Source: Lachnospiraceae bacterium
Lineage (GTDB): Bacteria > Bacillota > Clostridia > Lachnospirales > Lachnospiraceae
Assembly: GCA_900199595.1 (NCBI GenBank)
Contig: FZRB01000008.1
Span: forward strand, 62,001 to 126,000
Direction: 5' to 3'
DNA: 64,000 nt
Shown here: positions 1-64,000 of the stretch, one piece after another
Position numbering within the stretch: position 1 is the stretch's first letter
Layout: every line of letters begins with the position of its first letter
Position numbers and translations under genes: made by a program
The notes under the pieces: model-generated
Told to the model about the DNA's origin: nothing
What the model saw: only the letters and a program-made list of their open reading frames with translations
Databases searched by the model: none

Positions 1-935
1 GTAGGATATTTTTTTGGTGCATCATATGCAGCCTTCACTTCCTTTGGCATATATCCTTCCGGAAGCAGCTTTTTGAATAGTACATAAGAATCAACTGTAG
101 GAATGATATAATCTCCCTTTATAGTTTTTCCATCTTCCATCGTAATACCTGTAGCTGTCTTTTTATCTAAATCAATTCTCTTAATACTGGAATTATAATA
201 TATCTTTCCGCCTAAATCCTTAAATCTTTTTTCCATACGAAGTGACATCTGAAGAGATGCGCCCATTGGAATCTTTCCGTTGCCATCTGCCATAGTTGCA
301 TATGATACCAAGAATGCGTAAGCACAGTATTCCTTTGGCAGATAATCGCACATGAGCTTCTGGAGAACAGGTGACTTAAATCTCTTACTGTATTCTTCAA
401 GTGATATCTTTCCAAACTCCTTCATAACCTTTGGAAAATCAGCCATGCTCTTACCCATATTGATATAATCCTTTACTCCCCACATTTCCATAGGCTTTTT
501 CGCAGGGAAAAGACACTGCTTTGAATACTCAACATACTGGATAAACTTCTTTATCTCTGCCTCATCTTCCGGAGAAATGGCGATCAGTTCTTCTTCTGTA
601 CGCTTAAGATCATTCCAAAGTGTTGCTGTCTGTCCGTTACTGATTGTTGAGTAGAACGCATTTATCTCAGCATACTCTGTATCATCTGAAAGGGCTCCTA
701 CCTTTTTCCATACTTCATACATTTCTGTATCTTTTCTTGTTCCTGTGAGCCAGTGGATGCAGTTGTCTATATGATAACCGTTTCTGTTCCAACCTATACA
801 TTCTCCACCAGGTATAGCATTCTTTTCATATATCTCAGCATCGAAGCCTGCAAGAAGTGCATATATTCCTGCAGAAAGACCTGCGATACCTCCACCGATG
901 ATTATTACCTTTTCCTTAGCATTTGCATTACTCAT
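1..935 (-). CDS. NAD(P)/FAD-dependent oxidoreductase, phytoene-desaturase-like (3' end outside window)
   Basis: Only the first 311 codons lie in the window. The N-terminus has the Rossmann dinucleotide-binding motif GGGIAGLSAG followed about 20 residues on by an acidic residue (EIYEKN) and a PGGE segment, the FAD-binding arrangement of the amine-oxidase/CrtI superfamily. The family covers carotenoid desaturases and many uncharacterised Firmicute flavoproteins, so the substrate cannot be told. No signal peptide is seen and it is probably cytoplasmic. The ATG at 935 is preceded by AGAAAGGAAA, a good ribosome-binding site. Transcription starts from the promoter at 986-1014, which carries two matching operators, so a repressor encoded outside the window probably controls it. 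Confidence 0.85.
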   Translation of the reverse strand, partial: MSNANAKEKVIIIGGGIAGLSAGIYALLAGFDAEIYEKNAIPGGECIGWNRNGYHIDNCIHWLTGTRKDTEMYEVWKKVGALSDDTEYAEINAFYSTISNGQTATLWNDLKRTEEELIAISPEDEAEIKKFIQYVEYSKQCLFPAKKPMEMWGVKDYINMGKSMADFPKVMKEFGKISLEEYSKRFKSPVLQKLMCDYLPKEYCAYAFLVSYATMADGNGKIPMGASLQMSLRMEKRFKDLGGKIYYNSSIKRIDLDKKTATGITMEDGKTIKGDYIIPTVDSYVLFKKLLPEGYMPKEVKAAYDAPKKYP

Positions 936-970
936 TGTATTATATTTCCTTTCTTATTGAATTTGTTTTC

Positions 971-988
971 ATTGAATCTGTATTCAAT
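971..988. promoter_or_regulatory. Operator-like inverted repeat overlapping the -10
   Basis: ATTGAAT-CTGT-ATTCAAT, a 7-bp inverted repeat with a 4-bp centre. It overlaps the -10 hexamer (986-991), the usual place for a repressor. It shares the core TTGAAT-N4-ATTCAA with the site at 1023-1038. Confidence 0.6.
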
Positions 989-1014
989 ATATCACCATAA
1001 AAAAAATTTGTCAA
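986..1014 (-). promoter_or_regulatory. Sigma-70-type promoter of the FAD oxidoreductase gene
   Basis: On the minus strand a perfect -35 TTGACA (1009-1014) is separated by 17 bp from -10 TATATT (986-991). It lies about 50 bp upstream of the ATG at 935. Confidence 0.75.
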
Positions 1015-1022
1015 CACTTTTA

Positions 1023-1038
1023 TTGAATTTTAATTCAA
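1023..1038. promoter_or_regulatory. Second operator-like inverted repeat, upstream of the -35
   Basis: TTGAATTTTAATTCAA fits the same TTGAAT-N4-ATTCAA core as 971-988. The two sites bracket the promoter, which would suit a dimeric TetR- or MarR-type regulator binding at both. The regulator itself is not in the window. Confidence 0.55.
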
Positions 1039-1121
1039 CTTTTTCTTCTTATAGTTTTATTATCATGCTCCGGTATCACCGTGTATGCAGAAGAAAAATA
1101 TAGAAAAGAAGGCATTTAAAA

Positions 1122-1224
1122 AGATACATAAAAAAGCAAAATTTTATTGATTTTTCTCACATTTTCCCGAACAAGACCCACTGTAAGGACAATTGCCACA
1201 GGGTCCGTGCTTTTTTATGTATCT
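1122..1224. repeat. 17-bp perfect inverted repeat enclosing the mini-gene's 3' end
   Basis: Arms at 1122-1138 and 1208-1224 are exact reverse complements, separated by 69 bp. One arm is inside the mini-protein coding region (encoding RYIKK) and the other lies just after its stop. On the minus strand the second arm contains a run of six T, so the pair could act as a long-looped terminator. Confidence 0.55.
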
Positions 1225-1284
1225 TATGGCCAGTATAAGGAGTATCATTATTACTATTATTGCAATAATCGTGGCTAAATTCAT
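1144..1284 (-). CDS. FeoB-associated Cys-rich membrane mini-protein (46 aa)
   Basis: The start MNLATIIAIIVIMILLILAI is a single membrane helix (residues 4-20), followed by a basic RYIKK stop-transfer and a cysteine-rich tail with four cysteines (CGNC...CSGKC). This is the layout of the FeoB-associated Cys-rich membrane protein family (about 45-60 aa), normally found beside feoB and thought to assist ferrous iron uptake or handling. No feoA/feoB is next to it here; it is the last gene of a signalling operon, 15 bp after the hybrid kinase stop. ATGAGGA upstream can serve as ribosome-binding site. The family match rests on length, helix and cysteine pattern only. Confidence 0.7.
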   Translation of the reverse strand: MNLATIIAIIVIMILLILAIRYIKKHGPCGNCPYSGSCSGKCEKNQ

Positions 1285-1299
1285 GCTAAGTATCCTCAT

Positions 1300-4200
1300 T
1301 TACAATACGTCATATACTTCCTCTGCCTCGTAGATAAGCTCACCTAATATACGTAGAAGATTATCTGTCTCTACAGGTTTACTAAGATGCGCATTCATAC
1401 CTGCCTGCATGGAACGTTGGACATCCTCATCGAAAGCATTTGCTGTAAGCGCAATGATTGGAATCCTTTTGGCATCCTCTCTATCCATGGCACGAATAGT
1501 CTTAGCAGCCTCCAGACCATCCATCTGAGGCATACGCACATCCATTATAATCGCTGCATATACTCCTGCCGTACTTTTCTCGAACATCTCGACGGCTATT
1601 ATTCCATTTGCAGCATGATCAATCTTGATATTCTCGATTTCAAGAGCATCCATCATTATTTCGGCATTGATATCCACATCCTCAGCCAAAAGAATCCGGC
1701 GTCCGGCCAGCTTCGCACGATCTTTTTCCTTGAATATATTCATATTACTACGTCGTGCTATCTGATCTATTTTTTCCAGAATATTTGAAGCAAAAAGCGG
1801 TTTTGCAAGATAGTTATCTACGCCAACTCTTTCAGCTTCCTCCCGAATATCATCCCAGTTATTTGCCGTAAGTGCAACGACCGTACACTCATTTTTAAAT
1901 AGCTTCATTATCTCAGAAGAAGTTTCTGGACCGGTCATTCCAGACATAATCCAATCCATAAAAACGAGATTATATGGCTTATGCTTCGCATGCTGAATCT
2001 CCATTTTTCGAAGCGCTTCCTGTCCACTCGTACAGGCATCTGACTTTATTCCAACCTCATCCAATACCATTTTGGCATGCTCAGCCTCTATTGGGTTATC
2101 ATCTACAATCAAAACCTTTATTGAATCCAGATCTATCTTTTTTTCAAGATCCCTATTCTCATCACTACTATTTTTAAGAGTAAGCGTTACAAAAGTCTTT
2201 GTTCCGACATCTTTATCAGATTCCTTACTGATAGTTCCGTTCATTACTTCTACAAGCTTTTTCGAGATAGCCATGTTTATATTAATGTCATCAGCAGATT
2301 CCTTATTCATGCCGCTGCCGGTATTCGTTATACAAAATCTAAGAGTAGACTGTCCCTCAAACTCTACAGTTTTCTCAATATTAAGAGCGATATTTCCCGG
2401 CGCATCTGTAACGTTAACAGCAGTTTCCAGTATATTTATAAGCAGTTTTCTCAGTTTTACATCATCGCCGTAATAGGTGCTATCCACCTGATTCAGGATA
2501 CGACACTCATAGCTGAGTCCCTTGTCATTACACTGTGGAACAACTCTGTCATTAATCTTTTCCAGCATACCGCTAAAAGAGAATTCTTCCTTTTGAAGAA
2601 CCACACGACCTGCTTCAATCTGACTCATATCCAGTATATTATTTATTATTTCAAGAAGATTATTGGCACTTTCTCCGATCTTATCCAGATACTCATGGGT
2701 TTTATCATCCATGTTCTCATTCTTTACTGCAAGGGTCTGAAGACCTATTATTGCATTGATTGGTGAACGGATCTCGTGACTCATTCCTGAAATAAATTCA
2801 TTATTTATTTTTTTTGCCCGTTCCGCTGAATTGAGTGCCTCTATCAGAGCTTCACTTTTAGCCATCGTCTCACGCATTTCCGAATCAACGTTAGTGATAC
2901 CCATAATGATATACTGATCATTCTGCATGCGAGAGATTTTCATATTAACATAGATCGGATCATCTTCAGTTATTACTCTGTATGTCATGACAAATGCAGC
3001 TTTTTTACTAAGGGCTTTCATCAATGTCTTTCTTTTCATAGCCTGAAGAAAATCGTCCCTGTCATCATCATAAACCTTTTCAGCCAGCTCCATTTTGCAG
3101 TCACTGAAGAAATGCCATCCTCGTCTTACCTCAGATAATGATCCATTTTCGCCGCCATTACGATACTGAATAAATTCCTCTGTATCAACATTGACATAAT
3201 ACAGATCTATATAATCCTGTGCCAGCGTCTGAGCTATGTTGGAATACATCAGTCCTGAGCTGACAGCCTGCTCATAGGCTTCCTTAGTCATATCATGCTC
3301 ATGCTGAACCTTTATCATATCAGTAACATCCTGACACATACCAAGAACACAGAGTCTTCCGGCAGTATCAGTGTATTTCAACTTCGTAGTCTGAAGTTGA
3401 CGACGATTACCTGCAGCATCAGGTACATCTTCGAAAAAGATGTATGGAGTACTAAGTGAAAGTGCCATTTTATCATCCTTAACAAAATGGGCAGCCGTAT
3501 CTGCATCGAAGATCTCGTCATCGGTAAGTCCCGTTACTCCATCAGGGGTTTCCTTATTTGCATACTCGGCAAAAGCCTGATTACATGCCAGATACACACC
3601 GGTTTTTGCATCCTTGGTAAAGGTCATACCCGGCATATTATCCAGTATTGATACGAATCTATCCATTAATTCATTAACCTTTTTATTCTCTTCATGTTCA
3701 ATCTTATAATTCTCCCTCTCATCATTTGCTATAAATGAATGAAGCAGGCAGGTTCCCAGCATATATGCAATAGAATAGATTGGCAGATATGGAAACCAGA
3801 GTTGTACAAAAAGACAAAGAGCCATAATAAATCCAAAAGAAGCCAGTATTCTATATCGAACATGCTTCTCCTCAGTTTTGCTTATTCGAAACATAGATGA
3901 AAAAGCATATACTGAAATAGTAAGCAAAAAAAGAATCTGACAAATCAGCATAAAGTCACGAATCGGAAGGTCATGGTAAACACAAGACTCATCTACTGTA
4001 AATAGTACCGGCACAAATATGTTCACAATAACCATAATTGCAATCGTTAAAGCAATTATTCGTCCGGCATATATCAGAAAACGCCCAAATGGACTTTTCT
4101 CGTCCAGATATGCGACAGTATACTCAGCCCAGAATGATATACCGAGAGCCATAGCTACAAAATATATAGTTGTATCAACAAAAAGTGCTACTACCAGTTT

Positions 4201-4380
4201 CTGACTTTCCAGAATGCCCCATAAAATATCCGTGATATAATAAACCAGAACAGCAAACAGAAAACCTCTGTACACGTTCCATGCAGGTTTATCATAAGAA
4301 ACCTTGAATCCGTGCAGGATGTCCCAGTTCACTATAAAAAGTATCAGAACGGCAAGCAGGCCTATTGTAGAATAATACAT
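1300..4380 (-). CDS. Hybrid sensor histidine kinase, 7TM-PAS-HisKA-(degenerate ATPase)-REC-REC
   Basis: The 1026-aa protein starts with about seven membrane helices (residues 1-220), then a PAS domain (about 240-350), a second PAS-like domain (about 370-500), a HisKA helix with the phospho-acceptor motif MSHEIRSPINA (H535), and two receiver domains with phospho-aspartates D809 and D947. The ATP-binding domain between them is damaged: the N-box reads LETAVNVT, the G1 box NTGSGM has Asn for Asp, and the ATP lid with the second glycine box is missing, so the text runs straight to MAISKKLVEVMNG. It probably cannot bind ATP and may act as a phosphorelay scaffold phosphorylated by the neighbouring kinase. 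Its two PAS-like domains closely match those of the upstream diguanylate cyclase. It lies 7 bp after that gene in the same operon. Confidence 0.85.
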   Translation of the reverse strand: MYYSTIGLLAVLILFIVNWDILHGFKVSYDKPAWNVYRGFLFAVLVYYITDILWGILESQKLVVALFVDTTIYFVAMALGISFWAEYTVAYLDEKSPFGRFLIYAGRIIALTIAIMVIVNIFVPVLFTVDESCVYHDLPIRDFMLICQILFLLTISVYAFSSMFRISKTEEKHVRYRILASFGFIMALCLFVQLWFPYLPIYSIAYMLGTCLLHSFIANDERENYKIEHEENKKVNELMDRFVSILDNMPGMTFTKDAKTGVYLACNQAFAEYANKETPDGVTGLTDDEIFDADTAAHFVKDDKMALSLSTPYIFFEDVPDAAGNRRQLQTTKLKYTDTAGRLCVLGMCQDVTDMIKVQHEHDMTKEAYEQAVSSGLMYSNIAQTLAQDYIDLYYVNVDTEEFIQYRNGGENGSLSEVRRGWHFFSDCKMELAEKVYDDDRDDFLQAMKRKTLMKALSKKAAFVMTYRVITEDDPIYVNMKISRMQNDQYIIMGITNVDSEMRETMAKSEALIEALNSAERAKKINNEFISGMSHEIRSPINAIIGLQTLAVKNENMDDKTHEYLDKIGESANNLLEIINNILDMSQIEAGRVVLQKEEFSFSGMLEKINDRVVPQCNDKGLSYECRILNQVDSTYYGDDVKLRKLLINILETAVNVTDAPGNIALNIEKTVEFEGQSTLRFCITNTGSGMNKESADDININMAISKKLVEVMNGTISKESDKDVGTKTFVTLTLKNSSDENRDLEKKIDLDSIKVLIVDDNPIEAEHAKMVLDEVGIKSDACTSGQEALRKMEIQHAKHKPYNLVFMDWIMSGMTGPETSSEIMKLFKNECTVVALTANNWDDIREEAERVGVDNYLAKPLFASNILEKIDQIARRSNMNIFKEKDRAKLAGRRILLAEDVDINAEIMMDALEIENIKIDHAANGIIAVEMFEKSTAGVYAAIIMDVRMPQMDGLEAAKTIRAMDREDAKRIPIIALTANAFDEDVQRSMQAGMNAHLSKPVETDNLLRILGELIYEAEEVYDVL

Positions 4381-4387
4381 ACGCTAT

Positions 4388-7300
4388 TTATCCTTTTTTT
4401 CTACTCTTTAAATAACTCTTGTTTTCATACATTTTCTGATCTGCACGCTCATAGACCGGAGCTACTTTAGCATCCTTTTCATATCTTGCCACACCCAGAG
4501 CAATCACGATTCCACCATTTTCTACTGCCTCTTCATTATGAATATTCATCTGCTCTATCAGTTTATCAAGTCTTGCATAATCGTCTCCCTGTGAAAGAAC
4601 ACAGAATTCGTCGCCACCCACTCTGAAAACAGGACTGCGTTTGAAGGTCGTACAAATAATCTTGCACGCTTCGCGAAGGTACTGATCTCCAGCTTTATGT
4701 CCCTCAGTATCATTGACCTTCTTCAGATCATTAACATCCAGAATTGTAATAGCAAAATCAGGTGCCCTGTTTATTTCTATCTGTGCATTCAGACGTTCCT
4801 CATATACACGATAAGCATTTCTGTTCTTTACTCCTGTCAGTGCATCTATATTGGCCTCAATACGTGCCTGGGCGAGACGTCTGCTGTATTCTTCTTCCTG
4901 GCGAACCTGAGCATCAATATCATTAACACCGACAATCAGTCGAAGTCCTTCTTCTTCCTCAATCATGGCAGCCTTGAGCTGAACATAACGTGGCTCACCA
5001 TCCGTCCTCAGACGGTAGCTCAGTGTGAAAATACCACTCTGATTTACCTCCTCTAAAACGTTTTCTCTGGTAAGCATCGAAAGAAAACGACTCTGGTCTT
5101 CCTGATAAACCACCTTAGGAGCCCTCTCTCTGGAAGCAGCAAAGAAATCCTGTCCCTCATCAGGCAGATCAAATGGATCAAAACCGGCTGAAGGACTAAA
5201 TTCACGATACTGTCCTGTTTCAGGAACCACAACATAGATGCAGAAGAAATCTCCGGCAAGTGCAGTAATTCTGTTATATGCAACCTGCTCCTCCATTATC
5301 TTCTGAGCAGCATTCTGCGCTTTCACCTGTTCATCGACATCTGTAATACCCAGTATGATGAATCGATCATCGTCCTGCATACGGGTAACCTTCATGGTGA
5401 TATACTTGAAATCCTGATCTGTCATCAGTCGACAAGTTGTCAGGAAAGAATCATTCTGATCAAGTGCAGCAACAAGAGTTTTTCTATCTAGCGCTTCCAT
5501 CACTGCTTTTCTATCCTCAGGATATATATATTCTTCTATCTCATCCTGACACTGTTCAAAGAAATGCCATCCACGACGAAGCTCTGTAAGACTTCCATTC
5601 TCTTTCTCTGTACGATATTCTATGAATTCTTCTGTATTCAGATCAACGTAATATAGATCCAGGTATCCTTTGGCAAGGGTCTGAGCTATATGAGTAAATA
5701 TAATACCTGTATTACGTGCCTTTTCGTAGGATTCCTTAGTTTTTGCATCATCCCTGGATATTCTGAACGTGTCTGAAACATCCTGGAACATACCCAATAC
5801 ACAGAGACGTCCGTTATCATCCGTATACTTCTGCTTTGTAGTCTTCGTCTGACGCATAATACCATTAGCATCCGGCATATCCTCAAAGAAGATATAAGGT
5901 TCATCCATGGAAAGTGCCACACGATCATCCTCAACAAAACGATTTGCTGTCTTTTCATCAAATATATCTTTCGCCGTAAGTCCGACAACTTCAGAAGGAT
6001 CCTTCTTATGGGCATAATTTGCAAAAGCCTGATTACAGGCAAGATAAACGCCTGTTTCGGCATCCTTGGTAAAGTTCATTCCAGGCATATTATCCAAAAG
6101 TGAAGTGATAGTCTGCTTCAGCTTTTCTATTTCTACAGCTTCTTCAAGAAGACGTCTTTGTCTGTCTGCTACGCGTTCTGCCTTCATTTTCTGCACAAGC
6201 AGGAAAATTATAATAGAAAAAACAATAATTAGTATAGCAATAACTATAATCCAGTTATCCTTTAAAAACTGCGTAAAGTATACCTTCTGATCATAAGTCA
6301 TATAGGAAGCAAGTGCGGAATCCATATCCTCACTTTTTGTAATTGATATAGCTTTATTTAACAGGAAATATAACTCGGTATCCCACTTATTTACCGCCAG
6401 CGAAAGAGGCATGGATTCACCTGTCGGAATGGAATATAGCTTATATTTCTTTAAAGTATTTTCTGCAGTTGGTATTCTGTAATTACTTACAAGAACACTA
6501 TCCACTTCACTATTAGAAACAGCTTTGTAACAATTTTCAAGACCTGCATAATCTTTCCTGTTTGCTACCGGATAATTATCCATGATGAAGGTTTCTATAT
6601 TTCGCATTCCCTCATTAACAGCAAAGGTTATCTTACTTTCCTTTGAAAGCTCTTGTTTATCTGAAATGCGTATAATAGCATTCATCTCTGTCTTCATTGC
6701 CGGATCAGTAAGTCTTATACCTCTCTGATCTGCATCATAAGAATTCAGGTAGATTGGGAAAATAGCATCTACTTCTCCGGCTTTTAGAGCAGCCAGCGCT
6801 GCATCTGTTGATTCATAAGGTTTTGTCTCAAACTCTATATTTGAACTGTTCAGATTATTCTCGGCATGGGCAAGAAAAGTCTTCAGTGCACCGGTCAGCT
6901 CGCCAGTCTCTTCATCTTCATCACAAAATGGAAGATAATTATCACGATATCCTATACGAATAGTTCCATGATCTTTTACCCAGTCTTCCTGATTTGGTGT
7001 GAGAAGAGCATTTGTTCTTTTCGTACTGTAAAGCCTGTCAGCAGATATCTTCTGGTTAAAATACGGATCCTCATCCTGTATTTTAGCCAGTGCAATATTA
7101 AGCTCTGTCAGCAGATCCTTACGATTCTTATTAATGGCGTAATAATAATCAGAACCACCGATTCTGCAAACAGGAATCACTTTCTGCTCGGAATCATAAG
7201 AGAAAATAGCAGCATATCCGTCAACCTCACCTCTGGCTACCATTGCCATAGATTCGTTTTCTTCAACAGTAAGCGGAACAACTTCAAGATCAATCCCGTT

Positions 7301-7795
7301 TTTCTCTGACCACTCTATTAAGAAACTTTCCTGAATACTGTCCTTATTTACACCGATACGCTTTCCTTTTAGGGATTCAAGATTATCTGCTGTAATCTCT
7401 CTGTTTTTCGAATCAACATATATGTAATATGACTCTGTTCCCATAGGAAGATCTGAGAAATACATATATTCCTCACGTTCCTTTTTATAGGAAACATCAC
7501 TGAGCATATCTATTTCACCATCCTTCAGCATTTGCAGAAGGTTGGGCCAGCTGTCTTCTACATACTCATAGGTCCAGCCTGTATAAGCTGATATTTTCTG
7601 CTGATATTCATAATCTATTCCACAGCGTCTTCCAAACGAATCAAAGTAACAGAAGGATGAATCATACCATCCGACGCGCACCACCTTATGTTCTTTTTCT
7701 TCTGCATATGCCGTAAACGGCACAAAGGCATTAATTAAAAAAGCAAAAGACAGGAGGATTATTATCATCTGTTTAATATATTTTTTTGTTTGCAT
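4388..7795 (-). CDS. Diguanylate cyclase with two periplasmic-type solute-binding domains
   Basis: 1135 aa: signal peptide (residues 1-31), two tandem family-3 solute-binding domains of the amino-acid-binding type (about 36-255 and 270-510), one membrane helix (about 519-541), PAS domains (about 570-820), a further PAS-like domain (about 840-960) and a C-terminal GGDEF domain with intact GGDEF at 1060-1064. It should make cyclic-di-GMP in response to an external ligand. The RxxD inhibitory site normally five residues before GGDEF is absent (FKRS instead), so product feedback through that site is unlikely. The ATG is 1 bp after the stop of the permease-kinase gene, with GAGGAGGTG inside that gene's end as ribosome-binding site, so translation is probably coupled. 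Confidence 0.92.
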   Translation of the reverse strand: MQTKKYIKQMIIILLSFAFLINAFVPFTAYAEEKEHKVVRVGWYDSSFCYFDSFGRRCGIDYEYQQKISAYTGWTYEYVEDSWPNLLQMLKDGEIDMLSDVSYKKEREEYMYFSDLPMGTESYYIYVDSKNREITADNLESLKGKRIGVNKDSIQESFLIEWSEKNGIDLEVVPLTVEENESMAMVARGEVDGYAAIFSYDSEQKVIPVCRIGGSDYYYAINKNRKDLLTELNIALAKIQDEDPYFNQKISADRLYSTKRTNALLTPNQEDWVKDHGTIRIGYRDNYLPFCDEDEETGELTGALKTFLAHAENNLNSSNIEFETKPYESTDAALAALKAGEVDAIFPIYLNSYDADQRGIRLTDPAMKTEMNAIIRISDKQELSKESKITFAVNEGMRNIETFIMDNYPVANRKDYAGLENCYKAVSNSEVDSVLVSNYRIPTAENTLKKYKLYSIPTGESMPLSLAVNKWDTELYFLLNKAISITKSEDMDSALASYMTYDQKVYFTQFLKDNWIIVIAILIIVFSIIIFLLVQKMKAERVADRQRRLLEEAVEIEKLKQTITSLLDNMPGMNFTKDAETGVYLACNQAFANYAHKKDPSEVVGLTAKDIFDEKTANRFVEDDRVALSMDEPYIFFEDMPDANGIMRQTKTTKQKYTDDNGRLCVLGMFQDVSDTFRISRDDAKTKESYEKARNTGIIFTHIAQTLAKGYLDLYYVDLNTEEFIEYRTEKENGSLTELRRGWHFFEQCQDEIEEYIYPEDRKAVMEALDRKTLVAALDQNDSFLTTCRLMTDQDFKYITMKVTRMQDDDRFIILGITDVDEQVKAQNAAQKIMEEQVAYNRITALAGDFFCIYVVVPETGQYREFSPSAGFDPFDLPDEGQDFFAASRERAPKVVYQEDQSRFLSMLTRENVLEEVNQSGIFTLSYRLRTDGEPRYVQLKAAMIEEEEGLRLIVGVNDIDAQVRQEEEYSRRLAQARIEANIDALTGVKNRNAYRVYEERLNAQIEINRAPDFAITILDVNDLKKVNDTEGHKAGDQYLREACKIICTTFKRSPVFRVGGDEFCVLSQGDDYARLDKLIEQMNIHNEEAVENGGIVIALGVARYEKDAKVAPVYERADQKMYENKSYLKSRKKG

Positions 7796-7796
7796 T

Positions 7797-10640
7797 CTAA
7801 TTCACCTCCTCGGTAGTTCTTTCCATGATCAGTCGCGCCATAGTTTCATATAATCTATCCGGTTCTACGGGTTTTGAAAGATGCGCATCCATTCCCGCTG
7901 CCATAGACCTCTCCTCATCCTCATCAAATACATTTGCCGTCATGGCGATAATAGGAATTCTTTTTGCATCCGGATGTCCCAGAACACGGATGGCGCGGGC
8001 TGCCTCAAGGCCATCCATCACCGGCATCCGGACATCCATAAGTATTGCACTATAGAATCCCGGCTTACTCTTGGAGAACATACTTACTGCATCTTCACCA
8101 TTTCTGGCACGTGCAGAAAGAACACCCTCCAGATCCAGCAGATCAGCGAGAATTTCCGCATTCTGATCCACATCCTCTGCCATAAGAATTCTCTTTCCTG
8201 AAAGAATCTGTTCTATATCTGCAGGAATCTCTTCAGACTCCTTTTTATCATCAAAACTTCGTTCGGATACCATAAGCGGTACTGTTACCGTAAATGCGGA
8301 TCCAGCTCCTCTCTGACTCTCTACATGAATCTCTCCATCCATCATTTCAACAAGATTCTTTGTTATAGCCATTCCAAGACCGCTTCCGCCATATTTGTTG
8401 GTATTTGTGGCATCCTCCTGTGAAAAGGTATCAAATATCTTCGGTATATATTCCGGATCCATACCAATTCCTGTATCCTGCATAATGAACTGCATCATAC
8501 ATCTGCCATTTTCCTCCTTCAGCTGCTTGACTGTAAGAGTCACATTTCCGGGAGAATTAGTAAATTTCACTGAATTACCGAGAATATTTATCAATACCTG
8601 CTTCAGCTTCAGATCATCACCGATATAATAATCCTTTACATTTCCTTCTATACTGCAATCGTACTGCAGTCTCTTATCCTGACACTGCCCACTGATAATT
8701 ATATTAACCTGATTCAGAAATTCCTGAAAAGAGAATTCATCATTCTTCAGTACCATTCGTCCGGATTCAATCCGGCTCATATCCAGAATGTCATTAATAA
8801 CTCCCAGCAGATGATTAGCACTGGCTCCTATCTTCTCCAGATTATCCCTTGTACCGGGGGTCAGCTCCGGATCACGAAGAGCAATACTCTGCAAACCAAT
8901 AATAGCATTCATCGGTGTTCGGATCTCATGACTCATGTTGGAAAGAAAGCTGGTTTTAGCACGGCTGGTTTCCTCAGCGCGAACCTTTTCAACTTCTATT
9001 TTTTTCTCTCTACGCTGCATGATTCCATAGATATCTAAAAGAATTAATAGAGAGAACACAATAAGCATAATCTGAGTCATACTGGCGATATGAACAGGAT
9101 GATGAACTTTTTGTAAATCATCCTTATACTCAGTCAGTGCCCTGTCAATTGTCTGATGCATCCATATGCTTGAGGTAAATATTATCAGTCCCAAAAGCAC
9201 AACCCATGCCACGATGGATCTGCCCATACGACGTTCGCTATCCCTGCTGATAAATATACGAAAATACAACAATCCGCAGATACTCCAGACAGAGAGGATA
9301 AGATACGCTTCCGTAGAAAGTGTACTGATAGAAATCATATTCGGAACGAGAAACTCCAAGGCAAAAAGAACCGATACTATCATTCCGATAAGACCAAAAA
9401 ACTTATATTTCTTATTATTTTCCTGACCGGCCGTCTTCCATGCCGAAGCGGAAGCCAGAGCATAGGCTATAGTTGCTCCTACAGTTGTAACGTCCACGAT
9501 CCAGCTGATCGTTGTACGACCCAGAAACGGAAAGACCGATGAAAACAAAAGAATGCTCAGAATAGCATTTCTGGGAACAAAGCCGTTCTTTCGACCTAAC
9601 CACTCCGGAAAAAGAGCATCCTCAGATAGGGAAACAAGTAAGCGACTTAGCGCAATATAATTTCCAATCAATCCTGTAAATATAGCACCAAGAGCTGCAA
9701 CACCAAGAATAAGACTTCCCATCTCACCAAGGGCTGCATATGCCGAATGAAAGGTTGGCTGTGAAGCCACACCGGAAAAACTGTCCAGTTTTTCTATATA
9801 TTCTGTCCATGAGCTGAAGCCATCCGGAAGAGCTTTTACAGCTAACAGAGTAAGCAGCACATATGTAATAGCTGCCGTAATAACGCCAATAGCTAAAAGA
9901 CTAAAAGACTTTTTCAAAGAAAATCTTACCTCTGCTGCAGAATGTGAGATTGATTCAAATCCTACAAAAGCCCAGGGTGTAAGAGCAAATATAGTGAAAA
10001 CTCCTCCTGCAGCACTGTTCTCCGGAGCATAGGCCGGTGTATACCCACCTGTTCCCAATCGTCCTGTAGCTGCTATAAAACAAATAATAACTCCCATAAA
10101 CAGCAGCACTGCCATAACCACCTGAGTCCAGGCAGCAGTCTTACGAAACAGACAGATTATGGCTGCTAAAACCAGGGCTCCAATAGATAAGAGAAGTTCT
10201 CCGAAATATATAGGATAACCGGCGATCTGATAAAGATATCCAAACCGAAAGGTTTCACCCAGAAGTGTTCTTGCAATAAGAGGAAGTGCCGTCGCATTTG
10301 CCCAGATAACTGCAATATAGGTAAGAATCAGAAACCACGCACCGAGAAAACCCTGATCATAACCAAAGGCTTTCTTGGTATAGGTGTATGCTCCTCCACC
10401 ATCCGGATAATGGTTCATTAGATAGTGATAATTAACAGCCAGAAGCAGTGTGACAAGACCGCCCAGGCTAAGACCAAGTGCAGCACCAATTGGTCCTGCA
10501 ATAGGAAGAAAAGTAGTCCCCGGCATTACAAAAGAGCCCCAGCCTACGCTGCAGCCAAAAGCCAGTGCCCACGCACCGATAAGCCCCAGATATTTTTGCT
10601 GTTCAGAGGTGATACCTTCTTCGCCTGTTGCTCTCCCCAT
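7797..10640 (-). CDS. APC-family amino-acid permease fused to hybrid histidine kinase (HisKA-HATPase-REC)
   Basis: 947 aa. Residues about 12-455 are a full amino-acid/polyamine/organocation permease with about 12 helices ([12 protein letters not shown] near helix 1, [14 protein letters not shown] after helix 2). Two more helices follow (about 470-540), then HisKA with [15 protein letters not shown] (H571), a complete ATPase domain (N-box [10 protein letters not shown]1 DTGIGM, G2 GGSGLGMAI) and a receiver ([11 protein letters not shown]869). It probably senses an amino acid by binding or transport and passes the signal to the Hpt protein encoded just upstream (14 bp). SSS-type transporters fused to kinases (CbrA) are established; an APC permease in this role is less familiar. 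All catalytic motifs are intact. Confidence 0.9.
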
Positions 10641-10654
10641 ACTGTAACCCCTCT

Positions 10655-11032
10655 TTATGTATAGGTTGATTCCTCATATCTTTGTATTTTTTCTACTGTA
10701 AGGCTGTACAAGTCACGGATAGATTGTATCCGCGTTTTCACTTCATCGTCTGAGAGCTTTCTCTCATTACCTGGACGATATTCCTCGGTAAGCTCAGAGG
10801 CCGCATTTGAAAGGGCCACAAGGCCAAGATTCGATGAAACGCCCTTCATTGCATGAGCCGCTTCAAAAAGCTCTGTAGGATCCATACTTTCACCTGCGGT
10901 AAGAAGATGCTCCACAACATCATTCTTTGTAAACTTTCTGATATGCTTATCCACCAGCTTCTCTACACGTAAAACACCAATGGCCTGTTCATAGTCACCA
11001 CCAATATTCTGATATAATTCCTGAAGCGTCAT
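10655..11032 (-). CDS. Histidine phosphotransfer (Hpt) domain protein
   Basis: This 125-aa, single-domain helical protein carries the Hpt signature [12 protein letters not shown], with the phospho-accepting histidine at H60. Such proteins shuttle phosphate between receivers of hybrid kinases and response regulators. As first gene of the operon it is the natural partner for the three receiver domains encoded downstream. No DNA-binding output domain is encoded in the operon, so the phosphate either goes to a regulator elsewhere or regulates the diguanylate cyclase by protein contact. The ATG at 11032 follows AGAAAGGACC. Confidence 0.88.
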
Positions 11033-11112
11033 ATTTGGTCCTTTCTATGGTGAAATATTACCAGATTCTTAATTATCAGACTATACTCGATTTGCTCAGA
11101 AAATCGATTATA

Positions 11113-11118
11113 ATTATA
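11113..11118 (-). promoter_or_regulatory. Extended -10 promoter of the signalling operon
   Basis: On the minus strand TGGTATAAT is an extended -10 element (TATAAT at 11113-11118). No good -35 is present at 17 bp. It lies about 80 bp upstream of the Hpt gene start. Confidence 0.55.
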
Positions 11119-11150
11119 CCACATTCTCTACTTTCTGAATAGATTTTCCT

Positions 11151-11180
11151 TAATAAAAAAGAGTGTCGCTTGCGACACTC
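11151..11180 (-). terminator. Intrinsic terminator after the TetR/DUF998 operon
   Basis: GAGTGTCGC-TT-GCGACACTC (11161-11180), a perfect 9-bp stem, is followed on the minus strand by TTTTTTATTAAGG. It ends minus-strand transcripts from the DUF998 gene just before the promoter of the Hpt operon. Confidence 0.8.
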
Positions 11181-11256
11181 TCCGCGCGAGGCGCGTGCTG
11201 CCAAAAGGCAGCTATCTTCCTTGCGCGCCGAGACACATCCTTAGCGGAGCGGTTTT
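11181..11256. repeat. GC-rich hairpin cluster downstream of DUF998 gene
   Basis: GC-rich for this genome, with stacked inverted repeats: CGCGC-GAG-GCGCG near 11184 and GCTGCC-AAAA-GGCAGC (11197-11212), plus a GCGCGCC further on. No ORF is apparent. It probably forms a structured 3' untranslated region together with the terminator at 11151-11180. Confidence 0.5.
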
Positions 11257-11910
11257 TTACCTTGCTTTTCTGAATCCTCCAAACAGATATAATCCCAGTA
11301 TTGCATTAAATCCCACTGCAGAAAAAGTACTGAATCTTTCAAACACACCAAAATACTCCGGTGGAAAAGCTGCCATACCTATCGGTCCCATAAACATCAT
11401 TGCAAGAGCTATGGCTGCCCAGATACCTGTTCCTCTGACCTCTTTCTTTTTACAGCCTGCAATTATCAGAAGAATCAGGGAAACAATCGATAGAAGTACA
11501 ACAGCCGCTGTAACTATCATATGCATTATTTCCTGGAATCCTCCTATATCCTTTCCTGAATCTGAAAGAGGAAACATTGTATAACCTACACTTGATATCC
11601 AATTCATTATAGTGAAGAGATATATTCCCACTCTGAATAATCTTGTAGATATCTTATTTTCAGATACATAGATAGAAACACATGTTATCGCAACAACATT
11701 TCCCACCTGATAAAATGCCGACAGCTGATTCCAAAGCATCCTCGATGGTGCGCTTTCTGCTGAAAGATCACTTGCCGCCTGCTCCATCCAGTTATATCCC
11801 GGAAATGCAAGTGGCGAAAAGACAATAGCCACAGTATATGAGATGAATGCGATGACTCCCATGAGACCAAGCCAGTTTATTAGTTTCTTACTGCTTTTTT
11901 CTTCGATCAT
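11257..11910 (-). CDS. DUF998-family membrane protein
   Basis: 217 aa with six predicted membrane helices, and the FSPLAFPGYNWMEQAASDLS / NWISSVGYTMFPLSDSG segments characteristic of DUF998 proteins, whose biochemical role is unknown. Its ATG overlaps the TGA of the upstream TetR-type gene by 4 bp (ATGA), so the two are translationally coupled. The TetR protein is therefore likely to control this membrane protein along with itself. Confidence 0.85.
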   Translation of the reverse strand: MIEEKSSKKLINWLGLMGVIAFISYTVAIVFSPLAFPGYNWMEQAASDLSAESAPSRMLWNQLSAFYQVGNVVAITCVSIYVSENKISTRLFRVGIYLFTIMNWISSVGYTMFPLSDSGKDIGGFQEIMHMIVTAAVVLLSIVSLILLIIAGCKKKEVRGTGIWAAIALAMMFMGPIGMAAFPPEYFGVFERFSTFSAVGFNAILGLYLFGGFRKAR

Positions 11911-12518
11911 TTTCTCTTTTCCTTTACTTCATAATTACTGCAGAATTCTTCAATAAAATCCTTCATCATTTTTTTATTTTCGGTTAATCCGGCAAACTTC
12001 AGGTCCGATTCGTAATCAAGAATAGCATGTACTGTCATTGCAAATGAAAATGCAGCTGTATCCACATCCTTAAAGGATGCTATCCCTTTTACAGATAATG
12101 CATAGAAAAGGCTTTTGGTCGCATTTATCATAGTTTCTGTTTCCCTGACCATTATCTCCGCTGCTACGGAATTTATCGACCTTTCTGACATAATCACCTT
12201 ATAAAAAAGAAACATGTCAGGATTGTTCACCATATTACGATAGACGTTCACTGACCCCAGAAGAATATCCTTAAGTGAAGTACCTGCATTAAGTCCGTCA
12301 TAATCTATGCCTGATATAGCAGCCTTTTCTTTAGTCGCATTTCTCAATACTTCATACATCTCTTCCACGATCTCATCCCTGGATGAAAAATGGTTATAAA
12401 GAGACGCCTTTGTTATTCCAACTCTGTCAGCTATCTGCTGCATGGAAACCGTGCCCAGACCATTCTCTGCCGCAAGTTCCAAAGTTGCTTTTATTATTTC
12501 ATTCTTTCTGTTATTCAT
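11907..12518 (-). CDS. TetR/AcrR-family transcriptional regulator
   Basis: 203 aa. An N-terminal helix-turn-helix (residues about 20-50: SMQQIADRVGITKASLYNHF) matches the TetR/AcrR DNA-binding domain; the remainder is a helical ligand-binding and dimerisation domain with no recognisable specificity. A 7-bp inverted repeat sits between its own -35 and -10 (12578-12593), so autorepression, with co-regulation of the overlapping DUF998 gene, is likely. The start follows AAAGGCC. Confidence 0.92.
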   Translation of the reverse strand: MNNRKNEIIKATLELAAENGLGTVSMQQIADRVGITKASLYNHFSSRDEIVEEMYEVLRNATKEKAAISGIDYDGLNAGTSLKDILLGSVNVYRNMVNNPDMFLFYKVIMSERSINSVAAEIMVRETETMINATKSLFYALSVKGIASFKDVDTAAFSFAMTVHAILDYESDLKFAGLTENKKMMKDFIEEFCSNYEVKEKRK

Positions 12519-12572
12519 AATTCAGGCCTTTCAAAACTATAATTTATAAAGCTGTTCTACCTTTCGTTTGCT

Positions 12573-12602
12573 ATATTACTACCGTTCGGTAGTTTTTGTC
12601 AA
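12573..12602 (-). promoter_or_regulatory. TetR-gene promoter with operator
   Basis: On the minus strand -35 TTGACA (12597-12602) and -10 TAATAT (12573-12578, 18-bp spacing) flank the inverted repeat ACTACCG-TT-CGGTAGT (12578-12593). Repressor bound there would block polymerase. The layout is that of TetR autoregulation. Confidence 0.65.
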
Positions 12603-12605
12603 GTA

Positions 12606-12650
12606 TAAAAAAATGACACTTTGAACCTTATTCAAACTGTCATCTTTTTA
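12606..12650 (-). terminator. Terminator hairpin, copy A of the TGACA/TGTCA family
   Basis: Arms ATGACACTTTGAA and TTCAAACTGTCAT around CCTTA, flanked by A and T runs, so it could work on both strands. It follows the hydrolase stop at 12665 and directly abuts the -35 of the TetR gene. Confidence 0.75.
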
Positions 12651-12664
12651 TCAAACTCCATAAA

Positions 12665-13651
12665 TTACATAACAGATAAAACTTTAGTTTCTATAAACGC
12701 TACTCTGTCGAAGATTCTCGGTTTAAATGTACCTGTTATTCCGACCGAAATATTCTTATCTTTATTAATGTATATTATATTTCCCGAATCCCCTATCGCT
12801 GCATATACTTCTTTTCCTTCTATAGGCTTGTACCAGAGATAGCCGTATTCCATATTACCGAATCTTTCACCCAGTTTTTGCCGGGGAGTTAACATTTCCC
12901 TGATGTAATCTTTTGAGACTATGACTTTATCATCCACTCTGCCTTCATTTAATACAAGTTCTCCGATTTTTGCCAGATCCTTGGCTGAAGAGCAAAGGCC
13001 CCATCCGGCTGTTACCGTATCCTGCGGATCTGAGTACCACTCATAATCTCTGGGTTTCTTATTCATGAAAAAATCAAACTGATCTTCTTTACTACTATCA
13101 CCGTGAATCTTATGTTCAGGTATTCCTATAGGAATAAACAGCTTATTATTGGCTATATCGATACACTTTTCTCCAGTTGCTCTCTCTATGATACCGGCCA
13201 GGATCTGAATTCCGAGCGTTGCATATCTGAATTCTCCTGTAATACCATTCCTGCCTCCAAGCTGATCAAGTATAGCAAGCGTCCAATCCTGAGAGGTACA
13301 GACTTTTTTCCATGGTTCTGATTTTCCTTTATACGGAGCAGTCATTGTAAGAAGATGCTTGATTGTCACGTCGTATATAGTCTTTTCACCACGTTTGACG
13401 GTATAATCCGGAAAGAATTCCATAACCTTCTGATCAACGCTTTTAATGCATCCCATATCAAGCGCTATTCCGAAAAGTAATGCCATGACTCCCTTTGTCA
13501 CAGAATTAACGTTAACTGCGTCTGTAGTCTTATATCCATGAAAGTTCAGATCAAGTACAGTTTCACCATCCTTTATGGCATATAACTGACAGATATTACA
13601 CTCATTTCCGGTACTGCATATAATGTATCTGCGTAACTCCTCTTTATTCAT
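12665..13651 (-). CDS. Serine hydrolase, beta-lactamase/class C fold
   Basis: 328 aa without signal peptide. The SxxK active-site motif is NSVTKG (S50-K53), embedded in the family context that continues with CIKSVDQKVMEFFPDY. The second motif, usually YxN, reads YAT here; GDSGN near the C-terminus sits at the third-motif position. Family members include DD-peptidases, esterases and lactamase-like enzymes; the substrate is unknown. The protein probably stays in the cytoplasm, unlike the two larger secreted hydrolases of this window. The ATG follows AAGGAGATT. A 16-bp palindrome lies just upstream. Confidence 0.82.
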   Translation of the reverse strand: MNKEELRRYIICSTGNECNICQLYAIKDGETVLDLNFHGYKTTDAVNVNSVTKGVMALLFGIALDMGCIKSVDQKVMEFFPDYTVKRGEKTIYDVTIKHLLTMTAPYKGKSEPWKKVCTSQDWTLAILDQLGGRNGITGEFRYATLGIQILAGIIERATGEKCIDIANNKLFIPIGIPEHKIHGDSSKEDQFDFFMNKKPRDYEWYSDPQDTVTAGWGLCSSAKDLAKIGELVLNEGRVDDKVIVSKDYIREMLTPRQKLGERFGNMEYGYLWYKPIEGKEVYAAIGDSGNIIYINKDKNISVGITGTFKPRIFDRVAFIETKVLSVM

Positions 13652-13672
13652 TCATAATCTCCTTTTTTATGG

Positions 13673-13688
13673 ATTTGGACGTCCAAAT
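13673..13688. promoter_or_regulatory. 16-bp perfect palindrome upstream of the hydrolase gene
   Basis: ATTTGGACGTCCAAAT is fully self-complementary and lies about 20 bp upstream of the ATG at 13651. Probably an operator for a dimeric regulator. Confidence 0.5.
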
Positions 13689-13747
13689 AAAAGGCTAATC
13701 GAATTAAAAATTCTTTTCAAGTATTTTTTTATAAACTTTCATAATCT

Positions 13748-13789
13748 AAAAAGATGACAGTTTGAACCTGGTTCAACTGTCATCTTTTT
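13748..13789 (-). terminator. Terminator hairpin, copy B of the TGACA/TGTCA family
   Basis: AAAAAGATGACAGTTTGAAC pairs with GTTCAACTGTCATCTTTTT around CTG with a single bulged T. Found 28 bp past the MFS stop codon; the flanking A/T runs allow termination in both directions. Confidence 0.82.
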
Positions 13790-13817
13790 GTGTCGAGAAT
13801 TAAATCCCAGAACTGTT

Positions 13818-15095
13818 TCAGTCTGTATAATTATACTTCTTTAGTTTATGGCCAAAGACAAGGCACATCACGGTTCCTGTTACACCGAGTATGAACATCA
13901 TCAGCGCCGCACCCGATCCCTTTCCTGTTCCGAAAAGAAACTGAAGTGTTCTGCCACTTGTGCTCATAATCGGCTCACATACCTCATCCACCATAAAACC
14001 ACCAAACAAAAGTCCGATAGGGATGGTGAAGAACTGAAGTGTATTTCTGCAGGCATATACTCTTCCCTGAAGATTCGCCGGAATAGTATTCTTCATGATA
14101 ACATTCTGATTCGTACTCATTACCGGAACAAATATCCAGCCAAGTATCTGACCTATGCACCAGAGAACAGGGCTTCTGGAAAATGCCAGAAGATAATTCT
14201 CAGTTGCCAGTGAAAAAAGCATGCTCAGATATATGACCTTCACTCTGTCACGCGGCTTTGGCATAGCCGTTGCTATGAGACTTCCTGCCACCATTGCAAT
14301 TCCCGAACATGAAGTAACGATACCAAGTATACTGTTTCCGCCTCTTGGATTCGGAATGATAAGCGCAGGCAGAACTGCATCAAATGCAGAAGCCACAAAG
14401 TTTACTCCCGACATAAAAAGAATCACATAAAGAATCATCGGAGTATCCTTCAGATACTTAAGACCTTCCTTAGCCAGCTGAAGTACTCCCGCTTCCTTCT
14501 CTTTTCCGTCCGTTGGTATCTCCGGAATTCTGATAAACAGGGCAAGCGCCACAAATGCGATACCAAAGCTTACCAGATCAACTGCTATCGCTGCATCCAG
14601 TCCCGCAAAACCATAAACAGCCGAAGCAATTAAAGGATTACCTATGGTTACCAGGGATCTCGACAGAGACTGTAGTCCACCCGTCTTCTGATAATAATCC
14701 TTCGGCACAACCATGGTATATGCAACTTCAGATGCCGGCTGCTGAACTGTATTCATAAGACCTGACACCGCATTTATCAGATACAGATGCCATACACTCA
14801 GCATATCAAGCTTATACAGAATAAACACTGCTATGGTACTAAGAGCCGCCAGAAGGTCGCATATCAGCATGGTTTTCTTTTTATCAAACTTATCTGATAA
14901 AGCCCCCGCAAATATACTCATCACCACATAGGGTGCATAGGTGCAAATCCTTAGGGCTGCCGTACTGAGAGCTGAACCGGTTTTTTCATATAACCATAAT
15001 GTCAGTGCGAAAGCAGTAATAGCACTCCCGAGTTGTGACAAACTCTGAGTGCTCCATAGTATATAAAAATCTCTTAATTCACTTTTCTTATTCAT
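13818..15095 (-). CDS. MFS transporter, macrolide-efflux (MFS_3) type
   Basis: 425 aa with about 12 membrane helices. The N-terminus (FYILWSTQSLSQLGSAITAF) and the loop 2-3 motif GALSDKFDKKKTM are typical of the MefA-like branch of the major facilitator superfamily, proton-driven drug exporters of the cytoplasmic membrane. The ATG at 15095 has the ribosome-binding site AAAGGAGC, which can be paired into an 8-bp stem (15100-15107 with 15136-15143). A 12-codon leader peptide and strong hairpins precede it, so inducible attenuation by a ribosome-targeting compound is plausible. The substrate is inferred from the family only. Confidence 0.88.
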   Translation of the reverse strand: MNKKSELRDFYILWSTQSLSQLGSAITAFALTLWLYEKTGSALSTAALRICTYAPYVVMSIFAGALSDKFDKKKTMLICDLLAALSTIAVFILYKLDMLSVWHLYLINAVSGLMNTVQQPASEVAYTMVVPKDYYQKTGGLQSLSRSLVTIGNPLIASAVYGFAGLDAAIAVDLVSFGIAFVALALFIRIPEIPTDGKEKEAGVLQLAKEGLKYLKDTPMILYVILFMSGVNFVASAFDAVLPALIIPNPRGGNSILGIVTSCSGIAMVAGSLIATAMPKPRDRVKVIYLSMLFSLATENYLLAFSRSPVLWCIGQILGWIFVPVMSTNQNVIMKNTIPANLQGRVYACRNTLQFFTIPIGLLFGGFMVDEVCEPIMSTSGRTLQFLFGTGKGSGAALMMFILGVTGTVMCLVFGHKLKKYNYTD

Positions 15096-15290
15096 TTTTC
15101 TTTGCTCCTTTAACCAAGTAAATATTTAAGTATTAGAGCAAAGCCTGAGGAAAGAACCATATCTATATCAATACCATTCCAAAAGGCTATATCAATGATA
15201 TATCAGATACAATTCCGTATCCTCCATGCAGTCTCCTCAAGCTCTGCATGGAGCTGTTATTTCGCAACGTCTCATCTGGATACCTCCACT
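15096..15290 (-). promoter_or_regulatory. Leader region with attenuator-type hairpins upstream of the MFS gene
   Basis: Reading on the minus strand: a leader ORF (15237-15275); a perfect 10-bp hairpin CTCCATGCAG/CTGCATGGAG (15222-15231 with 15244-15253) that overlaps the end of the leader ORF; further short stems (GATAC...GTATC); then CTTTGCTC (15136-15143) complementary to GAGCAAAG (15100-15107), the segment that carries the MFS ribosome-binding site. This resembles erm- or mef-type attenuation, where a stalled ribosome on the leader rearranges the hairpins and frees the downstream start. Confidence 0.6.
15237..15275 (-). CDS. Candidate regulatory leader peptide, 12 aa
   Basis: ATG at 15275 with an excellent ribosome-binding site (TGGAGG, 8 nt upstream) encodes MRRCEITAPCRA and stops at TGA. 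Its last codons form one arm of a perfect 10-bp hairpin. The strong initiation signal on such a short ORF, in front of an efflux-type gene, points to a stalling leader peptide. No experimentally known leader is recognised in the sequence. Confidence 0.55.
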   Translation of the reverse strand: MRRCEITAPCRA

Positions 15291-15324
15291 ATTAATCTTA
15301 TTTTTTTATCTTTAAAATCATCAT

Positions 15325-16521
15325 TTAGATAGTTCTAAGCAGATCCTTCTTTTTTAAACCATTCTGCTTTCCGGATGCAGGCCAGCCGGAATTGGCGGCA
15401 AGCATATAAAGTGCTCGTGGAAACAGATACGAATCCGCATATATATCTTCCAGCTTCGCAGCTTCATTTATTGTCTCACTTAATCTATCAAGACCATCGA
15501 AAGCATTCTTTCCGGGATTCTTACTGCCCTTTGGAGTCTTGGTGAATTGTCCGACCATTTCACCGGCTCCGATGGCAACTCCACCACAGTATTCGTATCC
15601 ACTCTTCCTGCACCAGTTTTTAATCTGCTTCAGTGCATTTTTTATCTGACTGCTTTCATAAAAGCCCATATTGATCACAGAATATATTTTAACACCTGTT
15701 TGAGGATTTGTCTTCTCCAGTTTTTCCATAATCTTAAGCATTTGAGAAGGAACGCCGTCAACATATAAAGGGAAGCCAAGAACTATCTTTCCTGCTGATG
15801 AAAGAATCTCCACCAATTCATCCTGTTTATTAATATACTGTGAGAGGTTGATGCTTTCAACATCTCCATTTATGTCCTTTGAAAGTCTGTCCAGGAAATG
15901 TTTTGAATTGGCTTTATCTCCTCTCATGCTGCCGTTCAGGAGAATGACTTTTTTATGATTATTCTTCGTGACAGATTTAGTGTCAGTTTTGGTCGCAGCT
16001 GAATTATCCTTAACGCAATGTCTTTCTGATATATCACCATCCGCTCCTATAGCTTCTTCAAAACGAACCTCTTTTACAATACCACGGAAGTTTCTGCAGA
16101 CAGCTGCCACATATTTTTTAGCATCCTCTTTATCTTCTTCGCTAAGATCATTTCCTCTGAAGATAAATGTAATGGACTTATCCTCCGGATATCTTCTCTT
16201 ATGATGCATCTCGCCTTCATATATTTCAAAAAAAGGAAGAACCCAGCCTATACTTCTGTCGAATACATTTTTCACAAAACTGCTGAAGCCTCCATAGGTA
16301 TATCTGCTGATAACAACAACCTCATCAGCCTTATGAATGAGCGCACCCATTTTGTCATATCCATCCTTGATGACGCACTCACCGGGACTTTTAATCCAGC
16401 AGCCAAAGCAGCCTGCACAGGGCTTTATCTTATCTGAATAAGATATAACTTCCCAGCCACTATATTCAGACGATACTTTGTTCCATTCCTCTTCATTTAA
16501 ATCATGAATTATCAGATTCAT
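15325..16521 (-). CDS. Tandem flavodoxin-fold (NAD(P)H-dependent FMN reductase-like) protein
   Basis: 398 aa. Residues 1-175 resemble the flavodoxin-family/NADPH-dependent FMN reductases with the signature CAGCFGCWIKSPGECV, an iron-sulphur-flavoprotein-like cysteine segment; a lysine/threonine-rich linker (about 175-190) leads to a second flavodoxin-like domain beginning KVILLNGSMRGDKANS (about 191-340). The C-terminal 50 residues are not assigned. Such proteins bind FMN and transfer electrons from NAD(P)H; two in one chain suggests gene fusion. No signal peptide. The gene is followed 50 bp later by the leader peptide of the MFS transporter. Confidence 0.78.
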   Translation of the reverse strand: MNLIIHDLNEEEWNKVSSEYSGWEVISYSDKIKPCAGCFGCWIKSPGECVIKDGYDKMGALIHKADEVVVISRYTYGGFSSFVKNVFDRSIGWVLPFFEIYEGEMHHKRRYPEDKSITFIFRGNDLSEEDKEDAKKYVAAVCRNFRGIVKEVRFEEAIGADGDISERHCVKDNSAATKTDTKSVTKNNHKKVILLNGSMRGDKANSKHFLDRLSKDINGDVESINLSQYINKQDELVEILSSAGKIVLGFPLYVDGVPSQMLKIMEKLEKTNPQTGVKIYSVINMGFYESSQIKNALKQIKNWCRKSGYEYCGGVAIGAGEMVGQFTKTPKGSKNPGKNAFDGLDRLSETINEAAKLEDIYADSYLFPRALYMLAANSGWPASGKQNGLKKKDLLRTI

Positions 16522-16853
16522 CTCACTACCTCACTATGATAACTACACACTTAATTCTATATTGACTTAACTGTAACACATAACTATTTATATGACATAA
16601 GTGTCAAAAGTCAAAAAGCGTTCTTGCTTGCAAGAAAAGCTTGTTGACTTTATGCCACGCTGAAACATGAGGAAATAGCAATTTTCGTAGAAAATTAGCG
16701 GTTTCCGAATGTTTCTAGGATTGCGAGAACAGTCCTCGATTATGCAATAATCGAGGATCCGAAGGATGCGTTCTGCAAAGCAGAACCAAGACTTGCAAAG
16801 CAAGGCTTGCATATCTCCTCTGGAGATATGGCACGAATTGCTTTAGCAATGGA

Positions 16854-16904
16854 GCAATCCGTATGTCATATGGTGTCAAAAGGTACTTTTGACACCCACA
16901 TCAT
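16854..16904 (+). repeat. 51-bp repeat copy 1 (hairpin GGTGTCAAAAG/CTTTTGACACC)
   Basis: Contains an 11-bp perfect stem around GTA at 16872-16896. It matches the reverse complement of 55330-55380, at the trpA 3' end, at 50 of 51 positions. Confidence 0.9.
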
Positions 16905-16976
16905 TTATATAATAAAAGTATATACATATCAGTAGATTCTTAATAGTGAAATATGTAATTATCTGCATATGACTAT

Positions 16977-17015
16977 TGTCATATGGTGTCAAAAGGTACT
17001 TTTGACACCCACATC
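16977..17015 (+). repeat. 39-bp repeat copy 2
   Basis: Identical over 39 bp to the core of copy 1 (16864-16902), 113 bp away in the same orientation. It lies 11 bp after the hydrolase stop codon at 17026, on the downstream side of that minus-strand gene, so it may also end that transcript. Confidence 0.9.
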
Positions 17016-17025
17016 TTGTAATTAC

Positions 17026-19035
17026 TTAATTAAATGTTACTTTCCCGCCATCTTCGCCGAGGATTACTACACGACCGCCCCTTGGAAGTGGAAGTTCATC
17101 CTTCGCATCCTTTACGTGGGAGTTATAAACTACTTCGCCATACTTGTTATATACGAAGATACTGCTATTCTCCGGTTTTTCAGTAACGCTTACAGTCTTA
17201 TTTGCCATAGAATCACTGATACTGTACCAGAATGCTTCGCCGGTTTTCAGTTCAACCTCTGTGATGCTATTATCAAATGTCGGGATGCTTTCTGCTGAAA
17301 TGTACTCATGTCCATCACTGGTAAAAAGTCTTCCACCTGCTTTATTTTCTTCATAGGTTAAATCGATCTGGTCTCTACTGGATGAGGACGGTATAGTCTG
17401 GAAAGAAACAGCTGTTTCTGCATCCTTTATAGCCAGAACCCTCACCCCTTTTCTCGAATATGCATATACATATCCTGGCATCACCTCTGATGGTATAGCC
17501 ATAACATCGGCACCATTTGCATATTCAATTGAAGAGTATATTTCATTACTAAGAAGATATTCCTTCCCAGAATATTTAGTCCATTTTTCAAGAATATCAG
17601 AATTCACATCTGAATCAGCCATCTTCTCTCCTATATATGAACTATTCTCATATATTCCTAAATCCGGAAAGTAATTCTCTGCTTCGGCTCCTATATATAT
17701 ATTACCATCATCCTGTTTAACGAATGACAAAACCTTTGGATTAGATGCAGTCTTTGCCTCAGATATGTCATCATCCTCAATCTCGTAAGAAAGCTCTACA
17801 AATTTACCATCAGTAGTAAGCATATAGTCATTTCTCTTAGTTTTAAAAGGACCAATGCTTTCTACATGCATATATTTATGATCAGGAAATGATATTACTC
17901 CAATTGTTTCTCCCATAGAATTTTCATCAAATAGTATGTAGCAGCCGGCATACTCATCATACTCTGCAGGAATTTCAGAAACCACTTCATAATGAGTTTT
18001 TTCCACATCACTCACATTTATACCCTTTTCCTCTAAAACAGCCTCCATAATTGCCTGTGCCACAAGAGAATCAAGTTCACTATTTCCACCATTTGAAAGA
18101 ACGGATATACTCACATCCTCATCCGGTGCCACCATAAGCCAGCCGTGATTTGAGCCTGTATCTCCACCTTTTCCAAGAACCTGAACACCTGCTGCGTCAT
18201 ATTTGGAGAGTCCTACCTCGTCCCAGCCAAGACCATTTACGTCACTGTATTCATCTCCTCCCCAGATCGTTGACATATCATTTTTTGATTTTTCTGACAG
18301 AAGTGTATTATCCCCTTTGAAGAATGAGGCACCAAAGTTTGCAACATCTGAGGCTGTCGAATAAACTCCGCCATCGCCCATACCCGTACAGGTTATATGA
18401 TCATAGCGAAGATAGCTTGTATCATAGCAGGGAACAAGCCTCGAGTCATTATACATATTTACAAAGGTTCCTGTTGTTGTTCCACTGGTTGGTGCAGCCA
18501 GATTCTTCTCGATATATTCTGTATATGGCATCCCTGATACTCTCTCAACTATATGCATAAGGAGTTCAAATCCATCGTTACAGTATGCTGCATATTCACC
18601 TGGATCCGCCTTTAGTCTTTGTTCGGTAAGATACTCAAGTGATTTATCATGCCTGTTCATATTCCCATCCTCATACAAACTCTCTGCATAATTGGTTGTC
18701 CCCATTATCCCTGAGGTATGATTCATCAGCATCCTTACCGTGATATCCTTGTATCTCACATCCTTCATTTTAAAATCCGTAAGGTACTCGGTTACCGGAC
18801 TATCAAGGTTCACCTTACCCTCGTCAACAAGCTGCATTACAGCTGCGGTGACATAAACCTTACTTATGGATGCTACGCAGTAAATGTATTCATCGCTGTC
18901 CGATGTATCAGTTATGCTGTCCGATTCCTGAGCCATAACCTGAACACTATCCGTTCCGCCACAAACTACTCCTGATAAACCAAGGATGCCTGTCAGAGCA
19001 ATTGACGCTGTTATATATTTAATATTTTTTTTCAT
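17026..19035 (-). CDS. Secreted serine hydrolase (beta-lactamase/DD-peptidase fold), module 1
   Basis: 669 aa: a signal peptide (1 to about 36), a beta-lactamase-fold domain (about 45-360) with SISK (S56-K59), YCN (Y151-N153) and a KGGDTG third motif, and about 310 C-terminal residues of unassigned mostly beta-type sequence ending LGEDGGKVTFN. All three catalytic motifs are present, so it should act outside the membrane on peptidoglycan peptides or a related substrate. It is the last gene of module 1, 72 bp after the ABC permease gene. A paralogue with the same layout and the same C-terminal signature ends module 2 (25640-27706). Confidence 0.87.
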   Translation of the reverse strand: MKKNIKYITASIALTGILGLSGVVCGGTDSVQVMAQESDSITDTSDSDEYIYCVASISKVYVTAAVMQLVDEGKVNLDSPVTEYLTDFKMKDVRYKDITVRMLMNHTSGIMGTTNYAESLYEDGNMNRHDKSLEYLTEQRLKADPGEYAAYCNDGFELLMHIVERVSGMPYTEYIEKNLAAPTSGTTTGTFVNMYNDSRLVPCYDTSYLRYDHITCTGMGDGGVYSTASDVANFGASFFKGDNTLLSEKSKNDMSTIWGGDEYSDVNGLGWDEVGLSKYDAAGVQVLGKGGDTGSNHGWLMVAPDEDVSISVLSNGGNSELDSLVAQAIMEAVLEEKGINVSDVEKTHYEVVSEIPAEYDEYAGCYILFDENSMGETIGVISFPDHKYMHVESIGPFKTKRNDYMLTTDGKFVELSYEIEDDDISEAKTASNPKVLSFVKQDDGNIYIGAEAENYFPDLGIYENSSYIGEKMADSDVNSDILEKWTKYSGKEYLLSNEIYSSIEYANGADVMAIPSEVMPGYVYAYSRKGVRVLAIKDAETAVSFQTIPSSSSRDQIDLTYEENKAGGRLFTSDGHEYISAESIPTFDNSITEVELKTGEAFWYSISDSMANKTVSVTEKPENSSIFVYNKYGEVVYNSHVKDAKDELPLPRGGRVVILGEDGGKVTFN

Positions 19036-19107
19036 ATTTATGTTTCTCCTAAATCTACTTTACCCCTAATCCGCCCCTTCGGGGCACCTTCCCCCAGAGA
19101 GAAGTCT

Positions 19108-21624
19108 TTATTCAGTCATCAGTTCGGTCACAGAAATCTTCTTGATCTTTCCCGCACTGATATATGTAACCACATAGCAGAACACTACCATCACAATGTC
19201 AGCAATTATTATTTCCGGAATATGTGAGCCGGCTACCGCACCAAAGCCCAGCATCCATACAGATTTATTGAGATATACCGCTATTACAGAAGCTATTACC
19301 ATCGAGATTATTACTGCCGGTATGATTCCTATTGCAATCTGAGTCATAAGATCTTTTGACGAATATCCCATACTCTTCATAATTCCATAATCGCGGCGTT
19401 TTCTTTTAACATTAGAGGCTGAAAGCATTCCCAGAATAACCGCTACTATTATTGCCACAACTATAACCGCAGCTATCGTCGCATACTTCGATACCTTGGA
19501 AATTCCTTCCATTTGGGCCTTGATCATACCCTGCCATGACAGGATTTCCCTTATCTGATATCTTCTGCTATTTCCTGTGATAAGCTTATCTCCTACTCTT
19601 ACAGCATAATCAACACTTGTAACACCGTACTCAGCAAGAAGAGTTGCTATCTTTTCATCTGCTGCATTTTTGATTCTTTCTTCCTCTGTTTCTGATTCAT
19701 TTTCCTTTCCGATAGAATCCTTTGCACTACCCCCATACATTTCATATATTTTATCTATAAAATCTTCTTCATTAACATCATCATTAAGATAGATATATAT
19801 CACATTCGGCCTTTTATCAGCCGCTATCCTCTGGTAACCTTCGTTAGTTAGATACAAAACACTACCACGGTTATTCATCATAGAACAAACTGTTCCAGTT
19901 ATAATATATTCCTTTTCGATGCCGTTATATTCCAGAACTATGCTGTCTCCAATATATTTATTGTCCATTTTAGATCTGCTGACAGATATAGCTATTTCAT
20001 TATCCTTTTCCGGAAAACGTCCCTCAGTTGTTTTGATCATATCAGCATCTTTATAATCCTCGTAAGTGATTACGATTCTGCTATCAGAATCCTTTACCTT
20101 AATATCCTCCATTTCAAATGCAATTCTGGCCTTACGAACCGAAGGGTTTGCAGCAAGCTCATCTCTCATCCCTTCTATATCCACACCACTTACAGTAGTA
20201 ATCATAATAGAATTGGTATCAACCCCAAATAATGATTCCAACCCTTTTGTTCCTTTACTAAAAAAAGAATAGTTCATTACTCCAAACAGGAGAGTTGTAC
20301 CAGAAAGAATGATACAAACTACAATTCCAAGATTCGTCTTTATATCCATCAGAATGCTTTTAAATGCAAGCCTTCTGTTAACATTTCCCTTTGTTTTTTC
20401 GAGCGGAAGTATATTCTTTTTAAAATGATGAGTTTTTATGCCTTTTCTAAATGCAATAACAGGTGGAAATTTTTTAACCGTTCTGGCTTTAAATAATGCA
20501 AACAGAGATATAAGCACTATCACAGAAAGGGTAATGCATACTGTTTTTAAAATATCGATATTTCCAGAAGTTACATCTCGCCCCATCAATGAACTTAGCG
20601 CCGATTCTATAACCGGAGCTGCAAAAACAGATAACAGACCGCCTATACCAGCCCCGATTCCGCAGGATATAACATATTCATATAAGTAAGACAGCGATAT
20701 CTCTCTTGATCTGTATCCAAGAGCTTCAAGAACTCCTATCTGCTGCATCTGATCATCTATATCATTACTGATCTTATGTCTGATAACAAATATAGCCGCA
20801 ATAAGAGTTACTATTGATATAGCTCCGATAATAGTAAGAAAAATATCTATATATTCCGCTTCACTTCCTTCTTCATATTCCGAAAAAATATACGTTGCAT
20901 AGGCCTTTGTATTCTCCAACGATTCCTTCTCACATTTATCAATATAATCATCGTATGAAAAATCAATGGAATTAAAACCAATATTATGATATTCCTTTGC
21001 ATAGCTTGTATTAAACATCCTGGATAACAGTTCGTAATCCTCATCTGATACAACAAACTTAAACCCCCATCCTCTGCTGTTATATAAGCCTGTTTTATAA
21101 AATCCGGCTACAATATATTCATACTCCTTAGCATTGTTTATAAGGATAAATGTATCTCCGGTTTTATAACCCTGAGTCAACTTGAAGGCTTCAGGCATCC
21201 AGATTGGATGTCCAACACCTGACAGCTCATCATCAGATAATGAATCAAATATCGTAAAGTCTTCTAGCTTTCGTTCATCCCTTTCCTTTATAAAATACAT
21301 ATTGTAGCTAACCTTATCTCCAGCCTTGTCTATTATTTCAGCACTCTCAGAAAACAGGGTATCTATTTCGATATTATCATCTACGTTATACTCATCTTCA
21401 AGAATGCCGAGGTATTCATCCCGGTACTTATCCTTATCAAAACTAACTATATGATCCACACAACCGGATTCTTCAAAGGCCTTATCAAAAGCCTTGCTCT
21501 TCTTCGAATTATTTACTATAAAGACTGAAAGCAGAAGGCTGGTTACCATGGCAAGAAATGCGATGGCAAGGGCTTCCTTCTTATTCCTCTTTAAATTGAA
21601 TAATGATAATCTAAGTATTTTCAT
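19108..21624 (-). CDS. ABC transporter permease, two FtsX domains, module 1
   Basis: About 838 aa. One N-terminal helix (about 20-40), a large external domain, three helices (about 270-385, first FtsX domain), one helix near 435, a second external domain (about 455-700), and three C-terminal helices (second FtsX domain). This is the MacB/LolE/SalY-type architecture, used for mechanotransmission, peptide export or sensing rather than simple transport. A longer start at 21645 is possible, but the ATG at 21624 matches the start of the paralogue (MKI-RLSLFNLK-NK) and the longer form has no ribosome-binding site. The gene follows the ATPase gene directly. Confidence 0.88.
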   Translation of the reverse strand: MKILRLSLFNLKRNKKEALAIAFLAMVTSLLLSVFIVNNSKKSKAFDKAFEESGCVDHIVSFDKDKYRDEYLGILEDEYNVDDNIEIDTLFSESAEIIDKAGDKVSYNMYFIKERDERKLEDFTIFDSLSDDELSGVGHPIWMPEAFKLTQGYKTGDTFILINNAKEYEYIVAGFYKTGLYNSRGWGFKFVVSDEDYELLSRMFNTSYAKEYHNIGFNSIDFSYDDYIDKCEKESLENTKAYATYIFSEYEEGSEAEYIDIFLTIIGAISIVTLIAAIFVIRHKISNDIDDQMQQIGVLEALGYRSREISLSYLYEYVISCGIGAGIGGLLSVFAAPVIESALSSLMGRDVTSGNIDILKTVCITLSVIVLISLFALFKARTVKKFPPVIAFRKGIKTHHFKKNILPLEKTKGNVNRRLAFKSILMDIKTNLGIVVCIILSGTTLLFGVMNYSFFSKGTKGLESLFGVDTNSIMITTVSGVDIEGMRDELAANPSVRKARIAFEMEDIKVKDSDSRIVITYEDYKDADMIKTTEGRFPEKDNEIAISVSRSKMDNKYIGDSIVLEYNGIEKEYIITGTVCSMMNNRGSVLYLTNEGYQRIAADKRPNVIYIYLNDDVNEEDFIDKIYEMYGGSAKDSIGKENESETEEERIKNAADEKIATLLAEYGVTSVDYAVRVGDKLITGNSRRYQIREILSWQGMIKAQMEGISKVSKYATIAAVIVVAIIVAVILGMLSASNVKRKRRDYGIMKSMGYSSKDLMTQIAIGIIPAVIISMVIASVIAVYLNKSVWMLGFGAVAGSHIPEIIIADIVMVVFCYVVTYISAGKIKKISVTELMTE

Positions 21625-21628
21625 ATTT

Positions 21629-22390
21629 TTACCAACCTTGTTCATCTAAAAACTGCTGGAGTCCAGCACGGCGTTCCTTTATGTCATCGGTTCCGTAAAC
21701 AGACATCTTGTATTCACCTACAATGCCACCATCTCTTAGGAAGATAACTCTTGTTCCTCTGAGTGCTGTCTTAAGGTCGTGGGTTACCATTACGATGCTC
21801 TGACCGTTCTTATGAACCTCCGTGAAGATGTCCAGCACATCCTGTCCAGATGCTGAGTTAAGCTGCCCTGTTGGTTCGTCTGCAAAGAGAATCTTTGGAT
21901 CATTGATTACTGCTCTTACGATTCCCACTCGCTGTGCCTCACCACCTGATAACTGATTGGGATACTTGTCCCACATCTCCTGTGAGATACCAACTTTTGT
22001 AAGAAGATTCTTTGCTTTCTTAACCAGATCCGGTGAATTCTTCTGAACGATAAGTGCTCCTGTCAGTACATTATCCAGAATTGTCTGATTTTCTAAAAGA
22101 TATACACTCTGAAAGACAAATCCACAGTTACCTCTACGAAATACTGCAAGCTCATCATTTGAGTAGTCCTGAATCTCTGTGTTACCAAAAAGAACCTTTC
22201 CCATTGACGGCTTATCCATTCCGGATAGTGCATATAGAAGTGTAGATTTACCTGATCCTGAAGCTCCCATAATAACTGTGAAGTCGCCTTCAACTATTTC
22301 CAAATCTAAGTTCTTTATTACATGCTGCTGTCTGCCGCCATTAGAAAATGACTTACAAAGCTTTTCTGTTCTTAAAATTGAAGAAGCCAT
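21629..22390 (-). CDS. ABC transporter ATP-binding protein, module 1
   Basis: 253 aa with Walker A GASGSGKST, Q-loop (FQSVYL), signature LSGGEAQRVGI, Walker B ILFADEPT and H-loop MVTHD: a complete MacB/LolD-type ATPase that should power the FtsX-type permease encoded next. A start 12 codons further upstream is open, but the ATG at 22390 has GAAAGGG in front and begins the region shared with the module 2 copy. The two ATPases are nearly identical while the other module genes have diverged much more. Confidence 0.93.
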   Translation of the reverse strand: MASSILRTEKLCKSFSNGGRQQHVIKNLDLEIVEGDFTVIMGASGSGKSTLLYALSGMDKPSMGKVLFGNTEIQDYSNDELAVFRRGNCGFVFQSVYLLENQTILDNVLTGALIVQKNSPDLVKKAKNLLTKVGISQEMWDKYPNQLSGGEAQRVGIVRAVINDPKILFADEPTGQLNSASGQDVLDIFTEVHKNGQSIVMVTHDLKTALRGTRVIFLRDGGIVGEYKMSVYGTDDIKERRAGLQQFLDEQGW

Positions 22391-22458
22391 ATATAATACC
22401 CTTTCTTTCCTGAATCTAAGCAGCATATCCTGCTGCTAAAATTTTCAACTCTAAAGGC

Positions 22459-22525
22459 ATTATATATGACTTCTAAAAATATTTCCTAAAATGAAAATAT
22501 TATATTTCTAAAAAAATTCTAAAAT
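22459..22525 (-). promoter_or_regulatory. Promoter and direct-repeat regulator box for the ABC operon, module 1
   Basis: Minus strand: -10 TATAAT (22459-22464) without a -35, preceded by the paired repeats TTTTAGGAA and TTTTAGAA (22470-22491). A further pair of TTTTAGAA-like repeats lies at about 22505-22525. The same arrangement is conserved in front of module 2 (31242-31310), so it is the likely binding site of the OmpR-type regulators encoded here. Confidence 0.6.
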
Positions 22526-22559
22526 GATGACTATAATTATAAACCAAACTTCCTGTCTA

Positions 22560-23909
22560 CTAACTTAATTGAATGATTAATTTAATAAAAAGACCATCCC
22601 CATCCGACTCTGCTATCAGATCTCCATTCATTTTTTTCATAAGAGACTTTGCAATATAAAGGCCTAAACCATTCCCATCGATGTCAGTATTCTCCCATTC
22701 TTTTCCACGGTAGAATTTATTCATGATAAGATCTAGCTCGCCACCCGGAACTCCCGGACCATGATCTCTAATGTGCATTTCAAGGACACGGTCTATAAGC
22801 TTATATCCTATATCTATCTTTGTATCTGCGTATTTATAAGAATTCGAGATTACATTTCCTATCACCTGTGCCATTCGCTTCTTATCAATACTTATTACAA
22901 CAGCTGGTATATCCTCCATAACTGTATAGCCCCTATTATCAAAGCTTCGAACTATATCACCGAGCACTTCCGAATCTTCGTCACTGATATTAACCTTAAA
23001 CTCTCCCAGATCTTCAAGTGTTGAAGTAAAGAGATCAGACACAAGGGTATCTATCTGTTCTATCTTCTGGCGGATTCCGGATGTATCCTCCAGCATATCA
23101 GTCAGTTCCTCTCTGGCAAATGTTATATCCTTAGCTTTTTCATCTGAATCCAGTTTGTCATTCAGTCTCATTTCCAAAAATTCTGAGGTTACCTTGATTC
23201 CCGTGACAGGAGTTTTCAGATCGTGACTTAGGGATGCTACCAGTTCCTTCTCCTTCTTTTGAAGCTCCAGTTCCCTTTGTTTTGAACTGGCAAGTTCTTC
23301 TCTCATTATGTCGAAGCTTTCGGAGAATGCTCCAAACATATTTCCCTTGTCCATAATTAGAGGCTCGTCCAGCTTGCCCTGGGCTACCTTACCTGCAAAG
23401 CTCTGCATGTTTTTAAAAGGAACTATTATAGACCTGTTAACATATATACCATATAGAGTGCTGGCAATTAGGATTAGCAGACAGCAGATAATGGCTCCAA
23501 TAATAAAGCGATTTCTGAATATTCTAAAATCCTGCATGCCATCATCCAGCATTATCACTGTACCCCATACCCTGTCTCCATTTGTCAAAAACATATATGG
23601 GTAACGATTCTGGATTGCCTTCTCAACTGATATATCAATAATGTCTGTGTCATTACCAGCACGAGAAAAGAGCAGATTATTTGTTGAATCTATTATTACG
23701 TAATCACAGTCATATTCTTCTTCGTCAAGTCGCTCCAGGTTATCAACATTTTCCTCTGCAGTCCGGGCTATCTTGTTGAGAAGTACAGTCTGTTCGCGGG
23801 ATTTTTTCTCTGAGCCTGCACCAGTATCTTTAGTTATGAAAATGAGTATGACTACGCCAATAACAAAGAGGATTGTTATCATAGCAACAGTCTTTATATA
23901 GTCTTTCAT
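22560..23909 (-). CDS. Sensor histidine kinase, module 1
   Basis: 449 aa: two membrane helices (about 8-27 and 136-158) flank an extracellular domain of about 105 residues; a HAMP-like linker precedes HisKA with LVASLSHDLKTPVTG (H229) and an ATPase domain with N-box (ISNSYKYA), G1 DHGPGV and G2 GNGLGLYIA. Every kinase motif is intact. It forms a pair with the regulator encoded 24 bp upstream. Paralogues are at 31362-32699 and 38056-39408. Confidence 0.92.
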   Translation of the reverse strand: MKDYIKTVAMITILFVIGVVILIFITKDTGAGSEKKSREQTVLLNKIARTAEENVDNLERLDEEEYDCDYVIIDSTNNLLFSRAGNDTDIIDISVEKAIQNRYPYMFLTNGDRVWGTVIMLDDGMQDFRIFRNRFIIGAIICCLLILIASTLYGIYVNRSIIVPFKNMQSFAGKVAQGKLDEPLIMDKGNMFGAFSESFDIMREELASSKQRELELQKKEKELVASLSHDLKTPVTGIKVTSEFLEMRLNDKLDSDEKAKDITFAREELTDMLEDTSGIRQKIEQIDTLVSDLFTSTLEDLGEFKVNISDEDSEVLGDIVRSFDNRGYTVMEDIPAVVISIDKKRMAQVIGNVISNSYKYADTKIDIGYKLIDRVLEMHIRDHGPGVPGGELDLIMNKFYRGKEWENTDIDGNGLGLYIAKSLMKKMNGDLIAESDGDGLFIKLIIQLS

Positions 23910-23933
23910 AATTTTACCATCATTTAAATTACA

Positions 23934-24674
23934 TTAGTTTCTATCTGGTTTCTCGACTACATATCCAACTCCCCACACGGTCTTTATAATGGTTGGGTTC
24001 TTCGGATCTATCTCTATCTTATTTCTGAGTTCACGAATATGCACCGTAATCGTGGCATCACAGGTGTATTCATCTCCCCAGACCTTTTCAAGAATTTCAT
24101 CTCTTGTTACAACTCTGCCGGCATTTTCCAAAAGAAACAGCATCAGCTTATACTCCATAGCTCTCAATTCTTCGCTATGTCCATTTACGAGCAGACTATG
24201 CATAGCGATATCAAGAAATACACCTTCTCTGATATATATCTTCTCACCATCGTTCTTTGGAGACTCTTTCTTATACGACTCCGCTGCAATACGGGCATCC
24301 TCTTTCGCCTTTTCGTATCTGGCAAGAACCGCCTTAACCTTTGCAAGAAGAATGTTTGTAGTAAAAGGCTTCGTTATATAATCATCACCACCGATATTCA
24401 GTGCAATAAGCACATCATCATCACTGGTACGGGCACTGATAAAAAGAATTGGCATATCGTATTTCTCTCTGATTTCAGTACAGAGATCAAAGCCTGATTT
24501 ATCTCCAAGATTTATATCAAGCAAGAGCAGCGATACATTATTCTTATCCAGAAACTCAACTGCATCTTCATAGGTTGTAACGTAGGCAGTATTCACTCCT
24601 ACATAATTAAAATACTTAGATGTCGAGCGGGCAATCAACTCATCATCATCTATCATAAGTACCTGATAATCCAT
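23934..24674 (-). CDS. OmpR/PhoB-family response regulator, module 1
   Basis: 246 aa: receiver domain (1-120) with acidic pocket DDDE, phospho-aspartate D53 in LLLLDINLG and Lys in KPF; C-terminal winged helix (about 150-243) ending TIIKTVWGVGYVVEKP. The likely targets are the direct repeats upstream of the ABC operons. Its receiver is very similar to those of the regulators at 32751-33512 and 39430-40128, so cross-talk is possible. Confidence 0.94.
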   Translation of the reverse strand: MDYQVLMIDDDELIARSTSKYFNYVGVNTAYVTTYEDAVEFLDKNNVSLLLLDINLGDKSGFDLCTEIREKYDMPILFISARTSDDDVLIALNIGGDDYITKPFTTNILLAKVKAVLARYEKAKEDARIAAESYKKESPKNDGEKIYIREGVFLDIAMHSLLVNGHSEELRAMEYKLMLFLLENAGRVVTRDEILEKVWGDEYTCDATITVHIRELRNKIEIDPKNPTIIKTVWGVGYVVEKPDRN

Positions 24675-24732
24675 ACGCTTCTCCTCAAGTTATATTTTGT
24701 CTTATAGTGTATTATATTTCACAGAATTCTAA

Positions 24733-25587
24733 TCAAAGTGCTTTCTTTGGGCAATTCCTGACACATTCCATGCACAGAATACACTCTGTTCCATTCTCTC
24801 TCTTTTTTGAATTGTCAGTTACATCCACATTCATTGGACATACCTGCTTGCATTTACCGCAGGATACACATTTCTCTTTATCACACTTTATACGTATCAG
24901 CGAAAGGTAACTCATAGGCTTCAGGAATACGGTTATCGGACAAATGTACTTGCAAAATGCCCTGTTATCCTTAAAAGTAAATGCCAAGGCTATACCAATC
25001 CCATAATATACTATATTTCCAATAATAAATGCCCAGAACATTATACGTTCTATATTTCCGACTTTTGCAAGGAATAGCGCTGAAACAAATATCAGTGATA
25101 CAGCAAATGTGATATATCTGATCCACCCTATTTTTCGCCTTGGCTCCTGTGGTATCTTATACGGAAGAAAATCCAATACCATGGCTGTCCAGCATGCATA
25201 CCCGCACCATCCTCGTCCGAAGATAAGCGGTCCGAAGATTTTTGCGACAGCATAATGAATGGTTGCCGCTTCAAAGACTCCTGTAAAAAGATAATACCAG
25301 AAACCCTCTATCTGCATATTTTCCTGACAAATGAGACCAAGATAGATCAGCATATATAGGCCGACCAGCAGTTGTACTATTCGACGGGCATATTTATATT
25401 TCTTTATGAAAAGAAATACTCCCAATGATATGGATAAACCTATGTAACTGAAATTGAAAAGATAAAATATATTATCCTTTGTCAGCCACAGGCTTATGGC
25501 AACAGCCTCAAATATAGCCAGCATTATAAATGGCAGCCTATATTGTTTCATAACCTTTTTCTCCTTATTCGTTACTCTACTATTCAT
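24733..25587 (-). CDS. Membrane-bound 4Fe-4S ferredoxin-like protein (NapH/NosR-like)
   Basis: 284 aa with about six membrane helices, the motif GRGWCGYACW between helices (as in NapH/NosR/CcoG-type proteins), and two CxxCxxCxxxCP clusters at the C-terminus that would bind two [4Fe-4S] centres. It probably moves electrons at the membrane, but no redox partner is encoded nearby. It lies between the two envelope modules: 52 bp after the module 2 hydrolase gene and 58 bp before the module 1 regulator gene, on the same strand, so it may be co-transcribed with either. Its role in the envelope cluster is unclear. Confidence 0.83.
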   Translation of the reverse strand: MNSRVTNKEKKVMKQYRLPFIMLAIFEAVAISLWLTKDNIFYLFNFSYIGLSISLGVFLFIKKYKYARRIVQLLVGLYMLIYLGLICQENMQIEGFWYYLFTGVFEAATIHYAVAKIFGPLIFGRGWCGYACWTAMVLDFLPYKIPQEPRRKIGWIRYITFAVSLIFVSALFLAKVGNIERIMFWAFIIGNIVYYGIGIALAFTFKDNRAFCKYICPITVFLKPMSYLSLIRIKCDKEKCVSCGKCKQVCPMNVDVTDNSKKRENGTECILCMECVRNCPKKAL

Positions 25588-25639
25588 TGATTGATTTTTC
25601 TTGAGCCTATCTTATCAAAAAAAAGCAGGCCTTACAATT

Positions 25640-27706
25640 TTAATTGATAGTAATAGTACCTCCATCTTCTCCAAGGAATACAATGTATCCTCCAGCCGGA
25701 AGTGGAATGTCGTTATCTATATGCATATGGGTTGAATAGACCATCTCGTTATATTTGTTATACACATAGATGTTAGAGTTCTCCGGTCTTTCGACACTGA
25801 GAGTTCCACCAGCTATATCATCGCCAATCTTAAACCAAGATGCTTCTTCGGTATAGAGGTCAACTGTCTTTACACTGTTAACTAGTGTCGGAAGCTCACT
25901 GACCATACGGTATTTTCTTCCTGTCGTTACATTTACGCTTGTTATTTCATTTCCCGCTTTCAGCTTTTCTTTCTCTACAGATATATCATAAATATCACGG
26001 CTTGCTGAGGATTCAATAGTTGAAAAAGCTACTGCCCTAGTATCGTTTTCTATCTTAAGTAAATCTCCAAACGATCCAGGTTCGCCAATATTTATATAAC
26101 CCATCAGATCCTCTGACGAGGTTATAATCTGAAATGGTGTGTCATAGTCAGCAGAAGTATATTTATCATTATATAAAACTGCACGTTCATCATTTAACTT
26201 ACACCAGGCTTTAGAAGCCTCCTCACCTACTTCATTAGGCATAAGCCTCTCTCCACAGTTCAGATGATAAACATCCTTGCCGAGACCGACTGAGTCTACC
26301 TCTGCATCTGCTTTGATATATACTCCGCCATCTTTTTCCTCGAAGTACAGAGTCTGAGGTTCTGCACTTAGTTCTCCATCCTCATCTACTCTTTCAAAAT
26401 TATCTTCTTCTGTATATTTATAATAATCCAGCTTATTATTCAGATATAAATGTTTTATAAGCATAGTATCTTCTTCACAGGATATATAGACTATTTCATT
26501 TCCATCATTAGTGTACATATTATAGTAGCCTTCATAGCTCTTGTACGCTTCTGGAATAGTATCTACAAAGGTTATATCCTTTGCTTCTGGTTCGTCTACA
26601 GGCTTTCCCATATCCTCTAAGATTACTTCCGTTAATGCATTGGCAAGTACTCTGTTAGTACTGCTAGTACCGCCTGCTGAAAGAACTGCCACAGATATCT
26701 CTTCATCTGGGACTACCGAAAGCCAGGCATGCTGCAGTGTAATATCTCCTCCCTTGGAGATAACCTTTACATTCTCTTCACCACATTTCCAGGTTTCAAC
26801 ATAATCCCAGCCAAGTCCGTTGTCATCTGTATAGATGTCGGTGTTTTCGCCATCCTCATTCCAACGCTCTGCCATTTCGCTCTTGGATTCTTCTGATAGA
26901 AGTGTATTATCACCAGTGAAAAATGTACTGCCGAATCTTGCCACCTCAGTAGCTGTTGACTCGATTCCTCCACTTCCTAAAGCCATACAATAATTGTAAT
27001 CTACAGGAATATTGCTGCCTACTACAACCTCAGTCTGCATAGGATCACGGAATAGATTTTCAGGAGTTCCTGTATGCTCTGCATCTATTTTCGCAGATAT
27101 GTTCTTATCCACATATTCTGTAAAGCTCATTCCACTGACCTCTTCCACTATCAGTTCAAGAAGAGTAAATCCGTCGTTACAATAAGCAGCATACTTACCC
27201 GGATCCGCCTTTAACCTTTGTGTAGAAAACGACCTCAGTGTATTGTCTTTATACGACATATCACAGTCATCATATAACATCATATTGGTCCAGTATGAAC
27301 CCATAATACCTGAAGTATGATTCATCAGCATACGAACGGTGATATCCTTATATCTCTCATCTGCCATAGTAAAGCCCGGGATATACTCAGTTATCGGCGC
27401 ATCTAGTTCAACCTTTCCCTGATCCACCAGCTGCATAACAGCTGTAGTTACATAGACTTTACTTACGGAACCGATTCCATAGATTTTTTCTTCTGTGTCA
27501 GATAATTTTCCAGAAGTTTTATCTGTTTTTTCATCCGCTATTATTACAGATTCATCATCAGAATTTTTCTCTGCAAGTGCTGAAGATGCGTAAACAGTGC
27601 TAGTGTTAGTGGATACGTCATCCGAATCAGGGATCAGGCTATTTGTTGTAATTGCTGCTATGCCAAGAAGGCTGGCAACTCCAATTATTTTTGTTCTTAT
27701 TCTCAT
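25640..27706 (-). CDS. Secreted serine hydrolase (beta-lactamase/DD-peptidase fold), module 2
   Basis: 688 aa: signal peptide (about 1-40), low-complexity acidic linker, beta-lactamase-fold domain with SVSK (S80-K83), YCN in KYAAYCNDGF, and a KGGD third motif, then an unassigned C-terminal region of about 310 residues ending LGEDGGTITIN. It has the same domain order as the module 1 hydrolase, but the two share only moderate similarity outside the catalytic motifs. It likely acts on cell-wall peptides or an antibiotic-like ligand outside the membrane. Confidence 0.87.
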   Translation of the reverse strand: MRIRTKIIGVASLLGIAAITTNSLIPDSDDVSTNTSTVYASSALAEKNSDDESVIIADEKTDKTSGKLSDTEEKIYGIGSVSKVYVTTAVMQLVDQGKVELDAPITEYIPGFTMADERYKDITVRMLMNHTSGIMGSYWTNMMLYDDCDMSYKDNTLRSFSTQRLKADPGKYAAYCNDGFTLLELIVEEVSGMSFTEYVDKNISAKIDAEHTGTPENLFRDPMQTEVVVGSNIPVDYNYCMALGSGGIESTATEVARFGSTFFTGDNTLLSEESKSEMAERWNEDGENTDIYTDDNGLGWDYVETWKCGEENVKVISKGGDITLQHAWLSVVPDEEISVAVLSAGGTSSTNRVLANALTEVILEDMGKPVDEPEAKDITFVDTIPEAYKSYEGYYNMYTNDGNEIVYISCEEDTMLIKHLYLNNKLDYYKYTEEDNFERVDEDGELSAEPQTLYFEEKDGGVYIKADAEVDSVGLGKDVYHLNCGERLMPNEVGEEASKAWCKLNDERAVLYNDKYTSADYDTPFQIITSSEDLMGYINIGEPGSFGDLLKIENDTRAVAFSTIESSASRDIYDISVEKEKLKAGNEITSVNVTTGRKYRMVSELPTLVNSVKTVDLYTEEASWFKIGDDIAGGTLSVERPENSNIYVYNKYNEMVYSTHMHIDNDIPLPAGGYIVFLGEDGGTITIN

Positions 27707-27807
27707 ATTTTTATCCTTTTGTAATTCTTTATAAACTTCTTCGATTCGCTCAGAATGACATCAGCATATTATTCTAAGCGTCATGTTACGAAGATTCTAT
27801 ATGCCAT
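27707..27807. repeat. Intercistronic inverted repeat
   Basis: Between the permease and hydrolase genes, nested complements CTTCG/CGAAG, AGAAT/ATTCT and ATGAC/GTCAT form an imperfect long hairpin (about 27748-27794). It contains TTCGCTCAGAATGACA, which looks like a dispersed repeat. No ORF. Confidence 0.45.
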
Positions 27808-30291
27808 TTATTCAGTGATCAGTTCAGTTACTGATATCTTTCTTATCTTTCCGGCTCCGATGTAGGTCACTATATAACAGAATACAACCATCGCTATTCC
27901 TGATATTACTACAAGGCCAGTACTGGTATGCATATCAGCTCCCCACATATTTAGCCAGAACAGCTTGTTTATAATTACTCCCAGATAGCAGGATATCCCC
28001 GCTGATATTATCGTAACCGGAATGATACCAACCGCCACCTGTGTCATCAGATCCTTCGATGAGTAACCAAGTCCCTTCATTATTCCAAGTTCCTTACTTC
28101 TTCTCTTAACATTTGATGCTGCAATTATCCCAAGGATCAGTGCAACAATTAAAGCTACAGCAATTACAACAACAAGAGCAAAAGCTTTTGATATTCTGGC
28201 AATCATTCCTGTCTGAGATTCACTTAGATACTTAAACTCCAATATGCTCTTGATAACAAACTGCCTGCTGTTTCCTGTATAAACCTTATCACCAATCTGA
28301 ACTGCCCAATCTAAATCTGTTACTCCATACCTTGATATCAGAGTAGCTATCTTCTCTTTTGCAGCATCACTTAAATGTTCTTCCAGAGTATCACCCGTAT
28401 CATCAAATTCTGAATCAGCACTCTGACCAAATTCTGATGTAAGCCTCTTGTGGAACTCATCTAAATCAACACCATCATTCAAAAAAACATTTACAACATC
28501 GGCCTTTGAACCACCATTTATTTTTCTATATCCGTCAGAGGTCAGATAGATACAGTTACTACCATTTCCCATATTTCCGACAACTCCGGTTATGATATAA
28601 CTTACCTCTATTCCATTACTCTTAACAACTATACTGTCATCTACTTCTAAGTTTTCCCTTTTACTTCTTTGAAGGGAAATCATCGCTTCATTATCGTGAA
28701 CCGGATATCTTCCTTTGGATATAAAGATATTCTCGGTCTCAGTAAAATCATCATAAACTATTGCAGATGCATCATAATCTGAACCCTTTACGTTATAGTA
28801 AAGCCAATCATAGGTTACCTGTGTCTTTCTGACTTCAGGCATCTCCCGTATCTCATCGCTAAACTTATATGCATCAACTCCCGAATTAAGAGTAATCACA
28901 AGGTCAGGTTCTTCCATACCAGCTATAGATGAAAATGCCATCGCCCCAACTTTAAAGAAATCATAATTTAGTACTCCAAATACCAAAGCTATACCGGATA
29001 GTACTATACATATACCAACTCCAATCTGAGTTTTTATATTTCTCAGGCTTTCTTTAAATGCAATCCTGACATTCACATTCCCTTTCAGCTTATCCAACGG
29101 AAGAACATTTCTCTTAAAACTATGAGTTTTTATTCCTTTTCGAAATGCTATAACCGGTGGATACTTCTTTACTTTCCTTGCCTTTGCAAGTGCAAAAACT
29201 AAAATGACAGCAAGTACAAACAATGCCACAGGGATAATTAATATCGTGTCTCCACTTGAAGTTACTGCTCTACCAAGCATTACACTTATCGCATTATTGG
29301 CCAGAGGAGTTATTATCGCAGCAATCACTCCACCAAGTATAGTTCCTATACCAGCCGAGATTATATATTCACCCACATAGCTAAGTGATATCTCTCCTCC
29401 CTTATATCCCAGTGCCTCCAGGACACCTATCTGCTGAAGCTGATCATCGATATCATTTGATATCTTATTTCTGATCATAAAAATTGACGCTATAAATGTT
29501 ATAAGTGATACGCTTACACCTATATAGAGAAACATCATCAGAAACTGGCTGTCACCAGACTGGCGTCCTTCCTTTGTTTCTCCGATGACAGACTTTATAT
29601 CCTCACCCGACTCGGCACGGCATTTATCAATGTATTCCTGGAAGTCATAATCTGAATCACTGTCAAAGGCCAGAAGAACATATGTATTTGTTATCTCAGC
29701 TAATTTTTTATAATCATTTTTTGTTACAACACACTTGGGTTCGGAATTATTCATAAATCCCGAATTATAGAACCCGGCTATAATGAATGGATATTCCTTC
29801 CCAAGGTATTCCATATCAAATGAATCTCCAAGCTTGTATCCCAGGTTATACTTACAATATTCAGGAAGCCATATAGGATGTTCTAATCCATTTGTCTCAC
29901 TATCTGATAAAGACTCTGTCATTTTATAGTCTTCTATCTGTTTATCATTTTCCTCAGTAGAAAAAAATAATCCATAGCTTATTTTTTCATCGTTTCTGAT
30001 AACATTAATTCCAAAAATGTACTGAATCCTGGTTTCTTCTAAGTTTTCTACCTTATAATTCTTTTTCAGAACTTCCCTGTATGCGTCTCGATATTCGTTT
30101 TCATTTAAATAAACTATAGTATTCTTGCTTCCGCTTTCCTCGAAGCTTACATCAAATGCAGAACTGATTCTTGATGTATTTGCGAAGAACAGGCCAAGCA
30201 TCATTGTGGATACAAGGGTGAGAAGGATGATTGCGACAGCTTCCCTTTTATTCTTTTTTAAATTGAATAATGATAATCTAAATATTTTCAT
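27808..30291 (-). CDS. ABC transporter permease, two FtsX domains, module 2
   Basis: 827 aa with the same layout as the module 1 permease: N-terminal helix (about 20-40), first external domain, FtsX helices near 255-375, second external domain (about 440-680), and C-terminal FtsX helices. The shared FtsX segments (NDIDDQ-QQIGVLEALGY, KRNVLPLDKLKGNVN, GIMKGLGYSSKDLMTQ) are strongly conserved while the external domains differ, as expected if the two systems recognise different ligands. The ATG has a strong ribosome-binding site (AAAGGAGAAAGT). A hairpin-rich 121-bp gap separates it from the ATPase gene. Confidence 0.9.
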   Translation of the reverse strand: MKIFRLSLFNLKKNKREAVAIILLTLVSTMMLGLFFANTSRISSAFDVSFEESGSKNTIVYLNENEYRDAYREVLKKNYKVENLEETRIQYIFGINVIRNDEKISYGLFFSTEENDKQIEDYKMTESLSDSETNGLEHPIWLPEYCKYNLGYKLGDSFDMEYLGKEYPFIIAGFYNSGFMNNSEPKCVVTKNDYKKLAEITNTYVLLAFDSDSDYDFQEYIDKCRAESGEDIKSVIGETKEGRQSGDSQFLMMFLYIGVSVSLITFIASIFMIRNKISNDIDDQLQQIGVLEALGYKGGEISLSYVGEYIISAGIGTILGGVIAAIITPLANNAISVMLGRAVTSSGDTILIIPVALFVLAVILVFALAKARKVKKYPPVIAFRKGIKTHSFKRNVLPLDKLKGNVNVRIAFKESLRNIKTQIGVGICIVLSGIALVFGVLNYDFFKVGAMAFSSIAGMEEPDLVITLNSGVDAYKFSDEIREMPEVRKTQVTYDWLYYNVKGSDYDASAIVYDDFTETENIFISKGRYPVHDNEAMISLQRSKRENLEVDDSIVVKSNGIEVSYIITGVVGNMGNGSNCIYLTSDGYRKINGGSKADVVNVFLNDGVDLDEFHKRLTSEFGQSADSEFDDTGDTLEEHLSDAAKEKIATLISRYGVTDLDWAVQIGDKVYTGNSRQFVIKSILEFKYLSESQTGMIARISKAFALVVVIAVALIVALILGIIAASNVKRRSKELGIMKGLGYSSKDLMTQVAVGIIPVTIISAGISCYLGVIINKLFWLNMWGADMHTSTGLVVISGIAMVVFCYIVTYIGAGKIRKISVTELITE

Positions 30292-30412
30292 ACTTTCTCC
30301 TTTGGGCTTCTATCTTAACGCCACCTGCCCGCACAGGCACCCAAGTGCCTGTACGGCACTGTGGCTTGATGGTCGCTTCGCTCCACAAGATTTGCAGAGC
30401 AAATCTTGCCCT
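30292..30412. repeat. Intercistronic hairpins between ATPase and permease genes, module 2
   Basis: Two perfect hairpins: ACAGGCAC-CCAA-GTGCCTGT (30333-30352) and CAAGATTTGC-AGA-GCAAATCTTG (30386-30408). The corresponding junction in module 1 is only a few bases, so this segment looks inserted. No U-tract follows, so it is more likely an RNA-processing or stability element than a terminator. Confidence 0.6.
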
Positions 30413-31174
30413 TTACCAACCCATCTGATCTAGGAACTGTTGTAAACCTGCACGACGTTCTTTATTGTCATCAGTTCCGTAGATTGGCATTCTGTATTCT
30501 CCGTCAATTCCTCCGTCTCTAAGGAAGATTACTCTTGTGCCTCTAAGGGCTGTCTTTAAATCGTGTGTTACCATTACGATTGACTGACCGTTCTTATGTA
30601 CCTCGGTGAAGATATTGAGTACGTCCTGTCCTGATGCTGAGTTAAGCTGTCCTGTTGGCTCATCAGCGAAGAGTATCTTCGGATCATTGATTACCGCTCT
30701 TACTATTCCTACTCGCTGCGCCTCACCACCTGATAACTGGTTAGGATATTTATTCCACATATCACTCTTGATTCCAACCTTATCAAGAAGGTTCTTTGCT
30801 TTTTTAACAAGCTCCGGTGAATTCTTCTGAACAATCAGAGCTCCTGTAAGTACATTATCCAGGATTGTCTGATTCTCAAGGAGATATACACTCTGGAAGA
30901 CAAAGCCACAATTACCTCTTCGGAATACTGCAAGCTCATCATTTGAGAAGTCCTGAATCTCTGTATCTCCGAAGAGAACCTTTCCCATGGAAGGCTTGTC
31001 CATTCCTGAAAGTGCATAAAGAAGTGTGGACTTTCCTGATCCTGATGCACCCATAATTACTGTGAAGTCACCTTCGATTATTTCCATATCTAAGTTCTTG
31101 ATTACATGCTGCTGTCTGCCACCATTTGAAAATGATTTGCAGAGTTTTTCTGTTTTTAAAATAGAAGAAGCCAT
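30413..31174 (-). CDS. ABC transporter ATP-binding protein, module 2
   Basis: 253 aa; Walker A GASGSGKST, signature LSGGEAQRVGI, Walker B ILFADEPT, H-loop MVTHD. Almost the same sequence as the module 1 ATPase through its whole length. The start at 31174 was chosen because it has GAAAGGG in front and matches the start of the paralogue; a longer frame opens to 31243 with no ribosome-binding site. It should energise the permease encoded next. Confidence 0.93.
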   Translation of the reverse strand: MASSILKTEKLCKSFSNGGRQQHVIKNLDMEIIEGDFTVIMGASGSGKSTLLYALSGMDKPSMGKVLFGDTEIQDFSNDELAVFRRGNCGFVFQSVYLLENQTILDNVLTGALIVQKNSPELVKKAKNLLDKVGIKSDMWNKYPNQLSGGEAQRVGIVRAVINDPKILFADEPTGQLNSASGQDVLNIFTEVHKNGQSIVMVTHDLKTALRGTRVIFLRDGGIDGEYRMPIYGTDDNKERRAGLQQFLDQMGW

Positions 31175-31241
31175 ATATAATACCCTTTCGTCTTTAATCT
31201 TGGTAGTTTTAATGACCACCATACTTATCAACTTTAAAGGC

Positions 31242-31310
31242 ATTATATATGACTTCTAAAATATGTTCCTTAAAACGATATTGTATAATTGTTAAAAAAA
31301 TCTTAAATGC
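31242..31310 (-). promoter_or_regulatory. Promoter and direct-repeat regulator box for the ABC operon, module 2
   Basis: Minus strand: -10 TATAAT (31242-31247), no -35, and upstream repeats TTTTAAGGAA and TTTTAGAA (31253-31275), with TTTAAGATTTTTTTAA further up (about 31292-31310). It is the counterpart of 22459-22525; conservation of just these blocks supports a regulator-binding site. Confidence 0.6.
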
Positions 31311-31361
31311 ATATTGATTATTATTTCATACGATAATTCTCTTTTGCTTCGCAAAAATACT

Positions 31362-32699
31362 TTAACTAAGTGGAATTATCAGCGTAATCGAAAGTCCATC
31401 TCCATCCGACTCTGCCACCAGATCTCCATTCATTTTCTGCATGAGCGTCTTGGCTATATAGAGACCAAGGCCGTTTCCTTCTTTATCGGTTTCCTGCCAG
31501 TCCTTTCCTCGATAGAACTTATTAGTAATAAGGTCAAGCTCCTCTGAAGGAACCCCTGGTCCGTAATCTTTTATTTCCATTTCGAGATACCCTTCTGATA
31601 GTCTGTATGATATATCTATCCTGGTATCTGCATACTTATAGGAATTGGAAATGACATTACCAATAACCTGTCCCATCCTGTTTTTATCTATACTTAGAAC
31701 CACCTTAGGAATCTCTTCGGTAGTAACAAGTTTTCTATTATCGTAGCTTTCTACCAAGCTTGTAATAACAGATGAATCTTCATCATTTAGCGTAACCTTG
31801 AATTCTCCAAGATCATCAAGGGTTGTAGTAAATAAGTCGCTTACAAGGGCATCTATCTGCTCGGCCTTCTGGCGGATTCCTTCGGCATCTGCAGATAATA
31901 CATCTATTTCTTCAAGACTGATTAAGGCCTTGGCATCCTGCTCCTTCTTAACCGACAGACGCATCTGCATCAGTTCCGCTGTAAGCTTTATTCCTGTGAC
32001 CGGAGTTTTTAAGTCATGACTGAGGGACGCAACCAGCTCCCTCTCTTTTTTCTGAAGTTCAAGTTCTCTCTTTCTGGACTGGGCCAGTTCCTCTCTCATT
32101 ATGTCAAAGCTCTCGGAAAATGCACCGAACATATTGCCCCTATCCATAGCAAGTGGTTCATCCAGGTTACCCTGTGCCACCTTGCCTGCAAAATCCTTCA
32201 TATTCCTAAAAGGTGCTATTACATTTTGGTTTATATATAATCCAAAGCCTGCCATAGCAATAATAATCATGAGACCGGCCAGACTTATTCCTATAATAAA
32301 ACGGTTTCGTATTCTTCTGACACTGCTCAGTCCGTCGTCAAGTTCAATCAGACAGCCCCAGATTTTATCTCCACTTTTAAGATATATATATGGATAGTGA
32401 TTTTGTATGGCAGTTTCTACTGTGATTTTTTCCTGGCTTAAATCTCTTGATGAACTGGTATACAGGATGTTCTGCGTCATATCAACTATTATATAATCAA
32501 AGTCGAAGCTGTATTTATCCAGGATAGACAGATCCGTTCTGTTTGACTCCGCCGTTCGAGCAATATCATTTAATGCTGATACTTCGCCTTTTGTACTATT
32601 ATTTCCAGATGTCAGATTACCTGTAAAGATAATAAGAAGAATTACACCAATCACATATATTAATGCTACCACTGCTACTATTCTGATATAGCTTTTCAT
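31362..32699 (-). CDS. Sensor histidine kinase, module 2
   Basis: 445 aa: two helices (about 8-26 and 134-158) around an extracellular domain of about 105 residues, HisKA with LVASLSHDLKTPVTG (H228) and a complete ATPase domain (ISNSYKYA, DYGPGV, GNGLGLYIA). It pairs with the regulator encoded 51 bp upstream. The cytoplasmic part is closely similar to the kinases at 22560-23909 and 38056-39408, while the extracellular parts are more different. Confidence 0.92.
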   Translation of the reverse strand: MKSYIRIVAVVALIYVIGVILLIIFTGNLTSGNNSTKGEVSALNDIARTAESNRTDLSILDKYSFDFDYIIVDMTQNILYTSSSRDLSQEKITVETAIQNHYPYIYLKSGDKIWGCLIELDDGLSSVRRIRNRFIIGISLAGLMIIIAMAGFGLYINQNVIAPFRNMKDFAGKVAQGNLDEPLAMDRGNMFGAFSESFDIMREELAQSRKRELELQKKERELVASLSHDLKTPVTGIKLTAELMQMRLSVKKEQDAKALISLEEIDVLSADAEGIRQKAEQIDALVSDLFTTTLDDLGEFKVTLNDEDSSVITSLVESYDNRKLVTTEEIPKVVLSIDKNRMGQVIGNVISNSYKYADTRIDISYRLSEGYLEMEIKDYGPGVPSEELDLITNKFYRGKDWQETDKEGNGLGLYIAKTLMQKMNGDLVAESDGDGLSITLIIPLS

Positions 32700-32750
32700 A
32701 TAGTTTCTCCAAATGTATATAGGTTTAGAATTCAGATTTGTTCTTGATGT

Positions 32751-33512
32751 CTACTGAAGCGAAGAATTCTTCTCCACTACATATCCTACTCCCCAGACAG
32801 TTTTTATTATCTCAGGATTCTTTGGATCAACCTCTATCTTCTCTCTTATATGACGAATATGTACTGTAATTGTACCATCACAGGTATTGTCATCTCCCCA
32901 TACATTATCAAAAAGTTCATCCCTTGTTATTACTCTGCCGGAATTTTCCATGAGATACAGAAGAAGCTTATACTCCATGGCCCTCAGCTCTTCTGATTTT
33001 CCATTTATCTCAAGCTTATGCAGGGCAGTATCAAGATATACTCCGTCTCTTAGAGTTATCTTACCATTTACATTTCCTGATTCAGACGCACCGGATGCAT
33101 TCTTATTTGCAGCATTCCTGGCTGCATTTTCCGCATCCTCTTTTGCTTTGTCATATCTCGAAAGAACTGCTTTAACCTTTGCAAGAAGAATGTTCAGCGT
33201 GTATGGCTTCTTTATATAGTCATCTCCACCAATGTTAAGGGCTATCAGAACATCATCGTCACTGGTACGGGCACTGATGAAAAAGATAGGCATATCGTAA
33301 GATTCTCGTACCTTCCTGCAGAGCTCGAAGCCTGATTTATCTCCCAGGTTTATATCCAGCAGAAGCAGTGACACTTCATTGTTTTCCAGAAATTCTATGG
33401 CCGCATCATAGCTTGTGACATAAGCTGTCTTAACCCCGACTATATTGAAATAATCAGATGTGGAACGAGCTATCAGCTCATCATCATCTATCATAAGAAC
33501 CTTGTAATCCAT
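32751..33512 (-). CDS. OmpR/PhoB-family response regulator, module 2
   Basis: 253 aa: receiver with D53 (LLLLDINLG) and Lys in KPY, an alanine/asparagine-rich linker (about 125-150) and a winged-helix DNA-binding domain ending IIKTVWGVGYVVEK. It starts 16 bp after the VanX-like gene stop, so they probably share a transcript. It likely binds the repeats at 31253-31275. Confidence 0.94.
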   Translation of the reverse strand: MDYKVLMIDDDELIARSTSDYFNIVGVKTAYVTSYDAAIEFLENNEVSLLLLDINLGDKSGFELCRKVRESYDMPIFFISARTSDDDVLIALNIGGDDYIKKPYTLNILLAKVKAVLSRYDKAKEDAENAARNAANKNASGASESGNVNGKITLRDGVYLDTALHKLEINGKSEELRAMEYKLLLYLMENSGRVITRDELFDNVWGDDNTCDGTITVHIRHIREKIEVDPKNPEIIKTVWGVGYVVEKNSSLQ

Positions 33513-33528
33513 ATTCCTCTCCTTTTTA

Positions 33529-34470
33529 TCATTTTCCTACCGAACTGCTATTAACCGGGAATTCAAAATATGTATCTGGATAAGGTTCGTCGGCTAATGT
33601 AAAGTGCCACCATTCTTCTGAGTATGGATTAAATCCATGTGAAGTCATGGCATCTCTCAGAATCATCCTGTTAGCATGCTGCTCTTCGGTTATTCCATCA
33701 TAATCAACATGTGATTTCTGTCCGAAATAATCAAAGGTACCTCCCATATCCACGTCCATTCCGGTATTTTTATCAACTATGGTAAGATCAACTGTGCTTC
33801 CCCTGCTGTGTCCGGAATGAGTTGCTATATATCCCTGATCAAATAATACAGACTTATCCAGCTCAGGGTAAAAATCCTGCTTCATCTTAGTGTCATCTAA
33901 ATCCCCGGCCCATTCTACAAAATTATCAACTGCTGTCTGAGGCCTATATGCATCATATATCTTAAGCTTGTAGCCCTTGGCAGACAAGTCATCACTTACT
34001 TCCTTCAAAGCCGCGGCTGCTTCCTTTGTAAGAAGAGCCACCGGTTCTTCGTAACCGTCTACTCTTTCACCCACAAAGTTGTAATCTGTATAATATCTGA
34101 TTTCCAGAACTACATCAGGAATTACATCACTGACCAGAACAAAGTCTTCGGCTTCCGGAAGCGGACCGGATTCTTCCGCCATGTTATTCACAGCTTCTTC
34201 GGAGGTTGTATTCACCTCTTCGATCACAGTTTCAGTTTCATCTGAACCAGTTTTTTCTTCTGTTACTTTCTCTGCTACTGTCGCTTCTGTAGTAACTTCT
34301 TTTGTAGTTTTTTCCTCTGATACAGCAGCTTTGTCTGTGCTATCTTCTGTTGCATAAGCCCCTGTATATTCCTCAAATACACCCGGATCTTCTTTTTTAG
34401 AATTGCAGCCTGTAATACAAAACAACACTAACACTAATGTAATTATAAGTATATTTACTTTTCTTTTCAT
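33529..34470 (-). CDS. D-alanyl-D-alanine dipeptidase (VanX/M15D-type) lipoprotein
   Basis: 313 aa: lipoprotein signal with lipobox ITGC (lipidated C22), a Thr/Glu-rich linker (about 25-105), and a VanX-type M15 peptidase domain with SGHSRGSTVDL (zinc ligands H221 and D228), EWWHF (E286, third zinc ligand H289) and RPQ in the DAYRPQT segment. The family splits D-Ala-D-Ala. Being exported, it would act on external dipeptides or peptidoglycan rather than on the cytoplasmic precursor pool that classical VanX removes. No vanH or ligase gene is nearby, so resistance to glycopeptides should not be assumed. It heads the operon of the module 2 regulator and kinase, which supports a link to wall stress. 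Confidence 0.85.
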   Translation of the reverse strand: MKRKVNILIITLVLVLFCITGCNSKKEDPGVFEEYTGAYATEDSTDKAAVSEEKTTKEVTTEATVAEKVTEEKTGSDETETVIEEVNTTSEEAVNNMAEESGPLPEAEDFVLVSDVIPDVVLEIRYYTDYNFVGERVDGYEEPVALLTKEAAAALKEVSDDLSAKGYKLKIYDAYRPQTAVDNFVEWAGDLDDTKMKQDFYPELDKSVLFDQGYIATHSGHSRGSTVDLTIVDKNTGMDVDMGGTFDYFGQKSHVDYDGITEEQHANRMILRDAMTSHGFNPYSEEWWHFTLADEPYPDTYFEFPVNSSSVGK

Positions 34471-34609
34471 TATTACTCGCTATATCCTTCAAGGAGACAT
34501 TTTTCTTTATATTATCCAATAAGTTCCTACAGCGTATACTACACTATCAGGAGCTTTTATTCTACTATAACATTTAATTAACGACGGACCTTAAATCTCA
34601 AAAAACTAT

Positions 34610-34638
34610 TTGGAATGACTTTATTGTAATGATATAAT
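34610..34638 (+). promoter_or_regulatory. Promoter of the metalloprotease-like gene
   Basis: TTGGAA (34610-34615), 17-bp spacer, extended -10 TGATATAAT (TATAAT 34633-34638). It lies 83 bp upstream of the ATG at 34721, in the 250-bp divergent region shared with the VanX-like gene, where nothing else clear is seen. Confidence 0.75.
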
Positions 34639-34720
34639 GTCTCAGGGCTTGCTTTAATAATGAAGAAGTCCGTATGTAACATAAATGTTGATAAAATAGA
34701 ATGATGGGGGAAACCAGGAA

Positions 34721-35776
34721 ATGAAAAAGAAATTTCTACTCTCTTTTTTGATGATCACCATGGCTGCCGGTCTTAGTGCCTGCCTGGATGATGAAGAATT
34801 TGATGAAAGCTACTATGATGGTGGCTACGAGGATTACGCATATTCAGAAACAGGTGAAAGCGGAGATAATTCTCAGGAAGACGACTCTTATCTGGATGAA
34901 TATCAATATTATTTAAATAGTCAGGAAAATCCTCAGGAATTCTACGATTACCCGGATGATTATCAGTACTATGATGAATCTTCCAGCAATAATACTTATT
35001 TCCCTTATGATGGAAGTCATGGTACTGCCAAAGAGCTTAGTGGTAATATAGCAATAATATCCTTATTTGTTAGTGACAAAACAACCTCATGGGATCTGGA
35101 AAATGCCGACAGCGAACTATATAGCAGGATTTATTCCAATCTCAATATAGCAACTGATTATCTGGAGAAAAACTGCAAGGAATATGGAAAGGATGTAAAT
35201 TTTATCTATGACTGGACTGAGCATCCGGAATTGTTTTATAGTTTTTCCGTAGATGTTGATTATAGTACCTTAGATGAAGATTCCAACTTTGACTATAAAG
35301 TTTGTGATGCTATAGATGCAAATGTACCTACTGCTTCTATTCTTGAGAAGGTTAATGCTGAGCAGGCTATATATATGATGTACTTTAATACACCCGGAAC
35401 CAATAGTACTACGAGCTGTACCAGAGTCTATTATGAAGGAGCTCCGAGACCATATGAGGTATGTTATATGTTATGCACCTGCATGAACACTGTTGACTGC
35501 CCGGCATGCTTTGCTCACGAGATTCTTCATACCTTTGGAGCGCCTGATCTGTATTATGCAGGAATGTCTAATATCACCCAGGAATATATAGATCAGATCA
35601 AAGACTCAGGTTTAAATGATATCATGAGAATAACCTCTGATCCGAATACATATCAATATGTTTATGATGATATTACTAATGAGATTACGGATATAACAGC
35701 TTATTATGTAGGACTTACAGATCATTCAGATACAGTAACTGAGTGGGGCTTTGCTCCTAGTGAACATGATAAATGA
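34721..35776 (+). CDS. Putative zinc metalloprotease lipoprotein (HExxHxxGxxD)
   Basis: 351 aa. Lipoprotein signal (lipobox LSAC, C21), then a strongly acidic, Tyr/Asp/Glu-rich region to about residue 95, then a globular domain carrying HEILHTFGAPDLYY: H266, E267 and H270 form the HExxH zinc site and GAPD gives the GxxD extension seen in immune-inhibitor-A-like (M6) and related metzincin-type peptidases. Overall it is not recognised beyond this motif. It should be anchored on the outer face of the membrane. It precedes the phosphatase/transglutaminase fusion by 52 bp on the same strand and probably shares its transcript. Confidence 0.72.
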   Translation: MKKKFLLSFLMITMAAGLSACLDDEEFDESYYDGGYEDYAYSETGESGDNSQEDDSYLDEYQYYLNSQENPQEFYDYPDDYQYYDESSSNNTYFPYDGSHGTAKELSGNIAIISLFVSDKTTSWDLENADSELYSRIYSNLNIATDYLEKNCKEYGKDVNFIYDWTEHPELFYSFSVDVDYSTLDEDSNFDYKVCDAIDANVPTASILEKVNAEQAIYMMYFNTPGTNSTTSCTRVYYEGAPRPYEVCYMLCTCMNTVDCPACFAHEILHTFGAPDLYYAGMSNITQEYIDQIKDSGLNDIMRITSDPNTYQYVYDDITNEITDITAYYVGLTDHSDTVTEWGFAPSEHDK

Positions 35777-35828
35777 TTTTATAAATAAAAAGAATTATTG
35801 ATGCTGTTATAGATTAGTTGGAGATATT

Positions 35829-38003
35829 ATGAAAATGAACAAGCTTTATTTAAAAAAATCATATATAACATTTTTCTTTATTTTATCATTTTTTATCTTT
35901 ATACCCTGTCTGGGAAATACCCTCGCAGCATCTGAAAATGGCTCTCCTGAACTCTCGGACTGCAGTATTGAATCCGAATCAGAGTTTGGCGGTATCTATA
36001 TTCATAATACTATAGATGAATTTAATTCCCTGGGGTTCGAATACGGCGACAGTATTAACATTTCTTTTTCTAATGGTTACGAAATAAAAGATATTCCTTA
36101 TTACAATGGATACTATACTAAAAATGGTGAAACGCTCCTTGTTGCTTATCCCGGCTACCCCTATATAAAGGCTGCCATTAACAATGGTGACGATCTCTGG
36201 AAAATTGCCGGTGTTACAGATACAGATACTGCAACCATCACTCTTCAGGAACGCGGAAAATACTTAAATATTCAGGAAGCAAGAAATATACATTATACCG
36301 ATGAACGAAATGATTATGCCAGTGATACTGTCTTCGCCAATTTCCGAGCAGTTCAGGCTGGAAATATAAAGAAGGATACATTATTCCGCGGAGCTTCTCC
36401 CTGTGACAACCAACACTCCAGAGCGACCTATGCCAATAAGCTAATTAAGGAAAATAGAATTGATTTTATTCTGGACCTTGCCGATGATGATGAAAAAATA
36501 AAGGGGTATATGGCTGAAGCTGATTATTCCTCTGATTATTTCAAATCTCTTTACGAGGCAGGAAATGTGGCTCCTATCAGACTCAATTCTAACTACGCTT
36601 CTCAGGAATACTCGATAAAACTGGCCCTCGGACTGACAGCTATGCTGGAGTCATCCGGACCTTATTATATACACTGTACTGAAGGTAAAGACAGAACAGG
36701 TTTTGTTTGTGTGCTTCTTGAAGCTCTGTCAGGTGCAAGCTATGATGAGATAAAAAAGGATTACATGATAACCTATGACAACTATTACGGAATCAACGAA
36801 ACCTCCGACAATGAAAAATATAACCTTCTCGCAGATAATCTTCTGAATCCAATGATCCAGTGCCTTGCAGAAGATGATAATGCGGACGTAAGAAATGTGG
36901 ATCTTGAAAATTGTGCTGAAAGATATCTCAGAAATGGTGGAATGTCTTCTGAGAACATAGAAAAGCTGAAAAAGAATCTCTGCACCTCCAAAACACCTTC
37001 CATACCTATTATTCTTACGGTGATCGTTCTTATTATAATTATAATAGCTGTACTTCTGTGGTGTTATAAGAAATATGGTAAAAAAAATACATCCCTTTTA
37101 ACGATTGTTGTTCTTTTCGCCATTTTAATTATTTCGACTCCAAAAACCGTTTTAGCCGAAGGTATAGAACCTTCCTCTGAAACAGCTACTGAGACAACAA
37201 CTGAGATTACAACTGAAACTACTACTGAAATTACTACCGAGATCACAACTGAGGCTACCACAGAAAAGCCCAAGCCAAAGCTTACTCCACAGCAGAAGCT
37301 CGATAAGGGAAAGTGGAAAATAAAACACGGTCACGTATACCATTACAACAAAGATGGGAAAAAAACAAAAGGGCTCGTGACTATCAAAGGGAAAAAATAT
37401 TATTTTGATAAAAAAGGGATTCAGCGTACAGGCTGGAGAAAGATAAAAGGAAACTATTATTTTTTTCGTATAAAGAACAAATCCAAAGGCTATATGGTTA
37501 AATCCAAAACCATAAACGGAATAAAGATAAAAAAAAACGGAAAAGCAAAGCTTTCCTCCTACGATACGAAGAGGAAGCTGAAGCTGATGACTTCTATTGC
37601 CGAAGATATGGATAAGATTACAAATTGTAAGATGTCACGTCTTCAGAAGATGCGCAAGGCGTATAACTATCTGATAAAGAAATATGAGATCGGTGGAAGC
37701 CAGAATTTCTATTATGAGAAAAACTGGGATATAACCTATGCTGCAAGAATGTATAGAGACGGTCATGGTGCCTGCTTTGAATTCGGAGCACTATATGCAT
37801 ATTTTGCAAATGCATGCGGAGCAAAATACTGCTATGCCGTATCCAGTGGCGGACACGGCTGGGCCGAAGTTAATAGCAAAGTATTTGATCCTAACTGGGA
37901 AAAAGGCACCGGACAGGATTATTTCAATATGGACTATGGGCTCAGCGGAGTCGGAGGACGCCCGGACTATGCCATAGCAAGAATGTATGTAAAGCGCATA
38001 TAA
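35829..38003 (+). CDS. Exported tyrosine phosphatase / cell-wall-repeat / transglutaminase-like fusion
   Basis: 724 aa. Signal peptide (1 to about 33); tyrosine/dual-specificity phosphatase domain with HCTEGKDRTG (C283, R289); helix (about 393-412); a second hydrophobic segment ending KTVLA (441-443) that reads like an internal signal peptide with a cleavage site; a TTE-rich repeat (about 450-480); two glucan/choline-binding-type repeats (VYHYNKDGKKTKG, KYYFDKKGIQRTGW); and a transglutaminase-like domain with the triad C649, H676, D687. Both enzymes would be outside the cell. The junction has an A8 tract (37080-37087): with one more A an independent ORF starting MVKKNTSLLTIVV would appear, so fusion by frameshift or slippage is possible. 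Confidence 0.8.
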   Translation: MKMNKLYLKKSYITFFFILSFFIFIPCLGNTLAASENGSPELSDCSIESESEFGGIYIHNTIDEFNSLGFEYGDSINISFSNGYEIKDIPYYNGYYTKNGETLLVAYPGYPYIKAAINNGDDLWKIAGVTDTDTATITLQERGKYLNIQEARNIHYTDERNDYASDTVFANFRAVQAGNIKKDTLFRGASPCDNQHSRATYANKLIKENRIDFILDLADDDEKIKGYMAEADYSSDYFKSLYEAGNVAPIRLNSNYASQEYSIKLALGLTAMLESSGPYYIHCTEGKDRTGFVCVLLEALSGASYDEIKKDYMITYDNYYGINETSDNEKYNLLADNLLNPMIQCLAEDDNADVRNVDLENCAERYLRNGGMSSENIEKLKKNLCTSKTPSIPIILTVIVLIIIIIAVLLWCYKKYGKKNTSLLTIVVLFAILIISTPKTVLAEGIEPSSETATETTTEITTETTTEITTEITTEATTEKPKPKLTPQQKLDKGKWKIKHGHVYHYNKDGKKTKGLVTIKGKKYYFDKKGIQRTGWRKIKGNYYFFRIKNKSKGYMVKSKTINGIKIKKNGKAKLSSYDTKRKLKLMTSIAEDMDKITNCKMSRLQKMRKAYNYLIKKYEIGGSQNFYYEKNWDITYAARMYRDGHGACFEFGALYAYFANACGAKYCYAVSSGGHGWAEVNSKVFDPNWEKGTGQDYFNMDYGLSGVGGRPDYAIARMYVKRI

Positions 38004-38010
38004 AATGATG

Positions 38011-38057
38011 ACAAAAATGTGACAGCCGCGAACCTGGTTCGTGGCTGTCATATTTTT
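38011..38057. terminator. Bidirectional terminator, copy D of the TGACA/TGTCA family
   Basis: TGACAGCCGCGAAC / GTTCGTGGCTGTCA around CTG (14-bp stem, one G-U pair), with A run before and T run after. It sits between convergent genes ending at 38003 and 38056 and can serve both. Confidence 0.88.
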
Positions 38058-39408
38058 AGCTCATTGGTATTAATAGTGTAATGCTGAGACCTTCACCGTT
38101 ACTCTCCGGAAGCAGTTCTCCGTTCATCTTCTCCATAAGCACTCTCGCGATATACAGACCGAGTCCATTACCGTCTTCCCCGCTCTCTTCCCACTGCTTT
38201 CCACGGTAGAACTTATTTGTTATTAATGCCAGTTCATCCTTCGGAACGCCGGGTCCGTAATCCCTGATCACCATTTCCAGATAATCATCAATTACCTTAT
38301 AGGATACATCTATCTCTGTTCCTGCATATTTATATGAATTGGATATTATATTTCCTAGTACCTGACTCATTCTTTTTGAGTCTGTTTGTATCAATACATT
38401 TGGAACCTCAGCTGTATTAATAAGCTCTTTATCATCGTACTTTCTGAGGATTTCAGGCAGAATCTTTGATTCCTCATCCTGGCAGTTAACCTTGAATTCT
38501 CCCAGATCATCAAGTGTTGATGTGAAGAGATCACTTACCAATATGTCTATCTGGTCTGCCTTTTTATAAATATTACCCAGCTTTTCAATCATTACAGAGC
38601 TATCAATCGCTCCTGTTTTTTCTGTAGGATTGTTCTCAGCTCCTGACTTAAACTTAGCCGTTAAGAGCTCTGTTGTCAGCTTGATTCCGGTTATAGGTGT
38701 TTTTAGATCATGACTCAGAGATGCCACAAGCTCACGTTCTCTTCTCTGAAGCTCTATCTCTCTCTTTTTGGATGCCGCCAGCTCCTCCCTCATGATATCG
38801 AAGCTCTCTGTAAATACACCAAACATGTTGTTGCTGCTCATTTCCAGCGGTGTATCCAGTTTACCCCGGGCTACATTTCCGGCAAAGGACTTCATCTTAT
38901 CAAAAGGATCCACTATATTCTTATGTATGTATAGACCGTAAAATAAGGCTGCCAAAATAAGAAATACCGAAAATATAATAAGTCCGATAATCATTTTGAT
39001 TCTCATTTTATGATAGACTGACATTTCGTTATCAAGCAGTATTACGCTGCCTGATACCTGTCCACCTCTGATAACATACATATAGGGATATCTGTTTTTT
39101 ATTGCCTTTTCTACTGTAAGCTTATCCACATCCTTTACTGTATTATTCTTTTTTATATTAGGAGAGTTATAGATCAGTTTATTAGACGAATCAAGGATTA
39201 TGTAGTCTACATTATAGCTCTTTTCATTCAGTACACTTAAATCATTCCAGTTTTCTTCTGCTATTTTGGCTATATCATTCAGGATGACTACTGTAGTATC
39301 ATCTTCGAAAGATCCTGAATAACTGTCTCTCGATATATATGCTAAAACAATGATTCCGAGAATAAGAATTATTGAGATTATACCTACAGCTTTATAATAG
39401 TTTTTCAT
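38056..39408 (-). CDS. Sensor histidine kinase (third paralogue)
   Basis: 450 aa: helices at about 7-25 and 139-160 enclosing an extracellular domain, HisKA with LVASLSHDLKTPITG (H233), intact ATPase motifs (ISNSYKYA, DYGPGV, GNGLGLYIA). It has clear common ancestry with the module 1 and module 2 kinases, but no ABC genes accompany it. Its regulator is encoded 21 bp upstream. Confidence 0.92.
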   Translation of the reverse strand: MKNYYKAVGIISIILILGIIVLAYISRDSYSGSFEDDTTVVILNDIAKIAEENWNDLSVLNEKSYNVDYIILDSSNKLIYNSPNIKKNNTVKDVDKLTVEKAIKNRYPYMYVIRGGQVSGSVILLDNEMSVYHKMRIKMIIGLIIFSVFLILAALFYGLYIHKNIVDPFDKMKSFAGNVARGKLDTPLEMSSNNMFGVFTESFDIMREELAASKKREIELQRRERELVASLSHDLKTPITGIKLTTELLTAKFKSGAENNPTEKTGAIDSSVMIEKLGNIYKKADQIDILVSDLFTSTLDDLGEFKVNCQDEESKILPEILRKYDDKELINTAEVPNVLIQTDSKRMSQVLGNIISNSYKYAGTEIDVSYKVIDDYLEMVIRDYGPGVPKDELALITNKFYRGKQWEESGEDGNGLGLYIARVLMEKMNGELLPESNGEGLSITLLIPMS

Positions 39409-39429
39409 ATTATATAAACACCTTCTGTA

Positions 39430-40128
39430 TTACTCTATTATATATCCCACTCCCCAGACGGTTTTTATTATCTTGGGATTTTTAGGATCAGCCTCCATTT
39501 TCTCTCGTAAATGTCTGATGTGAACAGAAAGCGTACCTTCACCTATGAATTCATCATTCCATACATTTTTCAGGAGCTCGTCCTTAGTTACTACTCGTCC
39601 TGTATTTTCTACAAGATAATAAAGAAGCTTATACTCCATAGCTTTTATGCTTACCTGCTCACCCTTTACGATCAGCTTATGTGTATTTGTATCAAGGCTT
39701 ATTTCGTCTGAAAGCTCTATAACTGTTGATTCAGAATTCTTTACAGCCCCTTTTGTTTTCTCATATCTGCTGAGGATAGCCTGAACCTTTGCCAGAAGGA
39801 TATTTAATGTATAGGGCTTTTTTATATAATCGTCTCCTCCTATTTTCAGCGCAATAAGAACATCGTCATCACTTGTTCTTGCGCTTATAAAAAGAATGGG
39901 CATATCGTACTTTTCCCTTATCTTTTTACAAAGCTCAAATCCGGAGGCTTCACCCAGATTAATATCCAGAAGCAGTAGTGAAACCTCTGTTTTATCCAGA
40001 AAATCTACAGCTTCATCGTACCCTGTAACATAAGCGGTCTTCACATCAAACATATTGAAATATTCAGCAGTAGACTGTGCTATCACTTCATCATCATCAA
40101 TTATAAGTACTTTATATTCATCCATCAT
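39430..40128 (-). CDS. OmpR/PhoB-family response regulator (third paralogue)
   Basis: 232 aa: receiver with D55 in LLLLDINLG and Lys in KPY; winged helix ending IIKTVWGVGYIIE. A second Met follows the first, so the start may be one codon later. No ABC operon follows; it might act on the conserved repeats of modules 1 and 2 or on the exported proteins at 34.7-38 kb. It is 43 bp after the dCache kinase gene. Confidence 0.93.
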   Translation of the reverse strand: MMDEYKVLIIDDDEVIAQSTAEYFNMFDVKTAYVTGYDEAVDFLDKTEVSLLLLDINLGEASGFELCKKIREKYDMPILFISARTSDDDVLIALKIGGDDYIKKPYTLNILLAKVQAILSRYEKTKGAVKNSESTVIELSDEISLDTNTHKLIVKGEQVSIKAMEYKLLYYLVENTGRVVTKDELLKNVWNDEFIGEGTLSVHIRHLREKMEADPKNPKIIKTVWGVGYIIE

Positions 40129-40171
40129 TTTAATTTCAGACCTTTTCCTGTTTACTTTTACTCTTCACATT

Positions 40172-43100
40172 TTACTCTGGGAAAAACTCCAGGATTTCAT
40201 CATCATCTGAAGCAGCCTCTTCTATAGAAGAATCGTCTATATCTATAATCTCACTAAGAATGTTTATTACCTTTTCATATTCCTCTATTAAAGAAGCATA
40301 CCCGTTAATAATTGTTTCCTCGTCATCATTCTGGGCAGCGCCCTCCTGAATCATCGCAAGTTTTGACAATTCATCAGCTCCGATAGTACGTGACGTACTC
40401 TTTAATGAATGCGCCTGAACCATGTATTCTTTCCATTTCTTATTATTGTAAGCCTCTTCCATGATAGCTTTCTTTTCAGGATATTGCTGTATATAGGTTT
40501 TTAAAAGATCCTTATAGAATTCACTGTCATTCATTGCATAATCCAGAGCTGCATCTATATTAAAGCCTTTATCACGTAGCAACTCCAGTTCAGGACTGAC
40601 TTCCTTTGTCTGTTCAGCCTGTTCTGTCTGCTCGATTTTTTCTTCTACGCTTTTTTCTGCTCCGGTTTCAGACTCATCCTCAAAGCAGTAGCTATCCTTT
40701 GGAAGATATTCTGTCAGTTTTTTCTCTAACATATCCGGATCAATCGGCTTGGTCATATAATCATTAAAGCCATTTGATATATACATATCCTTTGCCCCGG
40801 CTATGGCATTTGCCGTAAGAGCAATAATAACGGTAGTATCATCAGTCAGCCTGTCTTTCCTTATCTGCTTAAGGGTTTCTATACCATCCATATCCGGCAT
40901 CAGATGATCCATAAATACCACGTCATAATGCTTGCTGCGTAACATTTCAATAGCCTGATGACCACTTCCTGCAAGATCAGGAATAATCTCCAGCTTCTTC
41001 ATAAGTCCACGTGCTACCTTGAGATTCATATCATTATCATCTACAACAAGGATGTCAGCCTTAAGAATCCTGAGATTCTTCTTTTTCACATTTTCATTTT
41101 CTACTTTATGATGTCTCTGATATTCTCCCATAGGAGTGGCATCTATAATACTCTGGGTAATGCTGAAGGAGAAACTGGAGCCCTTTCCATATTCACTGGA
41201 AACATTTAAAGAACTGCCCATCAGCTTAAGGATACCTTCGACTATGGACATTCCGAGACCGGTTCCCTCGATATTTCTGTTTCTGCTCTCCTCAATTCTT
41301 TCAAAGGACAGGAACAGCCTTTCCATATCTTCCTGCTTTATTCCTATTCCTGTATCCTTTACCTCAACAAAAACAGTACATTCTTTGTCAGTTATCTCTT
41401 CTGTCTGTACAGAAAGAGTAATAGATCCTTTTTCTGTATATTTGACTGCATTTGTAAGAAGATTGGTTATGACCTGTCTGATTCTTACATCATCACCATA
41501 GAGCACCTGAGGAAGATTCTCATCTATATCCAGCACAAGAGACAGATCCTTTTTTTCAACTCTGTCTGAAATCATATTCACAAGACTGTCTATCATTTCA
41601 GCAGTATTGTAATTCACAGGAATAATCTCCATCTTTCCACTTTCTATTTTGGAAAAATCCAGAATTCCGTTTATCAGAGAAAGCAGCGTCCTACTCGCAC
41701 TCTTTATATCTGTCGCATATTCTCTTATATTTGAATCAGTACATTCTCTGAGAATCATCTCATCCATACCGATTACTGCATTTATAGGTGTTCTTATCTC
41801 GTGACTCATCTGAGCCAGGAAGTTAGACTTGGCTTTTCCGGCTTCCTCAGCCACATTTACAGCCTTGGACAGCTTTCTGTTCATTTCTGCCTGCGATTGG
41901 ATAACCTTGTTGAGCAGAATTATAACTACTACGATAATAGCAAGAACAAATATTCCATGGACTATAGCAAATGCCATCTGATACAGATAAACATACAGCC
42001 AGTCACATACCATTATCACAGAAAAACCGGTTGATTCATCTGTAATCCTCTGACCACATTTTTTTACTCCGTCATAATCCTTAAAAATACAGACTTTACT
42101 TTCTTTATCATAATAAGCTTCCACATATGGAGTATCAGTGATATTAACCTTTACGGAATCCGACATCTGGTACTTGTCATTGGGGTGATTGATTATATCT
42201 CCGTTTGAATCTACAAGAAATACATATGAATTATTATTATAACTGTTTCCGAATATACTGACTATCTTATCCATATACAGATCTATACCGAAAATCCCCA
42301 GAAATTCCTTGTTTTTTCCGTATACTATTTTAGATATGGTAATACAGTAATCACCGGTCTGTGCATCATAATATGGTGCAGATATACTATAACCCTCATT
42401 GGATTTTTCAGTCGATTTATACCAGGGTCTTTCCTCTACCTTCCAGCCCGGTTCAGGCTCCCAGCCATTATTCATTATAATGGTTTTCTCATTATATGGA
42501 TTTGCCAGATAACATACGGAGATACTAGGATAATTCTTAGCGACACTGTCCAGCCACTCAATGGCCTTGTCATAATCATCCATCAGCTCGGGGTCTGCCG
42601 AAATCGTATCTGTAAACATATTAAGAACTGTCATCTGCTCCTGCTTCCATTCCTCGAACTGATAGAAATTATAATTCAGATTGGAAGTAAGCAGATTATT
42701 AGACAGACCTTTACCTGTCATGTAATAAAACCACGTACTTCCCGATAATACAATTAGTAGCAGGATGACTATTACATTTCTCGATATTCGAATGGTTTTC
42801 GAAAGATCTTTGGAGGCTTTTCTCTGTCTGTTCCTTTTTTCCTCCATATTAGAAACGATAGAATTATATGAATTAAGATCGTTCATCAGATCCGTTATTC
42901 TTAGAACGGAGGTTTTTATACTGGCATAATCCTCTTTGGTATCTGAGGATTCCATATATCCTTTATTGCTTATGGAATTTATATTTTCTAATGGTTCACG
43001 GAGCTTCTGCACTATTCCTTCTACAAAAAGCTCTCTTCCCGCCTGAGCCTCTTCGCTCTTTATACGATTTCGAACTGTAAAAATATACAGGATAATGATC

Positions 43101-43978
43101 AGAATGAGCATAACTATATTTACAAGTATAGTTACCGTTACCTGCCTTATTGCAGATCTGTAGAGCTCACTGTTATTAACACTGAGTATCATGTACCAGT
43201 TATTTTTTGTCATTGAGTAGAAAACAGTATTTCTTCTTCCGTCTATCTTGGTTTCAAAGGATTCTCCGGATCCATTGTCTAATACATGATCAAATGCGTC
43301 TCCATAAGAGGATAAAGCCTTTTTCAGATCCTTCCCGACATATGACATATCGGAATATCCCACTATCAGTCCTTCAGCTGTTACTATCATCGCAACGCTT
43401 CCGTCACTGAGGGACATTTTTTCTATAGACTCCTGTATCTCAGAAAGGGTAAAGTCCATAGCCACAACTGTTTCGCCATCTGACAGAAGAACAGACAGGG
43501 TAAAGCACATTTCCCCTGTCATTTGGTCTATATATGGATCTGTTATAAATATCTCTCCCTTATTATCCACAGCTCCTATATACCAGTTTCTTTCTGTGGC
43601 ATGATAATCATCCGGAGCATCAAAATCAGGGATGATTTCCCATCCCTGACCTGCTATATATACATTAAAATTTACACCGTTAGAAACATCAAGCTGTGTA
43701 TTCTTCTGAGAAATAATATATTCCTCTAACACTTTTTTATCATCACTCTCATGCATCAGCTGCTCTGCACCGCTTGATACCTTAACCAGAGAGTTCTCGG
43801 CATTTGTTATATAATTTTCAAAATCTGTCTTGATATTGCTGATCTCAGACTGTCCTATCTGCTCAGTCTGATTCATCATCGAACGTATGATGACCCTCGA
43901 ATTTGTTACGATAATGATCACAAATAAAATAGTAAGAGCCAGAATAATAGCCAGATCAGTCATTTTAATCTTTCGCAA
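40172..43978 (-). CDS. Hybrid histidine kinase with two dCache sensor units, REC and Hpt
   Basis: 1268 aa. Unit 1: helix (about 9-27), double-Cache domain (about 30-275), helix (about 283-307), then a short helical segment VQKLREPLENI that looks like a HisKA helix that lost its histidine. Unit 2: helix (about 402-420), second dCache-like domain (about 425-655), helix (about 665-690), HisKA with [15 protein letters not shown] (H726), full ATPase domain (LLTNAVKYT, DTGIGI, GTGLGMSI), receiver (D1024 in FMDHLMPDMDG) and Hpt (AHSLKSTSRTIG, H1190). It should run a complete internal H-D-H phosphorelay driven by small external ligands such as amino or organic acids. It is co-oriented with the GGDEF/HD-GYP gene 24 bp upstream. 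Confidence 0.9.
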   Translation of the reverse strand: MRKIKMTDLAIILALTILFVIIIVTNSRVIIRSMMNQTEQIGQSEISNIKTDFENYITNAENSLVKVSSGAEQLMHESDDKKVLEEYIISQKNTQLDVSNGVNFNVYIAGQGWEIIPDFDAPDDYHATERNWYIGAVDNKGEIFITDPYIDQMTGEMCFTLSVLLSDGETVVAMDFTLSEIQESIEKMSLSDGSVAMIVTAEGLIVGYSDMSYVGKDLKKALSSYGDAFDHVLDNGSGESFETKIDGRRNTVFYSMTKNNWYMILSVNNSELYRSAIRQVTVTILVNIVMLILIIILYIFTVRNRIKSEEAQAGRELFVEGIVQKLREPLENINSISNKGYMESSDTKEDYASIKTSVLRITDLMNDLNSYNSIVSNMEEKRNRQRKASKDLSKTIRISRNVIVILLLIVLSGSTWFYYMTGKGLSNNLLTSNLNYNFYQFEEWKQEQMTVLNMFTDTISADPELMDDYDKAIEWLDSVAKNYPSISVCYLANPYNEKTIIMNNGWEPEPGWKVEERPWYKSTEKSNEGYSISAPYYDAQTGDYCITISKIVYGKNKEFLGIFGIDLYMDKIVSIFGNSYNNNSYVFLVDSNGDIINHPNDKYQMSDSVKVNITDTPYVEAYYDKESKVCIFKDYDGVKKCGQRITDESTGFSVIMVCDWLYVYLYQMAFAIVHGIFVLAIIVVVIILLNKVIQSQAEMNRKLSKAVNVAEEAGKAKSNFLAQMSHEIRTPINAVIGMDEMILRECTDSNIREYATDIKSASRTLLSLINGILDFSKIESGKMEIIPVNYNTAEMIDSLVNMISDRVEKKDLSLVLDIDENLPQVLYGDDVRIRQVITNLLTNAVKYTEKGSITLSVQTEEITDKECTVFVEVKDTGIGIKQEDMERLFLSFERIEESRNRNIEGTGLGMSIVEGILKLMGSSLNVSSEYGKGSSFSFSITQSIIDATPMGEYQRHHKVENENVKKKNLRILKADILVVDDNDMNLKVARGLMKKLEIIPDLAGSGHQAIEMLRSKHYDVVFMDHLMPDMDGIETLKQIRKDRLTDDTTVIIALTANAIAGAKDMYISNGFNDYMTKPIDPDMLEKKLTEYLPKDSYCFEDESETGAEKSVEEKIEQTEQAEQTKEVSPELELLRDKGFNIDAALDYAMNDSEFYKDLLKTYIQQYPEKKAIMEEAYNNKKWKEYMVQAHSLKSTSRTIGADELSKLAMIQEGAAQNDDEETIINGYASLIEEYEKVINILSEIIDIDDSSIEEAASDDDEILEFFPE

Positions 43979-44002
43979 CTTAAGTCCCCCACATCTGACG
44001 CA

Positions 44003-46369
44003 TTATTCGTTTTTCTTTTCCCTCATATCGTAATCTGTGTCTTCATCTATCATTCTGACCATGATTTCGGCAAATTTAGGATCAAACTGTGTTCCGCTGC
44101 ATTTCATTATCTCTGCTCTGACAACCTCCTGAGACATTACATCTCTATAGCTTCTGTAACTTGTCATTGCATCATAAGCATCTGCGACAGCTATTATTCT
44201 TGCTGCCTCCGGAATCTCATCTCCCTTCAGACCATCCGGATAGCCTTCTCCGTTATATCTCTCATGATGCCATCTGGCACCTATTGAAAGACTCGGCATT
44301 TCCTGTATATTCTTCAGTATCTGATCACCTATAACCGGATGTCTCTTTATCTGTTCAAATTCTTCATCCGTCAGTCTTCCCGGTTTATTGATTACCACAT
44401 CCGGGACTCCTATCTTCCCAACATCGTGAAGAAGTCCCATCATATATATATCTGACTGCTCTTTTGTATTGTAACCATATCTTTTGGCTATTTCTCTGGA
44501 GTATTCAGCAACTCTGCCTGAATGACCGTTTGTATAGGTATCCTTTGCATCAATAGCATCAGCCAGAGACTTAACGACATGTATGAACAGCTCCTCGTTT
44601 TCCTTTGTCTTCCTGTCTACCTCACGTGCCAGATTCTTCTGGAGCTTCACCATTTCAATTATCTGTTTAACGCGCATGACAAGAACTTCAGGAACAAAAG
44701 GCTTTCTGACAAAGTCTATCGCACCCAGGGCAAGTCCCTTCTTTTCCGATTCCTCATCATCACTTGCTGTAAGGAAAATGACCGGAATATCAGCTATATC
44801 TTCCTCCAGAGCCATAAGACGGGTCATGGTTTCGTAGCCATCCATATCAGGCATTCTTACATCAAGAAGAATGAGATTTGGTCTGTTCTCCTTCAAAAAA
44901 TCAAGAAGCGCCCTGCCTGATTTAAGCGCAGTAACACGCATATTGTTTCTGCTGAGAACATGACCGGCCAGCTTCAGATTGGTAATATCATCGTCTACCA
45001 CAACAACCCATGGCTGTTCATCACTGGCATGACTCAGATCATCTGACTCCATAAATTCTGTTTCATACGTTATAGAAACTATATCTCCGTTATTCTGATT
45101 CCAGGTCCGGATGATATTTCCTATAACCTGTGATATGGCCTCTTCCTTTATATCTGTGAGGAATATAAAGAACTGGTTCTTTTTGTATTGCATTACAAGG
45201 TCACTCTTACGAAGTATTTCCCTGGTATGTGTACAGAATCTGTCACAGATCTCCTCGAATCCGGCTCCGTATTTTCCTCCAACCGGAGAAAGTGTAAAGA
45301 GCAGCTTGCAGGCGTTTCTGTGATATCTCATTATATAGCGCATAACAAATCTATATACATGAATAAAAGAGTCCTTTTCAAGCTGAAGCGCCGTATTGGA
45401 TATGTTTCTTTCAGCCAGTATCATACTGATACTCTTGAGATTAATGAGCTGATTGTCGTCTTCCTCATCAAAATCCTCATATTTATATATGGCATATCCG
45501 TGCTTTCCATTCTCTTTAACCTTGTAAAGAGCCCTGTCCGCTGATTTAAATATCTCACCAAACTCTGACTCCACTCCGGAGACATACATGGCACCAATAG
45601 AAGCACCGAGAGGAATATCCATATCATTTCCCATAAGGGACCTGGCCTTATCAAGAAAATCATCGTTTATCAACTGGGTAATTTTACTGATATCCTCTTC
45701 TGAATTAATTTTTTCTGAAAATGCGACAAACTCATCTCCACCAATCCTGCCGATAATACTGTCAGAATCCAGATGATTTTTGATTGTTTCTGAAAATGCG
45801 ATCAGAACCTTATCACCCATCTCATGACCATACAGATCATTTACCAGCTTAAAGCTGTCCAGATCTATCATAAGAAAATATCCCGATTTTCTCTGGCAAA
45901 TATCCGTCAGCTTATCATTAATGGCAGACTTATTCAGAAGACCTGTCAGCTTATCTCTGGAGGCTTCCTCCTGAAAATGCAACAGCCTCTCCTGCTTGCC
46001 CAGAATATTATCTATTCTTTTTATTAGAATATCCGGATCAAAGGGTTTTCTTATATAGTCTGAAACACCCATTTCAAAGCCCCGGCTCTCTGTACTGATA
46101 TCATCCTCGGCTGTCAGGAAAATAACAGGAATTTCCTCCATCTGAAGAAGCTTTTCCTGATCCCTCAGTCTTTGAAGTGTTTCAAAGCCATCCATCTCCG
46201 GCATATTAATATCAAGTAAAATAATATCGGGGACATTTCCTTGTATATAATCAAGTAAAGCACGTCCTGACTTAAGTGCAGTAACTCGCTTATTATGCTT
46301 ACTAAGGATATGTCCCGCCATCTTTAGATTAGTTGAATCGTCATCAACTACAACAACCCAATCTGCCAT
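44003..46369 (-). CDS. REC-GGDEF-REC-HD-GYP cyclic-di-GMP turnover protein
   Basis: 788 aa: receiver 1 (1-120, LLDINMPEMDG), GGDEF domain with intact GGDEF at 210-214 and no RxxD site before it, an unassigned middle region (about 300-450), receiver 2 (about 450-570, LLDVRMPDMDG) and a C-terminal HD-GYP domain with H648-D649 (HDVGK) and HHERYNGEGYP (H701-H702). It carries both the synthesis and hydrolysis domains for cyclic-di-GMP, each behind its own receiver. The two receivers are near copies (VVVVDDD-TNLK-AGH, RVTALKSGRALLD), indicating internal duplication. It is the first gene of the block; the Hpt domain of the dCache kinase encoded next is a natural phosphate donor. Confidence 0.92.
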   Translation of the reverse strand: MADWVVVVDDDSTNLKMAGHILSKHNKRVTALKSGRALLDYIQGNVPDIILLDINMPEMDGFETLQRLRDQEKLLQMEEIPVIFLTAEDDISTESRGFEMGVSDYIRKPFDPDILIKRIDNILGKQERLLHFQEEASRDKLTGLLNKSAINDKLTDICQRKSGYFLMIDLDSFKLVNDLYGHEMGDKVLIAFSETIKNHLDSDSIIGRIGGDEFVAFSEKINSEEDISKITQLINDDFLDKARSLMGNDMDIPLGASIGAMYVSGVESEFGEIFKSADRALYKVKENGKHGYAIYKYEDFDEEDDNQLINLKSISMILAERNISNTALQLEKDSFIHVYRFVMRYIMRYHRNACKLLFTLSPVGGKYGAGFEEICDRFCTHTREILRKSDLVMQYKKNQFFIFLTDIKEEAISQVIGNIIRTWNQNNGDIVSITYETEFMESDDLSHASDEQPWVVVVDDDITNLKLAGHVLSRNNMRVTALKSGRALLDFLKENRPNLILLDVRMPDMDGYETMTRLMALEEDIADIPVIFLTASDDEESEKKGLALGAIDFVRKPFVPEVLVMRVKQIIEMVKLQKNLAREVDRKTKENEELFIHVVKSLADAIDAKDTYTNGHSGRVAEYSREIAKRYGYNTKEQSDIYMMGLLHDVGKIGVPDVVINKPGRLTDEEFEQIKRHPVIGDQILKNIQEMPSLSIGARWHHERYNGEGYPDGLKGDEIPEAARIIAVADAYDAMTSYRSYRDVMSQEVVRAEIMKCSGTQFDPKFAEIMVRMIDEDTDYDMREKKNE

Positions 46370-46478
46370 TTTATTACTCCCTAAAAAAAACTTTAATCTT
46401 AATTATCACCCCTTCCTAGTAGAATAACCTAAATCACACTTTTTTTCTACATATTTATCAAATTTTTTTATGCCTTAA

Positions 46479-47798
46479 CTACTGATTTCCTTCCTGCTGA
46501 GGCGATTGATGAGGATTCCCCTTCCATTCGAAGTTTCCTCCAGGCATTTCAATGTTATTTCCTCCTTCAAAGCCATCGAAGTTACTGTCAAAATTCCCGT
46601 TAAAGTTGCCACCCATACCTCCGAAGAACTGGCTGGTTATTGTATTAGTAGTTGTTCCATTCTCGATTATGGTTCCTCCGTTATACTGGGCATTTCCATC
46701 ATAATCGAAGGTTGACTGTCCTGTTATATCGATGGTTCCACCATTTATATAGATATCTCCGTTTGAATCAACACCATCGGTATCACCGCCGCCCATTGAT
46801 ATGACTACATTTCCGCCATTCATTTCAAAGGTAGGAGTATATGAGGAGGACTTGGCAGCAGCATTTATTCCGTCGTCGCTTGCGGATATGTTGATATTTC
46901 CATCATTAACTGTTATATAGGTTCCTTCTATGCATTCTGCAGCTGTAAGATTCAGGTCACCACCATCTATCTGAACAGTAGTCGTTCCATGAATTGCATC
47001 ATCAGTTGCTGTTATATCAAGCTTGCCGCCTGTTATCAGGACTGATCCTACGGTCTCATCATCACTGTCCTTTGCATGAAGTCCATCATTGCAGCCTGTT
47101 ATATTAATAGTTCCGTCGGAAAACTCTATCTCATCATGAGCCTCCAGAGCATTTCCTGTACACTGGATATTCAGAATTCCACCCTTTATCTCAAGATCAT
47201 CCTTGCTGGTTATGGCATTGTCAGAGGACTCTATATTCAGAGTTCCTGAGCCCTCCAGTTCGATATCATCCTTGGAGAAGATAACTGCATCGGTTTTGGT
47301 ATCTCCGTCTGTGGTAAAACTTCCGGTCACTGCAAGAGTGCTTTCTTTCTCTGTGGTAGAAATCGTAACCTTGTCAGCATTTTTAACATATATACATGGG
47401 GTATCGTCATTTGTCATGGATACTCCATCCAGAACTATCTCTACCTCATCCTCAGTTTCAACATCAATAGTGGAATTCTTTGAGCTTCCGGTTACCAGAT
47501 ACTTTCCACCCTTTGTTATATTAATATCACTATTATCAGAAAGAGTTATCATTTCACTTTCTGCCATACTGCTGCCGGCCGAATTAGATTCTTCTTTCCC
47601 GGTATCGTCTGAATCTGACAGATCAGCTGTATCTGTCCTGCTTTCCACAGATACTCCACTCTCTTCTGCTTCAGTTGAAATCTCCTGAACTGCTGAGGTG
47701 GTATCAACTGTTGCTGCTTCGCCGCAGGCTGTGAGAAGTCCTGCCATCATTATTGTTACTATTCCTATACTTATTATTCTATATTCTTTCTTTCTCAT
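46479..47798 (-). CDS. Carbohydrate-binding (Cthe_2159-like) lipoprotein
   Basis: 439 aa: lipoprotein signal (lipobox LTAC), Ser/Thr/Glu-rich linker, then a repetitive right-handed beta-helix region (about 80-390) with recurring GGxLxI/DDAIxG patterns such as TGGKLDITATDDAIHG, and a Gly/Asn/Phe-rich C-terminus. This matches the Cthe_2159-type domain, shown in Clostridium thermocellum to bind acidic polysaccharide. The ATG at 47798 suits AAGGAG better than the one at 47804. It is the last gene of a set with DUF4956 and VTC-domain genes, a combination common in Clostridia. Confidence 0.85.
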   Translation of the reverse strand: MRKKEYRIISIGIVTIMMAGLLTACGEAATVDTTSAVQEISTEAEESGVSVESRTDTADLSDSDDTGKEESNSAGSSMAESEMITLSDNSDINITKGGKYLVTGSSKNSTIDVETEDEVEIVLDGVSMTNDDTPCIYVKNADKVTISTTEKESTLAVTGSFTTDGDTKTDAVIFSKDDIELEGSGTLNIESSDNAITSKDDLEIKGGILNIQCTGNALEAHDEIEFSDGTINITGCNDGLHAKDSDDETVGSVLITGGKLDITATDDAIHGTTTVQIDGGDLNLTAAECIEGTYITVNDGNINISASDDGINAAAKSSSYTPTFEMNGGNVVISMGGGDTDGVDSNGDIYINGGTIDITGQSTFDYDGNAQYNGGTIIENGTTTNTITSQFFGGMGGNFNGNFDSNFDGFEGGNNIEMPGGNFEWKGNPHQSPQQEGNQ

Positions 47799-47813
47799 AA
47801 TCATTTTCTCCTT

Positions 47814-48494
47814 CTACAGACTGTCCAGATTATCGATCTGTCTTCCAAGGCTTATATCCAGATTGCCGTTTCGTGTTCTTATATCATCAAGAAATTCTTT
47901 GGTCGATATTCCTGTCTTAAGCACTACACTGAGGGTAAGCTTATAAAGACTTCCCATGTTACTAGTTTTAACTTCCTCGTATTTATAGCTGGACAGATAC
48001 TTGTCAAACAGGTCTTCAAATTTACCTTCGTAATCCAGATTCTCCGGTACCATTATCTTCAGTATTCTGTGGCTCTCATCTGCTTCGCCGAAGCCCGAGA
48101 GATTCATTACAAGATTCAGAACTGATACAACTACTGAAAACAGTATTGCTATTCCGACATATCCCATTCCTGTGGCAAGTCCTACAGCCATTGCAAGGAA
48201 TATACTGGTTATTTCCTGGCCTCTTCCCGGAGCTGATCTGAATCTTACCAGGCTGAAGGCTCCTGCTACTGCAACTCCGGTTCCTATGTTGCCATTTACA
48301 AGTATTATTACAAGCTCCACTATAGCAGGAAGGAGCGCCAGGGTTACAAGAAAGCTTCTTGTACATTTATTCCTTATGGAATATGTTACTGCGATCACCA
48401 ATCCACAGACTAATGATGTGATCGTCGTTATCATAAACTGACTTGCCGTAAATGTTCCGTTTGTTATTATTGATGTAAATATGTTATTAAGCAT
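47814..48494 (-). CDS. DUF4956-family membrane protein
   Basis: 226 aa with about four helices (about 15-130) and a cytoplasmic C-terminal domain. The segment FSLVRFRSAPGRGQEI between helices is the conserved hallmark of DUF4956. Function is unknown, but the family is consistently encoded next to VTC-type polyphosphate polymerase genes, as here (8-bp overlap with the VTC gene), suggesting a joint membrane complex. Confidence 0.9.
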   Translation of the reverse strand: MLNNIFTSIITNGTFTASQFMITTITSLVCGLVIAVTYSIRNKCTRSFLVTLALLPAIVELVIILVNGNIGTGVAVAGAFSLVRFRSAPGRGQEITSIFLAMAVGLATGMGYVGIAILFSVVVSVLNLVMNLSGFGEADESHRILKIMVPENLDYEGKFEDLFDKYLSSYKYEEVKTSNMGSLYKLTLSVVLKTGISTKEFLDDIRTRNGNLDISLGRQIDNLDSL

Positions 48495-49251
48495 ATACCA
48501 TCACCTCTCTTCCTGTTATAGCTTCCGTATTCTTCATCTTTGTTTCTCTTACCTGATCTCTATGGAGCATATCCTGATAGCCTCTTCCATACTTTGAAAA
48601 GGATGCCGGATATATTTCCAGCTCACTCAGTTTCTCTGCCAGCTCCCGCGGCATTGAATTCGCTACCTTTATTTCCATCAGATATTTTCCTTCTTTCAGT
48701 ATCGAATTACCTTCTGTAATGTGCTTCAGATCCATATCCTCTGTGCTCCACTGTATATTTTTATCAAATGTAATCCTTAGATTCGGATCCTCTATTCCTG
48801 CCATTGCGATTCTATCGTAGCAGATTTTCATGGATGGTTTAAGATAATCATACATGTATATCAGTCCCTCTATCTCTCTGGATATCTGGGAATCATCAAG
48901 TGGTTCTCCTCCATTTACCAGATAATCGTAAGCTGTTCTGTAATCTCCTGATACTCTTCTCTTATAAACTACTCCATCGTACTTCTTTTTAATCTCTATA
49001 AATGCATTCGTATCATCAGCTGTAGCTCCGTAGGTTCTGAGTCTCAGCTTTTCCTTGTATACCGGCTTCTCCAATGAGGTTCGGATCATCTTATAGCCCG
49101 GTGTATCAAAGTAGATATTGTTAATTCTGGTCTGTCCGTAATCATCAACTCTTGCTATAGTTTCAAGGTATGAAAAAAGACTGGCGTACTGCTTATCCGA
49201 AAGGAGATATTTGATTTCTATTCTTTTAAAAACTTCTATATACTCACTCAT
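48487..49251 (-). CDS. VTC-domain (polyphosphate polymerase-like) protein
   Basis: 254 aa. The VTC fold of the triphosphate-tunnel superfamily is shown by RIEIKYLLS at the N-terminus, basic strands KLRLRTYG and YKRRVSG, EIKKKYDG, the acidic FIEIK and YLMEIKV strands and the final PASFSKYGRGYQDM. In yeast the VTC4 domain makes polyphosphate from ATP; bacterial homologues are presumed to do the same or to add phosphate groups. The ATG at 49251 has AAAGGAAAGGAG upstream; a longer frame reaches 49281. Confidence 0.9.
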   Translation of the reverse strand: MSEYIEVFKRIEIKYLLSDKQYASLFSYLETIARVDDYGQTRINNIYFDTPGYKMIRTSLEKPVYKEKLRLRTYGATADDTNAFIEIKKKYDGVVYKRRVSGDYRTAYDYLVNGGEPLDDSQISREIEGLIYMYDYLKPSMKICYDRIAMAGIEDPNLRITFDKNIQWSTEDMDLKHITEGNSILKEGKYLMEIKVANSMPRELAEKLSELEIYPASFSKYGRGYQDMLHRDQVRETKMKNTEAITGREVMVYA

Positions 49252-49281
49252 ATCTCTGCTCCTTTCCTTTAGGTTAAGCAC

Positions 49282-49314
49282 ATATTAAAGCCCGAATATT
49301 AAATGAATATTAAA
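49282..49314 (-). promoter_or_regulatory. Triple direct repeat upstream of the VTC operon
   Basis: TTTAATAT (minus strand) occurs three times: 49282-49289, 49296-49303 and 49307-49314. Spacings of 14 and 11 bp are near those of OmpR/PhoB-type binding sites. It lies between the two-component genes and the VTC operon. Confidence 0.4.
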
Positions 49315-49321
49315 AAAATAA

Positions 49322-49363
49322 AAAAAGATGACAATTTGAACCTGATTCAAACTGTCATCTTTT
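49322..49363 (-). terminator. Terminator hairpin, copy C of the TGACA/TGTCA family
   Basis: AAAAGATGACAATTTGAA and TTCAAACTGTCATCTTTT around CCTGA; on the minus strand a long T-rich run follows. It starts 3 bp after the histidine kinase stop (49367), separating the two-component operon from the VTC operon. Confidence 0.85.
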
Positions 49364-49366
49364 GCA

Positions 49367-50668
49367 TTACTTGAATTCTGCCCGGAAGGTGGTCTTTCCT
49401 TCCTTGGAATATGCCTTTATACTGCCTCCGTGATTGATCACTATTCTTTTTGCTATGGCAAGTCCCAGACCGTAACGGTTCTCACTTCTGGTTCTGGACT
49501 TATCAGCGCGGTAAAATCTCTCAAAGATTTTCTCCTCGTCTCCCTCCTTTATCGGATCTCCTGAATTAATTATCTCAAGGATAGTCGCTCCCTTTGATTT
49601 ACGAAGCCTTGCTCTTATGGTTGTCTTTTCGAAGCTGTGCTTTATGGCATTATCGATCAGGATGGAAACCAGCCGCTCCATCTCATCCTTACTGCACTTA
49701 AAGCTTATCTTTTCTTCTACTTCAGTATCTATCTCTATTCCCTGCTCAAAAGCCACACCTTCAAATACAAGACAGGTCTTCTCAACTATTTTGGACAAAT
49801 TCTCTTCCTTATAGCTATCCTTTGATACTCCCTCCTCCAGCTTGGAGAGATCCAGGAGACTTGTTATCAGCTTATTCATTCTGTCTGATTCATGCTTTAT
49901 ATTCTTGATGTATCGTGTATTGGTATCAGTATTATCCACTTCCGCCTTCAGCTCATCGGCAGATGCCATGATAACAGCCAGCGGAGTTTTCAGCTCATGT
50001 GAAGCATCAGCTATAAATTCTCTCTGTCGGTCAAAGGCTTCTCTAGCCGGCTTCGTGATCCATCCTGCTATCAGCCGGGAAACAAAGAACAGTACGGCCT
50101 CCGTAATAATAAGGATAAGAATCGATATAAGCAGCATTCCACGAAGCTCTCTGGCGATTCTGTTATCATTTATTATAACAATACGATTATCCCTCTTATT
50201 AAAGGAATAATTCCCTATATAGAGATTCTCAATCCTTATGATGTCATTACTGTATTTTTTCAGAATGTCCTCTGCTACTGCACTGGCGTCAAAGTCCGAA
50301 GACTCATTTCCGATATTGAATATATTCTCAACCTTTCCATCAACTATATCAACATTATAGACCTCATAATCTATAATCATCATATTTTCAACATCACGGG
50401 GAGGTCTGTCATTATTCTGCATATCCTCTTCCGGTCTGTTATTATTCTGCCAGTCCGTACCCTGCCTTCCGTTATCAAAACCAAAGGCTCCCGGCAGATC
50501 GAAAAGGCCAAATCTCTGCCCACGATCCTCCATTATAGTCAGATTTCTCTCAACATTTTCATATTCTCTCCTGTAATAAACTACATTTATTATCACAAGA
50601 CTTAACAGCATGAAAAATGAAAGAATCCCGAATATTGTCAGAAAAACCTTTCTACTTAGTTCCTTCAT
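49367..50668 (-). CDS. Sensor histidine kinase next to the VTC operon
   Basis: 433 aa: helix (about 8-30), an extracellular Asn/Gln/Asp-rich domain (about 35-175), helix (about 180-200), HisKA with FIADASHELKTPLAV (H224), ATPase domain (LIDNAIKHS, NSGDPI as a variant G1, YGLGLAIA). The G1 box has Asn-Ser-Gly-Asp-Pro rather than DxGxG, a known tolerated variant in this kinase group. The gene start overlaps the regulator gene end by 17 bp. Not closely similar to the three other HK paralogues. Confidence 0.9.
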   Translation of the reverse strand: MKELSRKVFLTIFGILSFFMLLSLVIINVVYYRREYENVERNLTIMEDRGQRFGLFDLPGAFGFDNGRQGTDWQNNNRPEEDMQNNDRPPRDVENMMIIDYEVYNVDIVDGKVENIFNIGNESSDFDASAVAEDILKKYSNDIIRIENLYIGNYSFNKRDNRIVIINDNRIARELRGMLLISILILIITEAVLFFVSRLIAGWITKPAREAFDRQREFIADASHELKTPLAVIMASADELKAEVDNTDTNTRYIKNIKHESDRMNKLITSLLDLSKLEEGVSKDSYKEENLSKIVEKTCLVFEGVAFEQGIEIDTEVEEKISFKCSKDEMERLVSILIDNAIKHSFEKTTIRARLRKSKGATILEIINSGDPIKEGDEEKIFERFYRADKSRTRSENRYGLGLAIAKRIVINHGGSIKAYSKEGKTTFRAEFK

Positions 50669-51341
50669 CCACCGACTCCATCCTATAACCCATATTTCTG
50701 ATAGTTTTAATAGTTACATCTGCCTCCAGTACCCTGAGCTTCTTGCGAACAAAGGATATATATGCCTCCAGATTGTTCGACATAGAATCATTGTCCATAC
50801 CCCATACTCTGTCAAATATCATCTCTTTGGAAAGCACCTGATCATGATTCATCATAAAATATTCCACAAGCTGGAATTCTTTATTGTTTATCTTTATATT
50901 TTCACCTGTATCCTTATTCACAACAGCAGGAATATCATAGTCCAGAACTATATTTCCATATTCAAGCTTATCCTTAACCACTGTTGCAAATTTAAGCTGC
51001 GCATTTATCCGGGCAACCAGCTCATCTATATGAAATGGCTTCGGGACATAATCATTTGCTCCCTCACCGAAGCCCTTCAGCTTATCCTCCAGCTCACCCT
51101 TTGCGGTAAGCATAATGACCTTTGAGGTTATTCCCTCAGCCCTGATCTCTCTTAAAACTTCCAGCCCATCCTTCTTTGGAAGCATTATGTCCAGAAGTAT
51201 AAGATCATAGATTCCCGTAAGCGCATTATAAAGTCCATCCTCGCCATCATAGGAAACATCTACGCTGTACCTCTCCTTTTTAAGTCTGTTAGCAACCAGC
51301 TCAGCCAGTGAATATTCATCCTCAACAAGTAAGATTCGCAT
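50652..51341 (-). CDS. OmpR/PhoB-family response regulator next to the VTC operon
   Basis: 229 aa: receiver with D51 (LILLDIMLPKKDG) and Lys in KPF, and a winged helix with VWGMDNDSMSNNLEAYISFV and RNMGYRM, the QseB/CzcR-like subgroup. ATG at 51341 follows GGGGG at about 8 nt; a GTG at 51350 opens the frame further but is less likely. Probable targets include the direct repeats before the VTC operon. Confidence 0.92.
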   Translation of the reverse strand: MRILLVEDEYSLAELVANRLKKERYSVDVSYDGEDGLYNALTGIYDLILLDIMLPKKDGLEVLREIRAEGITSKVIMLTAKGELEDKLKGFGEGANDYVPKPFHIDELVARINAQLKFATVVKDKLEYGNIVLDYDIPAVVNKDTGENIKINNKEFQLVEYFMMNHDQVLSKEMIFDRVWGMDNDSMSNNLEAYISFVRKKLRVLEADVTIKTIRNMGYRMESVDEGTK

Positions 51342-51413
51342 ATCAAACACCCCCGAAAAGCCCTAAATACATGGTATCCAATGGATACTTTTGCTTTACA
51401 GCCGATTTTTCAG

Positions 51414-51442
51414 TTGAATAAGTTACCCCTAAAGGTTATTAT
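51414..51442 (+). promoter_or_regulatory. Promoter of the CHASE2-HD-GYP/FecR operon
   Basis: TTGAAT (51414-51419), 17-bp spacer, TATTAT (51437-51442), about 80 bp before the ATG at 51524. The nearby inverted repeat GTATCC-AAT-GGATAC (51374-51388) lies between the divergent genes. Confidence 0.65.
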
Positions 51443-51523
51443 TCATTATGTATTATGATGGCATAAGTATCAAATGATGTCAAAATGTATTTTACATATA
51501 TCTTATTACAGGAAATATATGCT

Positions 51524-53578
51524 ATGAGCAATGGTGTCAATAAAACTGTTATAGTAATAACAATTATACTTTCTGTACTACTTGTTTATTTTCATCCATT
51601 TTATGACGCCGATTCTCTGATAACAGATTATTTATATACCAGCTTTTCCGGTACTGATAGAAGAATCGTGATAATCGGCATAGATGAGGAAACTCTCGCT
51701 GAATATGGCAATTTTAATACCTGGTCCAGAAATAAGATGGCCGAACTTATAAATCTGCTTTATTCAGATCCCGATAATTCTCCGAAAGTAGTCGGTCTGG
51801 ATTTTATCTTTTCGGATTATTATAACTCCGTAAGTGATAAAAAACTTGCTAGTGCAGTAAAGAACTCAGGCGGAAATATAGTTGCCGGTTCAAACATAGT
51901 CTACAGAGGTCGTGTTGAACGAGGCGACGGAGAAAAGCTTTATTACAACACAGAATACATATCAAATATAGAAATGCCCTATAAAGAGCTGAATGAACAG
52001 GTTTCCACCGGCTTTACAAACGAATGCATCTCAAAAGACGGCTATATAAGATATGCGATGAACTATGTAAATGTTCCGACAGAGCTGACCAGCGTAAACA
52101 ATAATAACTCAAGGCATGAAAGCTTCGCATATACCATATACAAAAACTACTGCAAGGAAACCGGAACAACAGCGAATCCGCCGGCCACAAACTCTAACGG
52201 ACAGTTTCAGTTCAGATTCTCCGGTGAAACAGGTGAGTTCTCAAAGCTTTCCCTTAGTGCTGTGCTTTCAGGGAAGGTTCCTGCCTCTGCATTTAAAGAT
52301 GCCATCGTCCTGGTAGGTGCTTATGCACCCGGATTTCAGGATTCCTACCAGCCTGCATCTGACAGAGGAAATGCCATGTATGGTGTTGAGATACATGCAA
52401 ATATCATCCAGGCTTATTTCCAGGGTAAAACCATGGTGATAGTAAATAAGCTTCTGATGGCAGTTATCACAGCTTTTATCATGGGACTGTTCATGGTGTT
52501 GGGAAGAAAACTGAAGCTGCCTCTTTGTCTTGCCGTATCAGCCGGAGCATTGATAATATATATACTTGTTGGAAAGCTGCTCGCTGTTTTAGGACTGTTT
52601 ATCCCATGTATCTATATCATTATTCTCTTTTTCCTGGCTGATATATACTTTATGATCGACAACTATCAGAGAGAGCTCAAGGCTCAGATGTGGTCCTTCA
52701 CTGAGGCCATGGCAGCAGCTATCGATGAGAGAACACCGTATAATGCAAGCCATACAAGAAATGTTGCAAAATACTGCGGCATGCTTGCTGACTATATAAA
52801 TACTCTTCATGCCAAGGGAAAAGAGAAAGAATACTTCTCACAGAACAGAAAAGAACAGCTGGTAATGGGTGCTCTTATGCATGATATCGGCAAAATAGCC
52901 GTTCCATTAGCAGTAATGAATAAAGCAACCCGTCTTGGCGGCAGAGAAGAAGAGATTCAAAAGAGACTGGAAATCATTAAGCTGAAAGCTCAGGTACGAA
53001 TGCTTGAGGGCGAAAAGGATGATTCCTGGTATAAAGACGTCGAAGGAAAAACCTCCGAAGCCTGGGACATGGTATGTAATATCAACTCTGCCGGCTTTGT
53101 AAACGAAGAAACAAGAAAAGAATTAAGACGGATACTTGAATATTCCTACGAGGATGAGCCATTCTTTACCGATGAAGAAAAAGAATGTCTCAGTATCGTA
53201 AAAGGAACTCTTACAAACGACGAAAGAAAAATAATGGAAAGCCATGTAACCATAACAAAGAGAATTCTTTCCAAGGTTCACTTTAACAAATATTTTAAGA
53301 ATTCTCCTATCTGGGCCGGTCAGCACCATGAATGTCTGAACGGCAAAGGTTATCCGGATGGTCTTACCGCAGACGAGCTTTCAACAGATTCAAGAATTAT
53401 GGCTGTTGCCGATATCTGCGATGCTCTTCTTGCAACTGACAGACCTTACAAGAAGCCCATCCCGATGGAGAAAGCTTTTGAAATCATGCGCGACATGGCA
53501 GATCAGGGCAATATAGATAAGAAGCTGGTGGAATATCTGTACCAGTGTTTAAAACAGCAAAATAATACAGGGGAATAG
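51524..53578 (+). CDS. CHASE2-domain HD-GYP phosphodiesterase-like protein
   Basis: 684 aa: helix (about 8-25), extracellular CHASE2 domain (about 30-300; RIVIIGIDEETLAEYG, VVGLDFIFSD, DAIVLVGAYAPG), three helices (about 305-375), then a cytoplasmic HD-GYP domain with HDIGK (H453-D454) and HHECLNGKGYPDGL (H601-H602). About 115 extra charged residues lie between the HD and GYP parts, longer than usual. It should break down cyclic-di-GMP or a related nucleotide under external control. An upstream start at 51485 has no ribosome-binding site; ATG 51524 has AGGAAA. The FecR-domain gene follows by 14 bp. Confidence 0.88.
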   Translation: MSNGVNKTVIVITIILSVLLVYFHPFYDADSLITDYLYTSFSGTDRRIVIIGIDEETLAEYGNFNTWSRNKMAELINLLYSDPDNSPKVVGLDFIFSDYYNSVSDKKLASAVKNSGGNIVAGSNIVYRGRVERGDGEKLYYNTEYISNIEMPYKELNEQVSTGFTNECISKDGYIRYAMNYVNVPTELTSVNNNNSRHESFAYTIYKNYCKETGTTANPPATNSNGQFQFRFSGETGEFSKLSLSAVLSGKVPASAFKDAIVLVGAYAPGFQDSYQPASDRGNAMYGVEIHANIIQAYFQGKTMVIVNKLLMAVITAFIMGLFMVLGRKLKLPLCLAVSAGALIIYILVGKLLAVLGLFIPCIYIIILFFLADIYFMIDNYQRELKAQMWSFTEAMAAAIDERTPYNASHTRNVAKYCGMLADYINTLHAKGKEKEYFSQNRKEQLVMGALMHDIGKIAVPLAVMNKATRLGGREEEIQKRLEIIKLKAQVRMLEGEKDDSWYKDVEGKTSEAWDMVCNINSAGFVNEETRKELRRILEYSYEDEPFFTDEEKECLSIVKGTLTNDERKIMESHVTITKRILSKVHFNKYFKNSPIWAGQHHECLNGKGYPDGLTADELSTDSRIMAVADICDALLATDRPYKKPIPMEKAFEIMRDMADQGNIDKKLVEYLYQCLKQQNNTGE

Positions 53579-53592
53579 AAAGGTAAGTGTTT

Positions 53593-54954
53593 ATGAAAAT
53601 AGGTGATTTTCTTAAAACTACAAAAGGGAAGGTCGTAACTATAGGAGGAACTACGGTTGTTGCCGTGGGCATAGCGCTTGCAGTACTCTTTATGGGTGGA
53701 GGCTATAGAAGTATTCTCGTCGAGCAGGTTGAGGGAATCGTTGATGTTATAGGCGAAAGAAATAACGGTCAGGCCTACTCCGGACAGCGTCTCTACAGTG
53801 GCGATGATGTAACCGTCCATGAAGCTTCATCCATGACTATGTGTATGGATAATGACAAATATGTTTACGCAGATGCTAATACGCATTTTACTCTCAAGGC
53901 AAGCTCTGCAAAGGAAAACAGTAAGATCAAGATATCTCTTGATAAGGGTTCCGAGCTGAATGTACTCAAATCCAAGCTTGGTCCCGATGATTCCTATGAA
54001 GTCGAAACTCCTAACTCGACCATGTCTGTAAGAGGTACCACCTTCAGAGTTACTGTTTATGAAGGTCCGGACGGTCTTGTTTATACTCTTCTTGAAGTCG
54101 AGGAGGGTGTAGTTCTTGCCAGACTTATGACAAGAGACGGTACATTTAACGGTATAGAAAGAGAATTCAGAGCAGGAGAAAGTGCTCTTATAAGAGGAAA
54201 TTCTGATTTCTCAGAGTTCGTTTTAACACGTGATAACGATGCTACATGGCATCTTGATTATTCAACACTTCCGGAAGACAGCGTAGAAAGACTTATTGCA
54301 CTTCTTGAAAAAGAACACATCTTAGATCCGGATAACGGTGATACATCTCAGACAACTGAAGAAGCAACTACAGAAGCACTTAAAGAAGAGTCAAAGGAAA
54401 AGACTAACGAAAAGGATAAAGACAAAGAAAAGACTACAGAAAAGACCACGGAAAAGAGTGCTAAGAGCGGTGATACGAAAGCAACACCGACTCCGGAACC
54501 GGAAGCAACCGCGGCGCCTACTGCTAATAATACAACTCCAACGACCGCTCCAAAGAAGGATAAAGACAAAAAGACTACAGAAGAAAAGAAAAAGACTACA
54601 GAAGAAAAGAAGAAAACTACAGAAGAAAAGAAGAAGACTACAGAAGAACCAACTCCGGAACCACAGCCTACTGCAGAACCGACTGCTGAGCCTACTCCGG
54701 ATCCAACTCCGGATCCAACTCCAGATCCTACTGCTGAGCCTACTCCGGAACCTACCCCTCATGTTCACAGTTGGGGTGACTGGGAGACAACCCAGAAGGC
54801 AACCTGTACAGTAGACGGAACAAAAGTAAGAACCTGCTCTTCCTGCGGAGAACAGGAATCAGATGTGATTTCCAGACTGGGTCACAACTGGGTTCAGAGT
54901 CCAGTACAGGGTCAGGGCGGCTATGTATGCAGCCGATGCGGAAAAACCAGATAA
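53593..54954 (+). CDS. FecR-domain membrane-anchored protein with Cys-pair C-terminus
   Basis: 453 aa: N-terminal helix (about 15-37), a FecR domain (about 45-210, with VEGIVDVIGERNNGQ and ETPNSTMSVRGTTFRV, the common FecR signature), a Lys/Thr/Glu repeat (7-residue unit KTTEEKK repeated about four times), Pro/Thr-rich PTPDP repeats, and a C-terminal HVHSWGDWE... module with two Cys pairs (CSSCG, CSRCG) resembling a zinc ribbon. No sigma factor is nearby, so this is not the iron-citrate system; FecR domains also occur with CHASE2 proteins, which fits the neighbour. ATG 53593 follows AAAGGT; a GTG two codons earlier is less likely. Confidence 0.85.
   Translation: MKIGDFLKTTKGKVVTIGGTTVVAVGIALAVLFMGGGYRSILVEQVEGIVDVIGERNNGQAYSGQRLYSGDDVTVHEASSMTMCMDNDKYVYADANTHFTLKASSAKENSKIKISLDKGSELNVLKSKLGPDDSYEVETPNSTMSVRGTTFRVTVYEGPDGLVYTLLEVEEGVVLARLMTRDGTFNGIEREFRAGESALIRGNSDFSEFVLTRDNDATWHLDYSTLPEDSVERLIALLEKEHILDPDNGDTSQTTEEATTEALKEESKEKTNEKDKDKEKTTEKTTEKSAKSGDTKATPTPEPEATAAPTANNTTPTTAPKKDKDKKTTEEKKKTTEEKKKTTEEKKKTTEEPTPEPQPTAEPTAEPTPDPTPDPTPDPTAEPTPEPTPHVHSWGDWETTQKATCTVDGTKVRTCSSCGEQESDVISRLGHNWVQSPVQGQGGYVCSRCGKTR
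54571..54648 (+). repeat. 21-bp tandem repeat coding KTTEEKK
   Basis: About four units with base AAGACTACAGAAGAAAAGAA, in frame in the FecR-domain gene. This is low-complexity linker coding sequence, length-variable in principle, and not a CRISPR array. Confidence 0.85.
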
Positions 54955-54977
54955 TCTGTTATTATGCAGAACAAATA

Positions 54978-55024
54978 TGGCACCCTCGACTGATAATCAT
55001 CAGATGTGGGTGCCACATTTTTTC
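54978..55024 (+). terminator. Terminator of the CHASE2/FecR operon
   Basis: TGGCACCC (54978-54985) pairs with GGGTGCCA (55008-55015), with an inner CTGAT/ATCAG stem, and is followed by ACATTTTTT. Confidence 0.85.
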
Positions 55025-55049
55025 GATAGTCCAACTGGAATGATGAAAG

Positions 55050-55226
55050 CTATCGATCTTTAAATTTTATTCTGATAATAAAGCTGACTATCAGAATCAC
55101 AACCATTACTGCTAAAAGAATTATGTCCGAAACCTTGAATTCTTTTCTGGTTGCACAGACAGCAGTTCGATATAGCAGAAAAATGATTATCAAAACATTT
55201 ACTATGCCCGTAATGTTTTTTACCAT
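55050..55226 (-). CDS. Small membrane protein, 58 aa, downstream of trpA
   Basis: ATG at 55226 with a very strong ribosome-binding site (AGGAGGG, 8 nt upstream) encodes 58 residues with two predicted helices (about 8-20 and 35-52) and a basic end RIKFKDR. No family is recognised. It lies 136 bp after trpA on the same strand; the flanking GTGTAA and TTACAC around the ribosome-binding site can pair. An overlapping frame in the same stretch lacks a ribosome-binding site and is rich in Cys/Asn/Ser. Confidence 0.65.
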   Translation of the reverse strand: MVKNITGIVNVLIIIFLLYRTAVCATRKEFKVSDIILLAVMVVILIVSFIIRIKFKDR

Positions 55227-55329
55227 TTCGTGTAACCCTCCTATAACCCAAAACTTACACTGTAGCTATATGATAGCACACTATAAATGCATTTAAAATA
55301 TCAAATTCTTATTATAAATTTGTTATTTT

Positions 55330-55380
55330 ATGATGTGGGTGTCAAAAGTACCTTTTGACACCCTATGACATACGGATTGC
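55330..55380 (-). repeat. 51-bp repeat copy 3, overlapping the trpA stop codon
   Basis: The minus strand has GCAATCCGTATGTCATAG followed by the GGGTGTCAAAAG/CTTTTGACACCC hairpin (12-bp stem, loop GTA). It differs from copy 1 (16854-16904) at one base. The first 18 bases encode the last five residues AIRMS and the stop of trpA. The hairpin may end the trp transcript though the U-tract is poor. Confidence 0.9.
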
Positions 55381-56139
55381 ACTGACCATAGACTTTACGT
55401 ATTCTGCCAGCTTTTCGGGGGCATCGCTTCCATATTCGGCAACTATTCTTACCATAGCAGAGCCTACGATAGCACCATCTGCTATTTCTGACATTTTCTG
55501 TGCCTGCTCAGGTGTGCTTATTCCGAAACCTATAGCTGCAGGAGTATCTGTTGCTTCCTTTATCAGCTTCACGATGGAATTGATATCTGTCGTTATCTCA
55601 CTTCTTACTCCGGTAACTCCCAGAGAAGAAACAACATATAAGAAGCCTTTTGCCTGGGATGCTATCATCTTGATTCTGTCAGCACTGGTAGGTGCGATCA
55701 TGGATATAAAATCCATTCCATACTTAGCAGCTGTCTCATCAAATTCGTGACGCTCCTCAAACGGGCAGTCAGGTATAATTATTCCATCTGCACCTGCCTC
55801 AGAAGCATTCTGGAAAAACTTCTCTGTTCCGTAATGATAAACTGGATTTGCATAGGTCATATAAACAATAGGGATATCGTAGTCCTTTCTCAGATCTTTT
55901 ACCAGCTGGAATACTTTATCAGTTGTCATCCCCGATGCAAGTGCCCTGATATCAGCCTCCTGAATAACAGGTCCTTCGGCGATAGGGTCGGAAAATGGAA
56001 TTCCCACCTCTATAAGATCTGCACCTGCTTCAATAACAGCTCTGAAGTTATTTAAGCTTATCTCATAGTCCGGGTCTCCGGCTGTAAGAAATGCGATAAA
56101 CGCTTTTTTATTTTCAAATGCTTTATATATTCTACTCAT
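55363..56139 (-). CDS. trpA: Tryptophan synthase alpha chain
   Basis: 258 aa, usual length. Cleaves indole-3-glycerol phosphate to indole and glyceraldehyde-3-phosphate, passing indole to TrpB. Catalytic acids are in the DLIEVGIPFSDPIAEGPVIQ segment and in the loop; VSSLGVTGVRSE and GFGISTPEQ form the phosphate-binding sites. Last gene of the trp operon, 25 bp after trpB. Its last five codons lie within a dispersed repeat. Confidence 0.97.
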   Translation of the reverse strand: MSRIYKAFENKKAFIAFLTAGDPDYEISLNNFRAVIEAGADLIEVGIPFSDPIAEGPVIQEADIRALASGMTTDKVFQLVKDLRKDYDIPIVYMTYANPVYHYGTEKFFQNASEAGADGIIIPDCPFEERHEFDETAAKYGMDFISMIAPTSADRIKMIASQAKGFLYVVSSLGVTGVRSEITTDINSIVKLIKEATDTPAAIGFGISTPEQAQKMSEIADGAIVGSAMVRIVAEYGSDAPEKLAEYVKSMVSAIRMS

Positions 56140-56164
56140 GTGTTTTCTCCTAAGATTATAAATA

Positions 56165-57367
56165 CTAATCGTGTATATCTACTCCACGATAACGTGCGAT
56201 GGCAGCCACATCCTTATCTCCACGGCCTGATATAGTACATACAATAATACTGTCCTTTGGCATCTCAGGAGCGATCTTCAGAACATGAGCCACAGCATGA
56301 CTGCTTTCTATAGCAGGGATGATACCCTCTGTTCTTGACAGATATTCAAAGGCTCTTACTGCTTCTTCATCTGTAATAGGTACATACTCAGCTCTTCCTA
56401 TAGATGCAAGATAAGCATGCTCAGGTCCTATTCCCGGATAATCAAGTCCGGCTGAGATTGAGTAAACAGGAGCGATCTGTCCGTATTCATCCTGACAGAA
56501 AAGAGACTTCATACCATGGAATATACCCATGGAACCATTTGCCATAGTGGCCGCATTTTTCGGATTATCTACTCCGAGTCCTGCTGCTTCACAGCCTATA
56601 AGTCTTACTCCCTCATCCTTTATATATTCATAGAAAGAACCTATGGCATTACTTCCACCACCAACGCAGGCGATAACCACATCCGGAAGCTTTCCTTCTG
56701 CTTCAAGAATCTGCGCACGGCTCTCCTTGCTGATAACAGATTGGAAGTCTCTTACTATAGTAGGAAATGGATGAGGCCCCATAACAGAACCAAGTACATA
56801 CAGTGTATCATCTACTCTGCTTACCCATTCTCTCATGGCTTCATTTACGGCATCCTTCAAAACCCTGGTTCCTGTCTTAACAGCATGAACCTTGGCACCC
56901 AGAAGCTCCATTCTGAATACATTCAGTGCCTGTCTGATGGTATCCTCTTCGCCCATAAATATCTCACATTCCATATCCATAAGAGCAGCTGCTGTAGCCG
57001 TTGCAACACCGTGCTGGCCTGCTCCTGTCTCAGCTATAACTCTGGTCTTTCCCATTTTCTTGGCAAGAAGTACCTGACCGAGAACATTATTGATCTTATG
57101 AGAACCTGTATGGTTCAGATCCTCTCTCTTGAGATAGATTTTTGCTCCACCCAGATCTCTTGTCATCTTATCTGCATAATAAAGAAGAGACGGACGTCCT
57201 GCATACTCTCTGTTCAGCTTGTCCAGTTCAGCAACGAACTCAGGATCATTCTTATAATGCTCATAAGCCTCTTCCAATTTGTGAATCTCATTCATCAGAG
57301 TTTCGGGGATATACTGTCCGCCGAACTCACCAAATCTTCCTACTACTTTTTCTTCGATATTACTCAT
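56165..57367 (-). CDS. trpB: Tryptophan synthase beta chain
   Basis: 400 aa, TrpB1 type. PLP-dependent; makes tryptophan from indole and serine. The PLP lysine is K91 in [10 protein letters not shown]; phosphate loop [10 protein letters not shown] and [13 protein letters not shown] are intact. Its ATG overlaps the TGA of the trpF fusion by 4 bp (translational coupling). Confidence 0.98.
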
Positions 57368-58473
57368 ATCTTTTCTACCTTTCCTTTTTCCAAGTACACG
57401 AACTCCAGCTCGTCACTAATAACTTTGTTTTTGAATATTATATAACCGCATTTTTGATATAGGGAAATATTATCAATACTTCTCGTACTTGTAAACAGTT
57501 CATATCGTTTTCCGGGATAGCACTTTTCTATTTCCTCCAGAAGATGTCGTCCATATCCCCTGCGCTGTCTGGTTGGATGAACCATCAGTTTTCCGATATA
57601 TACTGTTCCATCCTTTTCCGAGGCACGGACCGATCCGATTATCTTTCCGTCTTCTACTAACTTAAGAACTGTTCCTGCTTCGAACTCTTCGATCACTTCT
57701 TCTAAAGTTTCCTTAAGGGGCGGGATGTCCCTGCTCTTAAAGAGAGCGGCTTCACTCTGATATGCAAGATACTGAAGCTGCAGGATTTCCTCTAAGTCTT
57801 CCCGCTTTGCATAGGAAATGCCCGGCTCCTCATCCACAAGAGATGTGCATGATTCTGTCTCCCGCACCAGCTCTACGAATCGTCTCATCTTCTCCGGGTC
57901 CTTCAGCTTATTAGTTTCAACACCGGAACTAACATCAACACCATATGGATGAAGGGCACTTACAGCTTCTCTGATATTATCCGGGCTCAGGCCTCCTGCC
58001 AGAAGGTACGGGCGTTTTATCTCATCCAGCTTACTCCAGTCAAAAGTATCTCCGGAACCGGTTCCCGAATCCACCAGCACAAGGTCTGCTGCTGACTCTT
58101 CAATTTCCGAGATGCTGCTGATCTTATTTATGTTGAAAGCCCTGATGATCTTAATCGAAGCGTCTGCCGGTTTCAACAGACTTCTCAGCTCTGCTATATA
58201 GTCATTATCTTCACTTCCGTGAAGCTGGGCTATATCGATGACTCCTTCGTTCATGAGTTCTGCCACAAAATGCACATCTTCATTCACGAATACTCCAACT
58301 GCCTGTATCTCCGGATCCAGCCGGCTCTTTAATGTCACGGCAGTTTCCTTATCCACATAACGGTGACTGAAATCCGCAAACACAAAGCCTATGTAATCCG
58401 GGTGGAGCGCATTTGCCATCTCAATATCTTCTATTCTTTTTAAACCGCATATCTTAATCTTAGTACCCATCAT
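57364..58473 (-). CDS. trpF: Phosphoribosylanthranilate isomerase fused to GNAT acetyltransferase-like domain
   Basis: About 369 aa. Residues 1 to about 210 are a (beta/alpha)8 phosphoribosylanthranilate isomerase: catalytic Cys in [10 protein letters not shown], acid in [13 protein letters not shown], phosphate-binding [10 protein letters not shown] and [16 protein letters not shown] domain follows (about 225-365): acetyl-CoA loop [20 protein letters not shown] strand and [11 protein letters not shown]. TrpF is normally about 200 aa and free-standing or fused to TrpC, so a GNAT tail is unusual. The extra domain's substrate is unknown. Start codons are ambiguous: ATGs at 58479, 58473 and 58470, and a TTG at 58485; 58473 best suits the GGGA. 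Confidence 0.9.
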
Positions 58474-58497
58474 AAACATTCCCAAAAGATGACCCTT

Positions 58498-58532
58498 GGT
58501 GACACTTTTTTATCAGGTGAAAAACTGTCACC
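58498..58532 (-). repeat. Intercistronic hairpin between trpC and trpF
   Basis: GGTGACAC (58498-58505) and CTGTCACC (58525-58532) with A/T runs inside. It begins 2 bp past the trpC stop and includes the internal alternative stem GGTGA/TCACC. It resembles the TGACA/TGTCA terminator family, but without a U-tract. Confidence 0.6.
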
Positions 58533-58534
58533 TT

Positions 58535-59332
58535 TTATGCTAACTTCATTTTCTGTATCAGGCCCGGCTTATCACTGCTTCTCATGAGCATTTCGCCGAT
58601 AAGCACCGCATCTGTTCCGTTTTCCTTTAGTGCCTTCACATCAGCGGGTTTTTCTATTCCGCTTTCGGACACGAATATGATGTCCTTCGGAACCAGACTC
58701 CTGAGTCTGATGCTGTTATTTATATCCACTTTAAAGTTTTTAAGATTTCTGTTATTTACTCCCAGTATCCTTGCGCCTGCCGCAAGACATCTCTTTACTT
58801 CTTCCTCATCATGAGCTTCAAAGAGACAGGAAAGTCCTAGGGTATCTGCTATTTTGTAATATTCCTTAAGCTGCTCATCGGTAAGGATTGCAGCGATAAG
58901 AAGAATTGCCGAAGCTCCCATAAGTTTTGCCTGATAAATCATATAAGAATCGATTGTAAAATCTTTTCTAAGGACCGGTAAGCTTACCTGCTTTACTATT
59001 CCCTTAAGATATTCGTCGCTTCCTTTGAATCTGTCGGGTTCGGTGAGACAGGAAATGGCATCAGCCCCGCTTCTTTCATACTCCAGTGCTATATCCAGAT
59101 AAGGAAAATCTTCTGCGATCACTCCCTTGGATGGAGATGCCTTCTTTACTTCAGAGATAATGGAAAGTCCCTTCTTTGATAAAGCCTCTTCAAAGGGATA
59201 ATCAAATTCCTGAACCTCCATCTCTCTTGCAGCCATGAGTTCTGCATCTCTCTCAATATTTTTCGGAGTATACTCTGACTTCTGTTTTTCTATTCTGATT
59301 CTTGTAAGATCAGCTAATTCATCCAGGATCAT
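58535..59332 (-). CDS. trpC: Indole-3-glycerol phosphate synthase
   Basis: 265 aa, monofunctional. Converts CdRP to indole-3-glycerol phosphate. Conserved features: EVKKASPSKGVI near the start of the barrel, PVLRKDFTID, GVNNRNL, VSESGI and VLIGEMLM. Between trpD and trpF in the usual clostridial order. Confidence 0.97.
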   Translation of the reverse strand: MILDELADLTRIRIEKQKSEYTPKNIERDAELMAAREMEVQEFDYPFEEALSKKGLSIISEVKKASPSKGVIAEDFPYLDIALEYERSGADAISCLTEPDRFKGSDEYLKGIVKQVSLPVLRKDFTIDSYMIYQAKLMGASAILLIAAILTDEQLKEYYKIADTLGLSCLFEAHDEEEVKRCLAAGARILGVNNRNLKNFKVDINNSIRLRSLVPKDIIFVSESGIEKPADVKALKENGTDAVLIGEMLMRSSDKPGLIQKMKLA

Positions 59333-59412
59333 ATCTATAATCTCTCATTTCTAAAATATTATCTGCTTTTCATTCAGCTTTTCCGGAAAATGTATTCTCC
59401 CGTAAACTTATC

Positions 59413-60432
59413 CTATCTGTTACTTACTTCAATAAATTTCTCAAGTGTTTCTGTAGCCTTACCGGAAGCAATGATCTCCTCAGCCAGCTTGATTCCTTCC
59501 TTCATGGAATCAGCCTTTCCTCCTATATAAAGAGCTGCACCGGCATTCAGAAGTGTTGCCTCTCTCTTTGGTCCCTGCTCCTCTCCGCTGAGGATACTTC
59601 TGGTGATGGCCGCATTTTCCTCAGGAGCTCCACCTACAAGATCTTCCTTCTTGCATGTTTTAAATCCGAAATCCTCAGGTCTGATAACTCTTGTCTTATA
59701 CCATCCGTCCTTTATCTCACAGATAGTTGTTGGTGAGCTGAGGGATATCTCATCCAACTTATCCTGTCCGAAAACAACCATTCCTCTCTTAACACCCAGA
59801 TCTGAAAGAACCTGTGCAAGAGGCTCAACAAGATATTCATCATATACACCCAGAAGCATCTGAGTTGGCTTTCCGGGATTTGTAAGAGGTCCGAGAATGT
59901 TGAATACCGTTCTGAAGCCCAGTTCTTTTCTGATAGGTCCCACATACTTCATGGAAGTGTGATATTTCTGAGCAAAGAAGAAACACATTCCGACTTCCTT
60001 CAGCAGTTCAACGCATTTGTCAGGATCCTGCTGTATATTTACTCCAAGCGCCTCAAGACAGTCAGCCGTTCCGCACTTTGAAGAAGCAGCTCTGTTACCG
60101 TGCTTAGCAACCTTCATTCCGCCTGCTGCAGCAATAAGTGCAGAGGTTGTGGATATATTGAAGCTGTGAGCATTATCTCCGCCTGTTCCTACTATTTCAA
60201 ATATCTCCATTCCTGTATCAACTGGGATTGCATGGTCCCTCATGGCAGCTGCACAGCCTGCTATCTCATCCTTTGTCTCAGCCTTTGCGCTCTTTGTTGA
60301 AAGAGCTGAAAGAAATGCCGCATTCTGAGTCGGAGTTGTCTCACCGCTCATTATCTCATTCATTACTGTGTAAGCCTCATCATATGTTAAGTCCTGTTTA
60401 TTTACTATTTTCTCAATTGCATCCTTTATCAT
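59413..60432 (-). CDS. trpD: Anthranilate phosphoribosyltransferase
   Basis: 339 aa. Transfers phosphoribose from PRPP to anthranilate. The PRPP-binding motif [14 protein letters not shown] and [12 protein letters not shown] are intact; GPLTNPG is the second conserved segment. It starts after GGAGGTAT, 51 bp after the trpG stop. Confidence 0.97.
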
Positions 60433-60450
60433 TTTTATATACCTCCTTGA

Positions 60451-60492
60451 AAAAGATGACAGTTTTTCATCTGATAATTATTTTCATCTTTT
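60451..60492 (-). repeat. Intercistronic hairpin between trpG and trpD
   Basis: AAAAGATGA (60451-60459) and TCATCTTTT (60484-60492) are exact complements separated by 24 bp, and the trpG TGA is inside the distal arm. It resembles the TGACA/TGTCA family at its base. Confidence 0.55.
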
Positions 60493-61074
60493 GATAAAGT
60501 TCTTTAAGATTGTCTCGCCCTCTGGGGTGAGTATTGATTCGGGGTGGAACTGAAGTCCGTACACCGGATAGTCGGTGTGTTTTACCGCCATTACCTCTCC
60601 GTCGTCGTCCGACGCGGCTATTACCTCCAGGCACTCCGGAAGGGTTTCGCTCTTTGCTGCCAGGGAATGATATCTTGCAACTTTCAATTTACCTGCCTGA
60701 CCATCCTGTACTTCGCCGACGCCTTCAAAGATTGCTTCCCCGTTTTTGATGGAGCATACTGACTGTTTTCCGTGCATCAGTCTCTTAGCATAGGTAACTG
60801 TCGCCCCGAACACCTCGCATATGGCCTGATGTCCCAGACATACACCTAGTATAGGGATCTTACCTGCCAGACTGCTTACTACCTCCTCACATACCCCGGC
60901 ATCGGAAGGTTTTCCCGGTCCGGGTGATAATATGATATGGGAGGGTTTTAATTTTTCTATCTCCTCTACAGTCATCTCATCATTTCTTATAACCTTTATA
61001 TCCGGTTCCAGCTTTCCCACCAGCTGATACAGGTTATATGAGAAGCTGTCGTAATTATCTATCAGTAAAATCAT
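60484..61074 (-). CDS. trpG: Anthranilate synthase component II (glutamine amidotransferase)
   Basis: 196 aa, class I amidotransferase: nucleophile C79 in GVCLGHQA, His-Glu pair in QFHPESILTPEG, oxyanion SPGPGKPSD. Supplies ammonia to TrpE. Its ATG overlaps the trpE stop by 4 bp, ensuring matched amounts. Confidence 0.96.
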   Translation of the reverse strand: MILLIDNYDSFSYNLYQLVGKLEPDIKVIRNDEMTVEEIEKLKPSHIILSPGPGKPSDAGVCEEVVSSLAGKIPILGVCLGHQAICEVFGATVTYAKRLMHGKQSVCSIKNGEAIFEGVGEVQDGQAGKLKVARYHSLAAKSETLPECLEVIAASDDDGEVMAVKHTDYPVYGLQFHPESILTPEGETILKNFIKR

Positions 61075-62537
61075 ATCTTTGTCTCCAATGCATTCACTAC
61101 TGCCTTAGCCTTATTAATGCTCTCCTGGTATTCCTTTGTCGGATCGGAGTCTGCCACGATTCCCGCTCCGCTTCTTACGAATACTTTACCATTCTTCTTA
61201 TAAGCTATCCGGATAGCTATACAGGTATCCATATTTCCGGTGAAATCGATATATCCGATAGCGCCTCCGTATATGCCTCTCTTGTTGTTTTCCAGCTCAT
61301 CTATAAGCTGACAGGCTCTTATCTTCGGAGCCCCCGAAAGTGTTCCTGCAGGAAGCACAGCCTCTATGGCATCCAGTGCATCCTTATCATCTCTTATCTC
61401 ACCTCTTACCGTTGAGCCGATGTGCATTACATGTGAGAATCTGAGTATCTCCATGTAGCTTTCAACCTCAACAGTTCCAAACTTGCTGACCTTTCCCAGA
61501 TCATTACGTCCCAGATCTACAAGCATATTATGCTCGGCCAGTTCCTTTTCGTCCTGAAGAAGTTCTTTCTCAAGTGCCGCATCCTCTTCAGCATCCTTTC
61601 CTCTCGGTCTTGTTCCTGCCAGAGGAAATGTATGAAGCACCCCATCTTTCAGATTCACCAGTGTCTCCGGGGAAGCTCCTGCAACCTCCACATCTGTTCC
61701 CGAGAAGTAAAACATATAAGGAGAAGGATTGATGGTTCTGAGGATTCTATAGGTATCCAGCAGGCTTCCTTCAAAGGGAGCTTCCAGTCTGTTTGAAAGA
61801 ACTATCTGGAATATATCACCTTCAAAGATATGATTCTTTGCCTTTTCAACCATTTTACAGTAGCTGTCTTTATCAAATATCGGCTTAAACTCACCAAGTA
61901 TTTTCCCTCCGGGATCATTTGCTTTCTTTCCGTTTTCTATAAGATTCTTAAGCTCTCCCAGCTCTTTCGTTACTCGTTCATAATCTGAATCCAGCTCAGC
62001 GACACGTACATTTGCTATCAGCACTATCTTCTGTCTGACATTGTCAAATGCGATGACCTTATCAAAGAACATCAGGTCCACATCCTTGAACTCATCCTCG
62101 TCGAATACATCACTCTTTAATACCGGCTCACTGTATTTGAGATAATCATAGGAGAAATAACCTACAAGTCCTCCGGTGAAGGGTGGAAGAAAATCGAATC
62201 TGGGACTGCGGTACTCCGAAAGCACCTCACGCAGATACTCGGATGGATTCTCAGTAGAGAATTCCTTTTCTTCATTAGTATCCGTTACAACCTTCATGGC
62301 TCCGTTTATACAGCTTATCTCAAGCTTCGGTTCATATCCGAGAAATGTATACCTGCCCCAGGTCTCCTGAGCCTGTGCTGACTCCAGCATATACGCATGA
62401 GTCGAAGCCGCTTTCAGTACACGTAAGGTCTCGATTGGAGTGGTAAAGTCCGAAAGCAGCTCAGTACTTACAGGCGCCACTTTATAACCACTAAGGTTCA
62501 TATTTTTTAATTCATCAAGTGAGGGTCTAATATCCAT
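61071..62537 (-). CDS. trpE: Anthranilate synthase component I
   Basis: 488 aa. Makes anthranilate from chorismate. The N-terminal YMLESAQAQETWGRYTFLG corresponds to the LLES-type tryptophan-feedback site; the catalytic part holds VLSNRLEAPF, GTRPRGKDAEED, HNMLVDLGRNDLG and GTLSGAPKIRA. The ATG at 62537 follows AAGGGAGAAGG; an open frame extends to 62615 without comparable signals. Confidence 0.97.
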   Translation of the reverse strand: MDIRPSLDELKNMNLSGYKVAPVSTELLSDFTTPIETLRVLKAASTHAYMLESAQAQETWGRYTFLGYEPKLEISCINGAMKVVTDTNEEKEFSTENPSEYLREVLSEYRSPRFDFLPPFTGGLVGYFSYDYLKYSEPVLKSDVFDEDEFKDVDLMFFDKVIAFDNVRQKIVLIANVRVAELDSDYERVTKELGELKNLIENGKKANDPGGKILGEFKPIFDKDSYCKMVEKAKNHIFEGDIFQIVLSNRLEAPFEGSLLDTYRILRTINPSPYMFYFSGTDVEVAGASPETLVNLKDGVLHTFPLAGTRPRGKDAEEDAALEKELLQDEKELAEHNMLVDLGRNDLGKVSKFGTVEVESYMEILRFSHVMHIGSTVRGEIRDDKDALDAIEAVLPAGTLSGAPKIRACQLIDELENNKRGIYGGAIGYIDFTGNMDTCIAIRIAYKKNGKVFVRSGAGIVADSDPTKEYQESINKAKAVVNALETKI

Positions 62538-62598
62538 ATCCTTCTCCCTTCTTTTCCTTCTCCATGTCAGTCCGCCAAAAAGATTACAAAATCTCATC

Positions 62599-62617
62599 AG
62601 GTGAAAAAGTGTCACCT
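62599..62617 (-). repeat. Small hairpin between the ACT gene and trpE
   Basis: AGGTGA/TCACCT with 7-nt loop, 4 bp after the ACT gene stop. Same sequence theme as the hairpin at 58498-58532. Confidence 0.5.
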
Positions 62618-62620
62618 TTT

Positions 62621-63025
62621 TTAGATTGTTCTGTATCCTCTGCTGTTGAGACTTGCCTCTACCTCTGCGTAGCCTGAAACCTTGAGAACTGCAAGTGGGG
62701 TTTTTGAGTCACGGCTGTAGGATACATACAGATAATCTATATTGATGTTGCATATTCTTATGGTATCAAGAAGTGTGGTAAGACTTCCAACATCATCAGG
62801 TATCTCAACCCCGATAACCTTATCCAGCTTACACATATATCCGGCATCTGTCAGAATATCCAGAGCTCTCTCAGGTTCTGTAACAAGCATCCTGACTATA
62901 CCGAACTCAGCACTGTCGTTTGTTACTACGTTATAGATATCGATGCCTGCATCAGATACTGTCTTCGATACCTTAAGCATCGCGCCCTTTGCATTTTCTG
63001 TAAAAATAGATAATTGATTGATCAT
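62621..63025 (-). CDS. Tandem ACT-domain protein, first gene of the trp operon
   Basis: 134 aa with two ACT domains (about 1-68 and 70-134): MINQLSIFTENAKGAMLKV and GVEIPDDVGSLTTLLDTI have the glycine/leucine pattern of amino-acid-binding ACT folds. No enzyme domain is attached. It may sense tryptophan or another amino acid and modulate an enzyme or transcription. ATG at 63025 has AGGAGG 7 nt upstream; a longer frame runs to 63112 without such a signal. Lies directly under T-box control. Confidence 0.82.
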   Translation of the reverse strand: MINQLSIFTENAKGAMLKVSKTVSDAGIDIYNVVTNDSAEFGIVRMLVTEPERALDILTDAGYMCKLDKVIGVEIPDDVGSLTTLLDTIRICNINIDYLYVSYSRDSKTPLAVLKVSGYAEVEASLNSRGYRTI

Positions 63026-63095
63026 GATAAAACCTCCTGGATTGTTATTCGTATTCCGCTTTGCTCCATACTCATGATGCGTACTCGCAATATAC

Positions 63096-63195
63096 ATATG
63101 TGCTTCGCACATATTACGTTACAAAAAAATCTTTCTCCTGCATGCAAGCATGCAGAAAGATTTTCTTGTAACGCACATATGCACAGCATATGTGC
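63096..63195. repeat. Three back-to-back hairpins between T-box and ACT gene
   Basis: ATATGTGC-TTC-GCACATAT (63096-63114); a long stem (63117-63173) with CGTTACAA/TTGTAACG at its base and CTGCATGC-AA-GCATGCAG at the tip; GCACATATGC-ACA-GCATATGTGC (63173-63195). On the minus strand the long stem has an internal run of T in its distal arm, so it may work as an extra terminator. No ORF is convincing. Confidence 0.7.
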
Positions 63196-63213
63196 ATTGC
63201 TCGCTAAACACAC

Positions 63214-63256
63214 ATAAAGAAAGTCCCAGCAATCAAAAGTATTTGACTGCTGGGAC
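63214..63256 (-). terminator. T-box-regulated terminator
   Basis: GTCCCAGCA...TGCTGGGAC stem (63223-63256), then TTTCTTT on the minus strand. It follows the T-box sequence by 19 bp, the normal arrangement for tRNA-dependent antitermination. Confidence 0.88.
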
Positions 63257-63553
63257 AGGATTATTAAAATTATTCCTGCGGTGCCACCCGGCTTGGTGTA
63301 TAGAACACCCTCTTAACGCTTACTCAGTTACATAAAAAAGCCCTTGTTTCTTTTATAAGCTGAACTTTGTTAACGAAGATTCCCGCTCCGTCTCCCATAC
63401 TCAGTGCCCTGCACTATTTCAGGTCGCCCTCTGAAGTCCATTCGATAAAACACTTAACATCCGCCATCTCACCACCGGCGGTTCTCTGTAGAAAAGGAGG
63501 TCTCACCTACTTACTCTTCATCCTCGGTTTATAATTAGCTATTAAATTCGTAT
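63214..63553 (-). promoter_or_regulatory. T-box riboswitch (tRNA-Trp specific) of the trp operon
   Basis: On the minus strand the T-box GGGTGGCACCGCAGG (63275-63289), which pairs with the tRNA acceptor end, precedes the terminator at 63223-63256. Upstream in the Stem I region GAATGGACTTC offers a specifier codon TGG (63438-63440), tryptophan. AGTA near 63510 fits the Stem I motif. Uncharged tRNA-Trp should stabilise the antiterminator and turn on the ACT gene and trpEGDCFBA. The 5' limit is set from the predicted start site. Confidence 0.9.
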
Positions 63554-63559
63554 GGATGA

Positions 63560-63589
63560 ATACTACCACCCTGGCATATATCTTGTCAA
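63560..63589 (-). promoter_or_regulatory. Promoter of the T-box/trp operon
   Basis: -35 TTGACA (63584-63589), 18-bp spacer, extended -10 TGGTAGTAT (TAGTAT 63560-63565), minus strand. Confidence 0.75.
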
Positions 63590-63626
63590 TTATTTTTTCA
63601 CTTTCTTTAATAAACCATTCTGTTTG

Positions 63627-64000
63627 TTATTTCACACTGAAGAGCAGCTGTCCGTAGCTTGGGAATGGCCAGTCTTTCTGTGATGTAAGCATTTCTGCTT
63701 CATCAACATATTTACGAAGCTCTTCCATAGCCGGAAGCATATCGTCTCTTACATATGCAGATGAATCGAAAATGTCTTCCTTTGTTTTAAATACTGAGAG
63801 TACGTCCTCAAGCTTTGTAACTGATTCAAGTATTGCATCTGTGAGCTCTGAAAGTCTCTCCATTGTAGATACTTCATAATTGCATTTAACGTTTGAGCTT
63901 ACTTCTCTCATAAGCTTTGTTGTCTCAGCAAGTCTGAAGAGATATCTCTCGATTGCAGGAAGGTAATTCTTACGAACCATATCTACCATTGTAAGACCTT
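63627..64000 (-). CDS. glnN: Glutamine synthetase type III, C-terminal part
   Basis: The last 124 residues of a protein whose start is beyond the window. MVDMVRKNYLPAIERYL and the final DMLPAMEELRKYVDEAE...WPFPSYGQLLF match the C-terminal helical region of the large (about 700 aa) type III glutamine synthetases common in Clostridia and Bacteroidetes. It makes glutamine, the nitrogen donor used by TrpG. It is separated from the trp operon by the trp promoter. Confidence 0.85.
   Translation of the reverse strand, partial: GLTMVDMVRKNYLPAIERYLFRLAETTKLMREVSSNVKCNYEVSTMERLSELTDAILESVTKLEDVLSVFKTKEDIFDSSAYVRDDMLPAMEELRKYVDEAEMLTSQKDWPFPSYGQLLFSVK

Follow-up and report, generated by a model that had tools for sequence, protein, structure and literature searches.

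A conserved four-gene operon that may link a permease-kinase phosphorelay to cyclic-di-GMP in Lachnospiraceae

Gene content, borders and conservation

The window analyzed here, a 64,000-nucleotide stretch of a Lachnospiraceae genome, carries five minus-strand open reading frames arranged head to tail between positions 1144 and 11032. In order of transcription, these encode a stand-alone phosphotransfer protein (Hpt; 10655..11032; 125 aa; PF01627 at 34.5 bits), an amino-acid permease-like domain fused to a hybrid histidine kinase (APC-kinase; 7797..10640; 947 aa; AA_permease_2-HisKA-HATPase_c-REC in Pfam), a tandem-SBP diguanylate cyclase (4388..7795; 1135 aa; two SBP_bac_3 domains, PAS_4 and GGDEF in Pfam), a 7TM-PAS hybrid kinase (1300..4380; 1026 aa; PAS_4-HisKA-weak HATPase_c-two REC in Pfam), and a small Cys-rich, FeoB-associated-like membrane peptide (1144..1284; 46 aa from the ATG at 1284). 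The first four genes are separated by 14, 1, and 7 nt, and the last gap measures 0 or 15 nt depending on whether the peptide begins at the ATG at 1299 or at 1284. Sequence scans place predicted borders on both sides of the operon: upstream, a terminator-like hairpin of the preceding gene (11158..11183, minus strand) and, downstream, a near-consensus promoter-like match (TTGACA-17-TATATT; 986..1014, minus strand) that would serve the next transcription unit.

The order Hpt/APC-kinase/cyclase/7TM-kinase was found again at 12 loci from 11 other Lachnospiraceae/Eubacterium genomes, several of these loci being cut by contig ends, and the possibility that it is conserved nowhere else thus fails. We refer to this arrangement, with a cyclase after the APC-kinase, as type A; Eubacterium ruminantium is one cultured bearer. 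The cyclase is the next gene after the APC-kinase in 12 loci, a hybrid kinase follows it in all 10 cyclase loci with at least 4.5 kb of downstream sequence, and an Hpt gene lies within 460 nt upstream on the same strand in 35 of the 39 testable APC-kinase loci (those that retain 400 nt or more of upstream sequence and are not truncated by a contig start). Since the APC-kinases of type A loci are 65-79% identical to that of the window, the shared gene order reflects more than recent copying. The pairing of relay and cyclase is not fixed, as locus L051, from the same APC clade as the window, has the Hpt and APC-kinase and no cyclase in the 316 nt downstream. We rejected the idea that all additional rows of the type A clade are cut contigs, since L051 is not cut.

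The preliminary description had proposed a five-gene operon; a four-gene unit conserved in order stands, while membership of the Cys-rich peptide is not supported. No similar Cys-rich ORF was found within 450 nt downstream of the 7TM-kinase in any of nine relatives, as judged by eye among ORFs with at least three Cys, and the match of the peptide to PF12669 (FeoB-associated) reaches 14.4 bits, below the curated cut-off of 27 bits. The cluster is therefore real and conserved with four genes rather than five, and the peptide is probably a passenger outside the conserved unit.

Domain architecture of the encoded proteins

The Hpt retains an intact HAMKG motif, and its phospho-accepting His is kept in 71/71 rows of the alignment, some of which are refetched copies. 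In the APC-kinase, a permease-like domain (residues ~1-470) is followed by two additional predicted membrane helices (~471-545, from hydrophobicity and the AlphaFold model), HisKA, HATPase_c, and REC. No Pfam domain matches between the APC domain and HisKA at E 0.1, a search that a STAC linker might escape. Fold matches of the AlphaFold model (mean pLDDT 82.3) include the amino-acid transporters AdiC, a bacterial CAT homologue, and BasC as well as the kinases GacS and ShkA, the latter being the best match by E-value. The kinase motifs are intact in the alignment row, predicting an active enzyme, and the DHp, CA, REC, and Hpt expected of a His-Asp-His-Asp phosphorelay are all intact. Pfam detects no terminal response regulator with an output domain in the window operon, as opposed to the sister operons described below, and the earlier observation that no DNA-binding output is encoded was confirmed.

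A scripted count gives a GWG motif in TM1 for 71 of the 75 rows with a fused APC domain (the remaining four comprise L052, where GWG is seen by eye, two rows with GQG, and one incomplete row). We rejected this motif as a sensor-specific mark: it also occurs in 6 of 8 permeases taken from 30 plasmid-record matches, and is thus uninformative with regard to sensing versus transport. The window genome has no stand-alone APC homologue at E 0.01.

The cyclase comprises a tandem SBP_bac_3 pair, a transmembrane segment (~505-540), PAS_4, PASb, PASc, and GGDEF. Its SBP tandem is BvgS-like, aligning with BvgS (4q0c) over positions 8-469 of the 483-residue query. The intact GGDEF motif predicts cyclase activity and is kept in all 12 type A cyclases whose sequence extends that far, two of which come from one assembly. 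No REC domain was detected on the cyclase with Pfam.

The second hybrid kinase is laid out as 7TM, PAS_4, PASb, DHp, a degenerate CA domain, REC1, and REC2, with the seven N-terminal helices taken from an AlphaFold model of low confidence (mean pLDDT 66.4, pTM 0.31). In the window copy, the N-box Asn and G1 Asp of the CA are lost and the G2 lid is deleted. Across the family, this ATPase domain forms a decay series: 7 relatives, such as L041, have it intact, the window copy is degenerate, and 3 relatives, such as L048, have lost it altogether. The term pseudokinase used previously is apt for the window copy and inapt for the family as a whole. The phospho-accepting His and the REC1 Asp and Lys are nevertheless kept in 11/11 rows, both REC Asp residues are present in the window copy, and receiver Asp is retained through the decay series. 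Selection on the retained His may be partly relaxed, as the DHp is less conserved in forms lacking a working CA (52-67% identity, 6 pairs) than in forms with one (63-87% among the 11 pairs listed of 21). The predicted combination of 7TM, DHp, and REC-REC with no productive kinase would amount to a RetS-like layout; RetS entries and 7n0e, by title a RetS/GacS co-complex, are among the fold matches of the APC-kinase model.

The PAS_4 modules of the cyclase and 7TM-kinase are 66% identical and belong to a type that is rare in the window genome, with three copies at E 1e-8. We do not take the common module as proof of a bridge between the two proteins, an argument weakened by the third copy, which resides in a separate hybrid kinase (C8). 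A role for the 7TM-kinase as a bridge between phosphorelay and cyclase is a possibility.

Sister operons and the proposed signaling route

A second operon type (type B; 19 loci in Clostridia, Lachnospiraceae, Oscillospiraceae, Atopobiaceae, and Coriobacteriaceae) keeps the Hpt and APC-kinase and encodes a REC-GGDEF*-EAL regulator. All 19 regulators have EAL and DDFG motifs and none has a GGDEF motif, and they are predicted to be cyclic-di-GMP phosphodiesterases. Direct inspection of residues identified EGVE in L067, L052, L104, L107, and L178, DDFG in L122, and the REC Asp in L052, L058, L103, L104, L107, L178, and L179. The APC tree nests the window type within type B and puts the type B loci L060 and L052 just outside it. 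An early-branching member, L067, has L051 as its sister; its fifth gene encodes an SBPx2-GGDEF*-EAL protein that groups with type B regulators (SH-aLRT 100) and has two solute-binding domains where the receiver would stand. L067 points to direct ligand control of cyclic-di-GMP enzymes alongside a phosphorelay. An SBP gene that may encode either a cyclase or a phosphodiesterase lies near L054 and L082.

Additional links to the messenger are provided by APC-GGDEF and APC-GGDEF-REC-GGDEF-EAL fusion proteins, and by REC-GGDEF*-EAL genes near 7/28 more distant APC-kinase loci (L098, L099, L101-L104, and L107), divergently transcribed from the APC-kinase in L098 and L101. The earlier suggestion of cyclic-di-GMP as the output gains support from the sister operons and fusions, which make it the likeliest output of the operon. 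The window genome contains four c-di-GMP-I riboswitches, and no PilZ was found in it. Its 42 GGDEF matches cast doubt on how specific the output of the operon cyclase would be.

We propose that the operon works as a module for setting cyclic-di-GMP in response to nutrients, and assign this mechanism as a whole a probability of about 0.5. Two of its proteins would sense amino acids: the APC-kinase and the cyclase, the latter gated by its two extracellular amino-acid-type solute-binding domains together with its PAS domains. The APC-kinase would pass phosphoryl groups along a His-Asp-His(Hpt)-Asp relay whose last Asp, in the ancestor, would have resided on the phosphodiesterase. The window-type operon no longer contains that regulator, which leaves, in cis, the receivers of the 7TM-PAS kinase; this catalytically dead protein might serve as a phosphoryl-accepting, RetS-like partner that tunes the APC-kinase and Hpt. 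The PAS_4-PASb module that it has in common with the cyclase could sense the same cue or couple to the cyclase. Cyclic-di-GMP would be the net output, with riboswitches at other places in the genome as its readers. Phosphoryl groups could also exit to regulators encoded elsewhere.

A more specific history is rather unlikely, yet worth stating: a ligand-gated cyclase took the place of a phosphorelay-driven phosphodiesterase, and the second hybrid kinase is becoming an ATPase-free, PAS-matched partner that keeps its His and two receivers, takes phosphoryl groups from the APC-kinase via the Hpt, and governs the cyclase through pairing of their PAS domains. If true, the last receiver of a phosphorelay would act on a second-messenger enzyme in trans by way of a dead kinase.

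A real though lesser chance attaches to an output in trans, where the relay still acts on a REC-GGDEF*-EAL elsewhere and opposes the operon cyclase, leaving the 7TM-kinase a mere phosphoryl sink. Outside the operon, the window genome has one full-length protein of this kind (C22:4506-6227) with no adjacent Hpt, only two of its eight Hpt matches are stand-alone proteins, and type B loci pair an Hpt with just such a regulator. In one relative (G401), moreover, operon and trans regulator share a contig and are ~24 kb apart. However, the trans regulator found in 11/12 related genomes has its own adjoining Hpt, of an NLSLTP-like subfamily rather than the NLGL type, and the window genome retains an Hpt of this subfamily (C15). 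The C22 regulator groups with the APC-GGDEF-REC-GGDEF-EAL fusions and not with type B regulators. The idea that the trans regulators of type A genomes are relocated type B regulators is not supported, since they fall outside the type B clade and belong with another Hpt subfamily.

Comparable odds, again well short of even, apply to the cyclase and phosphorelay being parallel sensors that have only transcription and ligand class in common, with the solute-binding domains alone gating the cyclase and the relay directed to a target unrelated to cyclic-di-GMP. The lack of a REC on the cyclase, the replacement of receiver by solute-binding domains in the L067 phosphodiesterase (i.e., a loss of phospho-control), and the L051 relay with no neighboring cyclase are consistent with such independence, but APC-kinases are repeatedly linked to cyclic-di-GMP enzymes, in type B, in the distant loci, and in the fusions. 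Least plausible is feedback, with cyclic-di-GMP from the cyclase binding the hybrid kinases and setting their kinase/phosphatase balance, as the input of the relay rather than its output: ShkA and CckA are cyclic-di-GMP-controlled hybrid kinases according to PMC7010744 and PMC4853435, ShkA is the top fold match noted above, and the 7TM-kinase has a DHp-CA-REC1-REC2 layout, but the ShkA site is a pseudo-receiver, whereas the Asp and Lys of REC1 are retained here, and the 7TM protein of the window lacks a functional CA on which such control could act.

Relation to known signaling systems

Returning to the nutrient-sensing module that we favor, the related operons hint at a way in which bacteria may replace one mode of cyclic-di-GMP control with another. 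The series offers natural intermediates in a possible shift of a second-messenger enzyme from phosphoryl to direct ligand control, and bears on the fate of a histidine kinase after loss of its ATPase domain. It also ties a permease of a non-SLC5 family, by conserved gene order and gene fusions, to cyclic-di-GMP enzymes in gut and rumen bacteria. In the mostly open-access literature searched, we found no description of an APC-histidine-kinase or APC-GGDEF protein and no account of the unit, in keeping with the preliminary view that it appears undescribed; nor did that literature yield a dedicated study of cyclic-di-GMP in rumen bacteria or Butyrivibrio.

Several systems share parts of this architecture. 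RetS acts by pairing with GacS and carries a periplasmic domain, and DivL-type pseudokinases have Tyr in place of the phospho-accepting His. The 7TM-kinase and APC-kinase resemble RetS/GacS in that a 7TM hybrid of DHp-(CA)-REC-REC layout accompanies a true kinase that has an Hpt, a pairing that is hypothetical here. In contrast to RetS, the 7TM-kinase has a PAS pair rather than a periplasmic domain, and its CA is degenerate or deleted; unlike DivL, it keeps its His. BvgS carries two Venus-flytrap SBP domains in tandem ahead of PAS, as in the cyclase, whose output is instead GGDEF rather than kinase-REC-Hpt.

RocS1 is a sensor kinase and RocR a REC-EAL response regulator. RocS1/RocR of P. aeruginosa places an EAL response regulator in a kinase network, as in type B, where, however, the sensor is of the APC kind, the Hpt is separate, and the regulator is REC-GGDEF*-EAL. 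No REC-EAL is encoded in the window-type operon. PMC7096432 and PMC13022988 describe CbrA, in which a histidine kinase is fused to a domain for amino-acid transport, as transporting and sensing L-histidine. Few transporter-kinases are known, and the studied ones named in the literature surveyed (CbrA, CrbS, and RpuS) have SLC5 domains. Like CbrA, the SLC5-STAC-PAS-kinase "transceptor" of the Pseudomonas CbrA/CbrB system, the APC-kinase joins transporter domain and kinase in one chain, but its membrane part matches only AA_permease_2/AA_permease in Pfam, with no SLC5. The window operon further differs from CbrA/CbrB in its C-terminal REC, Hpt partner, linkage to cyclic-di-GMP enzymes, and lack of a sigma54 regulator. 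Set against CbrA, BvgS, RocS1/RocR, and RetS/GacS, we read the operon as a previously undescribed form of nutrient-sensing phosphorelay tied to cyclic-di-GMP.

Architecture of the window operon

The ORF scan delineated five ORFs running from 11032 to 1144 on the minus strand, of which four encode signalling proteins recognized by Pfam: in order, an Hpt protein, an APC permease-HisKA-HATPase_c-REC protein (APC-kinase), a protein with two SBP_bac_3 domains followed by PAS and GGDEF (SBP-cyclase), and a PAS-HisKA-weak HATPase_c-REC-REC protein (7TM-kinase). These four genes are separated by 14, 1 and 7 nt, and sequence scans place a terminator-like hairpin at the upstream border (11183-11158, minus strand) and, at the downstream border (1014-986, minus strand), a near-consensus promoter belonging to the following gene. 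Elsewhere in the window, a Clostridiales-1 sRNA (RF01699, 79.2 bits; 16593-16746, plus strand) is the sole Rfam match at gathering score.

In structure comparison, the predicted model of the APC-kinase (mean pLDDT 82.3) matched the amino-acid transporters AdiC, a bacterial CAT homologue and BasC, and also the hybrid kinases ShkA and GacS; the stretch between permease and kinase gave no Pfam match and is predicted to contain two extra membrane helices. Alignment of the solute-binding (SBP) pair covers the BvgS tandem almost end to end, single amino-acid-binding proteins being further matches, and the GGDEF motif of the cyclase is intact. From the domain families APC and SBP_bac_3, we infer that the ligands would be amino acids.

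Conservation and origin of the operon

A scan of genome contigs recovered 46 loci, with the APC-kinase within the locus in 43. An Hpt gene lies at most 460 nt upstream of it in 35 of the 39 testable loci (those with 400 nt or more of upstream sequence and no truncation by a contig start), and none was found within that distance in L072, L073, L075 or L082, of which L082 is a broken copy. The SBP-cyclase directly follows the APC-kinase, as in the window (type A), in 12 loci representing 11 genomes, at offsets of -35 to +1 nt measured from longest-ORF starts, and the 7TM-kinase comes next in all 10 cyclase loci having at least 4.5 kb downstream. The cyclase of L041 is split into two ORFs, while in L080 cyclase and kinase are preceded by a REC fragment at the contig edge. 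Two contigs of one assembly (NE2001; L046 and L050) carry the same type A operon at an APC tree distance of zero, reflecting either a recent duplication or an assembly artefact. From the window's family, 397 genomes were sampled; 30 of them matched at E 1e-130 or better and sorted by eye into 25 with APC-kinase (window genome included), two with APC-GGDEF and three with a kinase-half match. Among these 30, type A was seen only in the window genome, and it is therefore uncommon.

In a sister operon (type B), found in 19 of the 46 loci and spread across Clostridia, Lachnospiraceae, Oscillospiraceae, Atopobiaceae and Coriobacteriaceae, the same Hpt and APC-kinase accompany a REC-GGDEF-EAL regulator. 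It spans 561-595 aa, except in L054, where it measures 485 aa and its EAL is interrupted; in 17 of the 19 loci a ~500-aa kinase-REC lies immediately upstream of it. The EAL and DDFG motifs are each present in 19/19 regulators and the GGDEF motif in 0/19, and the regulator is therefore expected to be a phosphodiesterase. Such a regulator also adjoins 7 of 28 more distant APC-kinase loci (L098, L099, L101-L104 and L107), divergently transcribed from the APC-kinase in L098 and L101. The contig of type B locus L058 also carries two fusions whose permease domains are joined directly to c-di-GMP enzymes: a 1311-aa APC-GGDEF-REC-GGDEF-EAL protein (14479-18414, plus strand) and a 732-aa APC-GGDEF protein (18770-20968, minus strand). 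Another pairing of APC-kinase and cyclase occurs in L123 (3128-10404, minus strand), where a distant APC-kinase precedes a PAS4-PASb-PASc-GGDEF protein lacking SBPs and then a 7TM-like GGDEF protein.

In the midpoint-rooted APC tree, type A rows fall inside one 16-row clade (support 100/99), with the cyclase in twelve rows (window included), or 12 of the 13 readable rows, as L043 and L071 stop at a contig edge and L091 is the window again. The exception, L051, has Hpt and APC-kinase with no cyclase next; the ORF that follows (13394-13709, plus strand) resembles, by eye, the start of a glycerol kinase. Next to join the clade is G332 (100/86), the genome next closest to the window, in which, split over two contigs, no Hpt was found before the APC-kinase and no cyclase after it; type B loci L060 (98/89) and L052 (82/85) follow. 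As these two lie just outside the clade, type A most likely derived from type B. Two loci blur the line between the types and would fit the acquisition of an SBP gene close to the older operon: in type B locus L054 (6602-8032, plus strand), an SBP gene starts 940 nt past the APC-kinase, beyond a LacI-type binding-protein ORF, the start sharing 90% identity with window SBP1 over 51 residues, with a stop inside and the gene cut by the contig end; in L082, an SBP start (88%) lies just upstream of the broken APC-kinase. Within type A, L067 and L051 form the first branch, and L067 carries a further overlapping gene encoding SBPx2-GGDEF*-EAL (10880-14041, plus strand), where GGDEF* lacks an intact motif. 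Its GGDEF*-EAL part clusters with type B regulators at SH-aLRT 100 (type B regulators alone, 85) in a quick tree without bootstrap, and the simplest reading of this single locus is a possible replacement of the receiver by two solute-binding domains.

Output and the decaying 7TM-kinase

Cyclic-di-GMP is the predicted output of the unit, and gene order, fusions and ancestry all lend this reading good support. The most interesting step, and the least supported, is that the dead 7TM-kinase might link relay and cyclase. In an alignment of 11 rows, its DHp His and its REC1 Asp and Lys are present in 11/11 and its REC2 Asp in 10/10 (L042 is cut and not counted). The CA domain is intact in seven relatives, has lost the N-box Asn, G1 Asp and ATP lid in the window, and is wholly deleted in L045, L046 and L048. 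The four forms that lack a functional CA are 52-67% identical to one another in DHp, versus 63-87% among the others (11 listed pairs of 21), so constraint appears looser in the former. The window 7TM-kinase and cyclase share 66% identity in PAS_4 and 47% in PASb, and only three PAS_4 copies occur in the window genome at E 1e-8, the remaining one belonging to a hybrid kinase encoded on contig C8.

Instead of being bridged in this way, relay and cyclase may simply be co-regulated. The relay could also act on a REC-GGDEF*-EAL protein encoded outside the operon, as all 12 type A-clade genomes examined encode a protein that strongly matches the type B regulator. In 11 of these it is an outside REC-GGDEF*-EAL (L172-L181 and L183), ~24 kb from the operon on the same contig in G401 and, in the other ten, on contigs whose length differs from that of the operon's contig; the match in the twelfth genome, G407, is the SBP-phosphodiesterase of L067 itself. 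The window genome likewise encodes one (L146, contig C22, 4506-6227, minus strand), which has no adjacent Hpt. Against this route, the outside regulators of relatives seem to have their own Hpt, one of another subfamily (NLSLTP-like) adjoining them in 11/11, often beside further hybrid kinases, and the C22 copy is closest in the tree to the C-terminal part of the APC-GGDEF-REC-GGDEF-EAL fusions.

Of the eight Hpt matches in the window genome, only two are stand-alone proteins: that of the operon and a second copy (L131, contig C15, 4448-6738, minus strand) lying 20 nt before a 644-aa EAL protein in which no other Pfam domain was found. It also contains 42 GGDEF matches (41 above cut-off), 16 EAL matches and four c-di-GMP-I riboswitches, and no PilZ was found in it. 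On contig C13 (L148, 2979-4558, minus strand), a c-di-GMP-I riboswitch precedes two ORFs that bear prepilin N-methylation motifs, where c-di-GMP control of pili is possible.

Relation to known systems

Among the papers covered, the literature search found no description of APC-kinase or APC-cyclase proteins. Hybrid kinases subject to feedback by c-di-GMP are known in ShkA and CckA. The system works like a CbrA-type transceptor (PMC13022988, PMC7096432), coupled in type B to an EAL output of the Roc kind and in type A to a BvgS-like receptor whose output is a cyclase. By the features tested, the window system is a member of none of the CbrA-type, Roc and BvgS systems.
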